This document shows, piece by piece, positions 1 to 64,000 of a stretch of 64,000 bases of DNA (positions are counted from its first letter, which is position 1; each line of letters opens with the position of its first letter). The notes under the pieces are model-generated. The model had not been told where the DNA came from, made no database searches, and was given only the letters and a program-made list of their open reading frames with translations. The stretch is from Fusobacterium necrogenes (GTDB taxonomy: Bacteria; Fusobacteriota; Fusobacteriia; Fusobacteriales; Fusobacteriaceae), in NCBI RefSeq assembly GCF_900450765.1, contig NZ_UGGU01000003.1:496001-560000 (forward strand). The letters run 5' to 3'. The translations under genes were made by a program, and so were the position numbers.

Positions 1-1271
1 AACAAAGAGTATGCCCAAAAGAAAAATTAGGAAGATGTGTTAATTGTCCAACTTGTGCAATAATATATGGGGTAAGTGGAGCTGGAGCTTTTTCTGATTC
101 TAAATTTAACATGGATTATAGAGTTGGAGGAGATCTACATGTTGTAACAGGTAAAAAAATAGTAAATGATACTATAAAAGATGTTGTAGATGTATATAGA
201 AAATTTGGATTCAATGAAGAGCCTACTGGATTAAAATATAATCCAGCTATGGAGAAGATAAAAAAAGGGTGTATAGAAAATAGAATACAATTGGTTGATA
301 CTCCGACTATGCATTTAGGAACTGATGGCTCAAGAAAACTTTATGGTCAACTGATAGATTTTCTATTAGAAAAAGGGGTAGAGTTTATAACTGAAAGGGA
401 AATAGAAAGTTTAATAGTAGAAGATAATCATGTAAAAGGGATTATAGTTACACATAAGGGAAAAGAAGAAAGATACTATTCTGATAATGTTGTAGCTGGA
501 ATGGGAAGAAGTGGAGCTAAAAAGATGAAAGAGCTTTGTCAAAAGCATAGTATAAAATATGAAAATGGAGCTATTGACATAGGAGTAAGAGCTGAAATTC
601 CAGATATAATAATGAAAGAGATAAATGAAAACTTTTATGAAGCTAAAATGATTTATTACTCAAGAAACTATAGAGATAAGATGAGAACATTCTGTAGTAA
701 TCCTAGTGGATTTATTGCAGCAGAAAAGTATGATGATTTTATATTAGCTAATGGACATGCGTATAAGGACAGAAAATCAACTAATACAAATCTAGCTTTA
801 CTTTGTACAAAAAAATTTACTGAGCCTTTTAATCAACCATTTGAATATGCTACAGCAATAGCTAAGATGTCATCTATGCTTACTGGTGGGAAATTATTAG
901 TTCAATCATATGCTGATTTAAAAGAAGGAAGAAGATCAACTGATGAAAGATTAGAGAGATTAAACATTGTTCCAACAACTGAAGATTATGTTGCTGGAGA
1001 TATTGCTCTAGCTTGTCCTCAGAGACTTTTAGATAATATAATGGAATTTATTGAAGTATTGGATAAAATAACTCCTGGATTTGCATCTGGAGATTTACTT
1101 TTATATTTTCCGGAGATAAAATTTAGAAGTACAAGATTGGAAATAAATCAAAATATGGAAACATCTATGAAGGGATTATATGCAGTAGGAGACAGCTCTG
1201 GTTATGGAAGTGGACTTAATATTGCAGCAGTGATGGGAATACTTGCTGTTAGATATATTATTAATAGTTAA
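1..1271 (+). CDS. FAD-dependent dehydrogenase of the COG2509 type, 5' end outside window
   Basis: The reading frame is open from the first base of the window to a TAA at 1269-1271, so the start lies upstream. The ATG at 111 is internal: the codons before it encode a GRCVNCPTC segment and a GAGAFSD motif that belong to the family. The product is an uncharacterised flavoprotein, with a conserved GSGLNIAAVMG segment near the C-terminus that is the usual FAD-contact end of such two-dinucleotide-fold proteins (YAVGDSSGYGSGLN). Substrate is not known for the family. It is followed directly by a strong terminator. Confidence 0.85.
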   Translation, partial: QRVCPKEKLGRCVNCPTCAIIYGVSGAGAFSDSKFNMDYRVGGDLHVVTGKKIVNDTIKDVVDVYRKFGFNEEPTGLKYNPAMEKIKKGCIENRIQLVDTPTMHLGTDGSRKLYGQLIDFLLEKGVEFITEREIESLIVEDNHVKGIIVTHKGKEERYYSDNVVAGMGRSGAKKMKELCQKHSIKYENGAIDIGVRAEIPDIIMKEINENFYEAKMIYYSRNYRDKMRTFCSNPSGFIAAEKYDDFILANGHAYKDRKSTNTNLALLCTKKFTEPFNQPFEYATAIAKMSSMLTGGKLLVQSYADLKEGRRSTDERLERLNIVPTTEDYVAGDIALACPQRLLDNIMEFIEVLDKITPGFASGDLLLYFPEIKFRSTRLEINQNMETSMKGLYAVGDSSGYGSGLNIAAVMGILAVRYIINS

Positions 1272-1323
1272 AAAAATGGTGCTTTATTTTTCGTTTTTTG
1301 GAAAAAAAAGCACCATTTTTTAT
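1271..1323 (+). terminator. Rho-independent terminator after the flavoprotein gene
   Basis: AAAAAATGGTGCTT pairs with AAGCACCATTTTTT across a T/A-rich loop; the stem overlaps the stop codon and ends in a T run. Confidence 0.9.
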
Positions 1324-1332
1324 AGCTTTGAA

Positions 1333-1361
1333 TTGAAAAAAAATATTTTTTATGCTAGAAT
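1333..1361 (+). promoter_or_regulatory. Promoter for ftsY
   Basis: TTGAAA, 17-nt spacer, TAGAAT, about 30 bp before the AGGAGG of ftsY. Confidence 0.55.
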
Positions 1362-1392
1362 TATATAAAATGACATTTACAGGAGGAAGGGA

Positions 1393-2535
1393 ATGGGTTT
1401 TTTTAACAAACTTTTTGGGAAAAAAAAAGTGGGAGAAAAGAGTGAAAATTTAGAATCAATAGAAATAGAAGAGACATTAAAAAAACAGGATGAGATTGTA
1501 GAAGAAGATAAAAGTGAAGTACAAATAGATCCAAAATCTATTGTTGTTAAGCATAAAAATGAAAAAGATGATGATCAAAGAGTTGAAAATAAAGAGAATA
1601 TTGTTGATGAAAAAGAAGAGAAAAAAGGCTTTTTTAATTCTTTAAAAGAGAAACTTTTCAAATCTAGAGAGGGGCTTTTTGGAACATTAAAATCATTTAT
1701 TCTAGGAAAAAATATTATAGATGATGAGATGTATGAAGAATTAGAAGACATATTGATACAGTCAGATATTGGAATGGATATGACTATTAAGATTGTGAAA
1801 GAGCTTGAAAAAGAGGTGAAAAAAAGAGGGGTAAAGGAAGCAAAGGAAGTTTATACAGTACTTAAAGAAGTAATGACAGGATTTTTGATAACTGAAAATA
1901 ATAAAATTTATATAGAAGAGGGAAGATTAAATGTTATTTTGGTAGTTGGAGTAAATGGAGTTGGAAAGACAACTACAATAGGAAAATTAGCTTCAAAGTA
2001 TGTAAAAGAGGGTAAAAAGGTTATTCTTGGAGCTGGAGATACTTTTAGAGCAGCAGCTATAGAACAATTAGAAGAATGGGCAAAGAGATCAGGAGCAGAT
2101 ATAGTAAAAAGTACTCAAGGATCAGATCCAGGAGCTGTAGTATTTGATACTCTAGTTGCTGCTGAATCAAGAAAAGCTGATATAGCGATAATAGATACTG
2201 CAGGAAGATTACATAATAAGAATAATTTAATGAAAGAATTAGAGAAGATTCATAATATAATTAAGAGAAAGCTTGGAGATCATAAATATGAATCTATTTT
2301 GGTTATAGATGGAACAACTGGGCAAAATGCTCTCACTCAGGCTAAGGTTTTTAATGAAGTTACTGAATTAACAGGATTTATTATAACTAAATTAGATGGA
2401 ACTGCTAAAGGTGGAATTGTTTTTAGCATATCTGAGGAAATAAGGAAACCTATTAAATTTATAGGAGTAGGAGAAAAAATAGAAGACTTGAGAGAATTTG
2501 ATACAAAAGAATATATACAAGCTATATTTGATTAA
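1393..2535 (+). CDS. ftsY: Signal recognition particle receptor FtsY
   Basis: GTPase that docks SRP-ribosome complexes at the membrane for co-translational insertion. An acidic, charged N-terminal A domain (about residues 1-80) precedes the NG domain. G1 is [10 protein letters not shown] at about 186-195, followed by DTFRAAA, DTAGR and [10 protein letters not shown], all diagnostic of SRP-type GTPases; the long acidic N-tail and single NG domain without an M domain make it FtsY rather than Ffh. Ribosome site AGGAGGAAGG lies 5 nt before the ATG. Monocistronic by context: terminator upstream, separate promoter before pta. Confidence 0.97.
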
Positions 2536-2573
2536 GATAAATAATATAATTTGTAAATGAAATAAAAAACATA

Positions 2574-2602
2574 TTGTAATTAAAATTAAAATTTGTTAGT
2601 AT
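2574..2602 (+). promoter_or_regulatory. Promoter for pta-ackA
   Basis: TTGTAA, 17-nt spacer, TAGTAT; the operator-like palindrome at 2608-2627 begins 5 bp after the -10 and so would cover the transcription start. Confidence 0.5.
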
Positions 2603-2607
2603 ATACT

Positions 2608-2627
2608 TAACAACTGTTAAGTTGTTA
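2608..2627. promoter_or_regulatory. Operator-like palindrome before pta
   Basis: Perfect 8-bp inverted repeat TAACAACT / AGTTGTTA with a 4-bp centre, positioned over the predicted transcription start of pta-ackA. It is not followed by a T run, so a repressor site is likelier than a terminator. The regulator is unknown. Confidence 0.5.
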
Positions 2628-2681
2628 TTAAAAATGTATATAAAATTTTAAGATAAAAATATTATTAAGGAAGTGAGTATT

Positions 2682-3680
2682 TTGAGTTTTTTAGTGAAAA
2701 TCAGAGAAAAAGCAAGAGAAGTACAGAAGTCTGTTGTACTACCAGAAGGAACAGATGAAAGGGTCGTTACTGCAGCAGCAAAAATTGTAGAGTTAGGAGT
2801 AGCTAAACCTATCGTTTTAGGGCATAGGGAGGATATGGAAAGGGTTGCTAATGATTTGGGAATTAGTTTAAGAGGTGTAGAGATTATTGAGGCTAAGAAT
2901 CCACCAAAATTAGAAACTTATGCTCAAAAATTAGTAGAATTAAGAGAAAAAAAAGGAATGACTTTAGAAAAAGCAAGAGAAATTTTATTAACTGATCCAA
3001 ACTTTTATGGAGCTATGATGGTAAAACTTAAAGATGCTGATGCTATGGTATCTGGATCAAATTCACCTACAGCTGATGTATTAAGAGCAGGATTACAAGT
3101 TATAGGAACAAGACCAGGAATAAAAACTGTATCATCAGTATTTGTAATGGAATTAACAGAAAGACAGGAAAGTTATGGAGATGTCCTATTATTTGGAGAT
3201 TGTTCAGTTATACCAGTACCTACAGCAGAGCAATTAGCTGACATAGCTGAGGCATCAGTAGTAACTGCTCATAATGTAGTAGGAATGCAAGGAAAAGTAG
3301 CGCTAATGACTTTTTCTACAAAAGGATCAGCTCATCACCCAGATGTCGATGTAGTGATTGAAGCTGGAAAAATACTAGAAGAGAGAAATGTAAAGTTTCA
3401 ATATACTGCTGAAGTACAAGCAGATGCTGCAATAGTTAAGTCAATAGCTATGAAAAAATGTCCAGAATCAAAGGTTGCGGGAAATGCAAATATATTAATA
3501 TTCCCAAATCTAGCAGCTGGAAATATTGGATATAAACTAGTACAAAGATTGGCTGGGGCCAATGCATATGGTCCATTAATTCAAGGTTTAGCAGCACCTA
3601 TTAATGACTTATCAAGAGGATGCTCAGTAGATGATATTGTAAACCTAGTAGCAATAACAGCAGTTCAAGCAGCAGAATAA
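2682..3680 (+). CDS. pta: Phosphate acetyltransferase
   Basis: Converts acetyl-CoA and phosphate to acetyl phosphate, the first step of acetate formation. Single-domain short Pta (about 332 residues) as in Firmicutes and Fusobacteria, with LPEGTDERV near the N-terminus and VSGSNSPTADVLRAGLQ and FPNLAAGNIGYKL further on. I place the start at the TTG at 2682, because AAGGAAG lies 8 nt before it and the product then starts MSFLVKIREKA as usual for the family; the GTG at 2673 overlaps that ribosome site. ackA follows after 26 bp in the same operon. Confidence 0.95.
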   Translation: MSFLVKIREKAREVQKSVVLPEGTDERVVTAAAKIVELGVAKPIVLGHREDMERVANDLGISLRGVEIIEAKNPPKLETYAQKLVELREKKGMTLEKAREILLTDPNFYGAMMVKLKDADAMVSGSNSPTADVLRAGLQVIGTRPGIKTVSSVFVMELTERQESYGDVLLFGDCSVIPVPTAEQLADIAEASVVTAHNVVGMQGKVALMTFSTKGSAHHPDVDVVIEAGKILEERNVKFQYTAEVQADAAIVKSIAMKKCPESKVAGNANILIFPNLAAGNIGYKLVQRLAGANAYGPLIQGLAAPINDLSRGCSVDDIVNLVAITAVQAAE

Positions 3681-3706
3681 TAAAATTATTTTAGAGGAGA
3701 ATAGGA

Positions 3707-4909
3707 ATGAAAGTTTTAGTAATAAATTGTGGAAGTTCATCATTAAAATATCAATTAATGAATCCAGAAACAAGAGAAGTCTTTGCAAAAGGACTTTGTG
3801 AAAGAATTGGAATAGATGGTTCTAGAATGGAGTATGAAGTACCAGCTAAAGATTATGAAATAAAGGTAGAAAAACCAATGCCTACTCATAAAGAAGCTTT
3901 AGAGTTAGTTATAAATGCAATAACTGATAGAGAGCATGGTGTAATAACTTCAGTCGATGAAGTAGAAGCTATTGGTCATAGAATGGTTCATGGAGGAGAA
4001 ACTTTTGCTAGTTCAGTATTATTAACTGAAGAAGCGATGGCAGCAGTAGAAGCTAATAATGAATTAGCACCTTTACATAATCCAGCTAATTTAATGGGAG
4101 TTAGAACTTGTATGGCATTGATGCCTGGTAAGCCTAATGTAGGAGTTTTTGATACTGCTTTTCACCAAACTATGCCAGCTAAAGCATTTATGTATGCATT
4201 ACCTTATGAGGACTATACTGAATTAAAAGTAAGAAAATATGGATTCCATGGAACATCTCATTTATATGTTTCTGAGACTATGAGAGAAATAATGGGAAAT
4301 CCTAAGCATTCAAAAATAATCGTATGTCACTTAGGAAATGGAGCTTCTGTATCAGCAGTATTAGATGGAAAATCTGTAGATACTTCAATGGGATTAACTC
4401 CATTACAAGGATTAATGATGGGAACTAGATGTGGAGATATTGATCCAGCAGCTGTTTTATTTATAAAAAATAAAAGAGGATTATCTGATAAAGAAATGGA
4501 TAATAGATTAAATAAGCAATCTGGAATTCTTGGAATCTTTGGAAAATCTTCTGATTGTAGAGATATGGAAAATGGAGTAGCTGAGGGAGATGAAAGAGCT
4601 AAGCTAGCTGAAGAAATGTTTATTTATAGAATAAAATCATATGTAGGAGCTTATGCAGCAGCTATGGGTGGAGTAGACGCTATCTGTTTTGCTGGAGGAA
4701 TAGGAGAAAATGCAGCTGGAATTAGAGAGGGTGTAATTGAAGGATTAGAATTTTTAGGAGCCAAACTAGACAAAGCTGTAAATTCAGTAAGAAAGAAAGG
4801 AAATGTAAAATTATCAACAGAAGATTCTAAAGTTTTAATTTATAAAATTCCTACAAATGAAGAGTTAGTAATTGCAAGAGATACTTATAGAATAGTTACA
4901 GGAAAATAA
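3707..4909 (+). CDS. ackA: Acetate kinase
   Basis: Turns acetyl phosphate plus ADP into acetate plus ATP, the energy-yielding step of the pathway begun by pta. 400 residues, the normal length. ASKHA-fold signatures are present: VINCGSSSLKYQL at the N-terminus, GHRMVHGG (catalytic Arg), DTAFHQTMP, HLGNGAS phosphate loop and CFAGGIGENA near the C-terminus. Ribosome site AGGAGA before the ATG. Cotranscribed with pta; the PFOR gene downstream has its own promoter. Confidence 0.98.
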   Translation: MKVLVINCGSSSLKYQLMNPETREVFAKGLCERIGIDGSRMEYEVPAKDYEIKVEKPMPTHKEALELVINAITDREHGVITSVDEVEAIGHRMVHGGETFASSVLLTEEAMAAVEANNELAPLHNPANLMGVRTCMALMPGKPNVGVFDTAFHQTMPAKAFMYALPYEDYTELKVRKYGFHGTSHLYVSETMREIMGNPKHSKIIVCHLGNGASVSAVLDGKSVDTSMGLTPLQGLMMGTRCGDIDPAAVLFIKNKRGLSDKEMDNRLNKQSGILGIFGKSSDCRDMENGVAEGDERAKLAEEMFIYRIKSYVGAYAAAMGGVDAICFAGGIGENAAGIREGVIEGLEFLGAKLDKAVNSVRKKGNVKLSTEDSKVLIYKIPTNEELVIARDTYRIVTGK

Positions 4910-4938
4910 ACTTTAAATTAAAAAATATTAAATAATTA

Positions 4939-4966
4939 TTGACAAATTTTAAATATCAATTAAAAT
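4939..4966 (+). promoter_or_regulatory. Promoter for the PFOR gene
   Basis: Consensus TTGACA followed after 16 nt by TAAAAT in the 114-bp gap between ackA and PFOR. Confidence 0.6.
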
Positions 4967-5023
4967 AGAATAGTAGAAGTAAATAAAAAATACTTTCATA
5001 AAAGATTTATAGGAGGAATTGTA

Positions 5024-8000
5024 ATGGTTAAAAAAATGCAGACAATGGATGGATGTCAAGCTGCAGCATATGCTTCATATGCATTTACTGAGGTAGCTGG
5101 AATTTATCCTATTACTCCATCATCACCAATGGCTGAGTACACAGATGAGTGGGCTTCAAAAGGAATGAAAAATATATTTGGAGTACCAGTTAAAGTTGTA
5201 GAAATGCAGTCAGAGGCTGGAGCAGCTGGGACTGTACACGGTTCTTTACAAGCTGGAGCATTGACAACAACTTATACTGCTTCACAAGGATTATTATTAA
5301 AAATTCCTAATATGTATAAAATAGCAGGAGAATTGTTACCAGGAGTAATACATGTATCAGCTAGAGCACTATCAGCTCAAGCTTTATCTATCTTTGGAGA
5401 CCATCAAGACGTTTATGCAGCTAGACAAACTGGATTTGCTATGTTAGCAACTAATTCAGTTCAAGAAGTCATGGATCTTGCAGGAGTAGCTCACTTAGCA
5501 GCTATAAAAACAAGAATACCATTCTTACACTTTTTTGATGGATTTAGAACTTCTCATGAAATTCAAAAAGTAGAAGTAATGGATTATGAAGTATTCAAAA
5601 ATTTAATTGATATGGATGCTGTTCAAGCTTTTAGAGAAAGAGCTCTTAATCCAGAGCACCCAGTAACAAGAGGAACTGCAGAAAACGATGACGTTTACTT
5701 CCAAACAAGAGAAGCTCAAAACAAATTCTACGATGCAGTACCAGATGTAGTAGCTCACTACATGGCAGAAATCTCTAAAGTAACTGGAAGAGATTATAAA
5801 CCTTTCAACTACTATGGAGCACCAGATGCTGATAGAATAATCATAGCTATGGGATCAATTTGTCCTATATCTGAAGAAACAATAGATTACTTAAATGCTA
5901 AAGGGGAAAAAGTAGGAATCTTATCTGTACACCTATACAGACCATTCTCTGCTAAATATTTCTTTGATGTTTTCCCAACAACAGTTAAGAAAATTGCAGT
6001 TCTTGATAGAACAAAAGAGCCTGGATCACAAGGAGAACCATTATTACTTGATATTCAATCTTTATTTTATGGAAGAGAAAATGCTCCAGTAATAGTTGGA
6101 GGAAGATACGGATTATCTTCAAAAGATACAACTCCAGCTCAAGTAATAGCTGTGTTCGATAATTTAAAATTAGACCAACCTAAAGACAGATTCACAGTAG
6201 GAATAGTAGATGATGTTACATTTACTTCATTAGAAGTAGGAGCACCTGTAACTGTAACTGGTGATGATGTAAAAGAGTGTCTATTCTTTGGATTAGGAGC
6301 TGATGGAACAGTTGGAGCTAATAAAAACTCAATAAAAATTATAGGAGATAAAACTGATTTATATGCACAAGGATATTTTGCATATGACTCTAAAAAATCA
6401 GGAGGAGTTACTAGATCGCATTTAAGATTTGGAAAATCTCCTATAAAAGCAAGCTATCTAATTTCTAATCCTCATTTTGTAGCTTGTTCAGTACCAGCTT
6501 ACCTAAATCAATATGATATGACATCAGGAATTAGAAAAGGTGGATCATTATTAGTTAACTGTATTTGGGATAAAGAAGAAGCTGTAAAACAAATACCTAA
6601 TAAAGTTAAAAGAGATTTAGCAAAAAATGGAGCTAAATTATTCATAATCAATGCTACTAAATTAGCTGAAGAAATTGGATTAGGTCAAAGAACAAATACA
6701 ATAATGCAAGCTGCTTTCTTTAAGTTAGCTGATATTATTCCATTTGAAGAAGCTCAACAACATATGAAAGATTATGCTAAAAAATCTTATGCTAAAAAAG
6801 GTGACGATATAGTTCAAATGAACTATAATGCTATTGATAAAGGAGCAGAAGGATTAATTGAAGTACCAGTAGATCCAGCTTGGGCTGATTTACCAGTTGA
6901 AGAATTAACAGTAGCTGAAGAGTGTTGTTCTTGTGGATGCGGACATGAAAAATCAAAAGTTGAGTTATTTGTGGAAAAAATTGCAAAACCTATTAATGCA
7001 ATTAAAGGATATGATTTACCAGTTTCTGCATTTAATGGTTATGAAGATGGAACTTTTGAAAATGGAACTTCTGCTTTTGAAAAAAGAGGAATTGCAGTTC
7101 ATGTTCCTGAATGGAAAGCAGAAAACTGTATTCAATGTAACCAATGTTCATACGTATGTCCACATGCAGTAATTAGACCATTCTTAATGACTGAGGAAGA
7201 AAAAGCTGCCTCTCTAGTTGAGTTAACAACTATTAAACCAGTTGGAAAAGGATTAGAAGGATTACAATATAGAATGCAAGTTTCGACTTTAGATTGTACA
7301 GGATGTGGATCATGTGCTTATGTATGTCCAGCTAAAGAGAAAGCATTAGTAATGGTACCAATAGGAACTTCTTTAGAGCAACATGAAGATAAAAAAGCTG
7401 ATTACCTATTTAATAATGTAGAGTATAGAAGTGATTTAATGTCTAAAGATACTGTAAAAGGATCTCAATTTGCTCAACCATTATTTGAATTTCACGGAGC
7501 ATGTCCAGGATGTGGAGAAACTCCATATTTAAAAGCAATAACTCAATTATTTGGAGAAAGAATGATGATAGCTAATGCTACTGGATGTTCATCAATATAT
7601 AGTGGATCTGCACCATCTACTCCATATACAACTAATAAAAATGGACATGGACCATCATGGGGATCTTCTTTATTTGAAGATAATGCAGAGTATGGAATGG
7701 GAATGCATGTTGCAGTTGAAACATTAAGAGATAGACTTCAAAATATAATGGAAGAAAATATGGATAAAGTTTCAGCTGATATTGCTGAGTTATTTAAAGA
7801 ATGGATTGAAAATAGATCATTTGCTGCTAAATCAAGAGAAGTATCAGATAAGATAATTGCTGCTTTAGAAGGAAAAGATTGTGAAGTATGTAAAGAAATT
7901 TTAAGCTTGAAACAATATCTTGCTAAGAAATCTCAATGGATATTAGGAGGAGACGGATGGGCATATGATATTGGTTATGGTGGACTTGACCACGTTATGG

Positions 8001-8599
8001 CTTCTAAAGAAGATGTTAATATAGTTGTTTTAGATACAGAAGTTTATTCTAATACTGGAGGACAAGCTTCTAAAGCAACTCCTACAGGAGCAATAGCAAA
8101 ATTTGCAGCTGCAGGAAAATCAGTTAAGAAGAAGGACCTTGCTGCAATAGCTATGTCATATGGACATATTTATGTAGCACAAGTAAGTATGGGTGCAAAT
8201 CAACAACAATTCTTAAAAGCTATAAAAGAGGCTGAAGCTTATAATGGACCATCTATAATCATCGCTTACTCTCCATGTATTAACCATGGATTGAAGAAAG
8301 GAATGTCTAAGGTTCAAAATGAGATGAAGGTAGCTACTGAATGTGGATATTGGCCAATATTCAGATATAATCCTACATTAGAAGCAGAAGGTAAAAATCC
8401 ACTTCAAATTGATTGTAAAGAGCCTAACTGGGATAAATATGAAGAGTTTTTATTAGGAGAAGTAAGATTTGCTACTCTTTCTAAAGCTAATCCAAGTGAA
8501 GCTAAGGAACTTTATGAAAAGAATAAAACAGAAGCTCAAAGAAGATGGAGACAATATCAAAGACTTGCTGCTATGGATTTTTCTGCTGAAAAACAATAG
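5024..8599 (+). CDS. nifJ: Pyruvate:ferredoxin (flavodoxin) oxidoreductase
   Basis: Oxidises pyruvate to acetyl-CoA and CO2 and reduces ferredoxin, feeding pta-ackA just upstream. 1191 residues, the usual length of the single-chain homodimeric enzyme. Domains in order: pyruvate-binding N-domain (YPITPSSPMAEYTDEW), core domain II, linker, two 4Fe-4S motifs CIQCNQCSYVCP (about 702) and CTGCGSCAYVCP (about 758), then the TPP domain with CPGCGE (about 826), GCSS, GDGWAYDIGYGG (about 977) and SPCINHG for the proximal cluster. Odd: a cysteine cluster CCSCGCGH at about 633-640 in the linker. Codon use is more biased than in neighbours, fitting high expression. AGGAGG before ATG. Confidence 0.97.
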   Translation: MVKKMQTMDGCQAAAYASYAFTEVAGIYPITPSSPMAEYTDEWASKGMKNIFGVPVKVVEMQSEAGAAGTVHGSLQAGALTTTYTASQGLLLKIPNMYKIAGELLPGVIHVSARALSAQALSIFGDHQDVYAARQTGFAMLATNSVQEVMDLAGVAHLAAIKTRIPFLHFFDGFRTSHEIQKVEVMDYEVFKNLIDMDAVQAFRERALNPEHPVTRGTAENDDVYFQTREAQNKFYDAVPDVVAHYMAEISKVTGRDYKPFNYYGAPDADRIIIAMGSICPISEETIDYLNAKGEKVGILSVHLYRPFSAKYFFDVFPTTVKKIAVLDRTKEPGSQGEPLLLDIQSLFYGRENAPVIVGGRYGLSSKDTTPAQVIAVFDNLKLDQPKDRFTVGIVDDVTFTSLEVGAPVTVTGDDVKECLFFGLGADGTVGANKNSIKIIGDKTDLYAQGYFAYDSKKSGGVTRSHLRFGKSPIKASYLISNPHFVACSVPAYLNQYDMTSGIRKGGSLLVNCIWDKEEAVKQIPNKVKRDLAKNGAKLFIINATKLAEEIGLGQRTNTIMQAAFFKLADIIPFEEAQQHMKDYAKKSYAKKGDDIVQMNYNAIDKGAEGLIEVPVDPAWADLPVEELTVAEECCSCGCGHEKSKVELFVEKIAKPINAIKGYDLPVSAFNGYEDGTFENGTSAFEKRGIAVHVPEWKAENCIQCNQCSYVCPHAVIRPFLMTEEEKAASLVELTTIKPVGKGLEGLQYRMQVSTLDCTGCGSCAYVCPAKEKALVMVPIGTSLEQHEDKKADYLFNNVEYRSDLMSKDTVKGSQFAQPLFEFHGACPGCGETPYLKAITQLFGERMMIANATGCSSIYSGSAPSTPYTTNKNGHGPSWGSSLFEDNAEYGMGMHVAVETLRDRLQNIMEENMDKVSADIAELFKEWIENRSFAAKSREVSDKIIAALEGKDCEVCKEILSLKQYLAKKSQWILGGDGWAYDIGYGGLDHVMASKEDVNIVVLDTEVYSNTGGQASKATPTGAIAKFAAAGKSVKKKDLAAIAMSYGHIYVAQVSMGANQQQFLKAIKEAEAYNGPSIIIAYSPCINHGLKKGMSKVQNEMKVATECGYWPIFRYNPTLEAEGKNPLQIDCKEPNWDKYEEFLLGEVRFATLSKANPSEAKELYEKNKTEAQRRWRQYQRLAAMDFSAEKQ

Positions 8600-8619
8600 A
8601 AATTTATTTAAAAATCTAA

Positions 8620-8652
8620 AAAAGACTGACACTAACGTGTCAGTCTTTTCAT
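8620..8652 (+). terminator. Terminator after PFOR
   Basis: AAAAGACTGACAC, loop TAAC, GTGTCAGTCTTTT. A near-perfect stem that can serve both this gene and the convergent radical SAM gene. Confidence 0.93.
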
Positions 8653-8703
8653 TATTGTTATATATAGCTGCTATTTGTAGTAAGATTTTAGGAATTAAGA
8701 AAA

Positions 8704-9597
8704 TTATAAAGAATTATGACTAGCTCTTTTTATAGGATTTCCATTATTAAGAGCATGATTAATTTCATTTAAAATAAGATTTTTATCTTGAGGTAATGTT
8801 CCTTGAAGATTTAAATAATTTGAAATATGATTTGCTCTTATAATAATAGGAGAGTCTATATTTATGCTAAGATTTTCTATTATAACTTTTATTTCTTCAA
8901 TTATTTCAAGACCATTAGCTTCAATAAATTCTTTTCTTTCAGCTTGTTTGCCTAAAATAGTATTTGGAAGTAGACTTAAACAGAGTATACCTAAATATGT
9001 AGGTGAAGTTTCTTGAATGACATAAGCTGTTTTAAGAGCATGATTTTTACTAGCAATTTTATCTTTTCCAGCTAATCCAGCAATTATTGTGACTGAAGTC
9101 TGAAACCCTGCCTCTTTAGCTTTTTTTATTCCTATCATGAATTCCTCGGCTGTATTACCTTTGTTTACTTTAGTAAGAATTTCATTATCACCACTTTCAA
9201 GACCAATATAAATTAATTTTATTCCAATCTCTTTAAGTTTTTTTAACTCTTCAGGTGTTTTTAATATTAGGGATTTAGGGCTTGCATATATAGAGATTCT
9301 CTCATTTTCAGGAAATTTTTCATTTAAATAATTTGCGATTTCTAATAGAGTTGAAGTTTTAATTATAAGGGCATCTCCATCAGCAAGAAAGATTCTACGA
9401 ACAAATTGTCTTTGATGTCTAAAAAAATCTATCTCTTTTTTAATCTGTTCAATACTTTTTATTTTGAATTTTTTTTCATTATACATATTACAAAAAGTAC
9501 ATTTGTTATGAGAACATCCTAGTGTAACTTGAATAATAAGGCTATTAGCTTCACTTGGAGGTCTATATAGCGGATAATCATAAATATCAAATATCAT
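8704..9597 (-). CDS. Radical SAM protein, CX4CX2C type
   Basis: Iron-sulfur enzyme using S-adenosylmethionine; substrate not known. The cluster motif GCSHNKCTFCNMY near residue 30 has CX4CX2C spacing, typical of one widespread uncharacterised subgroup. The radical SAM barrel follows (FLADGDALI, YIGLESGDNEIL). The frame is open upstream, but the ATG at 9597 has AGGAGG 4 nt before it and gives MIFDIYDYPLYRPPSEA, the family's usual N-terminus, so I use it. It stands alone between the PFOR terminator and a divergent MBL gene. Confidence 0.85.
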   Translation of the reverse strand: MIFDIYDYPLYRPPSEANSLIIQVTLGCSHNKCTFCNMYNEKKFKIKSIEQIKKEIDFFRHQRQFVRRIFLADGDALIIKTSTLLEIANYLNEKFPENERISIYASPKSLILKTPEELKKLKEIGIKLIYIGLESGDNEILTKVNKGNTAEEFMIGIKKAKEAGFQTSVTIIAGLAGKDKIASKNHALKTAYVIQETSPTYLGILCLSLLPNTILGKQAERKEFIEANGLEIIEEIKVIIENLSINIDSPIIIRANHISNYLNLQGTLPQDKNLILNEINHALNNGNPIKRASHNSL

Positions 9598-9708
9598 AAC
9601 TCCTCCTAAATAAATTTTTAAATTTGAATTATAAAGATAATAATATCTTAACAAATAAAGTGATAAAATACAAATGGATATTGATAAATTATAGATTATA
9701 AAATATTC

Positions 9709-9740
9709 TTGATTTAAATAAAAAAATACTGTATTATAAT
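9709..9740 (+). promoter_or_regulatory. Promoter for the MBL hydrolase gene
   Basis: TTGATT at 9709, then TATTAT at 9732 (17-nt spacer), overlapping a TATAAT at 9735. Confidence 0.5.
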
Positions 9741-9778
9741 CTTAACTAAATTGATCAATATAGGAAGGTGGGGTAGCT

Positions 9779-10768
9779 GTGATAGAATTAATTAATGAAG
9801 ATCCAAAAATATATAGAATATTTGTGCCTCTTCCACAAAATCCTTTGAAAAGTTTAAATTCTTATGTAGTGAGAACTGAAGAAGGAGACTTAGTGATAGA
9901 CACAGGATTTAATAGAGAAGAGTGTTTAAAAGGACTAGAAGAGGGATTAGATGAGATAGGTGTAAATAGAGATAAGATGGTAATATTTTTTACACATTTA
10001 CATTCAGATCATTGCGGATTAGCAAATAAATTATCTGGTGAAAATATAAAAATATATATGGGAAAGATAGATTATGAATATCTTAGAGGAAACTTAGAAG
10101 GGGATAATTGGGATAATATGAATAGGAGATTTATTCAAGAAGGATTTCCTCAAGAGATAGTTATTAGATTGAATGATACAAATCAAGCTAGAAGGTATGC
10201 TCCAGATAAATTATTTAAAGCTAATTTATTAGAAGATGGGGCTAAGTTTAAGCTAGGTAATATAGAATTTACAGCAATACTTACTCCAGGACATACACCT
10301 GGGCATATGTGTTTATATATTGCTGATAAAAAGATTTTATTCTCTGGTGACCATGTATTATTTGATATAACTCCAAATATAACTGCTTGGTTAAAGGTAG
10401 AGAATTCATTAAAAAATTATATGGAAAGTTTAAAGAAAATAAAAAATATAGAGGCAGTAATAGTTTTTCCTGCTCATAGAGAAAATAGTAAATCATTAAA
10501 TGAAAGAGTAGATACTATTACTGAACATCATTTTATTAGACTAGATGAGATAAAAGAAATTATTAAAAAAACACCAAAGCTTACAGCGTATGAAATTGCT
10601 TCTAAAATGAAGTGGAATATGAGAGGAAAACCTTGGAGTGAATTTCCAGATAATCAAAAGTGGTTTGCTACGGGAGAAACTCTTTCTCATTTAGATTATC
10701 TTTATCTAGAAAAAAAATTAGATAAAATAAAGGATGAAGAAGTTTTTAGATATATAATAAAAGAGTGA
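9779..10768 (+). CDS. MBL-fold metallo-hydrolase
   Basis: Metallo-beta-lactamase-fold hydrolase of 329 residues. Metal ligands are visible in FFTHLHSDHCG (HxHxDH), TPGHTPGHM, SGDHVLFD and FPAHRE. The C-terminal 90 residues, with a helical segment EIIKKTPKLTAYEIASKM and a tryptophan-rich stretch, resemble the winged-helix tail of hydrolases in the lactonase/LACTB2 class. Start is GTG behind AGGAAGGTGGGG. Substrate cannot be told. Single gene bounded by its own promoter and a bidirectional terminator. Confidence 0.85.
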   Translation: MIELINEDPKIYRIFVPLPQNPLKSLNSYVVRTEEGDLVIDTGFNREECLKGLEEGLDEIGVNRDKMVIFFTHLHSDHCGLANKLSGENIKIYMGKIDYEYLRGNLEGDNWDNMNRRFIQEGFPQEIVIRLNDTNQARRYAPDKLFKANLLEDGAKFKLGNIEFTAILTPGHTPGHMCLYIADKKILFSGDHVLFDITPNITAWLKVENSLKNYMESLKKIKNIEAVIVFPAHRENSKSLNERVDTITEHHFIRLDEIKEIIKKTPKLTAYEIASKMKWNMRGKPWSEFPDNQKWFATGETLSHLDYLYLEKKLDKIKDEEVFRYIIKE

Positions 10769-10790
10769 TGAAAATTTTAAGTAAAATAAT

Positions 10791-10826
10791 AAAAATTGGA
10801 GGAAAATATCTCCTCCAATTTTTATT
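10791..10826. terminator. Bidirectional terminator
   Basis: AAAAATTGGAGGA and TCCTCCAATTTTT, 13 bp perfect, between the convergent MBL and PEBP genes. Confidence 0.92.
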
Positions 10827-10828
10827 AT

Positions 10829-11383
10829 TTATTTAACTTTGTAAATTCCTTCTAATTCAGTACTATTTAGTATATGCCCTTCCATTTCTTTATACAATTC
10901 ATTTAAATAAAAACCACTTTCTAATTTTATTTCTTTATCAAGTGCATAAAGAACAAATTTGTAAGTATGATCTTTATCAGGAGGTGCTGGTCCTCCAAAG
11001 TGAGAAGCATCTGCTTTAGATAGTCCACCCATTGATGATACCCAACTATTAACTCCTTGAATTATATCTTTATTTGTTAAACTAGCATTTTCTTCAAGCT
11101 TATTATAGTTACCTGGAATAATTGCAATCCAGTGTATCCATGAAAATCCTGTTACAGGAACAGCATCATAATCTTCCATTACTAAAGCAAAGCTTTTTGT
11201 TCCTTTAGGTGCTTCTTTCCACTCTAATGGAAGTGAAAGAGATGGCATACCATTTATATTTTCTGAACCATATCTTCCATATTTTTCATTGATGAAACCA
11301 TTTTCTATACCAGAACTAGTAAGTTCAAAACCAAAAGCTGATGCTCCTAAAAGAAGAGCTCCTGCTATTAAATTTTTTTTCAT
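10829..11383 (-). CDS. Exported PEBP (YbhB/YbcL) family protein
   Basis: Phosphatidylethanolamine-binding-protein fold (Raf kinase inhibitor-like). A cleavable signal peptide (MKKNLIAGALLLGASAFG) precedes the domain, with family motifs DYDAVPVTGFSWIHWI, GGPAPPDKDHTYKFVLYALD and an acidic C-terminus. 184 residues, normal for the family. Periplasmic location is predicted; ligand unknown. It lies 39 bp after the HxlR regulator gene, so probably shares its transcript and is under its control. AGGAGGTAA precedes the ATG. Confidence 0.9.
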   Translation of the reverse strand: MKKNLIAGALLLGASAFGFELTSSGIENGFINEKYGRYGSENINGMPSLSLPLEWKEAPKGTKSFALVMEDYDAVPVTGFSWIHWIAIIPGNYNKLEENASLTNKDIIQGVNSWVSSMGGLSKADASHFGGPAPPDKDHTYKFVLYALDKEIKLESGFYLNELYKEMEGHILNSTELEGIYKVK

Positions 11384-11422
11384 AAATAATTACCTCCTAT
11401 GTTTTTTTTATAGGATATCATA

Positions 11423-11755
11423 TTATTTTTCTTTTGTTAATAACTGACTATTTTGTAAGTATCCAATTCCAATTTCTTGAAACTTTGCTAATACAGGAAT
11501 AAGACTCCAACCAAATTTTGTAAGTCTATATTCAGTGTGTTTGGGATAAACGTCAAATTCTATTTTTTCAAGCACTCCATAGTCTAAAAGTTCATTGATG
11601 TGCTGTATTAACATTTTCTCATTGCAATTTAGTATATCTTTTTTTAGATCTGTAAGTCGTTGATTTCCTAGTCTAGCTCTCCACACTATCATAGGGGACC
11701 ATTTTCCCCTTAAGATATAAAAAATTGCTTCTAGTGGACAAGTTATTTCTCTCAA
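11423..11755 (-). CDS. HxlR-family winged-helix regulator
   Basis: Small DNA-binding regulator with CPLEAIFYILRGKWSPMIVW (the conserved Cys and GKW of HxlR proteins), NEKMLIQHINELLDYGVLEK recognition helix and YRLTKFGWSLIPVL. Start chosen at TTG 11755: a perfect AAGGAGG lies 5 nt before it and the protein then begins MREITCPLEA, the standard position of the family Cys. A longer frame reaches TTG 11800 but has no ribosome site there. About 110 residues. Family members often sense electrophiles or redox stress through the N-terminal Cys. Probably controls itself and the PEBP gene downstream. Confidence 0.88.
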   Translation of the reverse strand: MREITCPLEAIFYILRGKWSPMIVWRARLGNQRLTDLKKDILNCNEKMLIQHINELLDYGVLEKIEFDVYPKHTEYRLTKFGWSLIPVLAKFQEIGIGYLQNSQLLTKEK

Positions 11756-11775
11756 AATTTCCTCCTTAGAAAATA

Positions 11776-11797
11776 AGGAAGCAATTTTATGCTTCCT
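11776..11797 (-). other. Hairpin just upstream of the HxlR gene
   Basis: AGGAAGC, 8-nt loop, GCTTCCT. On the minus strand it is followed by TTATTTTCT and then directly by the ribosome site AAGGAGG, so it could be an attenuator for the regulator or the terminator of the gene fragment that ends inside it. Confidence 0.45.
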
Positions 11798-11894
11798 CAA
11801 TTAACGTAATATCAAAAGTTTGTAAGCCATCATAAGTGTTATAATTAATAACATTTGTAATGAATGATTTTCCACCTTTTTCCCCCTTATAATT
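11787..11894 (-). pseudogene. Possible small gene remnant before HxlR
   Basis: A 35-codon frame without ATG, GTG or TTG reads NYKGEKGGKSF, then NYNTYDGLQTFDITLIEEA, and ends at the hairpin. Composition looks protein-like, so this may be the 3' end of a lost gene. An alternative is a 24-codon frame starting GTG behind AAGGGGG in another phase (MENHSLQMLLI...). Neither is recognised. Confidence 0.25.
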
Positions 11895-12011
11895 TTAATT
11901 TTTATTTAAACTTTTTTTATTAATTTTAAGTCAAAAGGATAAAAGCATTATTTTTATTATAGCATAAATATTTTTTTTATTAAATAGTTTTTTTATATCT
12001 CAGGTGATACT

Positions 12012-12485
12012 ATGAAATTAAGATTGCTCATATTATTATTTATGATGAGTTTTATGAATTTTATAAGTTTTTCTAAAGCTGTTTATGAGTATCAAATTGT
12101 CGATAGAAATGGAGTTATTTATTTAAAACATGAAGAAATACCATTTACTGGAAAGGTAATGGAAAATAAAGATAGAAATTACTATCTTAATGGTAAACGT
12201 CATGGAAAATGTCTAAGTTTCTATCCTAGTGGACGATTAAAGACAATTGAAAACTGGAAAGAAGGAAGACTTTTTGGGAAATATGTTCTTTATCAGGAAA
12301 ATGGTAAAAAAATTTTTGAGACTACATATTTTAATGGAAAAGATGATGGACAATATTTTCTTTTTCATGATAATGGAAAGTTACAAGTTCAAGGAAAATT
12401 TAAAAATGGAATACCTAAAGGGACTTGGAAATATTATAATAACAGTGGGAAATTAATAGGAAAAGCTGTTTATGCAGAAGATTAG
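12012..12485 (+). CDS. Exported MORN-2 (YwqK-like) repeat protein
   Basis: 157 residues: N-terminal signal sequence or anchor (about 1-24, hydrophobic LLILLFMMSFMNFI), then four to five repeats of the MORN variant type such as NGKRHGKCLSFYPSGRLK, NGKDDGQYFLFHDNGKLQ and NGIPKGTWKYYNNSGKLIG. Such proteins are often annotated as YwqK antitoxins from one Bacillus case, but no toxin gene is next to it, so no antitoxin role is claimed. Location is probably periplasmic or outer-membrane associated. Ribosome site is weak (CAGGTGATACT). Confidence 0.82.
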   Translation: MKLRLLILLFMMSFMNFISFSKAVYEYQIVDRNGVIYLKHEEIPFTGKVMENKDRNYYLNGKRHGKCLSFYPSGRLKTIENWKEGRLFGKYVLYQENGKKIFETTYFNGKDDGQYFLFHDNGKLQVQGKFKNGIPKGTWKYYNNSGKLIGKAVYAED

Positions 12486-12540
12486 TTCTATTTATATTTT
12501 GTGAAAGATTTTTTTAACTTTTTATAAGGGGGGGCTTCAA

Positions 12541-12867
12541 ATGAAGCTAGTATTAAGTAAAATATTAAATACATCTGTACTTGTTTCTCCAAAGAAAGCA
12601 TATCAATTGTATAAAATAATTGCAAAAAGAATAAAATTAAATAAGCCTATAAATATTGATTTTTATGGAATACAGGGTGTTACACTTGCATTTATGTATA
12701 TAGTTTTTAGTAATGTAGCTAAAGACTGTGGAAAAAGTGCTAAAGAGCTGAGAAAACTTATATCTATATCAAATGTTTCTTGTAATTTAATGGAAGAGAT
12801 GAAATATTTAAGGGATAATTATGAAAAACTGAGTCTTAAATTTTCTACTCTTGAATATGCTTATTGA
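12541..12867 (+). CDS. STAS-like (DUF4325-type) small protein
   Basis: 108 residues. The core NIDFYGIQGVTLAFMYIVFSNVAKDCG has the beta-strand/helix pattern of the STAS-like DUF4325 family, whose members are often paired with ATPases or restriction-like systems; no such partner is seen here. Assignment is by pattern, not certain. The ribosome site is a run of seven G (12528-12534) 6 nt before the ATG, whose length could vary by slippage. Confidence 0.55.
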   Translation: MKLVLSKILNTSVLVSPKKAYQLYKIIAKRIKLNKPINIDFYGIQGVTLAFMYIVFSNVAKDCGKSAKELRKLISISNVSCNLMEEMKYLRDNYEKLSLKFSTLEYAY

Positions 12868-12903
12868 TATGCTATATTAAAGAAAGCTAAGGAATATAAA
12901 TTT

Positions 12904-13007
12904 AGAAAGAGTAAATAGAGTGAGGTAGTAAAATCTTTATAAGGTTGAAACTTTAAATTAAGTTCAAGCTTAATATTTTATTACTTTGATTTCTATTTAC
13001 TCTTTAT
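12904..13007 (+). other. 100-nt imperfect hairpin, possible structured RNA
   Basis: The 240-bp gap before the kinase gene folds on itself almost end to end. AAAGAGTAAATAGA (12906) pairs with TCTATTTACTCTTT (12992). After a small internal loop GAGGTAGTAAAAT pairs with ATTTTATTACTTT with three G-T pairs, then an apical stem AAG-TTGA-ACTT / AAGT-TCAA-CTT closes the top. The G-T pairs are G-U only if the plus strand is transcribed. A T-rich tract (TTTATTTTTTAT) follows. Confidence 0.6.
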
Positions 13008-13119
13008 TTTTTATAGTTATTATATGATTTATATTGAAACAAATAAATATTGTATTGCTTAAAGAGGAGAAATATGGTAAAGTATGTTTAAGTAATATAA
13101 GATATAATTGGAGGAAATG

Positions 13120-14004
13120 ATGGAAAATTTAGTAAAAAAAGTTGCTGCTATTCATGATTTATCAGGTTATGGAAGAGCATCTCTAACAACTATAATTCCT
13201 ATTTTATCAAATATGAAATTTCAAGTGTGTCCAGTACCAACAGCCATTTTATCAACACATACTGGAGGATATGAAGGTTATAGTTTTATAGATTTAACTG
13301 ACTATATGCAAGAGCATATAGCACACTGGAAAAAACTAAATTTAAGATTTGATTGTATATATTCGGGTTTTTTAGGATCTGCAAAACAGATAGAAATAGT
13401 AGCAGATTTTATTGATTATTTTGGAAAAAAAGCAAAATTTACTGTTGTTGATCCTGTTATTGGAGATAATGGGAAACTATATAGTACTATGAATAATGAA
13501 ATGGTCATAGGAATGAGAAAGCTTATAGGAAAATCTGATATAATTACACCTAACTTTACAGAGATGATGTATCTTTTAGGAAAAGAGTACAATGAAAATA
13601 TAAAGATAGAGGATGTAAAAAAGTATTTAAGGGAACTGTCTGATATGGGACCTAGGATTGTTGTAGTTACAAGTGTTCCTGATATTCAAAGTACTGATTT
13701 AGATAAAAAAACAAGTGTTGTAGCTTATGATAGAGAAAATGATGTATTTTGGAAAGTGAGTTGTAAATATATACCAGCTTCATATCCTGGAACTGGAGAT
13801 GCTTATACAAGTGTTCTTATAGGAAGTTTATTACAAGGTGATAGCTTACCTATGGGAATAGAAAGAGGAGTTCAATTTATAACTCAGTGTATTATGGCTA
13901 GTTATGGCTTTAAGTATCCTGATAAAGAAGGTGTACTCTTAGAGAAAATGTTAGATGTTTTAAGAGTACCAATGATAGCTACAAATTATGAAATGTTAAA
14001 GTAA
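13120..14004 (+). CDS. Pyridoxamine/pyridoxal kinase (PfkB/ThiD superfamily)
   Basis: Phosphorylates B6 vitamers for pyridoxal phosphate salvage. 294 residues with AAIHDLSGYGRASLTT at the start, the substrate-site pattern of PdxY/pyridoxamine kinases, FTVVDPVIGDNGKLY, TPNFTEMMYLLG and the anion-hole motif YPGTGDAYTSVLIG. Three possible starts lie together; the ATG at 13120 has GGAGG at 5 nt and gives MENLVKKVAAIHD. Single gene followed by zupT after 46 bp, likely cotranscribed. Confidence 0.88.
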   Translation: MENLVKKVAAIHDLSGYGRASLTTIIPILSNMKFQVCPVPTAILSTHTGGYEGYSFIDLTDYMQEHIAHWKKLNLRFDCIYSGFLGSAKQIEIVADFIDYFGKKAKFTVVDPVIGDNGKLYSTMNNEMVIGMRKLIGKSDIITPNFTEMMYLLGKEYNENIKIEDVKKYLRELSDMGPRIVVVTSVPDIQSTDLDKKTSVVAYDRENDVFWKVSCKYIPASYPGTGDAYTSVLIGSLLQGDSLPMGIERGVQFITQCIMASYGFKYPDKEGVLLEKMLDVLRVPMIATNYEMLK

Positions 14005-14050
14005 AAGATTTTAGAAGAATGGGGGAAAAATTATATAAGGAGGGAATACT

Positions 14051-14830
14051 ATGTTTTTAGATGATAATAGTTTAAGAGCACTTTTGCTTTCTTTTATAGC
14101 TGGAATGTCGACACTATTAGGTGCTTTTATAGTGTTTACAGTAAAAAAAAGAAGTGAAAGACTAGTAAGTGGAGCATTAGGATTTGCTGGAGGTATAATG
14201 ATAAGTGTTTCATTTAGCGATTTATTACCTACAGGAAATGAACTTTTACAAAATTATGCTGGAGAAAAATTTGGATTAATATTAGGAACTTTTTTTCTTT
14301 TAATAGGAGTTTTAATTGCTGCAGGATTAGATAGATTTGTTCCACATGCAGAAGAGATAAGTGGAGAGCAATATAAGCATCAGAATCTCTTTAGAGTAGG
14401 CTTTGTTTCTACTTTAGCAATAGGACTACATAATTTTCCAGAAGGAATAGCAACTTTTATGGCTGGATATAGTGATATAGCATTAGGATTATCAATTACT
14501 GTAGCTATAGCTATGCATAATATACCAGAAGGGATATCTGTAGCAATCCCAATATATTATTCTACTGGAGATGTAAAAAAAGCATTTAAATATACCTTTT
14601 TATCTGGTATAGCTGAACCAGTAGGTGCGTTACTTGCATTTTTAATATTAAGACCATTTATAAATGACATAACATTAGGGGCAATATTTGCAATAATTTC
14701 TGGAATAATGTTATATATTGCCATTGAGGAGCTGATTCCTAGTTCAAGACAATATGGTTACATGAAAACATCTCTTGTATTTATTTTTTTAGGAATAGTA
14801 TTGATGCCATTAACACATATTGTAGGTTAA
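14051..14830 (+). CDS. zupT: ZIP-family zinc transporter ZupT
   Basis: Inner-membrane importer of Zn2+ and other divalent metals. 259 residues, eight predicted membrane helices. The two metal-site helices carry HNFPEGIATF and HNIPEGISVAIP, diagnostic of ZIP transporters of the ZupT group, and a polar helix has VSFSDLLP near the N-terminus. AGGAGG precedes the ATG. A strong hairpin terminator follows. Confidence 0.95.
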   Translation: MFLDDNSLRALLLSFIAGMSTLLGAFIVFTVKKRSERLVSGALGFAGGIMISVSFSDLLPTGNELLQNYAGEKFGLILGTFFLLIGVLIAAGLDRFVPHAEEISGEQYKHQNLFRVGFVSTLAIGLHNFPEGIATFMAGYSDIALGLSITVAIAMHNIPEGISVAIPIYYSTGDVKKAFKYTFLSGIAEPVGALLAFLILRPFINDITLGAIFAIISGIMLYIAIEELIPSSRQYGYMKTSLVFIFLGIVLMPLTHIVG

Positions 14831-14865
14831 ATCAGTAATGGTTGTTATTTAAGTATTTTGAGGAT

Positions 14866-14903
14866 AAAATTACTAAATTATATAAAAATTTAGTAATTTT
14901 GAA
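14866..14903 (+). terminator. Terminator after zupT
   Basis: 14-bp perfect stem AAAATTACTAAATT / AATTTAGTAATTTT with a 7-nt loop. Confidence 0.8.
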
Positions 14904-14925
14904 GAGTAAAAAAATATGATATAAT
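14898..14925 (+). promoter_or_regulatory. Promoter for the rapZ-uvrC operon
   Basis: TTTGAA, 16-nt spacer, TATAAT; it starts inside the right arm of the zupT terminator. Confidence 0.5.
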
Positions 14926-14961
14926 AGGTGAGAAAATATAAACTAAAAGCTAGGTGAAAAA

Positions 14962-15816
14962 ATGAAAAAAAAGATAGTAATTGTAACAGGATTAAGTGGA
15001 AGTGGAAAAACAACAGCTTTAAATATGCTCGAAGATATGGGATATTATACTGTAGATAATCTTCCTTGTGAGATAGGGCCTCTTTTTTTTAGCTCATCTA
15101 TAGAGAAAATAGCATTGGGAATGGATATTCGTTCTTTTAAAAAAATAGATGAATTCAAAGATTTTTTAAATAAGTTGAAAACTACTCCAGATGTACTATC
15201 TTCAATTATATTTTTACAAGCATCTAAGGAAGTGATTTTAAATAGGTATAATCTTACAAGAAGAAAACATCCAGTAGAGGAAAAGACATTATTACAAAGT
15301 ATAAGAAGAGAAAGAGAGATAATGGCTGGAATAAAAGAGATATCTACAGGGATAGTAGACACAAGTTTTGATAAGCCAAAAGAACTAACTGAAAAATTGA
15401 AAATCCTTTTATGTCTAGATATGGATATAAAAGATATTAATATCCATGTTCAATCTTTTGGATTCAAATATGGGATACCTATTGATGTAGATTTAGTTTA
15501 TGATGTGAGATTTTTACCAAATCCATATTATATAGAAGAGTTAAAATCAAAGAGTGGATTAAATAAAGAGGTAGCTGATTATGTTATGAGCTTTAATATA
15601 TCACAGGAATTTTTTAAAAAATTAATGGACATGTTTGATTTTTTAATTCCTCATTATATAAAAGAAGGAAAAAAGCATCTTACAATAGGTATAGGTTGTA
15701 GTGGAGGAAAACATCGCTCTGTAACTTTTGCAGAGTTAATAGCTAAAGAATTATCTGAAATAGAAAATCTTAATGTATATGTAAGTCATAGAGAGAAAGA
15801 GAGAGGAAATTGGTAA
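14962..15816 (+). CDS. rapZ: RapZ/YvcJ nucleotide-binding protein
   Basis: P-loop NTPase of the RapZ/YvcJ family, in enterobacteria an RNase E adaptor for small RNA control; its role in this lineage is unknown. 284 residues: Walker A GLSGSGKTTAL at 9-19, DNLP motif, and the conserved C-terminal domain with SFGFKYGIP, DVRFLPNPYY and CSGGKHRSVTFAE. First gene of an operon; its stop overlaps the uvrC start by 7 bp, which suggests translational coupling. Confidence 0.93.
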   Translation: MKKKIVIVTGLSGSGKTTALNMLEDMGYYTVDNLPCEIGPLFFSSSIEKIALGMDIRSFKKIDEFKDFLNKLKTTPDVLSSIIFLQASKEVILNRYNLTRRKHPVEEKTLLQSIRREREIMAGIKEISTGIVDTSFDKPKELTEKLKILLCLDMDIKDINIHVQSFGFKYGIPIDVDLVYDVRFLPNPYYIEELKSKSGLNKEVADYVMSFNISQEFFKKLMDMFDFLIPHYIKEGKKHLTIGIGCSGGKHRSVTFAELIAKELSEIENLNVYVSHREKERGNW

Positions 15817-17606
15817 AAAGTTTTGATATAAAAAAGATAGATATTCCAGAAAATCCTGGAGTGTATTTAATGAAGAAAAATAGTAAAATTATCTATGTTG
15901 GAAAGGCTAAAAATTTAAAAAATAGAGTTCTGTCATATTTTAATAGAGAGCATGGTAATGAGAAAACAAAAGAGCTTGTAAAAAATATAGAAGATATAGA
16001 ATTTATTATTTGTAATACTGAATTAGATGCACTGGTATTAGAAAATAATCTTATAAAGAAATATATACCAAAATATAATATCCTTTTAAAAGATGAAAAG
16101 ACTTATCCTTATATTAGGATAAGTAAAGAGAAATTTCCTAATATAAAGATAATTAGAACAACGAAGACATTAGATACAAAAGCTGGGATTTATTTTGGAC
16201 CATATCCTTTTGGTGCTTGGAATTTAAAGAAAACTTTAGTAAAAATATTTAAGATACGTGATTGTGAAAGAGATATGACTAAAGTTTATCCACGACCTTG
16301 TCTTAAATATTTTATGAAAACATGTCCAGGACCTTGTACTTATAAAGAAGGTTATTTAGAATATAATGAACAAGTAGAAAGAGCTAAAGCTTTATTGAAA
16401 GGAAAAGGAAAAGAGATAGTAGATTATCTTAAGTTGGATATGAAGACAGCTGCTGAAAATATGAGATTTGAAGATGCAATTATTTTAAGAGAGCAAATAA
16501 AAGAAGTTGAAAATGCAGTAGCTAATCAAATAATAGAGTATGGTAGAGATTTAGACGAAGATATATTTTTATTAAAAAAAGAAGCAGAAAGGGTATTTCT
16601 TTTTGTTCTTAATGTGAGAGATGGAAAGATAATAGGAAAGATATCTACAAATATAGATTTAAGAAATAAAATAGAAGGAAATTTAGAAGAAGATATCGTA
16701 AGAGCTTTTTATTCTACTCATCCAATTCCTAAAAGTATTGTTTTTCAGGAAAATATGGAACAAAAGTTGAATTTGGTAAAAGAAGTTTTACAAATACAAA
16801 AAGGTCAGAAGATAGAATTTTATTTCCCAAAAATAAAAAGTAGAAGAAAAGAGTTATTAGAAATGGGGGAGTTAAATTTACTAAAAGATATAGATAATTA
16901 TTTTAAAAAGAAGTCTGTATTAGAAGAAGGTTTGTATAAAATATATTCAGAGTTATCTCTTAAGAGATATCCACGAAAAATAGAATGTTTTGATATCTCT
17001 AATATACAAGGAAAGGATGCAGTAGCCTCTATGAGCGTAGCTATAGAAGGAAAGGCGTCTAAAAAAAATTATAGAAAATTTAAAATAACTTGTAAGGATA
17101 CACCAGATGACTTTGCAATGATGAGAGAGGTAATAACTAGAAGATATAGTAAGCTTCCAGAACATGAATTTCCAGATATAGTTTTAATAGATGGAGGTTT
17201 AGGACAAATAAATGCTGCAGGAGCAGTGTTTCGTGAAATAGGAAAAGAAGGTATTGCTGAATTACTAAGTTTAGCTAAAAGAGATGAAGAGATATACAAA
17301 TATGGAGAATTAACACCCTATTCATTTCCCAAGGAGTGGGAAGCACTTAAGATTTTTCAAAGAGTAAGAGATGAGGCACATAGATTTGGAATAACTTATC
17401 ATAGAAAATTAAGAAGTAAGAGGGTTATTTCTTCAGAATTAGATAGAGTAGAGGGAATTGGGAAAAAAAGAAAAGAACTACTTATAAAGGAATTTGGTTC
17501 TGTAAAAAAAATTTTACAGGAGGATATAGATTCTTTATCTAGATTTGTTCCTAAAAAAGTAGCAGAAAATATACTTATTACTTTGAAAGGAAAGAATCAT
17601 AATTAG
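15810..17606 (+). CDS. uvrC: Excinuclease ABC subunit C
   Basis: Incises DNA on both sides of bulky lesions together with UvrA and UvrB. 598 residues, standard length: GIY-YIG nuclease domain (NPGVYLMKKNSKIIYVGKAKNL), a Cys-rich segment after it, UvrB-binding UVR motif (ENMRFEDAIILREQI), RNase H-like endonuclease domain (IECFDISNIQG, VLIDGGLGQINAA) and C-terminal tandem helix-hairpin-helix (LDRVEGIGKKRKELLIKEFGS). Start is TTG behind GAGAGG, inside the end of rapZ. Confidence 0.97.
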   Translation: MVKSFDIKKIDIPENPGVYLMKKNSKIIYVGKAKNLKNRVLSYFNREHGNEKTKELVKNIEDIEFIICNTELDALVLENNLIKKYIPKYNILLKDEKTYPYIRISKEKFPNIKIIRTTKTLDTKAGIYFGPYPFGAWNLKKTLVKIFKIRDCERDMTKVYPRPCLKYFMKTCPGPCTYKEGYLEYNEQVERAKALLKGKGKEIVDYLKLDMKTAAENMRFEDAIILREQIKEVENAVANQIIEYGRDLDEDIFLLKKEAERVFLFVLNVRDGKIIGKISTNIDLRNKIEGNLEEDIVRAFYSTHPIPKSIVFQENMEQKLNLVKEVLQIQKGQKIEFYFPKIKSRRKELLEMGELNLLKDIDNYFKKKSVLEEGLYKIYSELSLKRYPRKIECFDISNIQGKDAVASMSVAIEGKASKKNYRKFKITCKDTPDDFAMMREVITRRYSKLPEHEFPDIVLIDGGLGQINAAGAVFREIGKEGIAELLSLAKRDEEIYKYGELTPYSFPKEWEALKIFQRVRDEAHRFGITYHRKLRSKRVISSELDRVEGIGKKRKELLIKEFGSVKKILQEDIDSLSRFVPKKVAENILITLKGKNHN

Positions 17607-17615
17607 GAGGAAGGA

Positions 17616-18614
17616 ATGAATAAAAAAATATTAGTTCTAGTAATTTTAGCGTTATTTATTACATCTTGTGGAAGTATAGTTGCTAGAAAAGATAGAAGTC
17701 AGATAGTAAAGTTTGAAAATACCAAAATAGTACCAGATAAATATAAGATAATTTTTTATAAAATTAATTATCCTGAGTCGCCTCAAGAAAAAGATTTATT
17801 TTATAAGGAATTTGATATTTTGACTTCTAAGATGCTGGTTTATAAAAAAGATATAAACTTAATTATTCCTCTTGAATTATATAAGGACTTATTAAATTTA
17901 CAAAAAAGAGAAGTGCGAGAGAGTGAAAAAATTTACTTTAAGCAAGCTTATTTACTAACAGATGAAGAAAAAGAATTTTTAGATAAAAATATAGTTATAA
18001 AGACTCCTAATAATTCAGGTAGTGTTCAAAAATATTTGAATAAGCAAGTGTTTTATTGGTATAGTTATTTAGAAAGAGAATATTTATATAATCCTGATCA
18101 GTATTATACTGAACTAGATAAAGACAAAATTGTAGATGAGATATTTAAGAATAGAAAGTTTTTTTCTAATACGGCTTTAACATTAATGGATGATTTAGTG
18201 ATAGAAGTAGGATTAGATCAATTAGAAAAAGCTAAGGATTTAATCTATCCATTATATATAGAAACTGATATTTTATCTCAAACAAAAATGGCTGAATTTA
18301 AGTCTAAAATTATAATAATAGATGGACGCATAGAGGATATGGTTATTCCTGGAAAAATACTTTTGATTAATAACTTAAATGTAAAAAATGTAAAAGACTA
18401 TGAGATATCTACTGAAATTATAGATGTTATTGGGCCTTTAAACTTAATACCTAAACTTGAAGACAATAAAAGTTTAAAATTAAAAGATATTCAAAAATTT
18501 GATGTAAAACATGTACCTAACAGTGTTTTAAAAAAAGCTACTTTGAAAAAAGAGGACACAAAAAGAGAAACAGTTAATTTTGGTACTGTAGAGACTAAGT
18601 GGAGGATAGATTAA
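17616..18614 (+). CDS. Predicted lipoprotein, function unknown
   Basis: 332 residues with a lipoprotein signal: MNKKILVLVILALFITSCG, lipobox Cys at 18. No family is recognised in the rest, which is charged and mixed helix/strand and ends in a short basic tail. It lies between uvrC (9 bp upstream, AGGAGG) and the PP2C phosphatase gene, whose ATG overlaps its TAA stop. That coupling suggests lipoprotein and phosphatase work together, for example as an envelope sensor and its output; this is inference. Confidence 0.75.
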   Translation: MNKKILVLVILALFITSCGSIVARKDRSQIVKFENTKIVPDKYKIIFYKINYPESPQEKDLFYKEFDILTSKMLVYKKDINLIIPLELYKDLLNLQKREVRESEKIYFKQAYLLTDEEKEFLDKNIVIKTPNNSGSVQKYLNKQVFYWYSYLEREYLYNPDQYYTELDKDKIVDEIFKNRKFFSNTALTLMDDLVIEVGLDQLEKAKDLIYPLYIETDILSQTKMAEFKSKIIIIDGRIEDMVIPGKILLINNLNVKNVKDYEISTEIIDVIGPLNLIPKLEDNKSLKLKDIQKFDVKHVPNSVLKKATLKKEDTKRETVNFGTVETKWRID

Positions 18615-20125
18615 TGATATATCTTATTTTTATACTTGTTATAGGATTGATGCTATACCATTCGAGAAAAAAAGAAGAAGAGATAACAGAAGCAATGATG
18701 ACTATTTTAACAAGTATTAGAAATAAAAAACAAATTGAGGATGTTCCAGAGGTACTAAAGGAAGAGTATGAAGATACGATAAAAAATGTTATTAAACAAG
18801 ATTTAGAATTAGAAAATTCTATTGGAGAATTGAGAGAATATAGAAAAGAGTTAGAGGAAACATATAACTCTTTGGTACAAAAATCTACACAGCTAGAATA
18901 TAGTAATCAAATATTAGAAAGAAGGGTAGAAAATCTCTCAAATTTAAACTCTCTTTCTAGAGCTGTACTTTCAGTTTTAGACTTAGATAGTATTATAAAC
19001 ATAATATTAGATGCCTATTTTGTTTTGACTGGAGCTAAGAGATTGTCACTATACCTTTGGGAAGAAAGTGGTCTAATTAATAAAAAAACAAAAGGAGAAT
19101 GTAATTTTAGGGAAAATCTTCTATTTTCTGAAGATGAGATGAGAGAATTTTCTAAAAAAGAGTATCAAGAAATATATAAAAAATTATCCAAAAAATTTAA
19201 TTTAGCTGAAGATGAAATGATAGTTATATCACCACTTGTCGTAAAAGAAAAAGAGTTAGGAGTTATATTTGTTATAGAAGATAAAAATAAAATGATAGAT
19301 CTCGATGAAGAAACAATGTCAGCATTAGTAATACAGGTATCTATTGCTATTAATAATGCTAAAATATATTCAGAGCTCCTTGTAAAAGAGAGAATATCAA
19401 ATGAATTAGATGTAGCTTCCAGAATTCAAAAGAAAATACTTCCGGCTGATATAGATGAAATATTTGGATTAGAGATAGCACAATATTTCGAATCAGCTAA
19501 AGAAATTGGTGGAGATTACTATGACTATACTATTTTAGATAATGATATTTTTTCTATTACGATAGCAGATGTAAGTGGTAAGGGAGTACCAGCAGCCTTT
19601 TTGATGGCTTTAGGAAGATCAGTTTTAAAAACGTTGACATTAACAGGAGAATTTGCTCCTAACGAAAATTTGAATGAATTAAATAAGATAATATACTCAG
19701 ATATAACGGAAGATATGTTTATAACTATGATACATAGTAAATATGATAAAAAAATGAGGAGACTTTATTATTCAAATGCAGGTCATAATCCACTTGTTGT
19801 ATATAGAGCAGCAACAGATAAGATAGAGTTACATACTGTAAAAGGTGTGGCTATTGGATTTTTAAAGGAATATAAATATAAGCAAGGAGAGATTCAACTA
19901 GAAAAGGGAGATATAGTTATATTCTATACAGATGGGATTACTGAAGCGGAGAATAAGCATAAAGAAATGTTCGGTTTACAAAGATTACAAAAGGTAATTT
20001 ATGAAAATAAAAATAAATCGCCAAAGGAATTGAGAGAGGTAATTCTTGAAGCTATAAATAAATTTAGGAAAGATTATGAGCAAACGGATGATTTAACATT
20101 TGTAATACTAAAGAGTAATGTTTAG
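18614..20125 (+). CDS. Membrane-anchored GAF-PP2C (SpoIIE/RsbU type) phosphatase
   Basis: Serine phosphatase of the partner-switching type. 503 residues: one N-terminal membrane helix (MIYLIFILVIGLMLY), a coiled-coil to about 110, a GAF-like sensor domain, then the PP2C domain with GGDYYDY, IADVSGKGVPAAFLMA, YSNAGHNPLVV, FYTDGITEAEN and DDLTFVIL supplying the metal-binding acids. The start is the ATG at 18614 that overlaps the previous stop (TAATG); the GTG at 18599 sits inside the ribosome site GGAGG. Target anti-sigma-antagonist not in this window. Confidence 0.9.
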   Translation: MIYLIFILVIGLMLYHSRKKEEEITEAMMTILTSIRNKKQIEDVPEVLKEEYEDTIKNVIKQDLELENSIGELREYRKELEETYNSLVQKSTQLEYSNQILERRVENLSNLNSLSRAVLSVLDLDSIINIILDAYFVLTGAKRLSLYLWEESGLINKKTKGECNFRENLLFSEDEMREFSKKEYQEIYKKLSKKFNLAEDEMIVISPLVVKEKELGVIFVIEDKNKMIDLDEETMSALVIQVSIAINNAKIYSELLVKERISNELDVASRIQKKILPADIDEIFGLEIAQYFESAKEIGGDYYDYTILDNDIFSITIADVSGKGVPAAFLMALGRSVLKTLTLTGEFAPNENLNELNKIIYSDITEDMFITMIHSKYDKKMRRLYYSNAGHNPLVVYRAATDKIELHTVKGVAIGFLKEYKYKQGEIQLEKGDIVIFYTDGITEAENKHKEMFGLQRLQKVIYENKNKSPKELREVILEAINKFRKDYEQTDDLTFVILKSNV

Positions 20126-20140
20126 TAGAAAGGAGAAAAA

Positions 20141-21046
20141 ATGGATAGAGTAAGTATAGGAGGTCAAGCTGTAATAGAAGGAGTTATGATGAGAAGTCCA
20201 AGTTGTGTAGCTACAGCAGTAAGAAAGCCTTCAGGAGAAATAGTTTATAAAAAAACATTAATATCAAAAAAGAGAAGTAGATTAACAGAAATTCCATTTA
20301 TAAGAGGTGCTGTAATGCTTTTTGACGCACTTGTAATGGGAATAAAGGAGTTAACTTTTTCAGCTAATGAAGCTGAAGAAAAAGAAGAAAAGCAAATTAC
20401 TCAAAAGGAAGCTATTCTCACGACAGTAATTTCATTAGGATTAGGAATAGGGTTATTTATAGTATTACCTTCATTAATTGCAAGTTTTTTATTTTTAGAC
20501 AATAAAATATATTCTAATCTTTTAGAAGCTGCCTTGAGGTTAATATTTTTTATTTTTTATATATGGATTATATCTTTTTCAAAGGATGTAAAAAGAGTAT
20601 ATGAATATCATGGAGCAGAGCATAAGTCTATATATGCATATGAAAATAGTATGGATTTGACACCAGAAAATGCTAAAAAATTTACAACTTTACATCCTAG
20701 ATGTGGGACAAGTTTTTTACTTATTGTTATGTTAATAGCTATTATAGTTTTTTCAATAATAGATCTTATTTTTCCAACACCAATTACTGTGGTAGGACGA
20801 ATTGTGATGAAAGTTGGACTTAGAGTTTTACTTATGCCACTTATAGCGGGAATATCTTATGAGATACAAAGATATAGTTCTAAGCATTTAGATAATTTGT
20901 GTATAAAAGCATTGGCTTTTCCAGGATTATCTTTACAAAAGATAACAACTAAGGAACCGGATTTAAAGCAGTTGGAAGTGGCTATTGTAGCAATTAAAGC
21001 TGCACTGGGAGAAAAAGTTGAAAATGCAAGAGAAATTCAAGGATAA
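20141..21046 (+). CDS. DUF1385 (YqhQ-like) membrane protein
   Basis: 301 residues with the DUF1385 signature: SIGGQAVIEGVMMRSP at the N-terminus, YHGAEHKSIYAYE and LHPRCGTSFLL in the middle, and about four membrane helices. Function unknown; the conserved His and Cys residues suggest metal or cofactor binding. Last gene of the rapZ operon, 15 bp after the phosphatase. Ribosome site AAGGAG. Confidence 0.92.
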   Translation: MDRVSIGGQAVIEGVMMRSPSCVATAVRKPSGEIVYKKTLISKKRSRLTEIPFIRGAVMLFDALVMGIKELTFSANEAEEKEEKQITQKEAILTTVISLGLGIGLFIVLPSLIASFLFLDNKIYSNLLEAALRLIFFIFYIWIISFSKDVKRVYEYHGAEHKSIYAYENSMDLTPENAKKFTTLHPRCGTSFLLIVMLIAIIVFSIIDLIFPTPITVVGRIVMKVGLRVLLMPLIAGISYEIQRYSSKHLDNLCIKALAFPGLSLQKITTKEPDLKQLEVAIVAIKAALGEKVENAREIQG

Positions 21047-21066
21047 GGTAAAGTTATAAATAAAAA

Positions 21067-21095
21067 TTGCAAGTTTTGATCAATTATGATATAAT
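21067..21095 (+). promoter_or_regulatory. Promoter for the Rrf2 regulator
   Basis: TTGCAA, 17-nt spacer, TATAAT. Confidence 0.75.
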
Positions 21096-21129
21096 GAGTC
21101 ATATATATTAAAAGATTAGGGAGATTACT

Positions 21130-21549
21130 ATGAGGATTAAAAATGAGATTGAGTATGTAATTAGAATACTACTTTATTTGACTAAGTATGGAGAAAATAG
21201 GATAGTTTCATCAAATGAAATTTCTGATGCGGAAAATATTCCACATCTATTTAGTCTTAGAATTTTGAAAAAATTGGAAAAGGCTGGACTTGTAAAGATA
21301 TATAAGGGAGCTAGAGGGGGGTATCAATTAACTAAGCCTAGTGAAGAGATAACTCTAAGAGATGCTGTAGAAACAATAGAACCAGTTATTTGTATAAAAG
21401 ATTGCTTAGGTAATCTTGAGGCTTGTAACTTAAGAAAGGGAGATTGCGCTGTACATAGAGCATTTAATGGAATTCAAAGAGAATTTATAAGGGCTCTAGA
21501 ATCTCGTAATTTTAAAGAGTTAGCTGAAGAAACTTATCATGATGATTAA
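21130..21549 (+). CDS. Rrf2-family iron-sulfur transcription regulator
   Basis: 139 residues. Winged-helix N-terminus (MRIKNEIEYVIRILLYL) with wing motif KIYKGARGGYQLTKP. Three cysteines in CIKDCLGNLEACNLRKGDC fit the Fe-S ligand region of IscR/NsrR-like members, with one Cys more than the minimum. No target operon is next to it; it has its own promoter and terminator, so it probably acts on distant genes. Confidence 0.9.
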   Translation: MRIKNEIEYVIRILLYLTKYGENRIVSSNEISDAENIPHLFSLRILKKLEKAGLVKIYKGARGGYQLTKPSEEITLRDAVETIEPVICIKDCLGNLEACNLRKGDCAVHRAFNGIQREFIRALESRNFKELAEETYHDD

Positions 21550-21589
21550 AAAAATTGTTATTTATAAATTATTTAATTAAAATAATATA

Positions 21590-21632
21590 AAGGAGTGTAC
21601 CTATTGATAAAACTAGCACACTCCTTTTTATT
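21590..21632. terminator. Terminator between Rrf2 and thioesterase genes
   Basis: AAGGAGTGT / ACACTCCTT with a 19-nt loop and a T-rich tail; serves convergent genes. Confidence 0.85.
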
Positions 21633-21642
21633 TTTTATTATT

Positions 21643-22038
21643 TTATGCTAACTTTAGAACTTTTTCTTTAAAAGAGTCAGGAAGTTTTTTTACTTTACGA
21701 TTAGAATAATCAAAACAAACTAAAAGTGTTGAGCCATTTATGACTTTTTCATTAGATTCGTTATAAATTTCATACTTTATATTAAAACTTAACTTACTAA
21801 ACTCTATATTAACTATCTTAATACTAATAGTGTCATTTAAAAAAAGTTCTCTATTATATTCTACAAAAGCATTTTTTTGGATAACTCCATTTCCATCTCC
21901 TAAATCCATTTCACTTACTCCTAAAAACTCGAAGAAACGCATTCTAACCATTTGAAAAAAAAGTAAAGCTCTTTCATTTCCTACATGTCCGCCATAGTTA
22001 ATATCATCTTTTTGAATTCTATAATTGAATACAAACAT
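21643..22038 (-). CDS. Hotdog-fold acyl-CoA thioesterase
   Basis: 131 residues of the 4HBT/YbgC-like hotdog fold: FNYRIQKDDINYGGHVGNERAL at the N-terminus holds the active-site acid/His region, with VEYNRELFLNDTISI and FSKLSFNIKYEIYN as the central strands. Probably hydrolyses short or branched acyl-CoA; substrate unknown. AGGAGG precedes the ATG. Single gene, divergent from the acetyltransferase gene. Confidence 0.85.
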   Translation of the reverse strand: MFVFNYRIQKDDINYGGHVGNERALLFFQMVRMRFFEFLGVSEMDLGDGNGVIQKNAFVEYNRELFLNDTISIKIVNIEFSKLSFNIKYEIYNESNEKVINGSTLLVCFDYSNRKVKKLPDSFKEKVLKLA

Positions 22039-22135
22039 TATTCCTCCTAAATTTCATAGATTTTTTTTAATAATTAAATTATAATATAATTAGAATGAAA
22101 ATAAAAGGAAAAATTATAAGATAGGGAGTGAGGTT

Positions 22136-23302
22136 ATGATAAGGTATGGAATGGAAAGAGATTTTGAAAAAGCTAGAAAAATATGGCAGGAATGTTTTTT
22201 AGATTCCGAAAAAGAGGTAAAATTTTATTTCGATAATTTATATGATAGGCATAAGTATTTACTTTTAGAAGAGGATGATGAGATAAAAGCTTCACTCCAT
22301 GAAAATCCATATAGAATCAATTTTAATGGAACTATTTTTGATTCTATTTATATAGTAGGTGTAGCGGTTTCACCTGAGTATAGAGGAAAAGGATATATGG
22401 ATGATTTAATAAAGGAATCTCTTATTGAAAACAAAAAAAGAGAGATACCATTTATATTTTTATCTCCAATAAATCCAGAGATATATAGAAAGTATGGGTT
22501 TGAGTATGTGACTAGATTAAGTAGCTATTCTATGAGAATAGAGAGTATACCATATAATAAAGTGGAAAGAGCTTATGATATAAGAAGAATAGAGTTAAAT
22601 AGTGAAGATGAAATTTATGAAGATTTAATAGAGGTATATGAAGATAAAATGAAAGATTTATCTTTATATATACAAAGAGATGAAAAATATTATAGAGATT
22701 GGGTGAAAGAGATAAAAAGTGATGGAGGAGATATTTTTTCTATTTATTTAGATAAAGAGATAAAAGGATATATTGCTTTTTACAGAAGAGAAAAAATAGA
22801 GATTAGAGAGATTTTTACTAAAGATAGAAGAGCATTAGAAAATTTATTGGCTTTGGTTAGAAGTTTCAAAGAGTATTATTCAGAAGTGGAAATAAAGAAT
22901 ATTGATGAAAGATCTTTAGAGTATTGCTTTATAAATCAAAAATCTTTTATAAAGAAAAAATTTCCATTTGCTATGGGCAGAATTTTGAACCCCATGGAAG
23001 TTTTTAAGATGCTTAATATTTATGATATTGATATGAGAATATTAGTAACTGATAGTATTATAATGGAAAATAACGGGATTTATAAGTTTAGTCAGGAAGG
23101 AGAATTAACTTATAGTGGAATAGGAGATTGGGATATTAAAATTGATATAGGAGATTTATCTTCATTAGTGTTTGGTCAATTGAGTATAGATGAATTAATT
23201 TTTCTTGAAAAATTAGAAGTAAAAAATAGAGAGGTAATAAAAAAGATAAAAGAGAAATCTATTTTTATATTGAAGAAGAATTATATTCAAGATTACCAAT
23301 AA
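22136..23302 (+). CDS. Eis-like GNAT acetyltransferase
   Basis: 388 residues, about the length of the Eis/Tdd family: N-terminal GNAT domain with acetyl-CoA loop VAVSPEYRGKGYMDDLIKE, a second degenerate GNAT domain, and a C-terminal sterol-carrier-like segment (GDLSSLVFGQLSIDEL). PINPEIYRKYGFEY is the family's SPINP-YxKYGF motif. Substrate unknown; relatives acetylate aminoglycosides or protein lysines. Single gene ended by a terminator. Confidence 0.85.
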   Translation: MIRYGMERDFEKARKIWQECFLDSEKEVKFYFDNLYDRHKYLLLEEDDEIKASLHENPYRINFNGTIFDSIYIVGVAVSPEYRGKGYMDDLIKESLIENKKREIPFIFLSPINPEIYRKYGFEYVTRLSSYSMRIESIPYNKVERAYDIRRIELNSEDEIYEDLIEVYEDKMKDLSLYIQRDEKYYRDWVKEIKSDGGDIFSIYLDKEIKGYIAFYRREKIEIREIFTKDRRALENLLALVRSFKEYYSEVEIKNIDERSLEYCFINQKSFIKKKFPFAMGRILNPMEVFKMLNIYDIDMRILVTDSIIMENNGIYKFSQEGELTYSGIGDWDIKIDIGDLSSLVFGQLSIDELIFLEKLEVKNREVIKKIKEKSIFILKKNYIQDYQ

Positions 23303-23327
23303 AATTTATTTTATATTTAAAAAGTAC

Positions 23328-23360
23328 AAAAGCTGTCAAAATTCTCTGACAGCTTTTATA
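23328..23360. terminator. Terminator after the Eis-like gene
   Basis: AAAAGCTGTCA / TGACAGCTTTT, 11 bp; also usable by the minus-strand operon. Confidence 0.9.
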
Positions 23361-23441
23361 TTAAATTAAGTAAATTAAACTTTTTAAAAGAAAGGATACT
23401 TGAATTATATATTAATTTATTAAAAAAGTCAAGAATATTTT

Positions 23442-24017
23442 TTACTTTTTTAATAAAGAAATTTTACTCAGTGGTAATTTAGGAACAAAATGATGATTAT
23501 TACTATCTCTTGAATAGATTAGATTATTATCTATAGCCTCTATAATACTTACAGTGTCTTTAGATTCTCCAAGTGAAATAAGCATATGGGAGATATAATT
23601 TTTAGGAAGTTCTATTAATTTTTCTATTTCAGGTTTATTATAAGAACCAATTATACATCCACCATATCCAAGCTCATTGGCTATGAGTAAAATATTTTGA
23701 GAAGCAATTCCCATATCAAAATAAAGATTTTTCTCTGAAATATCAGTCAATGGATTTTCACTACAAATTAGAATGTAGGCAGTAGGAGCTTCTTCAATAG
23801 TTGGATTCCAAGATATTGCCCCTGCAAATTTAACCATTGGAAATATTTTTTCACAAAGCTCGTTACTATTAATTAAAACATATCTAAGCTTTTGTGAATT
23901 CTTAGTAGATGCAGCATATCTTGTTGCTTCTAACATTTTTTCTAATTCTTCCATAGATATTTTCTTTTTAGTAAAGCTTCTGTGTGAACGAATTTTTTTT
24001 AAAATGTCAATCATCAT
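23442..24017 (-). CDS. Nitroreductase-family flavoprotein
   Basis: 191 residues, FMN/NAD(P)H-dependent. SHRSFTKKKI near the N-terminus is the FMN-phosphate site, and GYGGCIIGSYNKPEIEKLI is the usual C-terminal FMN-binding part. Physiological substrate unknown. Start ATG-ATG doublet at 24017 behind GGAGG; the gene begins 2 bp after ruvC ends, so it is translationally linked to ruvC in a trmL-ruvC-nitroreductase operon. Confidence 0.87.
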   Translation of the reverse strand: MMIDILKKIRSHRSFTKKKISMEELEKMLEATRYAASTKNSQKLRYVLINSNELCEKIFPMVKFAGAISWNPTIEEAPTAYILICSENPLTDISEKNLYFDMGIASQNILLIANELGYGGCIIGSYNKPEIEKLIELPKNYISHMLISLGESKDTVSIIEAIDNNLIYSRDSNNHHFVPKLPLSKISLLKK

Positions 24018-24019
24018 AA

Positions 24020-24598
24020 TTAATTACCTCCATTTAAGATTAAGTCTCTATATTCCTTAACTGAAAGCTTGGTTTTAGGAAGATTTTTACTACTTAATTT
24101 TCCAGCTAATTCTCTTCCAAATATTCTAGAGTTTTTTGAGTTTATATGGGTTATGGCAATAGCCAAAGCATCAGCAGCATCATCTGGTTTAGGAATTTCA
24201 GGAAGTCCTAAAATTCTTTGAACCATAAGTTGAATCTGTTTTTTCTCAGCTTTTCCATAGCCTGTAATTCCTGTTTTTACTTGGAGAGGAGTATAATGAT
24301 TTATTGCAAGATTATGTTGTCTTCCACATAATACTATAACACCTCTAGCTTGTCCTACTGATATTACAGTTTTATTATTTTTAAAATAGAATAACTCTTC
24401 GATTGCCATTTCATTAGGAGAATATTTTTTTATTATCTCGGTAAGTTCTGAATAAATTTTACAAAGTCTATCCTCCATAGGTATATTTTTATCAGTATAG
24501 ATACAACCATAATCTATAACATTAAATTTATTATTTTCAAAATCTAAAATAGAAAAACCTACAATAGCAGTTCCAGGATCAATACCTAATATTCTCAT
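24020..24598 (-). CDS. ruvC: Holliday junction endonuclease RuvC
   Basis: Resolves four-way junctions in recombination. 192 residues: MRILGIDPGTAIVGFSI with the first catalytic Asp, MAIEELFYFKN with the Glu, VKTGITGYGKAEKKQI for DNA binding and DDAADALAIAITH for the last two Asp. GGAGT ribosome site. RuvAB are not in the window. Confidence 0.96.
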   Translation of the reverse strand: MRILGIDPGTAIVGFSILDFENNKFNVIDYGCIYTDKNIPMEDRLCKIYSELTEIIKKYSPNEMAIEELFYFKNNKTVISVGQARGVIVLCGRQHNLAINHYTPLQVKTGITGYGKAEKKQIQLMVQRILGLPEIPKPDDAADALAIAITHINSKNSRIFGRELAGKLSSKNLPKTKLSVKEYRDLILNGGN

Positions 24599-24622
24599 AT
24601 TTTCTACTCCTCAGTTATAAAG

Positions 24623-25081
24623 TTATTTTTTAAAATTAAAATTTGTTTGTCTGAGTGCTTCATATAAAATTATAGCAGCAGAGTTTGAAAGGTTTAATGA
24701 ACGTCCCATATCTATCATAGGGATAGTGATACAACTTTCTTGATGAGCATTTAAAATCTCTTCTGGGATTCCTCTAGATTCAGGTCCAAACATTACAAAG
24801 TCATCTTCTTTAAACTCTATATCAGAATATTTTTGTTTTGTCTTTGTAGTAGCATAGAAGATTCTTGCCCCTTTGTTAGCTTCTATAAATTCCTCATATG
24901 ATTCCCATATCACTAAATCTACTAAATGCCAATAATCTAGTCCAGCTCTTTTCAGTTGCTTTTCGTCTAAAGAAAATCCAAGTGGTTTAATAAGATGTAA
25001 TCTTGTATTTGTAAGAACTGATGTTCTGCCAATATTTCCTGTATTATAAGGTATTTCAGGATTTAATAAGACTATATTCAA
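24623..25081 (-). CDS. trmL: tRNA (cytidine(34)-2'-O)-methyltransferase
   Basis: SPOUT-class methyltransferase that modifies the wobble base of tRNA-Leu. 152 residues with NPEIPYNTGNIGRTS, LHLIKPLGF, FGPESRGIPEEIL and the knot motif IPMIDMGRSLNLSNSAAIILYE. Start is TTG at 25081, with AAGGAGG 7 nt upstream. First gene of the operon. Confidence 0.94.
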   Translation of the reverse strand: MNIVLLNPEIPYNTGNIGRTSVLTNTRLHLIKPLGFSLDEKQLKRAGLDYWHLVDLVIWESYEEFIEANKGARIFYATTKTKQKYSDIEFKEDDFVMFGPESRGIPEEILNAHQESCITIPMIDMGRSLNLSNSAAIILYEALRQTNFNFKK

Positions 25082-25148
25082 AGTGATTCCTCCTTAAAAA
25101 TTTATACATACAATTATAGCACAGATTTAAAAAATTATCAGTAATATT

Positions 25149-25177
25149 TTGACAACTTGGGATAGGTAAAGTATAAT
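25149..25177 (+). promoter_or_regulatory. Consensus promoter for the MBL-TrxR operon
   Basis: Perfect TTGACA, 17-nt spacer, TATAAT. Confidence 0.9.
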
Positions 25178-25216
25178 ATAAATGTTGATGTAAAAGAGAG
25201 ACATTAGGAGGAACGA

Positions 25217-25840
25217 ATGAACATACAAACTTTTTATTTGGGAAGTTTAATGACGCATTGTTATCTAGTATGGAATGAGAATAGAGAGGCTTATCTTTTT
25301 GACTGTGGAGGTGAGAATATAGGAAGAGTTGAAACTTTTTTAAAAACTCATGAGCTTACACTTAAGTATATGGTACTTACACATGGACATGGAGATCACA
25401 TAGGGGGATTAAATAGAATCAAAGAGATCTTTCCAGATGTAACTGTGTATATAGGAAAAGAGGAAGAAAAGTTTTTGACTGAGCCAGAATTAAACCTTAT
25501 GAGGTATATGAATGGAAAAGATTTTATCTATGACGGAGACTATATAACTATAAAAGAGGGAGATATGGTAGGAGAGTTTGAAGTTTTAGATACACCAGGA
25601 CATACTATAGGTTCAAAATGCTTTTATAATGTCAAAGAAAAGATGTTAATTTCTGGAGATACTATGTTTAAAAGAAGTTTTGGAAGATATGATTTACCTA
25701 CGAGTGATGGAGAGATGCTGTTTAATAGTTTGAGAAAATTGTGTACTTTACCAGAGGATACAAAAGTGTATAGCGGACACAGTGAGCCAACTACTATAGG
25801 GGAAGAAAGAGCATTTTTAACAATGCAAGGAATGATATAG
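25217..25840 (+). CDS. Glyoxalase II-like MBL-fold hydrolase
   Basis: 207 residues. Metal ligands in LTHGHGDHIGG (HxHxDH), DTPGHTIGSKCF, SGDTMFKRSFGR and YSGHSEPT, the order and spacing of the hydroxyacylglutathione hydrolase-like group. Substrate probably a thioester but unknown. It is 12 bp before the TrxR-like flavoprotein gene and shares its strong promoter. Confidence 0.9.
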   Translation: MNIQTFYLGSLMTHCYLVWNENREAYLFDCGGENIGRVETFLKTHELTLKYMVLTHGHGDHIGGLNRIKEIFPDVTVYIGKEEEKFLTEPELNLMRYMNGKDFIYDGDYITIKEGDMVGEFEVLDTPGHTIGSKCFYNVKEKMLISGDTMFKRSFGRYDLPTSDGEMLFNSLRKLCTLPEDTKVYSGHSEPTTIGEERAFLTMQGMI

Positions 25841-25852
25841 GAAGGTGATAAT

Positions 25853-26767
25853 ATGGAAAAAATATATGATGTAATAATTGTAGGAGGAGGACCAGCAGGA
25901 TTAAGTGCTGCTTTATATACAGGGAGATCAAGGCTATCTACATTGGTAGTAGAAAGAGCTGGTATGGGAAGCCTATACATGGCTCATAAGGTAGATAATT
26001 ACCCAGGATTTCCAGAAGGAATAACAGGGGACGAGTTAAATTTACGTATGAAAGAGCAAGCTAAGAGATTTGGAGCCGAATTTGTAGAGGGGACACTTCT
26101 AGGATTTGATCCATATGAGGAGATAAAGATAGTAAAAACTGATGCTGGGAACTTTAAAACTAAAAATATAATAGTAGCTACTGGATCAGGAAAGAATTTT
26201 GGTAAAAAGCTCAAAGGAGAGAAAGAGTTCTTAGGTAAAGGAGTATCTTACTGTGCAACTTGTGATGGAGCTTTTACTAAGTCTATGACTGTATCTTTAG
26301 TAGGGCAAGGAGAAGAGTTAGCTGAAGAGGCATTGTTTTTAACAAAGTTTTCTAAACTTATAAGAGTTATGGTAACTGAGGATGAATTTAAATGTAGTAA
26401 AGAGAGTTATGAAGCTCTTGCTTCTTCTGAGAAGGTAGAAATAATTACAGGTGTAAAGCTTTTAGAGATAAAAGGTAAAGAGTATGTTGAAGAATTAGTT
26501 GTAATGGAAAAAGAAGAAGAAAAAGTTTATAAGTCTGATTTTGTATTCTTATATCTTGGAACGAAAAGTAATGCTGAGATGTATGGTGAATTTGCAAAAT
26601 TAGATAAAAATGGAAATATAATAACTTCTGCAGATTTGAAAATGAATGTAGAAGGAATGTATGCAGCTGGAGATATTAGAAGTGGGGCTGTAAAACAAGT
26701 GACTGTATCAGTTGCTGATGGGACAATAGCTGCTTTAGAAGTTATAAAAAGAGCATTGAAGAAGTAA
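25853..26767 (+). CDS. Thioredoxin reductase-like flavoprotein
   Basis: 304 residues: FAD site VIIVGGGPAGLSAALYTGR, redox CATC in YCATCDGAF at about 134-142, NAD(P) site SLVGQGEELAEEALFL and C-terminal YAAGDIRSGAVKQVTVSVADG. All point to thioredoxin reductase. The NAD(P) loop is GQGEELA rather than the usual GGGNSAxEEA, so the electron donor may differ (ferredoxin or NADH-linked variants exist). Cotranscribed with the MBL hydrolase. Confidence 0.88.
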   Translation: MEKIYDVIIVGGGPAGLSAALYTGRSRLSTLVVERAGMGSLYMAHKVDNYPGFPEGITGDELNLRMKEQAKRFGAEFVEGTLLGFDPYEEIKIVKTDAGNFKTKNIIVATGSGKNFGKKLKGEKEFLGKGVSYCATCDGAFTKSMTVSLVGQGEELAEEALFLTKFSKLIRVMVTEDEFKCSKESYEALASSEKVEIITGVKLLEIKGKEYVEELVVMEKEEEKVYKSDFVFLYLGTKSNAEMYGEFAKLDKNGNIITSADLKMNVEGMYAAGDIRSGAVKQVTVSVADGTIAALEVIKRALKK

Positions 26768-26851
26768 AAATAAAAAAGGAAATAGATATTTTTTCTCGTA
26801 AATATAAATATATTACATTTTGATTTTGCTACTCAAAGGAGTTGATTAATT

Positions 26852-28159
26852 ATGAGAAAAATTTTTGTATTAGATACTAATATCCTTATTCATGATCCTA
26901 AATGTATATATAATTTTAGAGGAAATGATGTAATACTTCCTATCTATGTGGTAGAAGAGATTGATAAATTAAAAAGAAGTCAAAGTACTGCTATTCAAGC
27001 TAGGATGGCTTCAAGAGTATTAGATGAGATAAGAAGTAAGGGAAGCTTATCTAAAGGGGTTGAACTCCCAAATGATATTTTTTTCAAAGTAGAAATAAAA
27101 AATGATAGGAGTTTACTTCCAGAGAATTTAGATAGGGATATAGTAGATAATAATATTATCTCTGCAACTTTAGGAATAAAAAAAGATAATCCTGATAAAA
27201 GAGTAATAATAGTAAGTAAGGATATTAATATGAGAGTAAAAGCTGATTCACTTGGTCTAGAGGTAGAGGACTATAATACAGACAGGGTTGAATACAGTGA
27301 TTTACATGATGGATTTTTTGAAGTTGATGTGGATAAAAGACTTTATAATAAATTTGATAAGGATGGAAAAATTGAGTTTACTGCTCTAAAAAGAGATGAT
27401 ATTTTACCAACTCCAAATTGTTTTTTTAAATTAAAATATAAAGATAATATCATGTGTGGTAGATATATAGAGGGAAAAATTAAAAAGTTTTTACTTGGTG
27501 ATGTGCAAGCCTGGGGACTTAGAGCTAGAAATGATGAGCAGAGATTTGCTATGGAGTTACTTATGGATGAGAGTGTCAAAGTAGTTACATTAGTAGGTGG
27601 AGCTGGAACTGGAAAAACGCTTTTAGCTATTGCTACTGCTCTTGAACTTGTAGTAGAAAGAAAAAGATATAAAAAGATTTTAATTGCTAGACCTATTATT
27701 CCAATGGGAAAAGACTTAGGATATCTTCCAGGTACTGAAAAAGAAAAACTAAGACCTTGGATGCAACCTATTTTTGATAATATAGAATTTTTAAGTGAAG
27801 CTAAAGATGATAAGACAGGTGAAAAAGTGGTAGAAGGATTAGAAGCTATGGGAATGATGAAAATAGAACCACTTACATACATAAGAGGAAGAAGTATTCC
27901 TAAAGGTCTTATTATCATAGATGAAGCTCAAAATCTTAGCCCTTTGGAGATAAAAACAATTGTGACAAGAGCTGGTCAAGAGACTAAAATAATATTTACT
28001 GGCGATCCTCAGCAAATAGATAATCCATATTTAGATGCGAATACAAATGGTCTGACTTATATGGCCGATAGATTAAAATTTGAAAAAATTGTAGGGCATA
28101 TAACTTTAAAAAAAGGTGAAAGATCAGATATAGCAGAGATAGCTGCTAAGTTATTATAG
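26852..28159 (+). CDS. PhoH-family ATPase with N-terminal PIN domain
   Basis: 435 residues. PIN-type RNase domain first (KIFVLDTNILIHDP, with conserved Asp residues), then a PhoH helicase-like ATPase domain: Walker A GGAGTGKTLLA, LIIDEAQNLSPLEIKTIVTRAG and ITFTGDPQQIDN-like segment IIFTGDPQQID. The YlaK/PhoH2 architecture is associated with RNA unwinding and cleavage. AGGAG before ATG; ended by a terminator at 28171. Confidence 0.94.
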   Translation: MRKIFVLDTNILIHDPKCIYNFRGNDVILPIYVVEEIDKLKRSQSTAIQARMASRVLDEIRSKGSLSKGVELPNDIFFKVEIKNDRSLLPENLDRDIVDNNIISATLGIKKDNPDKRVIIVSKDINMRVKADSLGLEVEDYNTDRVEYSDLHDGFFEVDVDKRLYNKFDKDGKIEFTALKRDDILPTPNCFFKLKYKDNIMCGRYIEGKIKKFLLGDVQAWGLRARNDEQRFAMELLMDESVKVVTLVGGAGTGKTLLAIATALELVVERKRYKKILIARPIIPMGKDLGYLPGTEKEKLRPWMQPIFDNIEFLSEAKDDKTGEKVVEGLEAMGMMKIEPLTYIRGRSIPKGLIIIDEAQNLSPLEIKTIVTRAGQETKIIFTGDPQQIDNPYLDANTNGLTYMADRLKFEKIVGHITLKKGERSDIAEIAAKLL

Positions 28160-28170
28160 ATGAATTTTAA

Positions 28171-28197
28171 TAGAGAGCTTTGGCTCTCTATTTTTTT
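28171..28197 (+). terminator. Terminator after the PhoH gene
   Basis: TAGAGAGC, loop TTTG, GCTCTCTA, then seven T. Confidence 0.92.
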
Positions 28198-28218
28198 AGA
28201 AAAATTTGTAGGTCACTA

Positions 28219-28258
28219 AAAATGTTGAGACCCCCTTAACGAAAACATTGAGACCCTA
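28219..28258. repeat. Direct repeat pair, possible end of a lost IS element
   Basis: AAAATGTTGAGACCC at 28219 and AAAACATTGAGACCC at 28242 match at 13 of 15 positions with a 23-bp period. Repeated GAGACC units near a TG terminus are typical of IS21-family ends, but no transposase is left here. Confidence 0.4.
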
Positions 28259-28268
28259 TCAATGTAAA

Positions 28269-28297
28269 TTGTGAATAGAATAATACAAGTATATTAA
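28269..28297 (+). promoter_or_regulatory. Candidate promoter for the polysaccharide locus
   Basis: TTGTGA, 17-nt spacer, TATTAA. A transcript from here would carry the tandem hairpins of the leader, then the TnpB-like gene. Confidence 0.35.
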
Positions 28298-28339
28298 TAT
28301 AAAATTACTATATATTACACAAATTTGATTAAATAGAAA

Positions 28340-28369
28340 AAGCTACTCAATTATATAATTGAATAGCTT
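28340..28369. other. Leader hairpin 1
   Basis: AAGCTACTCAATTAT / ATAATTGAATAGCTT, 15-bp arms with one mismatch and no spacer. No T run follows, so it is not a terminator by itself. Confidence 0.6.
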
Positions 28370-28372
28370 GGG

Positions 28373-28420
28373 AAAAGGTAGTTTTGGTTTTGAGAGACTG
28401 ACTACCTTTTTTTATTTTTT
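28373..28420 (+). terminator. Leader hairpin 2, terminator-like
   Basis: AAAAGGTAGT / ACTACCTTTT followed by TTTATTTTTT. It lies upstream of the TnpB-like gene with no gene before it on the same strand since the PhoH terminator, which suggests attenuation. Confidence 0.7.
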
Positions 28421-28422
28421 GG

Positions 28423-28460
28423 AAAAGTACGCCTTTTGATGAAAAAGCGTACTTTCTTTT
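28423..28460 (+). terminator. Leader hairpin 3, terminator-like
   Basis: AAAAGTACGC / GCGTACTTT then CTTTT. Its arms contain AAAAGTAC/GTACTTT, the same core found at the end of the guide-like RNA at 29830. Confidence 0.6.
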
Positions 28461-28562
28461 ACTCGTGAATAACCTATTTTACCCTTTTTTTAAGCATATG
28501 TCAAGGAGATTAAGTTTATTAATTAGAATTTTTTTTAAAAAAGTACTAATTTTAGAGTTATT

Positions 28563-28593
28563 TTTTGATGAAAAATACGCCTTTTCATCAAAA
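28563..28593. other. Leader hairpin 4, just before the TnpB-like gene
   Basis: TTTTGATGAAAA / TTTTCATCAAAA, 12 bp perfect, loop ATACGCC. The loop and flanks repeat elements of hairpin 3 (TACGCC, TTTTGATGAAAA). Comparable to subterminal hairpins of IS200/IS605 elements. Confidence 0.6.
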
Positions 28594-28623
28594 GAAGAAC
28601 TCGAATGAGGAGGAATTTTAAAA

Positions 28624-29724
28624 GTGTCTAACTATATAGTCCAATTTCCTTTGAAAGTGGAAAAATATCAAGAGGATATCTTAGAGAAAAGATTTAGGAT
28701 AGGTAGAGATATATATAATTCACTTTTAGGAAAAATGTTAAAAAAATATGGTGAGATGATAAAAAGAAAAGAGTACAGAGAACTACTATATGAAATAGCT
28801 AATAGCGAAGGAAAGAAAGTCCTTTACAAGAAATTAGAAGAGATTAGGAAAGAAAATGGCTTTAATGAGTATTCTTTTCACAAAGAAGTAAAGAATATGC
28901 AGAAATTTTTTAAAAAGAATATAGATTCATTTACTGCTCAAAAGATAGCTTCACAAGTGTGGAGAGCTTTTGAAAAAATGATGTATGGAAGTGGACAGAA
29001 GGTTCATTTTAAACAGGAAGATGATTTCAAATCCTTAGAGGGAAAATCTAATGGAACAGGGATTAGATATATAGATGGATACATTGATTGGAAAGGTCTT
29101 AAGTTAAAAGTTCTAATTGATAAGGAAAACTACTATGAAAAAGAAGCGCTTAAGAGTGAGATAGCTTATTGTCGTATTATGAGAAAAAATATTCGAGGGA
29201 AACTCAAATACTATACACAGTTAGTTTTTAAAGGTATTCCACCTAGAGAGATAGATAAGAAAACTGGAGAGTATAGAAATAGAGTTGGAAGTGGTGAGAT
29301 TAGATTAAAGATAGGGAAAGAATATCTCATCTATGAAAAAGATGGAAAAGTAAAAGAGGTTGAATTAGCAGATAAGATATATCTACTAGAGCTTAGAAGA
29401 AAAGAGCTAATAGAGAAGATAAATAGAAGAAAAAAAGAGGGATTATCAACACTCAGTGTAAGACATAGAAAGCTAGTAGAGGAATTAAAGGAGATATATA
29501 GAAAGCAAAGTGAGGTGAGAAAGTACCAACATGAGTGCTTAAGTAACGAGATATTAAAACTTGGGGATAAGGTAGAGATAGAAGAGTTAGAGAGTGTACA
29601 AGAAGAAATTTACTCTAAGGGTAAAGAAAAAAGAGTAAAGATAACTAGGAGTGGGAAAAGAGGAAATAGAGCTCCTAGAATGTTGGTTGAAATTTTAAAT
29701 AGAAAACTAAAAAATAGGTTTTGA
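28624..29724 (+). CDS. Nuclease-dead TnpB-like protein, candidate TldR RNA-guided repressor
   Basis: 366 residues, an intact frame starting GTG behind GAGGAGG. It aligns by eye with fusobacterial IS605 TnpB along its whole length: NYIVQFPLK start, IDSFTAQKIASQVWRAFEKM, GIRYIDGYIDWKGLKLKV, YYTQLVFKGIPP, YRKQSEVRKYQHECLSNEIL. The RuvC-I motif, normally LDIG, is LKIG, so the catalytic Asp is Lys229. The RuvC-II Glu remains (E320). The protein stops at LNRKLKNRF, where TnpB would continue with the zinc-ribbon and RuvC-III Asp; both are missing. No tnpA is near. A dead nuclease kept intact and placed at the head of a polysaccharide operon is the pattern of TldR regulators. A recently inactivated IS remnant is the alternative. 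Confidence 0.7.
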   Translation: MSNYIVQFPLKVEKYQEDILEKRFRIGRDIYNSLLGKMLKKYGEMIKRKEYRELLYEIANSEGKKVLYKKLEEIRKENGFNEYSFHKEVKNMQKFFKKNIDSFTAQKIASQVWRAFEKMMYGSGQKVHFKQEDDFKSLEGKSNGTGIRYIDGYIDWKGLKLKVLIDKENYYEKEALKSEIAYCRIMRKNIRGKLKYYTQLVFKGIPPREIDKKTGEYRNRVGSGEIRLKIGKEYLIYEKDGKVKEVELADKIYLLELRRKELIEKINRRKKEGLSTLSVRHRKLVEELKEIYRKQSEVRKYQHECLSNEILKLGDKVEIEELESVQEEIYSKGKEKRVKITRSGKRGNRAPRMLVEILNRKLKNRF

Positions 29725-29849
29725 TGCGAACCTAACTAGTAATAGTGAAAACTTCAAATGAAAGAGATTGGGCTATCACTCTTTAGAGAGGAATGGAAAT
29801 TCTTGAGTAGTGAGGAGTAAGAAGTGTCAGTACTTTTCATTTGTTAAAT
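29725..29849 (+). ncRNA. Guide-RNA-like (omega RNA/gRNA) segment
   Basis: No frame is open in the 157 bp between the TnpB-like gene and the sugar transferase gene. It contains short stems (AAAGAG / CTCTTT; GAAT / ATTC; TTCTT / AAGAA) and ends with AAGTGTCA at 29822-29829, close to the AGTGTCAA end of many IS605 right ends. In TnpB and TldR loci the guide follows that end, so the predicted guide is GTACTTTTCATTTGTTAAAT (29830-29849). Boundaries are inferred. Confidence 0.45.
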
Positions 29850-29881
29850 AATATTAAAAAAATAAATTGGAGAGAATTTTT

Positions 29882-31246
29882 ATGAAAAGACAAGTAGCAA
29901 AAGTTGTAATGATAATAATGCAGTTCATTTTCTACTTTGTAGTTAATGAATTATTTAAAGTGCCAGATAGGATAATGTACAATACATTTTTCATTTATCT
30001 GGCTTTAAATTTGACTAAAAATATGTATTCCTTTAAAACTATTCTAATATGGGAAGAGTTGAGAAAGCTTTTATTAGTTCATATAGAATATTTAATAATT
30101 ATGCTAATCAATGACTTGGCTTTTTGGGGAGTAAAGTATATCCCTGTTCATCTTTTTGTAGGACTTACTTTTACGTTTTTTAATATTTTTATAATTAGCT
30201 TTATAAGGAAAGTGTTTAGAAAAAAACTTGAGAAGAGTTTATTAATAATCGGGATAGGAAATACTGCTAATCAGATAACAAGGATAATAAAAGATAATAA
30301 TACCTTTACTATGTATAAACTATTGGGATATATCTCAGCTAATAATATAGAAGGGGTAAATCAAGAGGTTCATGTGGAAAAAGACAAAGTAATAGGTACT
30401 TATGAGGATTTGGATAAAATCCTAGATAAGAATAAAGTAAATGAGGTACTTATAGCCTTACCACTAGCAAATAACGAGCAGATGGAAGAGATAATTAATA
30501 AGCTAGATGGTAGGGTAGATAAGATTAAGTTTATTCCAAGACTAAATGGCACATATACACTTAACTCAACAGTAGAGGACTATGATGGAATGATGGTGCT
30601 ATCTACTTATAACGGAATGAATAAGAAAAGATACAAAATACTAAAAAGATGTTTTGATATCATTGCTGGTAGTATAGGTTGTGTAGTATTAGGCCTACTT
30701 TATTTAATCTTTGCCCCTAAGATAAAAAAAGATGGTGGGAAAGCAATATTTACCCAAAATAGAATTGGTAAAGATGTAAAAACATTTAAGATGTATAAAT
30801 TTAGAAGTATGTATGTAGATGCAGAGGAGAGATTACAAGAACTATTAGAAAAAGATGAGAAGATAAGAGAAGAGTTCTATAGAACCTTTAAATTGAAAGA
30901 TGACCCAAGAATTACAAAGGTAGGAGAGTTTTTAAGAAAAACTTCATTAGATGAGTTTCCACAGTTTTTGAATGTAATAAAAGGAGAGATGTCCTTTGTA
31001 GGACCTAGACCAGTAGTACAAAAGGAAGTAGATATGTACTATGGGAAAGAAAATGCTAGAAAGATATTTATGGTAAAACCAGGGATAACAGGAATGTGGC
31101 AAGCTAATGGAAGGTCAGATGTAGAGGACTATGATTCAAGAATAGGTTTAGATTTATATTACATACGTAACTGGTCACTATGGCTAGATGTGATAATAAC
31201 AATTAAGACAATAAAGAATGTTATATATAGAAAGGGTGCGTATTGA
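29882..31246 (+). CDS. Polyprenyl-phosphate sugar-1-phosphate transferase (initiating enzyme)
   Basis: Starts repeat-unit assembly by moving a sugar phosphate from a nucleotide sugar to undecaprenyl phosphate. About 454 residues: four N-terminal membrane helices, a CoA-binding-like Rossmann domain (LLIIGIGNTANQITRII), a fifth helix (DIIAGSIGCVVLGLLYLIF) and the catalytic domain with FTQNRIGKDVKTFKMYKFRSM, KTSLDEFPQFLNVIKGEMSF, GPRPV and KPGITGMWQANGRSD. WcaJ/WbaP-like architecture. Start at ATG 29882 with GGAGAG 6 nt before; the TTG at 29867 is inside the ribosome-site region. First structural gene of the operon. Confidence 0.93.
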   Translation: MKRQVAKVVMIIMQFIFYFVVNELFKVPDRIMYNTFFIYLALNLTKNMYSFKTILIWEELRKLLLVHIEYLIIMLINDLAFWGVKYIPVHLFVGLTFTFFNIFIISFIRKVFRKKLEKSLLIIGIGNTANQITRIIKDNNTFTMYKLLGYISANNIEGVNQEVHVEKDKVIGTYEDLDKILDKNKVNEVLIALPLANNEQMEEIINKLDGRVDKIKFIPRLNGTYTLNSTVEDYDGMMVLSTYNGMNKKRYKILKRCFDIIAGSIGCVVLGLLYLIFAPKIKKDGGKAIFTQNRIGKDVKTFKMYKFRSMYVDAEERLQELLEKDEKIREEFYRTFKLKDDPRITKVGEFLRKTSLDEFPQFLNVIKGEMSFVGPRPVVQKEVDMYYGKENARKIFMVKPGITGMWQANGRSDVEDYDSRIGLDLYYIRNWSLWLDVIITIKTIKNVIYRKGAY

Positions 31247-32085
31247 TGGAAAAAATTTCTATAATAGTACCAATTTATAATGGAGAGAAGTATTTAGAAA
31301 AATTAGTTTCAAAGATAAAAGAACAAGAGATTAATAAAAAAATAGAATTGATAGCTTTGGTAACAAAATCAAAAGATACTAGTCTAAAAAAAGCTAAAGA
31401 GCTATTTGATATTGTTTTAGAGATAGAAAAATTTAATCATGCTAAAACAAGACATGAGGGAGCATTAAAGTCATCAGGGGGCATTTTAGTCTTTATAACT
31501 CAAGATATATTACCTTATGATAATCAATGGTTAAAAAATTTGATTGAACCATTAAATGAAAAGATAATAGCTTCTTTTTCAAGACAGATAGCATATGAAG
31601 AACATTCTAATATTGAAAAAATAATTAGAGAATTTAACTATCCTAATAAAGATAGAATTTGTAATAAAGAAATGAAAGAAAAAAATGGAAGAAAAAATAT
31701 TTTCTATAGTGATGCCTCATCAGCTATTATAAAAGAAAAATTTTTTGAATTAGGTGGATATAATTTTGAAGTTCCTACAAATGAAGATGTATATTTAGCT
31801 AATAAGATAGTAGAAAATGGATATAGTTTCTTGTACGCTTCTCAAAGTAGAATTTGGCATTCACACCAACTATCTTTAAAAGATACTTATAAAAGATATA
31901 AAGATATAGGAAAATTTGAGAAATTATATAAAAATGAAATTGATTTTTCTAAAACACAAAGTGAAGGAAATAAAGTATTACTTTTTTTAATAAAAGAGTT
32001 ATTAAAAAGAAAAAATATAAAAGAATTAATCTATCTTCCTTTTGATATAGGAGCTAGATGGATAGGATATAAAATGGAGGATTAA
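31246..32085 (+). CDS. Glycosyltransferase family 2
   Basis: About 280 residues. GT-A fold with [16 protein letters not shown], an acidic loop ITQDI in place of a strict DxD, and [30 protein letters not shown] as acceptor-side ED motif. The pattern resembles rhamnosyltransferases, fitting the dTDP-rhamnose genes that follow, but specificity cannot be read. ATG overlaps the TGA of the previous gene (TGATG). Confidence 0.85.
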
Positions 32086-32086
32086 A

Positions 32087-32473
32087 ATGAAAGGAATAAT
32101 ATTGGCAGAAGGAAGTGGAACAAGACTTTATCCTATAACAAAAGCGATATCAAAACAAATAAATCCAATATATGATAAACCAACGATCTATTACCCCCTT
32201 TTTATTCTTATGTTAGCAGGAATAAAAGAGATATTAGTAATCTCTACTCCTAGAGATTTACCTTTATTTAAAGCTCTACTTAGAAATGGAGAAAGATTTA
32301 GAGTGAAATCGGAATGTGTAATATAAGAAAAAGCAAAAGGATTGACAGAAACTTTTATTATGGGAAAAAAGTTTGTAGATAAATAAATGGTTAAGTAAAG
32401 AAAAAGTATTAGAGTTAGTAAACCATTAATGGAATCAAAATACGAAGAATATTTAGTAAATTTAGTGAAATAG
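32087..32473 (+). pseudogene. rfbA: Broken rfbA (glucose-1-phosphate thymidylyltransferase)
   Basis: The first 79 codons match the intact RfbA encoded at 46663 ([26 protein letters not shown]), with GGSGTR changed to EGSGTR. At the position of a Gln codon there is TAA (32324-32326); the same frame then continues EKAKGLTETFIMGKKFVDK. About 480 bp of the middle are missing, and the C-terminal part (WLSKEKVLEL, then KPLMESKYEEYLVNLVK) reads in two frames. So at least one nonsense change, a large deletion and a frameshift. Confidence 0.92.
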
Positions 32474-32482
32474 GTGGAGCAG

Positions 32483-33883
32483 ATGAGTAAGTTTAAAAAA
32501 ATGGAAACAGGAATAGAAGGACTATGTATAATAGAGCCTACTGTATTTGGAGATAATAGAGGATTTTTTTTAGAAACATATAATAAGAAAGAATTTGAAG
32601 AGTTAGAAATAACAGCAGAATTTGTACAAGATAATCATTCTAAATCTAGAAAAGGAGTATTGAGAGGATTACATTTTCAAACTAAACATTCTCAAGGAAA
32701 ATTAGTAAGAGTAGTAAAAGGCTCAGTATATGATGTAGCAGTAGATATTAGAAAAAGAAGTAAAACATATGGACAGTGGTATGGAATAGAACTAAGTGCA
32801 GAAAATAAAAAGATGTTCTATATACCAGCTGGATTTGCTCATGGATTTTTAACTTTAGAAGATGATACAGAGTTTCAATATAAATGTACAGATATATATG
32901 CGCCACAATATGATAGTGGAATAATGTACAATGATAAAGATTTAAATATAGATTGGAAATTAGAAGAATACGGAATAACAGAACTTACTCTATCAGAAAA
33001 GGATAAAAAGCATCAAACTTTTAAAGAATATACAGAAAATTACCAAGGAGACTATGTATTGCTTACTGGTGCTAATGGCCAATTAGGACAGGATTTTCAA
33101 AAGTTATTTGATAAATTAGGAGTTAGATATATAGCTACTGATTATCAAGATCTTGATATAACAGACAAAGAAAAAATAAAAATGTATATGAATAGTAATA
33201 ATTTTACAGTAGTTATTAATTGCGCTGCATATAATGATGTAGATAAGGCAGAAGATGAAGTTGAAAAGTGTTATTCTTTAAATACTTATGCACCTAAAAA
33301 TTTAGCGGAGATCTGTAAAGAAAAAGATATTATTTTTGTAACTTATTCGACAGATTTTGTATTTGATGGAGAAAAAGAGATACCATATGTAGAAGAAGAT
33401 ATTCCTAATCCTTTATCAGTATATTCTAAATCTAAGTTAGAAGGCGAGAAATACTCTTTAAAATATGAGAAGGCTTTTTTAATTAGGACATCTTGGGTAT
33501 TTGGAATGGGAAACAATAATTTTTGTAAACAAGTAATAAATTGGTCAAAAGATAAAGATATATTAAAGATAGTAGATGATCAAGTATCTAGCCCAACATA
33601 TTCAAGGGATTTAGCAGAATTTTCTTGGGCTTTAATACAAACAAATAAGTATGGATTATATCATTTTTCAAATGCAGGAGAAGCTTCTAAGTACGAACAA
33701 GCAGAATATATATTAAATAAGATAGGCTGGAGAGGAAAATTGGAAAGAGCAAAGACAAATGATTTTCCATTAAAGGCAAAAAGAGCTAAATATTCAAAAT
33801 TAGATAGTAGTAAGATAGAGAAATTACTAAATAAGAAGATACCTCATTGGAGAGAGGGGATTGAAAAATTTTTAAAAAACTAA
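32483..33883 (+). CDS. Fused dTDP-4-dehydrorhamnose 3,5-epimerase / dTDP-4-dehydrorhamnose reductase
   Basis: About 466 residues joining RfbC and RfbD, the last two steps of dTDP-L-rhamnose synthesis. N-terminal cupin epimerase (about 1-180): FGDNRGFFLETYNKKEF, VQDNHSKSRKGVLRGLHFQ, IPAGFAHGFLTLED. C-terminal SDR reductase (from about 190): VLLTGANGQLGQDF, DKAEDE, YSTDFVFDGE, PLSVYSKSKLEGE with the Tyr-Lys pair, RTSWVFG. Start at ATG 32483 behind AGGTGGAG. dTDP-glucose 4,6-dehydratase (RfbB), needed between RfbA and this enzyme, is not in the window. Confidence 0.93.
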   Translation: MSKFKKMETGIEGLCIIEPTVFGDNRGFFLETYNKKEFEELEITAEFVQDNHSKSRKGVLRGLHFQTKHSQGKLVRVVKGSVYDVAVDIRKRSKTYGQWYGIELSAENKKMFYIPAGFAHGFLTLEDDTEFQYKCTDIYAPQYDSGIMYNDKDLNIDWKLEEYGITELTLSEKDKKHQTFKEYTENYQGDYVLLTGANGQLGQDFQKLFDKLGVRYIATDYQDLDITDKEKIKMYMNSNNFTVVINCAAYNDVDKAEDEVEKCYSLNTYAPKNLAEICKEKDIIFVTYSTDFVFDGEKEIPYVEEDIPNPLSVYSKSKLEGEKYSLKYEKAFLIRTSWVFGMGNNNFCKQVINWSKDKDILKIVDDQVSSPTYSRDLAEFSWALIQTNKYGLYHFSNAGEASKYEQAEYILNKIGWRGKLERAKTNDFPLKAKRAKYSKLDSSKIEKLLNKKIPHWREGIEKFLKN

Positions 33884-33899
33884 AAGAGGGATATTAAAA

Positions 33900-35024
33900 A
33901 TGAAAAAAATAAAAATTGGATATATGATATCACATTTAGAAAATTCTGGTCCTGTAAATATATTATATGGAATTATAAAATATTTGGATAGGACTAGATT
34001 TGAACCTTATATAATAACTTTAAAAAGTGAGAAAGAGAATACAAGAAAAAAAGAATTTGAAGATTTTGAAGTTAAAATAATAGAAAATATTACTTCAAAT
34101 TTTAATATAGTTTTTAAAAGAGATAAATTTTTAGAAAAAAAAATTAAAGAATTAAGGATAGAAATTTTACATGCTCATTGTTTACCAAGCGCAGTCTTAT
34201 TAGCTAATTTAAGAATAAAAAATATAAAAAAAATAAATACACTTCATTGGGATTTTTCAACAGATTTGATATATAAATTTGGAATAATAAAAGGATACAT
34301 TTTTAAAAAGATTTATATTAAAGCATTAAAAAAAATGAATTTAAATATAAGTTGTGGAGAAGGAGTTTCTAAATTAAACCGACTACATTCTGGAATAAAA
34401 AGTATTTCAATTATGAATGGAATAGATGAAGAAAAAATAAATTTACAAAATGTATTAGAAAGTAAAGAAGAAATAAGAAAAAAATTGGGGATATCCCTAA
34501 AGAAAAAAGTTTTTATAAGTATAAGTTCAATAGATGAAAGAAAAAATATTTTATTTTTAACTAAAGTATTTAAGGAGAAATTAAAAGATTATATTCTTAT
34601 AATACTTGGTGATGGAGATAAAAGAAAAAGATTAGAAAATTTAATAAAAGGGAGTAATAATATATATTATTATGGTAAAAAAAAATTAGACGAAATTCAG
34701 TATTATTTAAAAGCTAGTGATTTTTATATTTCTGCATCTAAAAGTGAAGGAATGCCAAACTCTGTATTAGAAGCTTTACAATTTGAGTTACCAGTTATTC
34801 TATCTAATATAAAACCACATGAAGAAATTATATGTTTAGGAAATATAGGTACTATTTTTAATCATAATGATAAACAGGATTTGGAGAATAAGATTGGGAA
34901 AATATTAGAAAAGCAGTCAATAAAAAGTGAAATAAAAAAAGTAAAAAATATAATTTCAGCAAAAAGGATGAGTAGAGAATATATGGAGATATATTCTAAA
35001 AAGGTAAGAGATGAATATATATAG
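33900..35024 (+). CDS. Glycosyltransferase family 4
   Basis: 374 residues, GT-B fold. N-terminal MISHLENSGPVNILYGI and LHAHCLPSAVLLAN are the usual acceptor-domain motifs; C-terminal SIDERKNILFL, LGDGDKRKRLE and SASKSEGMPNSVLEALQFELPVI (EX7E motif) are the donor domain. Sugar specificity unknown. Very A+T-rich, unlike the flanking housekeeping genes. Overlaps the next gene by 14 bp. Confidence 0.9.
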   Translation: MKKIKIGYMISHLENSGPVNILYGIIKYLDRTRFEPYIITLKSEKENTRKKEFEDFEVKIIENITSNFNIVFKRDKFLEKKIKELRIEILHAHCLPSAVLLANLRIKNIKKINTLHWDFSTDLIYKFGIIKGYIFKKIYIKALKKMNLNISCGEGVSKLNRLHSGIKSISIMNGIDEEKINLQNVLESKEEIRKKLGISLKKKVFISISSIDERKNILFLTKVFKEKLKDYILIILGDGDKRKRLENLIKGSNNIYYYGKKKLDEIQYYLKASDFYISASKSEGMPNSVLEALQFELPVILSNIKPHEEIICLGNIGTIFNHNDKQDLENKIGKILEKQSIKSEIKKVKNIISAKRMSREYMEIYSKKVRDEYI

Positions 35025-36060
35025 AATTATTTTAATAGTATTACTTTTATTGTTTGTCATTGAAGATTATTTAAAAAAAAATAAGAAAATATATGGTTTT
35101 TTAAAAATTTTTATGCTATTAATTTTATTATTTTTAATTGGCTGCAGAGGAAATATAGCAAGAGATGATCAAATGTATATTAGTTTATTAAATGAATTTG
35201 AATATTCTCTTACTTTCATAAAAGAATCACGTTTTGAAATATTTTATCTTTTTTTAAATGGAATAGTAAAGTTTGTTATTGATGATTATAATGTATTATT
35301 TTTAGTTATTGCTGGGATAAATTTATATAATTTATATAAATTTATTAGTTTTTTTTCAGTATCATTTTTTTATTCTCTATCTTTTTATTATTGTCGTTGG
35401 ATATTTTTAAAAGAGTTTACACAGATAAGAAGTGGTTTGGCTTGTTCATTTCTATATTTAGCTTTGATTGAATTGTATAAAAAAAAAGAAAAAAAATATT
35501 ATTTTTGGGTTTTAGTAGGAGGGTTATTTCATAAGGCTATTTTTTTTGCTGTGTTTTTTCCCATATTTTTAAAACTGTTAAATAAAAATTTAGAAATAAA
35601 AGAGAAAATAATTTATATTTTTATACTAGGATTTCCATTTTTTAATATAAAAGGTTACTTAAATATTATTTTATTAAAATTAGGAATACATCAAGTATAT
35701 TTAACAGGATACTATTCAGAGAAAACTACTAATATTGTTTATTTTTATTCATTATTTTTTTTAATAGTATTAATCATATTTGATAGAAAATTAAAATTAT
35801 TATTTTTTTCTAGATATATTTTTCTAAAAAAAGTATATATCTTTAGTTGTTTAATTGGAGCTATTTTATATCATTATGGAGATATAGCAGGAAGATTAAG
35901 TTCATTTTTTAATGTTGAATTCGTACTTCAAGATAAGTTATTAAATATATTTAAAAGTAGATTTATGTTAAGAATAGTTTTACTTTTATTTTTAATATTA
36001 TTATATTATGTTAACTTTACTTTAAAGTTGGAATTAGAATATTGGAATTATTTTAAATAG
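35011..36060 (+). CDS. EpsG/Wzy-like polysaccharide polymerase
   Basis: 349 residues, about ten hydrophobic helices; CRGNIARDDQMYISLL near the N-terminus and EFTQIRSGLACSFLYLAL with a conserved Arg fit the EpsG family of Wzy-type polymerases. It would join repeat units at the periplasmic face. Only one such multi-helix protein without a transporter signature lies in the operon, so it is the best candidate polymerase. Extremely A+T-rich. Confidence 0.75.
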   Translation: MNIYRIILIVLLLLFVIEDYLKKNKKIYGFLKIFMLLILLFLIGCRGNIARDDQMYISLLNEFEYSLTFIKESRFEIFYLFLNGIVKFVIDDYNVLFLVIAGINLYNLYKFISFFSVSFFYSLSFYYCRWIFLKEFTQIRSGLACSFLYLALIELYKKKEKKYYFWVLVGGLFHKAIFFAVFFPIFLKLLNKNLEIKEKIIYIFILGFPFFNIKGYLNIILLKLGIHQVYLTGYYSEKTTNIVYFYSLFFLIVLIIFDRKLKLLFFSRYIFLKKVYIFSCLIGAILYHYGDIAGRLSSFFNVEFVLQDKLLNIFKSRFMLRIVLLLFLILLYYVNFTLKLELEYWNYFK

Positions 36061-36069
36061 AGGTGTAAG

Positions 36070-37203
36070 ATGAAAATATTATATATTAGTAATAGAAGTA
36101 ATTCTCAGAATAAAAATGGAGCATACCAAGTAGCTCAACGAAACTATGAACATTTGAAAGAAATATTTAATAGAAAAATAGAAATATATTTAATAAAGAA
36201 AAAATCAATAGTAAGTAAAATTATAGATACTTTTATTTTTAAACGTTTAGAAGGTATCTCAATAAAAATGGAAGATGAAATTATAAGTATATTATCTACA
36301 AATGAGTTTAACTATGTTTTTTTTGAAAGTAGTTCATTTGGATATTGTGCTGAAAAAATAAAGAAAAAATATCCAAAAATAAAAATTATTACTTTTTTCC
36401 ATGATATTAACCATAGTCTATGGAAGCCTCTATATTTAGAAACTAAAAAAAATAAAAAAAATTTATTAAATACTATAAAATTGAAAAAGTTTATGAAAAA
36501 TTCAATAGTAAATGAAAAGAAGGTGTGTGAAATAAGTGATAAGATAATTACTTTGAATAGTAGAGATAGTATTTTATTGAAAGAATTATATAAAGTTAGT
36601 TCAGATAAAGAAATAGGAGTTACTTTTCCAATGAGAAAAATATCAAGGTTTGATAAAAAAGTTGAAAAAGAAAAGTTGAAATTATTATTTGTTGGAGTAG
36701 GAACATTTTTACCAAATATTCAAGGAATAGAATTTTTTATAAAGAAAGTATTACCATATATAAATGTTGAATTAGAAATAGTAGGAAAAGGAACGGAAAT
36801 AAATAAAGAAAAATGGGAGAGTTTAAATTCAAAAGTTAAAGTTAGAGGAACTGTAGATTCGTTAGATGAATATTATAATGATGCTGATGTTGTAATAGCT
36901 CCAATTTTTATGGGTGGTGGAATGAAGGTAAAGACAGCAGAAGCGTTATCTTATGGAAAAACTATTTTTGGAACAAAAGAAGCTTTTGAAGGGTATGAAG
37001 TAGATTATAAAAAAGTTGGTGGATTATGTAATACAGCAGAAGAATTTATAAAGTCAATAACTGAATATATGAAATGGTGGGAAAATAATAATAAGCCTGT
37101 TTTTAATGAGTATTCTTATCAAATTTTTAAAGAAAAATATAGTTATGAATCTTCATTGAAAAAATTTAAAGAAATTTTCGAAAAGTTAGAAAAGGAGAAC
37201 TAA
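36070..37203 (+). CDS. Glycosyltransferase, GT-B fold
   Basis: 377 residues. ISNRSNSQNKNGAYQVAQRNYEHL at the start, FFHDINHSLW, LLFVGVGTFLPNIQGIEFF and VVIAPIFMGGGMKVKTAEALSYGK match GT4/GT1-like enzymes with PIxxGGGxxxK acceptor-loop motif. Donor and acceptor unknown. AGGTG ribosome site. Confidence 0.82.
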   Translation: MKILYISNRSNSQNKNGAYQVAQRNYEHLKEIFNRKIEIYLIKKKSIVSKIIDTFIFKRLEGISIKMEDEIISILSTNEFNYVFFESSSFGYCAEKIKKKYPKIKIITFFHDINHSLWKPLYLETKKNKKNLLNTIKLKKFMKNSIVNEKKVCEISDKIITLNSRDSILLKELYKVSSDKEIGVTFPMRKISRFDKKVEKEKLKLLFVGVGTFLPNIQGIEFFIKKVLPYINVELEIVGKGTEINKEKWESLNSKVKVRGTVDSLDEYYNDADVVIAPIFMGGGMKVKTAEALSYGKTIFGTKEAFEGYEVDYKKVGGLCNTAEEFIKSITEYMKWWENNNKPVFNEYSYQIFKEKYSYESSLKKFKEIFEKLEKEN

Positions 37204-37209
37204 AAGATA

Positions 37210-38100
37210 ATGAAACATGCATTTATGATAATGGCTCATAATAATTATAATCAACTAACAAAACTACTATATTTATTAGATCACCCAGATGTAGAAATAT
37301 TTTTACATATAGATAAAAAAAGTGAAGAATATACCCCACCTAAGTTGATATACTCAAAGATAAATTTATTAGAAAGAATGAAAATTAATTGGGGAGGATA
37401 CTCGCAAATTAATTGTGAATTAAAGTTGTTAAAATTAGCTTTAAAAAATAATAAATTAAAATATTTTCATTTAATAACAGGACAAGATTTGATATTAAAA
37501 AGAATTGATAAAGTACTAGATTTTTTTAAAAAATATCAAGAAAAAAATTTTATACATTTTGATAGAGAAATAAAAAGTTTGGATAGATATAAAAGAATAA
37601 GATATTATAGACCATTTCAAGATATAGTTTCTAAAAGAACCTTTTTAGGGAAAATAATTATCTCAATTTTCCAAGAAAGAATTTTTTGTTTATTACAAAA
37701 AATATTTGGAATAGATAGAAATAAAAAATATAAAAATGTTCAATTTAAGAGTGGATCAGCTTATTTTAGTATAACAAGAGAATTTGCTGAGTATATAGTT
37801 AAGAATGAAAAAGATATAGAAAAATGTTTTGCATATACTATTTGTGGAGATGAAATGTTTGTTCAAACTTTAGTATATAATTCAAAATTTAAAGAGACTT
37901 TATTTAATGATAAGTATAATGATAAATGTTCAGCTAATCAAAGATATATAGATTGGAATACTGGAACTCCATATATTTGGAGAAAAAGTGATGTTGATGA
38001 TTTGTTTGAAAGTAATTATTTATTTGCAAGAAAGTTTGATGAAAAAGTAGATTCAGAAATTATAGATGAGATAATAGCAAGAATTAGAAATGATATTTAA
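37210..38100 (+). CDS. GT14-type beta-1,6-N-acetylglucosaminyltransferase-like protein
   Basis: 296 residues resembling the core-2/I-branching (GT14) family: AFMIMAHNNYNQLTKLLYLL, IFLHIDKKS, INWGGYSQINCELKLL, YFHLITGQDLIL and FKSGSAYFSITREFAEYIV, GDEMFVQTL. Bacterial members add side-branch or backbone hexosamines or xylose in surface glycans. Specificity not determined. Confidence 0.87.
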   Translation: MKHAFMIMAHNNYNQLTKLLYLLDHPDVEIFLHIDKKSEEYTPPKLIYSKINLLERMKINWGGYSQINCELKLLKLALKNNKLKYFHLITGQDLILKRIDKVLDFFKKYQEKNFIHFDREIKSLDRYKRIRYYRPFQDIVSKRTFLGKIIISIFQERIFCLLQKIFGIDRNKKYKNVQFKSGSAYFSITREFAEYIVKNEKDIEKCFAYTICGDEMFVQTLVYNSKFKETLFNDKYNDKCSANQRYIDWNTGTPYIWRKSDVDDLFESNYLFARKFDEKVDSEIIDEIIARIRNDI

Positions 38101-38119
38101 AAATAATAAATTGGAGTAA

Positions 38120-39766
38120 ATGATGAAGAAAAATCTTTTAAAGTGGCAAGATGAATTAAATATTTCTATTCAACAAAATGAAGATAATTTCTCTAAATAC
38201 CTAGAGTTTGGTACAGGTGGTATGAGAGGAATAATGGGTATTGGTACTAATCGTATGAATGAATATATGATTGGAAAAGCTACTCAAGGTTTAGCTAACT
38301 ACCTTATTAAAACTAGTGGAGAGTCAGGAAAATCCAAGGGTATAGTAATAGGATACGATAGTAGAGTAAATTCAGTAGAATTTGCTGAAAGAACAGCCTT
38401 AGTTCTATGTGCTAATAAAATAAAGACTTATCTATTTGATAGTATCAAAAGTACTCCAGAACTATCTTTTGCTGTAAGAGAATTAAAATGTCAAGCTGGA
38501 GTAATGATTACAGCTTCTCATAATCCTAAAGAATACAATGGATATAAAGTATATTGGAAAGATGGGGGACAACTAGTAGAACCACAAGCTAGTGGAATAA
38601 TAAAAGAGGTAAATAATACCGGTGAATTTGATGATGTAAGGATAATTACTAAAGATGAAGCTTTAGCAAATGGATTACTTACAATATTATCAAATGAGTT
38701 AGATGCTAAATACTTAGAAAGTATAAAAAAAGAATCTGTTCTAAATAATTTACCCAAAGATATTAAAATAGTATATTCTCCACTTCATGGAACAGGTGGT
38801 AGACCAGTAAAGAGATTATTAGAAGAATTAGGATATACAAATATCTATGTAGTAGATCAGCAATTTGAACCTAATGGAGAGTTTCCTACTTGTCATTATG
38901 CGAATCCAGAAGAGAAATCAGTATTTGATTTAGCTATTAAGTTAGCTGAGAAAAAGAGAGCAAATATCTGTATAGCAAATGATCCAGATGCTGATAGAAC
39001 AGGAATGATGGTAAAAGAAGATAGAGAATGGATATATTTTAATGGAAATCAAATAGGAGCTCTTTTATTATCATATATTCTAAAAAATAGTAAAAATATT
39101 AAAAAAAATAGCGCAATAGTTTCAACTATTGTTACTACTCCAATGTTAGATTTATTAGCTAAAGACTATAATTTAAAAGTTTTCAGAACTCTTACAGGAT
39201 TTAAATATATAGGAGAAAAAATTAGAGAATTTGAAGAAAGAAAATATAATAATACTTTCCTATTTGGAATGGAAGAATCAATAGGATATCTTAAAGGAGA
39301 TTATGTAAGAGATAAAGATGGAATACTTGGAGTAATGTTAATAGTAGAGATGTGTTCTTACTTTGAAAGTGTAGGTACTACTCCATTAAAAGAATTAAAT
39401 AAGCTATATGATAAGTATGGTTGGTATAGTGAGATAACTTATCCAGTAACTAGAATAGGAGAAAAAGGACAAGAAGAGATATCAAAAATGATGTCAGAGT
39501 TAAGAAAACAAGATTTTAAAGAGTTTTTAGGAAAAAAAGTAGTTACTAGATATGACTATAAATATGATGAATTGGGTTTACCAAAATCAAATGTAATTCA
39601 ATATATATTAGAAGATGGAAGCTATATAACTATTAGACCATCTGGAACAGAACCAAAGATAAAATACTATATTTATACTAAAGATATTTCTAAAGAAAAA
39701 GCTGATAAAAAGTTACAAGATTTATTAGAAAAACTAAAAGAGTATATGCAATCATTGTTAGATTAG
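38120..39766 (+). CDS. Phosphohexomutase (phosphoglucomutase/phosphomannomutase)
   Basis: 548 residues, the PgcA/ManB-like long alpha-phosphohexomutase. Catalytic phosphoserine loop MITASHNPKEYNGYK, metal site NDPDADRTG, sugar loop GMEESIGYL and phosphate-binding RPSGTEPKIKYY. It interconverts hexose 6- and 1-phosphates; next to manC it probably makes mannose 1-phosphate. ATG doublet at 38120/38123; GGAG fits the second slightly better. Base composition is less A+T-rich than in the glycosyltransferases around it. Confidence 0.93.
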   Translation: MMKKNLLKWQDELNISIQQNEDNFSKYLEFGTGGMRGIMGIGTNRMNEYMIGKATQGLANYLIKTSGESGKSKGIVIGYDSRVNSVEFAERTALVLCANKIKTYLFDSIKSTPELSFAVRELKCQAGVMITASHNPKEYNGYKVYWKDGGQLVEPQASGIIKEVNNTGEFDDVRIITKDEALANGLLTILSNELDAKYLESIKKESVLNNLPKDIKIVYSPLHGTGGRPVKRLLEELGYTNIYVVDQQFEPNGEFPTCHYANPEEKSVFDLAIKLAEKKRANICIANDPDADRTGMMVKEDREWIYFNGNQIGALLLSYILKNSKNIKKNSAIVSTIVTTPMLDLLAKDYNLKVFRTLTGFKYIGEKIREFEERKYNNTFLFGMEESIGYLKGDYVRDKDGILGVMLIVEMCSYFESVGTTPLKELNKLYDKYGWYSEITYPVTRIGEKGQEEISKMMSELRKQDFKEFLGKKVVTRYDYKYDELGLPKSNVIQYILEDGSYITIRPSGTEPKIKYYIYTKDISKEKADKKLQDLLEKLKEYMQSLLD

Positions 39767-39775
39767 GAGGAAGCT

Positions 39776-40849
39776 ATGCTGACAGCAATTATCATGGCTG
39801 GTGGAAGTGGAGAGAGATTTTGGCCACTATCTACACCAGAAAGACCAAAACAACTATTAAAAATATTTTCAGATAAAACTATGATAAGAGAAACAGTTGA
39901 TAGAATTCTTCCTATCATAAAACCAGAAAATATATTTGTAGCTACTAATATTATTCAAGCTAAAGAAATAGAAAAAGAGCTATCAGATATACCAAAGGAA
40001 AATATAGTGATAGAACCAGCTTTTAAAGATACAGCAGCAGCTATTGGCTATACTTCTTTGATAATAGAAAATAGATTTAAAGATAAATTAGAAATTGGAG
40101 AGAAGATAGAAACGATAGTTCTTGCATCAGACCATCTTATTAAAAAAGAAGATGAATTTAGATATGCGATATTAAAAGGCGCAGAGGAAGCAAGAAATAA
40201 TGGAGTAATAGTAACACTTGGAATAAAACCATCTAAACCAGAAACAGGATATGGATATATAGAGGTAAAAGATGAAACTATGGAACTTAACTCTATATGT
40301 AAAGTAAAAAGATTTAGAGAGAAACCAAGTCTTGAAGTAGCAGAAAGTTATCTAGCTAGTGGGAAATACTTATGGAATAGTGGAATGTTTATCTTTACAA
40401 CTGAAACTATATTTAAAAACTTTGAAGTACTTATGGAAGAGCACACAGAAGTTTTTAATGAGATAAGAAAACAGTTGAAAGAAAATTTGTATGGAGAAGA
40501 GTTAAGTCAAATAGTAAAATCATACTTTGAAAAATTTGAAAAAATATCAGTAGATTTTGGAATAATGGAATACTCTAAAAATATTAGAGTAATACCTGTA
40601 GATATAGATTGGAACGATATTGGAAGCTTTAATGCTTTTGATGAAATATTTCCAAAAGATGAAAATGGAAATGTAGTAAGAGGACAAAAAATAAGAAACT
40701 TAGATTCAAAAGATAATATAGTAATATCTGATGATGTAGAGATATCACTACTTGGAATAAATGATTTAGTAATAGTAAAAAAGAAAGATAAATTATTAAT
40801 AACAAGAAAAGATAGAACACAGGATATTAAGAAAATAATGAAAGGATAA
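39776..40849 (+). CDS. manC: Mannose-1-phosphate guanylyltransferase
   Basis: Makes GDP-mannose from mannose 1-phosphate and GTP. 357 residues, the single-domain form without the isomerase cupin. Nucleotidyltransferase motifs: IIMAGGSGERFWPLS, LASDHLI, FREKPS, YLWNSGMFIF and VDIDWNDIGSFNAF. AGGAGG ribosome site, 9 bp after the mutase gene. With that gene it supplies the GDP-mannose branch. Confidence 0.94.
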   Translation: MLTAIIMAGGSGERFWPLSTPERPKQLLKIFSDKTMIRETVDRILPIIKPENIFVATNIIQAKEIEKELSDIPKENIVIEPAFKDTAAAIGYTSLIIENRFKDKLEIGEKIETIVLASDHLIKKEDEFRYAILKGAEEARNNGVIVTLGIKPSKPETGYGYIEVKDETMELNSICKVKRFREKPSLEVAESYLASGKYLWNSGMFIFTTETIFKNFEVLMEEHTEVFNEIRKQLKENLYGEELSQIVKSYFEKFEKISVDFGIMEYSKNIRVIPVDIDWNDIGSFNAFDEIFPKDENGNVVRGQKIRNLDSKDNIVISDDVEISLLGINDLVIVKKKDKLLITRKDRTQDIKKIMKG

Positions 40850-40852
40850 ATA

Positions 40853-41782
40853 ATGAAAAAGGTAGCAATAATAATTCCTACATACAATAGAGGTCATTTG
40901 TTAGAAAAGACTATTCCATCGTATGCAGAACAAATAGGAGAAAATTTTTGGATAAAAGAAATTATTATAGTTGATGATTTTTCAGTTGATAATACTACAA
41001 ATGTTGTTGAAAAACTAAAAGAAAGTTATCCTATAATTAAGTATTATAAACTAGAAAAAAATAGTAAACAGCAAGTAGCTAAAAATAAAGGAATTGAACT
41101 TTTAGGTAAGGAAATAGATTATGTGTATTTTGGAGATGATGATGCAATATTAATACCTAATTCAATTAATTATTTGGTAGAAACACTAGAAAAATATAAA
41201 GCTGATGTTGTAGGAGCAAGATCATTATATGCAGAAATAGAGGAGAATATAGAAAATTATGAAAAATTTATAATGAAGAGTAATATTGAATATCTAAAGA
41301 GTGAAGTTGTGAACTTTGAAAAGGATATATTTAATTTTAGACAATATTTTGAAAAACCAATTTGTGTGCCTGTAACACAAGCTTATATACTAGTAAGAAA
41401 AAATATATTAACGGATGATATTAGATTTGACAAAAGGTACACTAATAATTGTTATAGAGAAGAAACTGATTTTATTTTACAACTGAATAAGAAAGGAAGA
41501 AAAATCATGTTTGATTCTAGAGCTATTGGTATTAATTATCCAAGAAATATAGCTACTGGGGGTGCACATAAAAGAGGAATATTAGGGAGATTAATGTGGT
41601 ATTACTGGACTATAGTAAATAATAATAAATTTTTAGATAAAAATTATGAATTTTTAAAAGATAAAAATTATGTAAAAAGTTCAAAAAATACTTTGAAGAT
41701 AAAATTTGTATTTATACAAGGAAGTAGATTTCTGAAAAATAAATTGAGAAAGAAAGGATTTGTAAAAAAATGTATTATATAA
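40853..41782 (+). CDS. Glycosyltransferase family 2
   Basis: 309 residues. VAIIIPTYNRGHLLEKTIPSY, IIIVDDFSVDNT, YVYFGDDDA (DxD) and YREETDFILQL are standard GT2 motifs. Ends in a basic tail. Overlaps the next gene by 13 bp. Specificity unknown. Confidence 0.88.
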   Translation: MKKVAIIIPTYNRGHLLEKTIPSYAEQIGENFWIKEIIIVDDFSVDNTTNVVEKLKESYPIIKYYKLEKNSKQQVAKNKGIELLGKEIDYVYFGDDDAILIPNSINYLVETLEKYKADVVGARSLYAEIEENIENYEKFIMKSNIEYLKSEVVNFEKDIFNFRQYFEKPICVPVTQAYILVRKNILTDDIRFDKRYTNNCYREETDFILQLNKKGRKIMFDSRAIGINYPRNIATGGAHKRGILGRLMWYYWTIVNNNKFLDKNYEFLKDKNYVKSSKNTLKIKFVFIQGSRFLKNKLRKKGFVKKCII

Positions 41783-42690
41783 GTATAATTATCTGTAGTT
41801 ATAATTCTGAAAAAACAATATTAGAAACATTAAAGAGTGTAGAAGCTCAAACTTATAAAAATTTTGAGGTAATAATTGTGGATGATGCTTCTAATGATAA
41901 TACATTGAAAATAATAAAAGAATGGCAAAATAAAACCAGTATACTTTCTGAAAATATAATGGTAATAAGTGCTCTCTCAAATGAGGGAATAGTTAAAAAT
42001 ATAAATAAAGGGTTGATAAGAGCAAAAGGAGAATGGATAAAGATAATAGCAGCAGATGATATATTGCTAAAGAATTGTTTAAATGATAATGTAGAGTGGA
42101 TAAAAAAAAATAAGGATATTTTAGTATTGACTTCAATTGCACAGTATTTTTCAGATAAAGGAATTTTAAATAAAGTTTCACCATCAAAAAGAGATATTAA
42201 AAAGTTTAATTATAATGCTAAAGAGCAATATAATGAACTTTTAAAGAAATTTTATATATGTAGTGTAACTTCTTTTATAAAAAAAGAATTTTTGAAAAAG
42301 ATAGATTTTTTTGATGAAAGAATACCAATGATAGAAGATTATCCTTTTTTTTTAAAAGTAACTAAATTAGGAATACCAATTTATTATATGCCTAAGAAAA
42401 CTGTTAAATATAGAGTTGGAGAAAGTGTTTCAAATACTCAAATAAATATAAGAAATTTAAAATTTTATAATTCACAAAAGCTTGTATACAAATATTATAT
42501 AGAACAAAATATATCATTTTTTCTAAAAATGCATTATAGGTATGAATTTTTTATTTATGATTTATCTATAAAAATATTTAATAATAGATTAAATATTCCA
42601 TCAAGAGCTTTTATGTGTTTTTTAAAAAGTTTTGATTTATATTATTTAAAAAAGAAATTAAAGAATTGGATTTTGAAAGATGAAAAATAA
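41770..42690 (+). CDS. Glycosyltransferase family 2
   Basis: 306 residues. ISIIICSYNSEKTILETLKSVEAQTY, FEVIIVDDASNDNTL, KIIAADDIL (DxD) and MIEDYPFFLKV (ED) are canonical GT2 motifs. Starts inside the end of the preceding glycosyltransferase gene and ends inside the start of the flippase gene, so the three are translationally coupled. Confidence 0.9.
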   Translation: MYYISIIICSYNSEKTILETLKSVEAQTYKNFEVIIVDDASNDNTLKIIKEWQNKTSILSENIMVISALSNEGIVKNINKGLIRAKGEWIKIIAADDILLKNCLNDNVEWIKKNKDILVLTSIAQYFSDKGILNKVSPSKRDIKKFNYNAKEQYNELLKKFYICSVTSFIKKEFLKKIDFFDERIPMIEDYPFFLKVTKLGIPIYYMPKKTVKYRVGESVSNTQINIRNLKFYNSQKLVYKYYIEQNISFFLKMHYRYEFFIYDLSIKIFNNRLNIPSRAFMCFLKSFDLYYLKKKLKNWILKDEK

Positions 42691-44098
42691 TAAATTAAAA
42701 CTATTTTTAGAAAATTTCATATTCTATGGTGGACTTTCTATGTTAGAAAAAGCTTTGCCATTTATAACATTACCTATCATCACAAGATTATTGGTAGATC
42801 CTAGTGCTTATGGAATTGCAGATATGTTTAATCTAATAATTTCTTTTGGGAGTGCTTTAGCTATTTTAGGAATGTATGATGCTATATTTAGAGAATATTT
42901 TGAGGATAAGAATAATAAAGAATATCAAAAGAGAGTAACAGCAACAGGAATGAATATAGTATTATTTTCTGGATTTATAATAATGGTTGGAGTAGTTATT
43001 TTTAAAAATTTTGTAGGGAAACAAATATTTGGAAGTTTAGAATACTCAAATTTGGTTATATTATCAGCAATAGGGATATATTTATCAGCTATAAATGGAA
43101 TTGTAGCAGCTCCAACAAGAATGAGGAATCAGAGAAGAATATATTTAATAAGAGGTATAACATTTCCAGTGTTGGGATTTCTAATAACAATAGTGTCAAT
43201 AAGATTAGGTTATACTTATGAAGCTTTAATTTATGGAACGATAGGAATGTCTTTAATCTCAGTTATGAGTTTTTATTATTTAAATAGAAGAGATTTTTCT
43301 ATAAAAATATTTGATAAAAAAATAGCTAAAGAGTTATTAAAAATAGGTTTACCATTAGTTCCAACATTTTTAATTTATTGGATATTTTCTTCCATGGATA
43401 GAATAATGATAAATAGATTATTAGGCGCTTCAGAACTAGGAATATATACAGTTGGTTCAAAAGTATCTTCTGTAAGTCAATTAATATATTCAGCTTTTGC
43501 AGGTGGATGGAGTTATTTTTCTTTTTCTACAATGAAAGATGAAAAGCAAGTAGAAACTAATTCAAAAGTATTTGAATATTTAGGAATAATAAGTATTTTT
43601 ATTTATATATGTTCTCAGCCTTTTATATCTCCAGTTTTTAATTTTTTTCTAAAAGGAGAGTATGTAAGAGGAGAGGAAGTGTTTGCTTTTTTATTTTTAT
43701 CACCCCTAATACTTATGTTATATCAAACAGTAGGAAATCAAGTAATAGTAATAAAAAAAAGTTATTTAGTGACTTTAGCTTTACTTTTAGGAGCAATATT
43801 AAATATATTACTGAATTTTATTTTTATAAAAAGTCATGGAATAAAAGGAGCAGCTTTTTCAACTTTAAATAGTTATATAGTATCTGTAATTATAATGTGT
43901 TTAATTTGTTATAGGTATAAGTTATTTATAATATCTAAAAGATTTTTATTGGTAAGTATATTAGCTACAGTTGGAATATATTTAGATTTTTTTCTTAAGG
44001 AATATATATCTTATAAGTTAATTTATGGAATTACTTTAATAACTATACTTTTATTTTATTTAAAAGATTTAAAAAAATTATTAATTAGGAGGAAATAA
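42680..44098 (+). CDS. Wzx-type polysaccharide flippase
   Basis: 472 residues with about 12-14 membrane helices of the MATE/MVF superfamily. FIFYGGLSMLEKALPFITLPIITRLL and MDRIMINRLLGASELGIYTVGSKVS are typical for oligosaccharide flippases. It would move the lipid-linked repeat unit across the inner membrane for polymerisation by the EpsG-like protein. Confidence 0.92.
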   Translation: MKNNKLKLFLENFIFYGGLSMLEKALPFITLPIITRLLVDPSAYGIADMFNLIISFGSALAILGMYDAIFREYFEDKNNKEYQKRVTATGMNIVLFSGFIIMVGVVIFKNFVGKQIFGSLEYSNLVILSAIGIYLSAINGIVAAPTRMRNQRRIYLIRGITFPVLGFLITIVSIRLGYTYEALIYGTIGMSLISVMSFYYLNRRDFSIKIFDKKIAKELLKIGLPLVPTFLIYWIFSSMDRIMINRLLGASELGIYTVGSKVSSVSQLIYSAFAGGWSYFSFSTMKDEKQVETNSKVFEYLGIISIFIYICSQPFISPVFNFFLKGEYVRGEEVFAFLFLSPLILMLYQTVGNQVIVIKKSYLVTLALLLGAILNILLNFIFIKSHGIKGAAFSTLNSYIVSVIIMCLICYRYKLFIISKRFLLVSILATVGIYLDFFLKEYISYKLIYGITLITILLFYLKDLKKLLIRRK

Positions 44099-44100
44099 AG

Positions 44101-45195
44101 TTGAAAGTACCATTTAATACACTTGATAGACAATTTTATCTATACCAAGAAGAATACGAGAAAAAAGCTTTAGAAATTTTAAGAAAAGGTTGGTATGTAT
44201 TAGGTCCAGAAGTAAAGTCTTTTGAAGAAGAGTTTGCTAAATATTTAAATATTCCAACAACAATAGGGGTAGATAATGGTTTGAATGCTATTGTCATGAC
44301 AGTTAGAGCTCTAGGTATAAAAGAAGGAGATGAAGTAATAGTTCAGGCAAATACCTATATAGCTTCAGTAATGGGAATAACTATGAATGGTGCAACTCCT
44401 ATTTTTGTAGAACCAGATGAATATTATAACATTGATATAGACAAAATAGAAGAAAAAATAACAGATAAAACAAAAGCAATATTAGTAGTTCATTTATATG
44501 GACAAGCTTCTAATATGGAAAAAATATTAGAGCTTTGTGAAAAATATAATATAAAATTAATTGAAGATTGTGCTCAAGCTCATGGAGCTAAGTATATGAA
44601 TAAAATGGTAGGAACTTTTGGTATTGGATGTTTTAGTTTTTATCCAAGCAAAAATTTAGGATGTTTCGGGGATGGAGGAGCTATCTCTACTGGAGATGAA
44701 AAATTAGAGGGAGATTTTAGAGTTTTAAGAAACTATGGAAGTGAAAAAAGATATTATAATGAAGTGGTTGGTTATAACTCAAGATTAGATGAATTACAAG
44801 CAGGGCTATTAAGAGTGAAACTAAGTCATATTTTTGAACTAGAGGAAGAAAGAAAACAAATAGCTGAAAGATACTTGAAGGAGATAAAAAATCCATTAAT
44901 AACTTTACCTAGAGTAAGAGAAAATTGTACACATGTTTGGCATTTATTTGTAGTTAGAGTTAATAGTAGAGATAAATTTCAGAAATATTTAGAGAAGAAT
45001 GGGATAGGAAGTGTTATACATTATCCAATACCACCTCATTTGTCAGAAGCTTATAGATATTTAGGGCATAAAAAAGGAGATTTTCCAATAACAGAAAAGT
45101 ATGCAGAAACAGTTTTAAGTTTACCTCTTTATAATGGAATGACTAAAGAGGAATTGGATTATGTAATAGAAAAGATTAATAGCTACGAGGGATAG
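44101..45195 (+). CDS. Sugar 3-ketoacid-type PLP aminotransferase (FdtB/QdtB-like)
   Basis: DegT/DnrJ/EryC1/StrS aminotransferase, 364 residues. VPFNTLDRQF start, VDNGLNAI, LVVHLYGQ, EDCAQAHGA, the PLP-binding Lys in YPSKNLGCFGDGG and YNSRLDELQAGLL. The neighbouring cupin ketoisomerase and acetyltransferases suggest it aminates C3 of a dTDP-3-keto-6-deoxyhexose, as FdtB or QdtB do. TTG start 8 nt after AGGAGG. Confidence 0.9.
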   Translation: MKVPFNTLDRQFYLYQEEYEKKALEILRKGWYVLGPEVKSFEEEFAKYLNIPTTIGVDNGLNAIVMTVRALGIKEGDEVIVQANTYIASVMGITMNGATPIFVEPDEYYNIDIDKIEEKITDKTKAILVVHLYGQASNMEKILELCEKYNIKLIEDCAQAHGAKYMNKMVGTFGIGCFSFYPSKNLGCFGDGGAISTGDEKLEGDFRVLRNYGSEKRYYNEVVGYNSRLDELQAGLLRVKLSHIFELEEERKQIAERYLKEIKNPLITLPRVRENCTHVWHLFVVRVNSRDKFQKYLEKNGIGSVIHYPIPPHLSEAYRYLGHKKGDFPITEKYAETVLSLPLYNGMTKEELDYVIEKINSYEG

Positions 45196-45197
45196 TA

Positions 45198-45797
45198 ATG
45201 AAGATATTAAAAAAGATATTGAGAAGAATATATTTTGAAATTATTTGGAGGAAAAATATAATTAATAAAATATGGTTTGATGGAATAATAAAAATAGGTA
45301 AAAAAACAAAATTTTATCAACCATTAAAGTTGAAAAATGGGGGGGGGGGGGGGACGGTAATAATTGGAGAAAATTGTTCCTTTGGTTTTAGATATGGTGG
45401 AAGATTTAAAAATGGAGAAATAGAAATACAAACAAGAAGTAAGGAAGCAAAAATAGAAATAGGAAATAATGTAGCTACTAATAATAATATTTTTTTATGT
45501 AGTAGGAAATTTATAAAAATAGGAGATAAAACTTTAATCGGTAGAGATGTTGTAATAATGGATCATAATGGACATGGGATTAAAGTCGATGAAAGAAGTT
45601 TACCAGGAACAGCAAGAGGAATAGAAATAAAAGAGAATGTTTGGTTAGGAAATAATGTTGTTATACTACCTGGGACGCTAATAGGAAAAAATTCAATAGT
45701 TGGAGCTAATAGTGTTGTGAAGGGAATTTTTCCAGAGAATGTAATTATTCAAGGAAATCCAGCTAAAATAGTAAAAAAAATAGAGGTAAATGAATGA
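45198..45797 (+). CDS. Left-handed beta-helix acyltransferase with poly-G switch
   Basis: 199 residues. Hexapeptide-repeat acetyltransferase (WbbJ/CapB-like): IEIGNNVATNNNIFLCS, LIGRDVVIMDHNGHGI with the catalytic His region, KENVWLGNNVVILPGTLIGKNSIVGANSVV and GNPAKIVKKIE. Codons 48-52 are five GGG in a run of 15 G. In this copy the frame is ON. With 14 G translation would end at TAA 45358; with 16 G it would stop about 13 codons later. It may acetylate the amino sugar or the glycan. Confidence 0.9.
   Translation: MKILKKILRRIYFEIIWRKNIINKIWFDGIIKIGKKTKFYQPLKLKNGGGGGTVIIGENCSFGFRYGGRFKNGEIEIQTRSKEAKIEIGNNVATNNNIFLCSRKFIKIGDKTLIGRDVVIMDHNGHGIKVDERSLPGTARGIEIKENVWLGNNVVILPGTLIGKNSIVGANSVVKGIFPENVIIQGNPAKIVKKIEVNE
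45339..45353 (+). repeat. Homopolymer of 15 G inside a coding region
   Basis: Fifteen G in a row in a region with about one-quarter G+C; a contingency-locus type slippage tract. Exact length in the cell population is likely mixed. Confidence 0.95.
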
Positions 45798-46180
45798 AGG
45801 AAAAATATAAATTAATTAATTTTGATGAATTTGGAGATGAAAACGGAAAACTAGTTGCCATAGAAAATAATAAAAATATTCCTTTTGATATTAGAAGAAT
45901 ATTTTATATTTATGGAACAAAAAATGGAGTTGTAAGAGGGCAACATGCAAATAGAATTTCAAGATTTATATTAATATGTTTAATGGGGAGTTGTGAAGTT
46001 AAAGTTTATGATATGAAAGAAAAAATAGAGGAAAATTTTAAACTTGACTCTGCAACTAAAGGCTTATATCTCGATAGAATGATCTGGAAAGATATGTATA
46101 ATTTTTCTGAAGATTGTGTACTGTTAGTTTTATCTGATTCAGAATATATAAAGGATGAATATATTTATGAAAAAAATTAA
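45794..46180 (+). CDS. Cupin sugar 3,4-ketoisomerase (FdtA/QdtA/WxcM-like)
   Basis: 128 residues: FDIRRIFYIYGTKNGVVRGQHAN and FILICLMGSCEVKVYD match the FdtA/QdtA cupin, with LYLDRMIWKDMYNFSEDCVLLVLSD as the conserved C-terminal half. The usual RGxHAHK motif is RGQHANR here, so the second His is replaced by Asn. It would turn dTDP-4-keto-6-deoxyglucose into the 3-keto isomer, the substrate of the aminotransferase. Its ATG overlaps the previous stop (ATGA). Confidence 0.85.
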   Translation: MKEKYKLINFDEFGDENGKLVAIENNKNIPFDIRRIFYIYGTKNGVVRGQHANRISRFILICLMGSCEVKVYDMKEKIEENFKLDSATKGLYLDRMIWKDMYNFSEDCVLLVLSDSEYIKDEYIYEKN

Positions 46181-46661
46181 ATTAGAAGGAAATTTAATTG
46201 ATTTAAGGTTAGTCAAAGAAAGTGATGCTAAATTTATTATGAATTTGAGAACAAACGAAAATATCTCAAGATTTATATCACTAACGAGTGTAAATATTAA
46301 CGAGCAAATACAATGGATTAAAAATTATAAACTTCGTGAAGAGAAAAAAGAAGAGTTTTATTTTATAGTTGAAAATAAAAATGGACTTTCTTGTGGAACA
46401 GTAAGAATTTATAATATCAATTATAAGAGTAAGGAAACTACTTGGGGAAGTTTTATATTAGATAAGATAAGACCAGAAGGAGCTTCTAATGAAGTAATAG
46501 ATCTTTCTTTAAATTTTATTTCGAAGGAGTTAAAATTAGAAAAAGTTTATCTAGATGTTAGAAAGGAAAATTATAAAGCGATACATATTTATGAAAAAAA
46601 TAAATTCATTAGAATAAAGGAAGATGATAAAAACTATTATTATTTGAGAAGGTTGGGATAA
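46167..46661 (+). CDS. GNAT N-acetyltransferase
   Basis: About 164 residues of the RimJ/RimL-like GNAT type: [71 protein letters not shown]. Probably N-acetylates the amino sugar, like WecD or PseH. The ATG at 46167 is preferred: AAGGA lies at 11 nt, while ATG 46155 directly follows that AAGG. The start overlaps the end of the ketoisomerase gene. Confidence 0.8.
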
Positions 46662-46662
46662 A

Positions 46663-47529
46663 ATGAAAGGAATAATATTAGCAGGAGGAAGTGGAACAAG
46701 ATTATATCCATTAACAAGAAGCGTATCAAAACAAATATTACCAATATATGATAAACCAATGATATATTATCCTCTTTCTGTACTTATGCTGGCAGAGATA
46801 AGAGAGGTATTAATAATTTCTACTCCTAGAGATCTAAGATGTTTTAAAGAATTACTACAAGATGGTAGTGAACTTGGAATGAAAATAGAGTATAAAGTAC
46901 AAGAAAAGCCAAATGGTTTAGCAGAGGCATTTATAATAGGAGAAGAGTTTATAGGAGATGAAAGTGTAGCTTTAGTTCTAGGAGATAATATCTTTTTTGG
47001 ACAAGCTTTTTCACCTATCTTAAGAAAAGCAGCTAAATTAGAAAAAGGAGCAGAGATTTTTGGTTATTTAGTAAAAGATCCTAGATCTTATGGTGTGGTA
47101 GAATTTGATAAAGATAGAAATGTAATTTCATTAGAAGAAAAACCAGAGAATCCAAAATCTAAATATGCAGTGCCAGGACTTTATTTTTATGATAATCGTG
47201 TAGTAGAGAAAGCTAAAAGTATAAAGCCAAGTAAAAGAGGTGAATTAGAGATAACTGATTTAAATAGATTATATTTAGAAGAGAAAACTCTGAAAGTAAA
47301 TCTATTGGGAAGAGGATTTGCTTGGTTAGATACAGGAACACATAAGAATCTATTACAAGCATCCAATTTTATAGAAACAGTGCAAGAGAGACAAGGAAAT
47401 TATGTAGCTTGTATAGAAGAGATAGCATATAGGAATGGATGGATAAGCAAAGAAAGGTTATTTAAGTTAGCGGCTCCATTATTAAAAACAGATTATGGAA
47501 AATATTTAATAGAGATAGCTAATGAATGA
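46663..47529 (+). CDS. rfbA: Glucose-1-phosphate thymidylyltransferase
   Basis: Makes dTDP-glucose, entry to both rhamnose and dTDP-amino-sugar branches. 288 residues, normal length: [43 protein letters not shown]-like [21 protein letters not shown] and WLDTGTH. Functional counterpart of the broken copy at 32087. Last gene of the operon. Confidence 0.96.
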
Positions 47530-47611
47530 GTATGCTTTTTAATAGTAATGGAATATTAGAATTCTTGAGATAAAAGGATTTTTTAATAAAGAATTAAATT
47601 TAAGATAAATT

Positions 47612-47635
47612 TTAAAATCTTAGTGGAGATTTTAA
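47612..47635 (+). other. Hairpin after the polysaccharide operon
   Basis: TTAAAATCT, 6-nt loop, AGATTTTAA. A weak terminator candidate in the 227-bp gap; no better one seen. Confidence 0.35.
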
Positions 47636-47675
47636 TTATTAAAAAATTTACTATACCAAATAAGTAAAGAATCAT

Positions 47676-47704
47676 TTGACTTTAATTCCCCAGTATGTTA
47701 CAAT
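47676..47704 (+). promoter_or_regulatory. Promoter for FMN-binding protein 1
   Basis: TTGACT, 17-nt spacer, TACAAT. Confidence 0.7.
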
Positions 47705-47756
47705 AACTTCAAATAGAATTTTGAAATCTTATAAATATATTTTAAGGATGGTGCAA

Positions 47757-48059
47757 ATGAAAAAAATATTATTATTAATGGCAGTTTTATCAGTAGTAGC
47801 TATTTCAGCTGAAGTAAAAGAAGGAGTAGGAAGAGGATATAAAGGAGATATAAAATTATCTGTAGAGGTAGAAGGAGATAAGATAGTTGATATCAAAGTG
47901 CTTGAGTCTAAAGAAACTCCTAGAATAGGTGGAAAGGCACTACCTAAATTAATTGAGCAAGCTATTGCAAAACAAACTGTAGAGGTAGATACTGTAGCTG
48001 GAGCAAGTAATACTTCAAGAGGATTTAGAGAAGCATTAGCTAATGCTTTAGGAAAATAG
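47757..48059 (+). CDS. Small exported FMN-binding-domain protein, paralog 1
   Basis: 100 residues: signal peptide MKKILLLMAVLSVVAISA, then a minimal FMN-binding domain of the RnfG/NqrC type ending in VDTVAGASNTSRGFREAL. In that family the SGATxTS motif carries covalently attached FMN; here it is AGASNTS, so the FMN-linking Thr is still possible. A periplasmic electron carrier or FMN-binding shell is likely. Start at ATG 47757 (AAGGATGGTGC before it) rather than farther upstream. Close paralog at 49769, including the ribosome-site sequence. Confidence 0.85.
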   Translation: MKKILLLMAVLSVVAISAEVKEGVGRGYKGDIKLSVEVEGDKIVDIKVLESKETPRIGGKALPKLIEQAIAKQTVEVDTVAGASNTSRGFREALANALGK

Positions 48060-48090
48060 TTTTTAAATTTAGAAGAAAAGAGGTTTTTCT

Positions 48091-48597
48091 ATGAAAAAAA
48101 TATTAACTTTAATATTGGTAATTGTTATGGGATCAATGACTTTTGCTATAGATAGTTATATAAGAGTTGGAGCTATCAGTGGAGTGGCTTCATATAATAA
48201 AGAAGAGAAGGCTTTCTCTCATTATGCACCTGTGCTTGGGGCTGAGGTAACACAAGGACTCTTGTTTGCAGATGTAGGTGCTGGAATTGCTTTTAATGGA
48301 AAAACTGGTGGTAGTGATATAGGAACGATTCCTGTATATTTAGTAGCAAGAATTACTCCTATCCCAATTATATTTGAACCATATCTAACTTTAAAATATG
48401 GAACAACATTAATTACAGATGAAAGTGTTGGAAATTCAAATCCAGAGGGAAAAGGGTATTATGGAATAGGAATAGGAGCTAATTTTACTTCTTTACAAGT
48501 TGAAGCACTTTATTCCAATACAAAAATCAATGGAGATAATAGAGGTAAAGATAATTTAGAACAAATTTCTTTGGTTTTTGGTTATAAATTATTCTAA
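48091..48597 (+). CDS. Small outer-membrane beta-barrel protein
   Basis: 168 residues: signal peptide MKKILTLILVIVMGSMTFA, then alternating polar/hydrophobic strands (LLFADVGAGIAFNG, PIIFEPYLTLKYGTT, YYGIGIGANFTSLQVEALY) and a C-terminal ISLVFGYKLF ending in Phe, the BAM recognition signature. About eight strands. No specific family recognised. 31 bp after the FMN-binding gene. Confidence 0.75.
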   Translation: MKKILTLILVIVMGSMTFAIDSYIRVGAISGVASYNKEEKAFSHYAPVLGAEVTQGLLFADVGAGIAFNGKTGGSDIGTIPVYLVARITPIPIIFEPYLTLKYGTTLITDESVGNSNPEGKGYYGIGIGANFTSLQVEALYSNTKINGDNRGKDNLEQISLVFGYKLF

Positions 48598-48626
48598 ATA
48601 TGATAATTACATAATATTAGTTACCA

Positions 48627-48664
48627 ATGGGAACAGCCTTAAAAAAAGAGTGTTCCCTTTTATT
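48627..48664 (+). terminator. Terminator after the beta-barrel gene
   Basis: GGGAACA / TGTTCCC with a 15-nt loop and TTTTATTTTA. Confidence 0.85.
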
Positions 48665-48700
48665 TTACTTGAATTTATTTAGAGATAGAAGGAGAAAATA

Positions 48701-49462
48701 GTGCTTTATTACAAAGTTTATGGGAAAAGTCCTGAAAAAGAGTGGTTAATTTTAATTCATCCTCTAGGAGGAAGTTCGAAAGCTTTTTATAGACAAATTA
48801 AGGAATTTCAAAAATATTTTAACTTATTGACTCTTGATTTACCTGGTCATGGACGTAGTCAAGATATGGATATATTAGCTTTAAATATAGATACAGTCAC
48901 TAAAGAAATTTATGAGGTATTAAAAAAGGAAAATATTGAAAGTACTTATTTATTAGGAGTATGTCTAGGAAATGTAATAGTAGATTTACTTATAAAAGAG
49001 AATAGGATAAAGATAAAAGGTGTTGTATATGGTGCTGCTGTTACAAAATTAAATTATTTTCATACATTTTTATTGAATGTAGGGAAAGTTATAAAGAAAT
49101 TTTCTAGTCACTCTTTTCTATATACCCTCTTTGCTTATATAATTATACCTACTCAAAAAAAATCTAGATTAATTTTTATTGCAGAAGCCAAAAAAATGAA
49201 AAGAGAAAATTTCTTTAGATGGTTTCAATTGATAGTAGATCATAAAAATTTTTATAATACTTTTAATTCAAATAGTGAAATTCCTAGTTTATATATTTAT
49301 GGAGATGAAGATTATCTTTTTATAAAGAAAACAAAAGAATATATTAAAGGAAAGAAAAATAAGGAATTATTAGTGATAAATAACTCAGGTCATATGTGTA
49401 ATATTGATAATTTTAGATATTTTAATAAAGTAGCATTAGAATTTTTAACTTTTTTAAATTAA
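48701..49462 (+). CDS. Alpha/beta hydrolase with cysteine in the nucleophile elbow
   Basis: 253 residues, GTG start behind AAGGAG. Alpha/beta-hydrolase fold: WLILIHPLGGSSKAFYRQI (oxyanion loop), LTLDLPGHGRS, GDEDYLF (acid) and INNSGHMCNIDNF (His). The nucleophile elbow, normally GxSxG, reads GVCLG, so the expected Ser is Cys88. Dienelactone hydrolase uses Cys in this position, so activity may remain. Substrate unknown. No signal peptide. Confidence 0.85.
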   Translation: MLYYKVYGKSPEKEWLILIHPLGGSSKAFYRQIKEFQKYFNLLTLDLPGHGRSQDMDILALNIDTVTKEIYEVLKKENIESTYLLGVCLGNVIVDLLIKENRIKIKGVVYGAAVTKLNYFHTFLLNVGKVIKKFSSHSFLYTLFAYIIIPTQKKSRLIFIAEAKKMKRENFFRWFQLIVDHKNFYNTFNSNSEIPSLYIYGDEDYLFIKKTKEYIKGKKNKELLVINNSGHMCNIDNFRYFNKVALEFLTFLN

Positions 49463-49610
49463 GTACTGAGATGGAAGTTCGGAAATAGTATTTACATGAA
49501 TAATATTTTAAAATTTTAGAATGAGAAGTTTTTTTAAAATTAAAAATTAATAACGTGATTTTAATTAATAATTTTATTTGTTATTTTTATACTTAAATAG
49601 TAAAGTTATA

Positions 49611-49639
49611 TTGATTTTAATCAGGTTATGTGCTATAAT
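49611..49639 (+). promoter_or_regulatory. Promoter for FMN-binding protein 2
   Basis: TTGATT, 17-nt spacer, TATAAT. The 291-bp gap 49463-49753 otherwise shows only A+T-rich sequence. Confidence 0.7.
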
Positions 49640-49768
49640 AATACCAAATAAATTTTAAGTTTGATAAAATATAAATTGGCAATGATACAAGTAGCTTTTT
49701 TATCTTTAATTAAATTTGAAATTTAGAAGTAGAAAATTCTACAAATATATTATATGAGGGTGGTGCAA

Positions 49769-50071
49769 ATGAAAAAAATATTATTTATGATGGCAGTTCT
49801 ATCAGTAGTAGCTATTTCTGCAGAAGTAAAAGAAGGAGTAGGAAAAGGATACAAGGGAGATATAAAATTAGGAGTAGAAGTAGAAGGAGATAAAATAGTT
49901 GATATTAAAGTACTTGAATGCAAAGAGAGTGCTAATATAGGAGGGAAAGCACTACCAAAATTGATTGAGCAAGCTCTTGTAAAACAAAGTGCTGATATAG
50001 ATAATGTAGCTGGAGCAAGTAGAACTTCAAAAGGATTTAAAGAAGCATTAAACAACGCTTTAGGAAAATAG
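49769..50071 (+). CDS. Small exported FMN-binding-domain protein, paralog 2
   Basis: 100 residues, about four-fifths identical by eye to the protein at 47757: same signal peptide, KEGVGKGYKGDIKL core and AGASRTSKGFKEAL end. Carries one Cys (LECKES) that the first copy lacks. Start at ATG 49769, matching the paralog; the ATG at 49754 precedes the shared GGTGGTGC ribosome site. Own promoter and terminator. A local duplication. Confidence 0.85.
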   Translation: MKKILFMMAVLSVVAISAEVKEGVGKGYKGDIKLGVEVEGDKIVDIKVLECKESANIGGKALPKLIEQALVKQSADIDNVAGASRTSKGFKEALNNALGK

Positions 50072-50124
50072 TCTTATATTTTTATTATACACTTTAAATT
50101 GAATAGAATTATTTTGTAATTTTT

Positions 50125-50165
50125 GGATATTCTTTGATTTTAAGGAATGTCCTTTTTTATTTTTT
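50125..50165 (+). terminator. Terminator after FMN-binding protein 2
   Basis: GGATATTC / GGAATGTCC (one G-T pair) followed by TTTTTTATTTTTT. Confidence 0.75.
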
Positions 50166-50235
50166 GAATTTATAAAAAATAATTTGTTGAGAATAACAAT
50201 TTATGAGAAGTTCGTCTTTTTTAGGAAAAAAGTGC

Positions 50236-50264
50236 TTGACAAACTAAAGAATAAGGAGTAATAA
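50236..50264 (+). promoter_or_regulatory. Promoter for the autotransporter gene
   Basis: TTGACA, 17-nt spacer, TAATAA. Confidence 0.6.
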
Positions 50265-50304
50265 AAAGATTGGAGAGTTATTTAAAAATATAGGGGATGA
50301 GAAG

Positions 50305-53300
50305 ATGAAAGAAAGATTTATAAAAAATTTGAAAAGGTACTATAAAAATAAGGGAATGAATTTGAAATTGTCCACTATAGTAATGATATTACTTGGGAGT
50401 GTATCATATGGGAGTACAATTGAAACAATTATTGGAGGAAAGATAGAGTATACAGATGGAAAATATTATTATAATAGTGGTAATGATAAAACTGAAATAA
50501 TAGATAATATTTTGGAAATTAATAAAGATATTCATCTTAATGATACAGGAAGTATTTTAAAAGGATTAAGAATAGAGAATACAGTTACAAATTCAAATAT
50601 TGATATAGTAATTAATGGTGACATAAAAACTGATGCAACAGAATGGATGAACTATTTGATTGACAATCGTGGAACTGTAGGAAATATAACAATAAATGGA
50701 AATTTTGAAACTGGAAAGAGTTTCATAAATTATGGAATAATGAATGATGGCAGTATAAAGAAAATAGAAAATAATGGAGTTTTAAAGTCTGAAGCTAGAT
50801 ATTTAATTAATAATAGCTCAAACATTGATAGTATTGTAAATAACAATAAGATGCTTATGGAATTATATCAAAGGGATGAAGGTAAGTTAATATCTAATGC
50901 TGGATTACCAGAAGATGATTCTAAAATAGGAAATATAGAAAATAATGGAATAATGATGATGAGCTTAAATAAGGAGCAAAAGAAAGTAACTAGGGCAGAT
51001 ATTATACATAATGGTGAAGGAAAAAAAATAGGAAATATAACAAATAATGGAAGACTTACTACTAATATAATAGCTGAAGGACCAATAGGAAATTCTATTA
51101 TTATAACAGGTATATATTCAAATGGGAGCATAGATAGTATAGAAAATAATGGAATAATAGAAGGGTTTGTATATATTCCAGGGAATTCTTATTATATAGG
51201 TATAGAAACATATTCAGGAAGTAATACAAAAAAATTAAGAAATAATGGAATTATTTATAGTGGTACAAATGATACAAAAAACTATCCAGTAATGTATGGT
51301 GTACTTTTATCTAAATCACCAAGCGAATTTATTAATAGGGGAATTATTTATGGAAAAAGGCAAGCTGTATTAGGAAGTGGAAAAAATTATGGATTATTGT
51401 TACAAGAGACAGAAAGTAAAGCATCAGATATGACTGATAATGGATTAAAAGTAAAAGTTAATGGTGAAAATGATTATACGATATTAAAAACTGGAAATAA
51501 TAATTCAACTGTCAATATAGATGGAACAACTTTTACTGTAAAAAATGCTTCAGAGAAAAAAGAAAGTGAAAAAACTATTGGAACAAATAGTATAGAAGTA
51601 ACTGGAGAAGTAAGTAATACAATTTATAATGGGATAACAGATACAGTTAAGGTAACTGGAGAAAATGCTAGTCTTGATAATGTAACTGTAAATGCCTATA
51701 CAAGTGCTATAGTTTTTGGAGAGAGTGGAGGAAATTTAACTTTAAATAACAGTACAGTAAATGGAGGAATAGATAGAAAATATGATAATACAGGAGTACT
51801 TTTATCCTCTTCTGCAATTATAAAAGGAGGAAAAGGCGCTGATACTTTAACAGTAATGGGAGATACTAAGTTAAATGGAAAAATAGATCTGTCAGAAGGA
51901 GAAGACACTATAAATTTTGGAGAAAAAGTTCAAGCAGAAAAAAGTTATGCTGCAAATGCTAGCACTGAAAATACTTCTACTATGACTATTTTTGATGATA
52001 TTTCTGGAGTAGAAAATATTAATATAAATGAGGATGTAACCTTATTTGAAACAGCAAAAGTAACTGGTGCAAAAAATATAGAAATTGGAGAGGGAAAAGA
52101 GCTAGGACTTAAACTAAAGAATGAAAATGGAAATTTCACACATTCTCTTACAGGAAATACAGGTCTTAAAATCTCTGGATTAGGAACTAAGGAAAGTACA
52201 GGGAAAATAAATCTTATCTCTTCAGAAGTAGGAGAAAATACTATAATTGATATGAAGGGGATAGATGTTAGTAACGTAGCTTTCGGAACAAGTAGTATTC
52301 TTGATAAAGTAGAAGTAACATTTGATGGTGATATAGAAATAGAAATAGGTAAAAATTTGGAAGATGTAATTGTAAATGCTACAGATCCAAACCCAGATCC
52401 AGAACCTGATCCAGACCCAGAACCTGATCCAGATCCAGAGCCTGATCCAGACCCAGAACCTGATCCAGACCCAGAGCCTGATCCAGATCCAGACCCTAAT
52501 CCAGATCCAACAGATCCGCCGATAGACCCAAATTTACCTGAAGCTATTAATTATAATAGTTTAAACGACATATATATGAGTATTGTAGCAAATCCTGAAA
52601 ATGTCACAGAACTAAAAAAATTAATAGGAAGTAATGCAAGAATGAGGGCAATGGCGACTGAACAAGAAGCAAATTTACTTAATTTCTTGGCTGAAGTATA
52701 TACTGCAACACCGTACTCACTATCCTCAGAACTTTCAAGGAAATCTGTAGAAAACTTTAGTAATATTATAATGGATAAAGATTTAAGACCTAATAATAAA
52801 AAATGGAGCGTATTTGGAGGATTTTCACATTTAGCTGGAGATATAGAAAATAGCTATTTTGGACAAAATAAATATACATGGGATACTAAAGAGAGAATAA
52901 ATGATGTAGAAAATACATTAACTGGATTGTATGCAATTGGGGAATATGGCGTTAGTGATACATTCTCATTAGGATTACTTTTTGGTGCTAATAACTTAGA
53001 AAGTAAACTAGCTAATTACTCCAAAGTTGATGGAACAGGGGTATATTTGAGTGGATTTATGAAAAAATATGTAGGAAACTTTAGATTATTAGCTGGAATA
53101 GGTTATCAATATGGAGATTATACAGCAGATAGAAGTATCTCAGGAGTTGACAAGATAAGAACTTATGCAGCTGATTACAATGATAAGACATTGAATCTTT
53201 ATACAGATGTTAAATATTCTTATATGCTTACAAAAAATCTTTATATAGAACCAAGTATTAGATTAAATTATATCAATATTTCACAAGATGGTGTAAACGA

Positions 53301-53688
53301 AAGTGGAGCTCTTTCTATACAAACTGATTCAAAAGATTTTGACTATACAACTTTAAGATTTGGAGTAGATTTAAGAAAGGATTTTCATTTTACTAGTGTT
53401 AAACAAAGCCTAAGTTTAGGTACTTACTATGAAAAAATGTCAAGTGGAAATGAAAATGAAAAAATAACTGCTAGATTTAATGGAGGTTCTGATTTTAATC
53501 TTCTAGTAGCTGGAAAAGGTGGAGATAGAATTGGAGTGAAAGCTAAATATGGAATAGAAGCAGGAAATGGACTCTCATTTGATTTTAGTGTAGACTATGG
53601 TTTTGAAAAAGATATAAATATAGGAGATACAAAACGTACAAATAAAGGAGAATGGAGAATAGGAGCAGGATTAGGATACAAATTTTAG
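50305..53688 (+). CDS. Type Va autotransporter
   Basis: 1127 residues. Extended basic signal peptide (about 1-36, ending SVSYGS); a beta-helical passenger rich in ENNGxI/GNIxNNG repeats to about 690; a Pro/Asp/Glu repeat linker (about 694-745); then a C-terminal beta-barrel domain from about 830 (WSVFGGFSHLAGDIENS) ending RIGAGLGYKF. The passenger would be displayed on the surface; no protease triad or lipase motif seen, so adhesion or structural roles are likeliest. Own promoter and strong terminator. Confidence 0.93.
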   Translation: MKERFIKNLKRYYKNKGMNLKLSTIVMILLGSVSYGSTIETIIGGKIEYTDGKYYYNSGNDKTEIIDNILEINKDIHLNDTGSILKGLRIENTVTNSNIDIVINGDIKTDATEWMNYLIDNRGTVGNITINGNFETGKSFINYGIMNDGSIKKIENNGVLKSEARYLINNSSNIDSIVNNNKMLMELYQRDEGKLISNAGLPEDDSKIGNIENNGIMMMSLNKEQKKVTRADIIHNGEGKKIGNITNNGRLTTNIIAEGPIGNSIIITGIYSNGSIDSIENNGIIEGFVYIPGNSYYIGIETYSGSNTKKLRNNGIIYSGTNDTKNYPVMYGVLLSKSPSEFINRGIIYGKRQAVLGSGKNYGLLLQETESKASDMTDNGLKVKVNGENDYTILKTGNNNSTVNIDGTTFTVKNASEKKESEKTIGTNSIEVTGEVSNTIYNGITDTVKVTGENASLDNVTVNAYTSAIVFGESGGNLTLNNSTVNGGIDRKYDNTGVLLSSSAIIKGGKGADTLTVMGDTKLNGKIDLSEGEDTINFGEKVQAEKSYAANASTENTSTMTIFDDISGVENININEDVTLFETAKVTGAKNIEIGEGKELGLKLKNENGNFTHSLTGNTGLKISGLGTKESTGKINLISSEVGENTIIDMKGIDVSNVAFGTSSILDKVEVTFDGDIEIEIGKNLEDVIVNATDPNPDPEPDPDPEPDPDPEPDPDPEPDPDPEPDPDPDPNPDPTDPPIDPNLPEAINYNSLNDIYMSIVANPENVTELKKLIGSNARMRAMATEQEANLLNFLAEVYTATPYSLSSELSRKSVENFSNIIMDKDLRPNNKKWSVFGGFSHLAGDIENSYFGQNKYTWDTKERINDVENTLTGLYAIGEYGVSDTFSLGLLFGANNLESKLANYSKVDGTGVYLSGFMKKYVGNFRLLAGIGYQYGDYTADRSISGVDKIRTYAADYNDKTLNLYTDVKYSYMLTKNLYIEPSIRLNYINISQDGVNESGALSIQTDSKDFDYTTLRFGVDLRKDFHFTSVKQSLSLGTYYEKMSSGNENEKITARFNGGSDFNLLVAGKGGDRIGVKAKYGIEAGNGLSFDFSVDYGFEKDINIGDTKRTNKGEWRIGAGLGYKF
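52384..52518 (+). repeat. 18-bp tandem repeat encoding EPDPDP units
   Basis: About five copies of a unit CCTGATCCAGACCCAGAR, all in frame, between passenger and barrel of the autotransporter. Copy changes would lengthen or shorten the linker without shifting frame. Confidence 0.9.
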
Positions 53689-53693
53689 AAAAT

Positions 53694-53732
53694 AAAAGAG
53701 CAAGTGGCTTAGCCAACTTGCTCTTTATTTTT
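53694..53732. terminator. Terminator after the autotransporter
   Basis: AAAGAGCAAGTGGCT pairs with AGCCAACTTGCTCTTT (one bulge), then ATTTTTT. Confidence 0.9.
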
Positions 53733-53832
53733 TAAATATATTATTTTTTAAATATATTATTTTTTAAATATATTATTTTTTAAATATATTATTTTTTAAA
53801 TATATTATTTTTTAAATATATTATTTTTTAAA
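53727..53832. repeat. 16-bp A/T-only tandem repeat
   Basis: Six full copies of ATTTTTTAAATATATT from 53727 to 53822 and a partial seventh. The array starts in the T tract of the autotransporter terminator, and its last partial copy supplies the stop codon of the CNNM-like gene on the minus strand. Confidence 0.95.
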
Positions 53833-55183
53833 AATCTGAGATACTCTCTTCAGTTGTTTCAGTATCTAACTCCTTATGAGAGAGTATCAATTTTACCTGG
53901 GTAATTCTTTTATCTTTTACCTTGAGTACCTCTAATGTTACGTTATTATATTCAAGGATAATATTTTCCTCTTCATTTGGTATTTTCTCAAGTTCTCCTA
54001 TTATAAATCCAGATAGTGTATCATAGTTATCAGAATGAAGATTTAATCCTAGTTCATAGTTAAGAGTATCAAGCGAGAAAAGTCCATCTACAAGATAAGT
54101 ATTTTCTTCTAAAAGAGTCATTTTAGGCTCCTTATCCTCATAATCTTCTTCAATTGAACCTACAATCTCTTCTATCAAATCTTCCATAGTAACTATTCCA
54201 GAAAAACCACCATATTCGTCTATAATAATAGCCATAAATATTTTAGAGGTCTGCATCTCTTTAAAAAGCACATCTATTTTTTTAGTTTTTGGGATAAAAT
54301 AAGGTTCTCTTATTATAGAGCGAATATCTACATTATCAAACCCTTTTTTTCTGGCTTCTAAAATAAAATCCTTTATGAACAAAATACCAACTATATTATC
54401 AATCTCTTTGTCAAATACTGGAACTCTCGAATATTTTTTATTTAAAAGTTCATCTAGGTACTCATCTAGTGGAGCATTGATATCTATCATATAGGTATCA
54501 ATTCTTGGAGTCATAATCTCTTTTGCAGATTTATTATCAAATGAAAGAACAGAAGTAATCATATCTTTTTCTGTTTTATTAAAAACTCCATGTAATTGTC
54601 CAACTTCAAGAAGTGATTTTATCTCTTCTTCAGATACTTGCTCTTCAATATTATCTATCTTAAACCCAAGTAGACGAAGTATAGTATTAGTTGAAAAAGA
54701 TAGCAACTTTATAAAAGGAAAGGTAATTTTTGCTATTACATATATAGGCCTTATAGCAAACATACTTATAGCTTCAGCTTTATGTAGAGCTATTCTTTTT
54801 GGAACTAGTTCTCCAAATACAAGTGTAAAATAAGATAAAATTATAGTTACAATAATAATGGAAATCTCCTTTGTGTATGGAAGATTAAAGATAACTAGTC
54901 TTTTACTTAAGACCTCAGCAAATCCAGTAGCAGCTGATGCACTGGCAAAGAATCCAGACAAAGTTATAGCAACTTGAATAGTTGATAAGAAATTTGTAGG
55001 TTCTTCTAAAACTTTTTGTATAAGCTTAGCTGTTTTGTTTCCATTTTCTGCAAGTAGATTGATTTTGTTTTTGTTGATGGAAACCATAGCTATCTCTGTA
55101 CAAGCAAAGAAAGCGTTTGTCATAGTTAAAAAGACTAAAAATAAAAGATTTAAAAAAAGATTAAATTGGGGATCCGTGTCCAT
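53828..55183 (-). CDS. CNNM/CorC (hemolysin-family) membrane protein
   Basis: 451 residues: DUF21 (CNNM) membrane domain with about four helices (NAFFACTEIAMVSINKNKI, FFASASAATGFAEVL, LVFGELVPKRIALHKAEAIS), two CBS domains (VMTPR-like IMTPRIDTYMID; AIIIDEYGGFSGIVTMEDLIEEIVG) and a C-terminal CorC/HlyC domain (DGLFSLDTLNYELGLNL). Probably a Mg2+/Na+ transporter or its regulator; haemolysis is only a historical name. Its stop codon lies in the A/T repeat. Confidence 0.93.
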   Translation of the reverse strand: MDTDPQFNLFLNLLFLVFLTMTNAFFACTEIAMVSINKNKINLLAENGNKTAKLIQKVLEEPTNFLSTIQVAITLSGFFASASAATGFAEVLSKRLVIFNLPYTKEISIIIVTIILSYFTLVFGELVPKRIALHKAEAISMFAIRPIYVIAKITFPFIKLLSFSTNTILRLLGFKIDNIEEQVSEEEIKSLLEVGQLHGVFNKTEKDMITSVLSFDNKSAKEIMTPRIDTYMIDINAPLDEYLDELLNKKYSRVPVFDKEIDNIVGILFIKDFILEARKKGFDNVDIRSIIREPYFIPKTKKIDVLFKEMQTSKIFMAIIIDEYGGFSGIVTMEDLIEEIVGSIEEDYEDKEPKMTLLEENTYLVDGLFSLDTLNYELGLNLHSDNYDTLSGFIIGELEKIPNEEENIILEYNNVTLEVLKVKDKRITQVKLILSHKELDTETTEESISDF

Positions 55184-55210
55184 TTTAAAATTCCTCCTTA
55201 TAAATATAAT

Positions 55211-56332
55211 TTAATTGACAGTGATGTCAAATTGTTGACTTAATGTAGTTACTAAACTTGTTTTAGTAATGATACCTTTTAAAATTCCATTTTCATCTAC
55301 AACTGGAAGGCTTGAAAGACTATTTTCATTGACAATCTTTAGTACATCTATTATGGAATTTTCTGGCCCAGTTGTGAATTTTGGAAATTCTAATATCTCT
55401 TTTACAGGTTTATAGTGATCCTTTTCTTTTTGTATAAGTTCACCACTAATTATTCCTTCAAATTTTCCTTTTCTATCAATAGCTAAAAGTGAATCTACTC
55501 TTTCATGTCTCATTTTTCTCATACATTTGAATAATGTAATTTCAGTAGAGCAAGTAATAGGGGTATCTAGCATGATATCTTTTACTTTGATATATTCTGG
55601 AGATGACCAGATTCTATTTTTTCCTACAAAATTACTTACAAAATCATTTACTGGATTTTTTAAAACTGTTTCTGGATCATCATGTTGAACTACTTTTCCA
55701 GTACCCATGATACAAATTTTATCGGCAATCTTAATAGCTTCATCCATATCATGACTAACAAAAATGATAGTCTTTTTATACTGTGTTTGTATATTTATTA
55801 GTTCATCTTGTAGTTGTGAACGAGTAATTGGATCAAGTGCAGAAAATGGCTCATCCATAAGTATTATATCTGGATTTGTCATAAAAGCTCTAGCTATACC
55901 AACTCTTTGTTGTTGTCCACCACTTAGTTGCCTAGGGTATCTATTAGCAAATTTATCGTAAGATAAACCTACCATTTCCATAAGTTCCTTAACTTTTTCA
56001 ACTCTTTTTTCTTCTGGAACTTTTTCAAGTTTAGCTACAAGTTCAATGTTTTCTTTTATTGTCATGTGAGGAAAAAGGCCAGTTTGTTGTATAACATATC
56101 CTATACCCCTTCTCAGTTGAATTATATTTTTTTTAGAGATATCTTCTCCATCTATTAAAATTTTTCCAGAAGTAGGTTTAATGAGACCATTTATCATCTT
56201 AAGTGTAGTTGTTTTTCCACATCCAGATGGACCTATGAAAACAGTGATACTTTTATCATCAATTTTTAAATTTACATCATGTAAAACAATATTATTTTTA
56301 AATATTTTATTAACTCCTATAAACTCTATCAT
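55211..56332 (-). CDS. OpuC-type osmolyte ABC transporter ATPase with CBS domains
   Basis: About 373 residues. ATPase domain: GPSGCGKTTTLKMING (Walker A), Q-loop YVIQQTGLFPHMT, LSGGQQQRVGIARA signature, IILMDEPFSALDP (Walker B). The C-terminal tandem CBS domains are the ionic-strength or c-di-AMP sensor of OpuCA-like proteins. Start taken at ATG 56332, with AGGAGG 6 nt upstream; six codons further upstream are not needed. Follows the permease/binding-protein gene; the riboswitch upstream of that gene would govern both. Confidence 0.93.
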   Translation of the reverse strand: MIEFIGVNKIFKNNIVLHDVNLKIDDKSITVFIGPSGCGKTTTLKMINGLIKPTSGKILIDGEDISKKNIIQLRRGIGYVIQQTGLFPHMTIKENIELVAKLEKVPEEKRVEKVKELMEMVGLSYDKFANRYPRQLSGGQQQRVGIARAFMTNPDIILMDEPFSALDPITRSQLQDELINIQTQYKKTIIFVSHDMDEAIKIADKICIMGTGKVVQHDDPETVLKNPVNDFVSNFVGKNRIWSSPEYIKVKDIMLDTPITCSTEITLFKCMRKMRHERVDSLLAIDRKGKFEGIISGELIQKEKDHYKPVKEILEFPKFTTGPENSIIDVLKIVNENSLSSLPVVDENGILKGIITKTSLVTTLSQQFDITVN

Positions 56333-56350
56333 AATATACCTCCTAAGCAA

Positions 56351-57934
56351 TTATTTTTCTAATATCAAGTTATTTTCAAGTAAAAATTCATGTGCTACAA
56401 CTTGAGGATCTTTTTTCTCGGTATCTACCTCATTGTTTAATTTTCTCATAACTTCATTAGTAAGTATTTCAGATAGAGAATTAACAATCTCTTTTAATTC
56501 TGGATATTTTTCAATAATTTCTCTTCTAACTAATGGAACAGCATGATATGGAGGAAAGAAATTTTTATCATCTTCTAAAAGTACCAAATCATAAGTATCA
56601 ATCAGTCCATCAGTAGAAAATGCATTAATTACATCACTTTTTCCACTATCTATTGCTTGGTAACGAAGTGCTCCGTCCATAGATATAATATCTTTAAAAA
56701 TTAAAGATTTATAGTTTTTAGCAAGTCCTGGATAACCATCATCTCTATTTGTGAATTCAAATGTAGGAGTAAGAACAAGTTGAGAACTTACTTTTGATAA
56801 ATCACTTATAGTTTTAAGATTATATTTTGTAATAGTATCTTTTCTTAATGCTAGCGCAAATGTGTTGTTAAATGCATATTCAGCTCCAACATAGAGTTTA
56901 TATTTATCCTCAATCTCTTTTTTAGTTATATCATACACATCATTAGATTTTATATTCTCAGATATAGGGTCATGTTTTAAGACATCTATTAAAATAGTAC
57001 CAGTATAATCAAGATACATATCTACTTCTCCAGAGTTTATAGCTCCAAATATAATTTGAGTTCCTCCAAGAGCAAGTTTTCTATTGACTTTTATATCAGT
57101 TTTATTTTCTATCAATTCTGAAATCATATTTCCAAGTATAATCTGTTCTGTAAAATCTTTACTTGCTACTGTTATACTCTTAATCTTGCTTTCAGAAAAT
57201 TTTTCGAAAAGAGTTTTTCCAGTAGAAAAAAGTATAGCTATTATACAAAAAGAAAATATAATCTTTTCAAATAATGAAACAGTTTTGTTTTCAGAATCTT
57301 CTTTTATAATTCCTTTAGGGACAACTAGCCTTTCAATTATAGAGGCACTCCAATCTATAAAAAGAGCTAAAAGACAAGCAGGGATAGCTCCAGCTAATAT
57401 TTGATAGCTGTTAGCAGTCCTGATACCTGAAAAGACTAAATATCCAAGTCCACCTGCTCCTACAAATGCTGCAATAGTCATAAGTCCAACGGCAGTTACA
57501 GCTGATATACGTACACCAGCCATGATAACAGGAAGTGCCATAGGAATCTGTATTTTAAAGAGAACTTGCAATTTTGTAAGTCCTATTCCTTCTGCTGCTT
57601 CTATCATCTGTGGGTTTATTCCTTCAATACTTGTATATGTATTTTTTATAATAGGAAGTAGTGAATAAAGAACGACCATAAATATTGATGGCATAACTCC
57701 AATTCCAAGAAATGGTATAAGAAAACCTAAAAGTGCCATACTTGGAATAGCTTGAATAGTGTTAGCAATTCCCATCACAGCCTTATTCATCGTCTTAAAA
57801 TGACTTATTAGTATTCCAATAGGAATTCCAATAAATATAGCTAAAGTTACAGATGTCACAGTAAGATTTATATGGTCTATCAAAAGAGATAGAATTTGAT
57901 TTTGTTCCTGTATAAGATAAGTAAAAAAATCCAT
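56351..57934 (-). CDS. Fused permease and substrate-binding protein of an OpuC-type osmolyte transporter
   Basis: 527 residues. Residues 1-210: BPD permease with about five helices and the EAAEGIGLTKLQVLFKIQIPMALP coupling loop. After a helix at about 225-245, residues 255-527 form an OpuAC-type binding domain: ITVASKDFTEQIILGNMISELIE, LGGTQIIFGAINSGEVDMYLDYTGT, FEFTNRDDGYPGLAKNY. This permease-binding fusion is known for glycine betaine/choline/carnitine uptake systems. Substrate is inferred. Preceded by a c-di-AMP riboswitch and terminator. Confidence 0.93.
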   Translation of the reverse strand: MDFFTYLIQEQNQILSLLIDHINLTVTSVTLAIFIGIPIGILISHFKTMNKAVMGIANTIQAIPSMALLGFLIPFLGIGVMPSIFMVVLYSLLPIIKNTYTSIEGINPQMIEAAEGIGLTKLQVLFKIQIPMALPVIMAGVRISAVTAVGLMTIAAFVGAGGLGYLVFSGIRTANSYQILAGAIPACLLALFIDWSASIIERLVVPKGIIKEDSENKTVSLFEKIIFSFCIIAILFSTGKTLFEKFSESKIKSITVASKDFTEQIILGNMISELIENKTDIKVNRKLALGGTQIIFGAINSGEVDMYLDYTGTILIDVLKHDPISENIKSNDVYDITKKEIEDKYKLYVGAEYAFNNTFALALRKDTITKYNLKTISDLSKVSSQLVLTPTFEFTNRDDGYPGLAKNYKSLIFKDIISMDGALRYQAIDSGKSDVINAFSTDGLIDTYDLVLLEDDKNFFPPYHAVPLVRREIIEKYPELKEIVNSLSEILTNEVMRKLNNEVDTEKKDPQVVAHEFLLENNLILEK

Positions 57935-57957
57935 ATATACCTCCTAAAGCATAGTAT

Positions 57958-57988
57958 AAAAACACCCTAACAGAGTTAGGGTGTTTTA
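57958..57988 (-). terminator. Riboswitch expression-platform terminator
   Basis: AACACCCTAAC, loop TCT, GTTAGGGTGTTTTTAT on the minus strand, between aptamer and start codon. A second short stem (57990-58006, TACTAAA / TTTAGTA) lies between it and the aptamer and may be the switching element. Confidence 0.9.
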
Positions 57989-58010
57989 AACTACTAAATT
58001 TTTTAGTACA

Positions 58011-58128
58011 AATAAAAAAGCCTGAACTCTTTTCAATGCTGACGAGGTTAGCTGTCGGACTCGGATTGAAAAGTATCCTATTCCCTAAGGAAATTCGCCC
58101 CAGAATTATGGGTCCCCCGCTTTATATC
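58011..58128 (-). promoter_or_regulatory. ydaO/yuaA-class c-di-AMP riboswitch
   Basis: Minus-strand RNA with the class hallmarks in order: P1 strand AAAGC, GCGGGGGACCC, TGGGGCGAATTTCC, GAGTCCGACAGCTAACCTCG (the most conserved block), then GGCTTTTTT closing P1. It precedes a terminator and the osmolyte transporter genes, so c-di-AMP binding is expected to shut off uptake. Confidence 0.93.
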
Positions 58129-58167
58129 TGAAAGTTAAGATATAAATTAAGCAAATTACTTTTAAAT

Positions 58168-58196
58168 ATTATACATTATTTTTCATTAACAGTCAA
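58168..58196 (-). promoter_or_regulatory. Promoter for the riboswitch-osmolyte transporter operon
   Basis: On the minus strand TTGACT, 17-nt spacer, TATAAT, about 40 bp before the aptamer. The rest of 58197-58340 is A+T-rich, with one inverted repeat ATACTTT / AAAGTAT at 58265-58284 near the start of the divergent gene. Confidence 0.85.
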
Positions 58197-58340
58197 ATTA
58201 TATTTATTTAAAGTTTATTATAGCTTTAAAAAAAATTTTCAAATGAAATAAAAATAAAAAAACTATACTTTTTTAGGAAAGTATGATATAAATAGACAAA
58301 TAATTAAAATTTACTGATAAACTTTTTAAGGAGGAGATGT

Positions 58341-59867
58341 ATGAAGAAAAAAATGATGATTTTGTTATCTTTTGCAATGTTGGGATTACTTGCAGGTTGT
58401 GGTGGAGCGAGTAAAACTGAAAAGCAAGCAGAGAAAGATACGTTAGTGTTTTCACAAATATCTGAGGGAAAGACATTAGATCCACAAGATACTACTGAAC
58501 AATATTCACAAAGGGTTATTACTGTAATTTATGATAGATTAGTAGAGATAGATGAGATGACTGGAAAAATAGTTCCAGGTCTTGCAAAAAGTTGGGAACA
58601 ATTAGATGATAGAACTATATTATTTCATTTAAATGAAGGAGTACTATTTCACAATGGAGAGAAATTTACAGCTGAAGATGTAAAGTTTACATTGGAAAGA
58701 GCTAAGAAATTACCAAAAGTAGCTCATCTATATACTCTTATAGACAATATAGAAGTGGTAGATGAAAATACTATAAAAATTCACACAAGTGAGCCATTTG
58801 CTCCATTACTTGCTCATTTGAGTCATAAGACAGCCTCTATAATAAGTAAAAAATATTATGAAGAGAAGGGAGACGATGGTTTTTATAATCCAGTTGGGAC
58901 TGGACCATATAAATATAAGGATTGGAAAGTTGGAGATAGAATAACACTAGAAGCAAACAATAATTATTTTGGACATAAGCCATCTATTAAATATATTGTG
59001 ATAAGAGCTATTCCAGAAGAAAATAGTAGTGTAATAGGATTAGAAACTGGAGAAATAGATATGACTGCAGATTTAAGTGCAGAGTCAAGAAGACTTGTAT
59101 TGAACAATTCAGAATTATTATATAAAGAAAATAGTGGGATAAGTGTGAATTATGTTGGATTAAATACTGCTAAGGGAATCTTAAAGGATAAAGATGTGAG
59201 AAGAGCAATAGCTATGGGAATAAATAGAGATGCAATAATAAAAAGTATACTTTTAGATTCGGTAGAAAAAGCTAATAGTTTTATAGCTCCAGGAACTTTT
59301 GGTTATACTCCAGAAGCTAAAACTTTGGAGTATAATCCAGAAGAAGCTAAGAAAATAATAAAAGAAAAAGGTTTAGTTGGTTCAAAATTAACTATTGGAG
59401 TAAGTAACAGTCCTATTAGAATGCAAATGTCAGAAATAATTCAAGCTCAGTTAAAAGAGATAGGATTAGATGTCACAGTAGAGTCTTTAGAGTGGGGGGC
59501 TTTTTTAACAGCTACAGGAAGAGGGGACTTGGATATGTTCAGTTTAGCTTGGGGTCCATCTACTTATGATGGGGATTATGGATATTATCCTAATTTTCAT
59601 AGTTCACAATTGGGATCAGCTGGTAACCGTTCTCAATATGTAAATCCAGAAATGGATAAATTATTAGATGCTGCTAAAAAAGAGATAGATGTAGAAAAAA
59701 GAAAGGAATTATATAAACAAGTAGCTAATATAATCTATACAGATGTACCAGTTATTCCTATGTATTATGCAAATAATACAGTGGCTTCTACTAAATATGT
59801 AGAGGGGATGAAACCTACTTCATATATTCTTTTCAATGAACTAAAATTTAAAGTATCAGATAAATAA
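58341..59867 (+). CDS. Peptide-type ABC transporter substrate-binding lipoprotein
   Basis: 508 residues, SBP_bac_5 (DppA/OppA/GsiB) family. Lipoprotein signal MKKKMMILLSFAMLGLLAGCG with Cys20. TLDPQDTTEQYSQRVITVIYDRLVEID, VPGLAKSWE, LNEGVLFHNGEKFTAEDVKFTLERA and NPVGTGPYKYKDW are standard. Ligand probably a di- or oligopeptide or glutathione; the permease and ATPase genes are not here. The next gene, an M42 aminopeptidase, supports a peptide ligand. AAGGAGGAG ribosome site. Confidence 0.92.
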   Translation: MKKKMMILLSFAMLGLLAGCGGASKTEKQAEKDTLVFSQISEGKTLDPQDTTEQYSQRVITVIYDRLVEIDEMTGKIVPGLAKSWEQLDDRTILFHLNEGVLFHNGEKFTAEDVKFTLERAKKLPKVAHLYTLIDNIEVVDENTIKIHTSEPFAPLLAHLSHKTASIISKKYYEEKGDDGFYNPVGTGPYKYKDWKVGDRITLEANNNYFGHKPSIKYIVIRAIPEENSSVIGLETGEIDMTADLSAESRRLVLNNSELLYKENSGISVNYVGLNTAKGILKDKDVRRAIAMGINRDAIIKSILLDSVEKANSFIAPGTFGYTPEAKTLEYNPEEAKKIIKEKGLVGSKLTIGVSNSPIRMQMSEIIQAQLKEIGLDVTVESLEWGAFLTATGRGDLDMFSLAWGPSTYDGDYGYYPNFHSSQLGSAGNRSQYVNPEMDKLLDAAKKEIDVEKRKELYKQVANIIYTDVPVIPMYYANNTVASTKYVEGMKPTSYILFNELKFKVSDK

Positions 59868-59882
59868 AATTGGAGGATATAA

Positions 59883-60953
59883 ATGAAAAAAAGACTTATA
59901 AATTTAGCTGAAGAGTTGACTAATACTTTTGGTGCACCAGGTTTTGAAGATGAGGTAATAGAAAAAATAAAATCTCATTTGGAATTTTTAGATTTTGAAA
60001 GAGACTCAATGAACAACTTATATGCAGGGCTAGCTCAAAGAGATACGAGTAAACCAACAGTAGCACTTGATTGTCATACTGATGAGGTAGGATTTATAGT
60101 GGAGAATATCAATAGAAATGGCTCTATAAATTTTTTGCAACTTGGAGGTTGGTATATAGGAAATATACCAGCTAGTAGTGTTGTAATAAAAAATGAAAAA
60201 GGAGAAAAATATTTAGGAACAGTAACCTCTAAGCCACCTCATTTTATGAATGAGGAGGAAAAGGGAAGACTTCCTAAGATGTCAGAATTGACAATAGATA
60301 TAGGAACTAGTAGTTATGAAGAAACTACTGAATTATATGGAATAGAGATAGGGAATCCAATAGTTCCAGATGTAAAATTTACTTATGATGAGAAGATAGG
60401 GGTTATGAGAGCAAAAGCTTTTGATAATAGGCTTGGTTGTGTAGCTGCTATTGAAGTTTTATCATCATTAAAAGATAGAAAAAGTAATGTAAATGTAGTA
60501 GGAGCTTTTGCTTCTCAAGAGGAAGTAGGACTAAGAGGAGCACAAGTAGCAGCTTATAGGGTCAAACCAGATTTTGCTATTGTATTTGAAGGATCTCCAG
60601 CGGATGACAGTTTTAAAGATTCTTCATCAGCTCATGGGGCTTTAAAAAAAGGAGTTCAACTGAGAGTTGTAGATGGGGCAATGATATCTAATCCGAGAGT
60701 TTTAAGGTTTGCTAAAGAAATAGCTAAGAAAAGAGGAATAAAATATCAAGTGATAGCTAGAGAAAAAGGGGCTACTAATGGTGGTAAATATCATATATCT
60801 GAAACAGGAATTCCAGTTTTAGTTCTAGGAATACCAACTAGATATATACATACTCACTATTCTTATGCATCAATAGATGATTTGATATCAGCTATTGATT
60901 TAGCAAAAGGAATAATAGAAGAGTTAACTATGGATATAATAAAATCTTTTTAA
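59883..60953 (+). CDS. M42-family metallo-aminopeptidase
   Basis: 356 residues. Metal and catalytic residues of the M42 family: LDCHTDEVGF, FDNRLGC, SQEEVGLRGAQ (Glu pair), FEGSPADD and C-terminal HTHYSYAS. Cytoplasmic, dodecameric in relatives (glutamyl or general aminopeptidase). Starts 15 bp after the binding-lipoprotein gene, so peptide capture and cleavage are probably coregulated. Confidence 0.93.
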   Translation: MKKRLINLAEELTNTFGAPGFEDEVIEKIKSHLEFLDFERDSMNNLYAGLAQRDTSKPTVALDCHTDEVGFIVENINRNGSINFLQLGGWYIGNIPASSVVIKNEKGEKYLGTVTSKPPHFMNEEEKGRLPKMSELTIDIGTSSYEETTELYGIEIGNPIVPDVKFTYDEKIGVMRAKAFDNRLGCVAAIEVLSSLKDRKSNVNVVGAFASQEEVGLRGAQVAAYRVKPDFAIVFEGSPADDSFKDSSSAHGALKKGVQLRVVDGAMISNPRVLRFAKEIAKKRGIKYQVIAREKGATNGGKYHISETGIPVLVLGIPTRYIHTHYSYASIDDLISAIDLAKGIIEELTMDIIKSF

Positions 60954-61005
60954 AAGAGATAGTATAGCTATATTTAGTAGTTAGAGATATACTACCATAA
61001 AAATA

Positions 61006-61043
61006 AGGAGCGTTGTAAAATTTTTACAACAGCTCTTTTTTTT
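61006..61043. terminator. Terminator after the M42 gene
   Basis: GAGCGTTGTAAA / TTTACAACAGCTC (one bulge) then eight T; convergent with recJ. Confidence 0.88.
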
Positions 61044-61085
61044 AAACCTTTAATTTTAGCTTTTATAAGTTATTAAAATTTTATT

Positions 61086-63644
61086 TTATAAATACAACAA
61101 TATATCTTTACTACAATAAAGCACAGAGTATTTATTCAAAGAAGCGAGAATATTTTTTCTAGTAGTTATAGGAAGTATATTAGAGAAAATATTTTTCTTA
61201 GAGATCAACCCTTCTTCCATAAAAATAATATTCTCAGGAATAGTATAACTATCTTCTATCTTGCTAAATCCCTCTACTTCAATATTTTCAGAGGAGAAAA
61301 TAAGAGATTTTTTATTTTTTAGTATTGAAAAGTCAATTTTTTTACCAACTATATAGAAAGAGTATCCCTCTTGAAAATCATCAGCTATATCCACACAGCT
61401 TAAAGTTTTTTTAGAAGGGACTTCATCAGTTATAAGGAGAACCTTTTCTTCTAAACTCTTATAGTACAAACCAATAGTTTGTATAACTGTATTGATTCCT
61501 CTACCTTTTTCTATAATAGCTAAAGTATTTTTTTTCTCTTTGAATACAGAAATAAGAATATTTTTCTGTACAGAGTTATAGTTAAAATCTCCAAGTAGGA
61601 AATTTTTTATATCTCTAAAAAGTTCTCCCTGCTTTAATGAATAGGATACAAACTCATAATCTCTATCTATTACAAGGTGTACATTGTAATTTTCCTCTTT
61701 AAGAATGATATCTTTAATACTAACTTTAAAATTATATCCATAGTTTTTTCTCATCTCCAGTAGAAGATAAGCAGTTTGATTATCGAGTGTAGTCAGATAG
61801 TTTCTATTGAGAGTAACATCTACTTCATAGCCATGATAGACTAACTTTAAATCAGAGTTTTCTAATTTTTTTCTAGTATATATTACTGTTTCAATAGGAA
61901 AAACTGTATTATATAGAGAGTTATATCTCTCATAGATATTCTCCTCTTTTCTAGGAAGCTGCATATCTTCCACATACATTTTATACATATATCTATCTTT
62001 GAAAGTTTCTAATTTTAATTTAAAGGCTATGTCAGCATGAGAGATTGAAGCTATCTCATTAAAAACATCATCACTACTAAACCAAACACAATTTCTTATC
62101 TCAAGATTATCCTTTCTCACATTAAACATAGTATGGTTTTTCTCTTTACCAATAGGACGGACTCCAGATATTTCACAATTATTTAAAGCAAAAAGTGGAG
62201 ATGGGTTACCAAAACCAAAAGGTTCTAAAAGAGAAATTTTATCTATAAAGTCGTAGGAGATTTTATAGGCTGGTATAGTTATATCTAATTTTACAGGTTT
62301 TATTAAGGATGACTCTGGAATATTTTCTTTAGCATACTCATTTATTCTCTTAGAGAATTCATCTATATTTTCTATATTGATTGAAAATCCAGCTGCTCCA
62401 GCATGTCCACCATATTTCACAAAAAGTTCTTTCATGGTATTGAGAGCTTCTATCATATTAAATCCCTCTATACTTCTACATGAGGCAGTGGCTATACCCT
62501 CATCTGGTTTTATCTCCATGATGATAGTAGGCTTATAGTATCTATCTAAAATTTTAGAGGCGACTATTCCAATTACTCCGTGATGAAATCCTTCCTCTGC
62601 TACTACTAAGACACTATCTTCAAAAAGTTTTTCATTTTCGATTTTAAAAAGAGCTCTTTCTAAAATCATCTCCTGTATCTCTTTTCTTTCAGCATTATTA
62701 TTTAAAAGCTCATTTATTATCTCACTACATACTCTATGGTCTTTTTCTATAAATAACTCTACAGCTCTTTTAGCATCTTCTAATCTTCCAGCAGCATTAA
62801 ATATTGGAGCTATAATAAATCCAATATCATAGGTATTAAATTTTTTTGTCTTATAATCTTCAAATATTTTTTTTATAAGCATACTTATTCCAAGCCAATG
62901 ACTTTTATTAAGCTGCTCCATTCCAAATTTTGTGAAGATTCTATTCTCTTCTAAAAGAGGCACTATATCAGCTACTGTTCCTATTGCAACAATATCTAAA
63001 TATTTATATAACTCCTCTTTTTTTTCTAGTCTATCAAAGAGAGCATAGATAAGCATAAAAGCCGTTCCTACTCCAGCCATATATTTAAAAGGAAACTGAT
63101 TGTCCTCTCTTTTGGGATTGATTACAGCATAAGCTGGGGGATTGCCATTATTAATCTCGTGGTGATCAGTAACTATAATCTCTAAACCTAAAGAGTTGGC
63201 ATACTCTATCTCAGGATGAGCAGAGATACCACAGTCTACAGTAATAATTACCTTTCCCCCTTGAGATTTTATATAGTCCATAGCTTCTTTGTTGAGTCCA
63301 TATCCTTCATCTCTTAGAGGAATATAGTATCTAGGGGTAATTCCTATCTCTGATAGAGCAAGATAACACAAAGAGGTAGAGGTAATTCCATCTACATCAT
63401 AATCTCCATATATCCATACCTCTTCTTTATTTTTTTTAGCTTGCAGTATTCTTTCTATTGCTATATCCATATCTTTTAATAAAAGTGGGGAGTGTATATT
63501 ATCTAAAGAGGTATTTATAAATTTATATATTTTCTCTTCATCTCTAATATCTCTATTGTATAGTAGATTTAAAATATCTCTATCAATGTTAAGATTAGAT
63601 AGTAAATTAGGAATATTTTTATATATCCACCTTGTATTTCTCAT
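61086..63644 (-). CDS. recJ: Single-stranded-DNA-specific exonuclease RecJ, long form
   Basis: 852 residues against about 570 in E. coli. Core: DHH domain with WIYGDYDVDGITSTSLCYLAL, ITVDCGISA, VTDHHE, GVGTAFMLIYAL and VAIGTVADIVPLLEENR, and DHHA1 domain with GGHAGAAGFSI. An OB-fold follows (to about 560). The last 280 residues are an extension with a helicase-like pattern (YNSVQKNILISVF then EKGRGINTVIQTI in the place of a Walker A, lacking the GKT), perhaps the C-terminal domain known from long Firmicute RecJ. Role in recombination and repair of the core is secure. Confidence 0.93.
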   Translation of the reverse strand: MRNTRWIYKNIPNLLSNLNIDRDILNLLYNRDIRDEEKIYKFINTSLDNIHSPLLLKDMDIAIERILQAKKNKEEVWIYGDYDVDGITSTSLCYLALSEIGITPRYYIPLRDEGYGLNKEAMDYIKSQGGKVIITVDCGISAHPEIEYANSLGLEIIVTDHHEINNGNPPAYAVINPKREDNQFPFKYMAGVGTAFMLIYALFDRLEKKEELYKYLDIVAIGTVADIVPLLEENRIFTKFGMEQLNKSHWLGISMLIKKIFEDYKTKKFNTYDIGFIIAPIFNAAGRLEDAKRAVELFIEKDHRVCSEIINELLNNNAERKEIQEMILERALFKIENEKLFEDSVLVVAEEGFHHGVIGIVASKILDRYYKPTIIMEIKPDEGIATASCRSIEGFNMIEALNTMKELFVKYGGHAGAAGFSINIENIDEFSKRINEYAKENIPESSLIKPVKLDITIPAYKISYDFIDKISLLEPFGFGNPSPLFALNNCEISGVRPIGKEKNHTMFNVRKDNLEIRNCVWFSSDDVFNEIASISHADIAFKLKLETFKDRYMYKMYVEDMQLPRKEENIYERYNSLYNTVFPIETVIYTRKKLENSDLKLVYHGYEVDVTLNRNYLTTLDNQTAYLLLEMRKNYGYNFKVSIKDIILKEENYNVHLVIDRDYEFVSYSLKQGELFRDIKNFLLGDFNYNSVQKNILISVFKEKKNTLAIIEKGRGINTVIQTIGLYYKSLEEKVLLITDEVPSKKTLSCVDIADDFQEGYSFYIVGKKIDFSILKNKKSLIFSSENIEVEGFSKIEDSYTIPENIIFMEEGLISKKNIFSNILPITTRKNILASLNKYSVLYCSKDILLYL

Positions 63645-63655
63645 TTTATCTCCTT

Positions 63656-64000
63656 TTAAAAACTATAGAGTTTTAAATAAAATATATAGGTTATAAACAT
63701 ATTTTGTAAAAAGAATCTTTCTTCAGGAATAACAATCGATGAAAGATTGATATCATTATTATCTCCAAAAAATAGAAGATTTACGTACTCCTCTCCATAC
63801 ACATAAGCTATTAATGTCTTTATTTTACTTCCTTCATATTTAGTGAGAAGATCTTTTAAAATTTTAGTACCTTCTTGAATATTATTCTTTACATCAAATA
63901 ATTCAAAGAAATCTAAGGAACTATTTTCGTTATATGAAATATTCATAATACCAAATTTTGAATCTTTAGATATATAATAAGGATTAAATTCTGATATAGT
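63656..64000 (-). CDS. C-terminal part of a lytic transglycosylase (SLT domain), 5' end outside window
   Basis: The frame is open to the window edge; the ATG at 63946 is internal. Codons before it read ISEFNPYYISKDSKFGIMNIS, the SLT pattern (E-S-x-FNP-x-A-x-S-x-x-G-A-x-G-x-M-Q) in weakened form, followed by NIQEGTKILKDLLTKYEGSKIKTLIAYVYG, the N-I-x-x-G-x-x-Y-L and A-Y-N-A-G parts. The usual AYNAG is AYVYG. Probably cell-wall cleaving or a degenerate relative. It is 11 bp upstream of recJ in one operon. Confidence 0.7.
   Translation of the reverse strand, partial: TISEFNPYYISKDSKFGIMNISYNENSSLDFFELFDVKNNIQEGTKILKDLLTKYEGSKIKTLIAYVYGEEYVNLLFFGDNNDINLSSIVIPEERFFLQNMFITYIFYLKLYSF

What the first reader, a model, noticed from the sequence alone, without database searches (positions are those of the whole stretch)
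28624..29724. Nuclease-dead TnpB relative at the head of a surface-polysaccharide operon: candidate TldR
Seen: an intact 366-codon TnpB-like frame whose RuvC-I motif is LKIG instead of LDIG (Lys229), whose RuvC-II Glu is kept, and which ends before the zinc-ribbon and RuvC-III region. No tnpA is near and the frame is undamaged otherwise. Known: TnpB-like nuclease-dead repressors (TldRs) have lost the RuvC acids, sit next to non-transposon genes and use a nearby guide RNA to block promoters; described cases concern flagellin and an oligopeptide ABC transporter. Inference: here an RNA-guided repressor has been recruited to control a capsule or O-antigen locus, which would be a new target class.
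Basis: partly seen in the sequence, partly recalled or inferred. Interest (0 to 1): 0.92.

Follow-up and report, generated by a model that had tools for sequence, protein, structure and literature searches.

The report
Dead TnpB regulator heading sugar-coat operons
In a Fusobacterium and four related genomes, a transposon nuclease that has lost its cutting site but kept a guide-RNA-like element heads surface-sugar gene clusters behind a promoter that flips on and off, which suggests a new kind of RNA-guided switch for the bacterial coat.

Summary
The gene is a TnpB homologue (44% identical to an intact Cetobacterium TnpB). RuvC-I Asp is Lys229, and the C-terminal ~110 residues with RuvC-III are missing. 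Seven intact copies occur in 5 of 12 genomes of the genus (67-96% identity to the window copy; dN/dS 0.07-0.16). All seven sit directly upstream of polysaccharide genes, while the genes further upstream vary. Two features were not in the finding. (1) A ~125-nt noncoding element follows every copy. Its structure is supported by compensatory changes, and its covariance model also picks out, weakly (E about 0.002), the omega-RNA position of Cetobacterium-type TnpBs. It is a predicted guide RNA, guide TTGTTAAATAAT... (2) A 148-bp promoter segment upstream lies between inverted repeats. Two near-identical loci carry it in opposite orientations, so it is an invertible, phase-variable promoter, OFF in this assembly. 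The layout resembles Bacteroides capsule operons (flipping promoter plus UpxY/UpxZ), but with an apparently RNA-guided regulator. No convincing DNA target was found: guide matches at promoters were no better than chance. RNA-guided repression is therefore inferred, not shown.

The parts
28377..28413 (+). Intrinsic-terminator-like hairpin plus T-run just upstream of the invertible segment; probably insulates the module from read-through
   Evidence: Read from sequence; inverted arms AAAAGGTAG/CTACCTTTT; not experimentally shown
28426..28455 (.). Left inverted repeat
   Evidence: 30-nt arms, 83% complementary to 28572-28601
28440..28587 (.). Invertible promoter segment, 148 bp; OFF orientation in this assembly
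   Evidence: Orthologous segments of G002 and G003 are 97% identical only as reverse complement; same repeat-124 bp-repeat design in G000 (twice), G001 and G002, none in the reversed-pattern control
28476..28504 (-). Sigma-70-type promoter TTGACA-17-TAAAAT, pointing away from the gene (OFF)
   Evidence: same promoter in all seven loci, pointing toward the gene in G003 and G005
28572..28601 (.). Right inverted repeat
28624..29724 (+). Nuclease-dead, C-terminally truncated TnpB homologue (TldR-like), 366 aa
29713..29840 (+). Conserved structured noncoding element, predicted guide-RNA scaffold (omega-RNA homologue), overlapping the end of the gene
29841..29852 (+). Predicted start of the guide, TTGTTAAATAAT (3' end unknown)
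   Evidence: By layout comparison with IS right ends, hairpin + TTCAG then flank; inference
29867..47529 (+). Polysaccharide operon: initiating sugar transferase (29867-31246), glycosyltransferases, EpsG-type polymerase (35011-36060), flippase (42680-44098), nucleotide-sugar genes up to 47529
   Evidence: operon extent judged from gene spacing and strand

Best explanation
A regulatory module at the head of phase-variable surface-polysaccharide operons. An unidentified site-specific recombinase flips the 148-bp promoter segment. When ON, one transcript runs through the dead TnpB gene, its guide RNA and the polysaccharide genes. The dead TnpB binds the guide RNA and most likely, as other TldRs do, sits on a DNA site to block transcription of something that should be silent while this coat is made (another coat operon or another surface gene). 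Shown: homology, loss of nuclease residues, selection on protein and RNA, constant position upstream of polysaccharide genes, promoter inversion between two genomes. Inferred: guide-RNA binding, DNA binding, repression, and the identity of the target.
For: Seven intact copies in five genomes, all upstream of polysaccharide genes with differing upstream genes. dN/dS 0.07-0.16. Catalytic Asp lost in all, RuvC-III block missing in all. Noncoding element with seven doubly compensated pairs, 0/500 shuffles; its model finds only the seven module loci in 12 genomes and, among untrained loci, the 3' ends of Cetobacterium-type TnpB genes (E about 0.002). Invertible promoter. Known TldRs keep gRNA and DNA binding after nuclease loss, and 6-nt guides suffice (PMC13418256).
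Against: No target: guide matches near the module promoters equal shuffled controls (observed mean 5.43, shuffled 5.48), and genome-wide matches with or without TAM show no shared promoter. The similarity of the RNA to active omega-RNAs is weak. The single-sequence fold is not unusual (z -1.08). Loss of the C-terminal part could also impair DNA binding.
Confidence: 0.6

Rival explanations
1. The protein no longer targets DNA. It binds its RNA element in the nascent operon transcript and acts in cis as an antiterminator, attenuator or processing factor, analogous to UpxY of Bacteroides.
For: The RNA lies inside the transcript directly upstream of the biosynthetic genes, also where an acyltransferase gene separates it from the protein gene. 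No DNA target found. Head-of-operon antiterminators are known for capsules (PMC7315117).
Against: TnpB relatives are DNA-targeting effectors; known nuclease-dead ones act on DNA (PMC13418256). The sequence just 3' of the last hairpin, where a guide would lie, is itself conserved in its first 5 nt in six of seven loci.
Confidence: 0.22
2. Self-targeting: the guide RNA directs the protein to its own promoter or leader, giving negative feedback or influencing inversion.
For: 8-nt seed match at the leader of G002 and G003 and a 7-nt match of one G001 guide at the promoter of the other G001 locus.
Against: No match of 5 nt or more in G000 or G005; overall not above shuffles; the flanks do not look like the TTTAT inferred as TAM of related IS.
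Confidence: 0.1
3. A decaying IS remnant carried along with polysaccharide loci, without function.
For: Truncated C-terminus, lost catalytic residue, no tnpA.
Against: Seven intact copies in the same position, purifying selection, conserved RNA with covariation, one clade with 100/100 support.
Confidence: 0.02

Closest known systems
TldR, TnpB-like nuclease-dead repressors (flagellin- and csrA-associated; PMC13418256)
   Same: TnpB homologue with inactivated RuvC, no transposase, conserved RNA element 3' of the gene, stable partnership with non-transposon genes
   Different: Different TnpB branch (Fusobacteriota), RuvC-III block missing altogether, polysaccharide operons as partner, invertible promoter; target and repression not shown
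Cetobacterium somerae TnpB (L023, NZ_CP092520.1)
   Same: Sister sequence, 44% identity over 399 columns; 3' RNA region weakly matched by the model
   Different: All RuvC residues and full length kept; lies beside a MATE gene, not a polysaccharide operon
Bacteroides capsule loci with invertible promoters and UpxY/UpxZ (PMC7315117)
   Same: Promoter inversion plus regulators at the head of polysaccharide operons, several loci per genome
   Different: UpxY/UpxZ are not TnpB-derived and have no guide RNA; here a single TnpB-derived protein and an RNA hold that place
dCas12f guide-RNA complexes (PDB 9n9c, 9n9m)
   Same: Nuclease-dead Cas12f/TnpB-like fold among the Foldseek matches
   Different: Only a fold-level match of a low-confidence model

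Membership tests
TldR | Homology to TnpB | tested here: met
   Pfam and NCBIfam models miss it
TldR | RuvC nuclease residues lost | tested here: met
   RuvC-I Asp is Lys, Arg or Gly; RuvC-III block absent in all seven
TldR | Frame intact and under purifying selection | tested here: met
   dN/dS 0.07-0.16
TldR | No tnpA; stable association with non-transposon genes | tested here: met
   Seven of seven loci upstream of polysaccharide genes; an unrelated tnpA/tnpB pair lies about 0.6 kb upstream of one G001 copy
TldR | Guide RNA encoded next to the gene | tested here: met
   Conserved, covarying element, weakly similar to omega-RNA; expression and binding not tested
TldR | Guide matches a TAM-flanked site at a regulated gene | tested here: inconclusive
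   No site above chance; guide boundary and TAM only inferred
TldR | RNA-guided DNA binding and repression | not testable with these tools
   Needs RIP-seq, ChIP-seq and deletion
Active IS200/IS605 TnpB | Complete RuvC catalytic set | tested here: not met
Invertible (phase-variable) promoter | Promoter between inverted repeats, found in both orientations | tested here: met
   seen between two genomes, not within one culture
UpxY/UpxZ-type capsule regulator | NusG-like (UpxY) or UpxZ homology | tested here: not met
   No Pfam or NCBIfam match above cut-off; the protein is TnpB-derived

The most novel reading that the evidence does not exclude
An RNA-guided mutual-exclusion switch: whichever polysaccharide operon has its promoter flipped ON makes a dead-TnpB/guide-RNA complex that silences competing coat or surface loci, an RNA-guided counterpart of UpxZ.
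Probability: 0.3. Interest if true: 0.93.

Novelty: new variant of a known kind. Interest (0 to 1): 0.85.

Why it matters
It would extend RNA-guided transcription factors from flagellin and transport genes to the surface polysaccharide coat. It would join DNA-inversion phase variation and a domesticated transposon nuclease in one module. It also gives a concrete, testable handle on how these bacteria choose which coat to show.

Tried and rejected
Pattern-based searches of genome contigs and viral contigs gave nothing beyond one locus already in hand. Rfam has no family for the RNA. The first guide candidate, TACTTTTCATTTGTT after GTGTCAG, was dropped: those bases form the last hairpin, which corresponds to the IS right-end hairpin, and its other genome matches are at about control frequency. 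Target searches with the second guide, with and without TAM, gave no shared promoter hit. Recombinase: serine recombinases on the small contigs C1, C2 and C4 and several chromosomal tyrosine recombinases exist, none linked to the module. The AlphaFold model is of low confidence, so its fold match is only supportive. The decayed-IS idea was rejected by dN/dS and synteny.

Full report
OBSERVATION. The frame 28624-29724 (+) is intact, starts with GTG and encodes 366 residues. Pfam and NCBIfam do not recognise it. A profile of the family does find intact TnpBs in the phylum. The nearest, from Cetobacterium somerae (490 aa; L023, plasmid record NZ_CP092520.1), aligns at 44% identity over 399 columns and itself matches NCBIfam guided_TnpB, below that model's cut-off. 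Further relatives in the phylum carry a tnpA-like gene just upstream (read from the sequence), and one of them (L025) passes that cut-off. Foldseek of a low-confidence model (pLDDT 64) ranks Cas12f and TnpB structures first.

NUCLEASE RESIDUES. Intact relatives have LDIG or IDIG (RuvC-I), VEKM or VENM (RuvC-II) and QRDMYSAF or QRDLYSAF (RuvC-III). In the seven family members the RuvC-I Asp is Lys, Arg or Gly, the RuvC-II Glu is Glu in four and Asp in three, and the RuvC-III block is missing, the proteins ending soon after an APxM...RK motif.

DISTRIBUTION AND SELECTION. Of 12 genomes searched in the genus, five carry the gene: G000 (the window's genome) and G001 twice each, G002, G003 and G005 once each. 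All copies are open. They form one clade with 100/100 support, next to the Cetobacterium TnpB. dN/dS by Nei-Gojobori is 0.07-0.16 in every pair, with dS up to about 1.7. The two copies within G000, and within G001, are each other's nearest relatives, which points to recent duplication or gene conversion.

POSITION. All seven copies lie directly upstream of polysaccharide genes. In the window the first gene is an initiating sugar transferase (Bac_transf, E 1e-64), followed by glycosyltransferases, an EpsG-type protein and a flippase; in G005 the first gene is a Polysacc_synt_2 protein. The contig of G002 ends inside the first gene. The genes upstream of the module differ between loci, except in G002 and G003, which are collinear. 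In two loci (L014, L017) an acyltransferase gene lies between the dead TnpB gene and the RNA element.

THE RNA ELEMENT. After each copy comes a noncoding element, 90% identical on average, although synonymous sites of the neighbouring gene are near saturation between species. RNAalifold gives seven helices; seven pairs have compensatory changes and 97.8% of cells pair. No shuffle of 500 reaches these values, and slid controls fall to 40-54% pairing. The alignment holds only seven sequences, so this is support rather than proof. A covariance model built from it finds only the seven module loci in the 12 genomes. Among loci it was not trained on, its best hits are the 3' ends of two Cetobacterium-type TnpB genes (E about 0.002), where an omega-RNA would lie. 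In related IS elements the right end is a hairpin followed by TTCAG, then the flank that would serve as guide; their left flanks share TTTAT, the likely TAM. By the same layout the window guide would begin TTGTTAAATAAT at 29841. The element starts inside the end of the gene.

THE INVERTIBLE PROMOTER. Between G002 and G003, otherwise collinear upstream of the gene, a 156-bp stretch matches at 97% only as reverse complement. It is bounded by inverted repeats. The same repeat - 124 bp - repeat design is found at both G000 loci, one G001 locus and G002, and nowhere else in those five genomes; the reversed-pattern control has no hit. A promoter of the type TTGACA - 17 bp - TAAAAT (TTGACT and TAGAAT in G005) is in all seven loci. 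It points toward the gene in G003 and G005, and away in the other five, including the window. A terminator-like hairpin lies just upstream (read from sequence). Expression of gene, RNA and operon should therefore depend on the flip. The recombinase is not known.

FUNCTION. TldRs are nuclease-dead TnpBs described as keeping guide-RNA and DNA binding and tied to non-transposon genes; guides as short as 6 nt repress (PMC13418256). Bacteroides capsule operons combine flipping promoters with head-of-operon regulators: UpxY, which prevents premature termination, and UpxZ, which represses other capsule loci (PMC7315117). By anatomy the present module works like the first within a setting like the second. 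I searched for the target in several ways. Nothing exceeds chance and nothing is shared by orthologous promoters. That is expected if the seed is about 6 nt in an AT-rich genome, but it leaves the key step unproven. The antiterminator-like rival therefore stays open.

LITERATURE LIMITS. Only open-access papers were searchable. No paper found couples TnpB-derived proteins with capsule loci or describes phase variation of this kind in F. mortiferum or other Fusobacterium. The founding TldR paper was not held; statements on it come from the introduction of the 2026 paper, and the oppF case from the finding and memory.

Noticed in passing
window 28206-28331: Stretch with direct near-repeats (TGTTGAGACCCCCTTAACGAAAACATTGAGACCC); 28242-28331 is 80% identical to L003 10133-10223, probably a remnant of an unrelated mobile element just upstream of the module.
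   Followed up: no
L014 and L017 (oriented loci), between dead TnpB gene and RNA element: An acyltransferase (Acyl_transf_3) gene is inserted at the same place in two species, overlapping the end of the dead TnpB gene; possible cargo slot of the module.
   Followed up: partly
window 32087-32326: A 79-aa fragment resembling the start of the intact nucleotide-sugar pyrophosphorylase gene at 46663-47529, apparently a truncated copy inside the operon.
   Followed up: no
window 32474-33883: One frame that reads as a dTDP-sugar epimerase followed by a reductase, apparently a fusion of two usually separate sugar genes; similar frames occur in L014 and L017. Judged by eye.
   Followed up: no
L139 (G003 C111:89659): A 13-nt match to the G003 predicted guide lies about 52 nt upstream of a cas9-like frame; seen in one genome only and not above chance.
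   Followed up: no
L003 / G000 C3:190806-191894: Second copy of the whole module in the same genome, 97% identical, also in OFF orientation, heading a different polysaccharide operon.
   Followed up: yes
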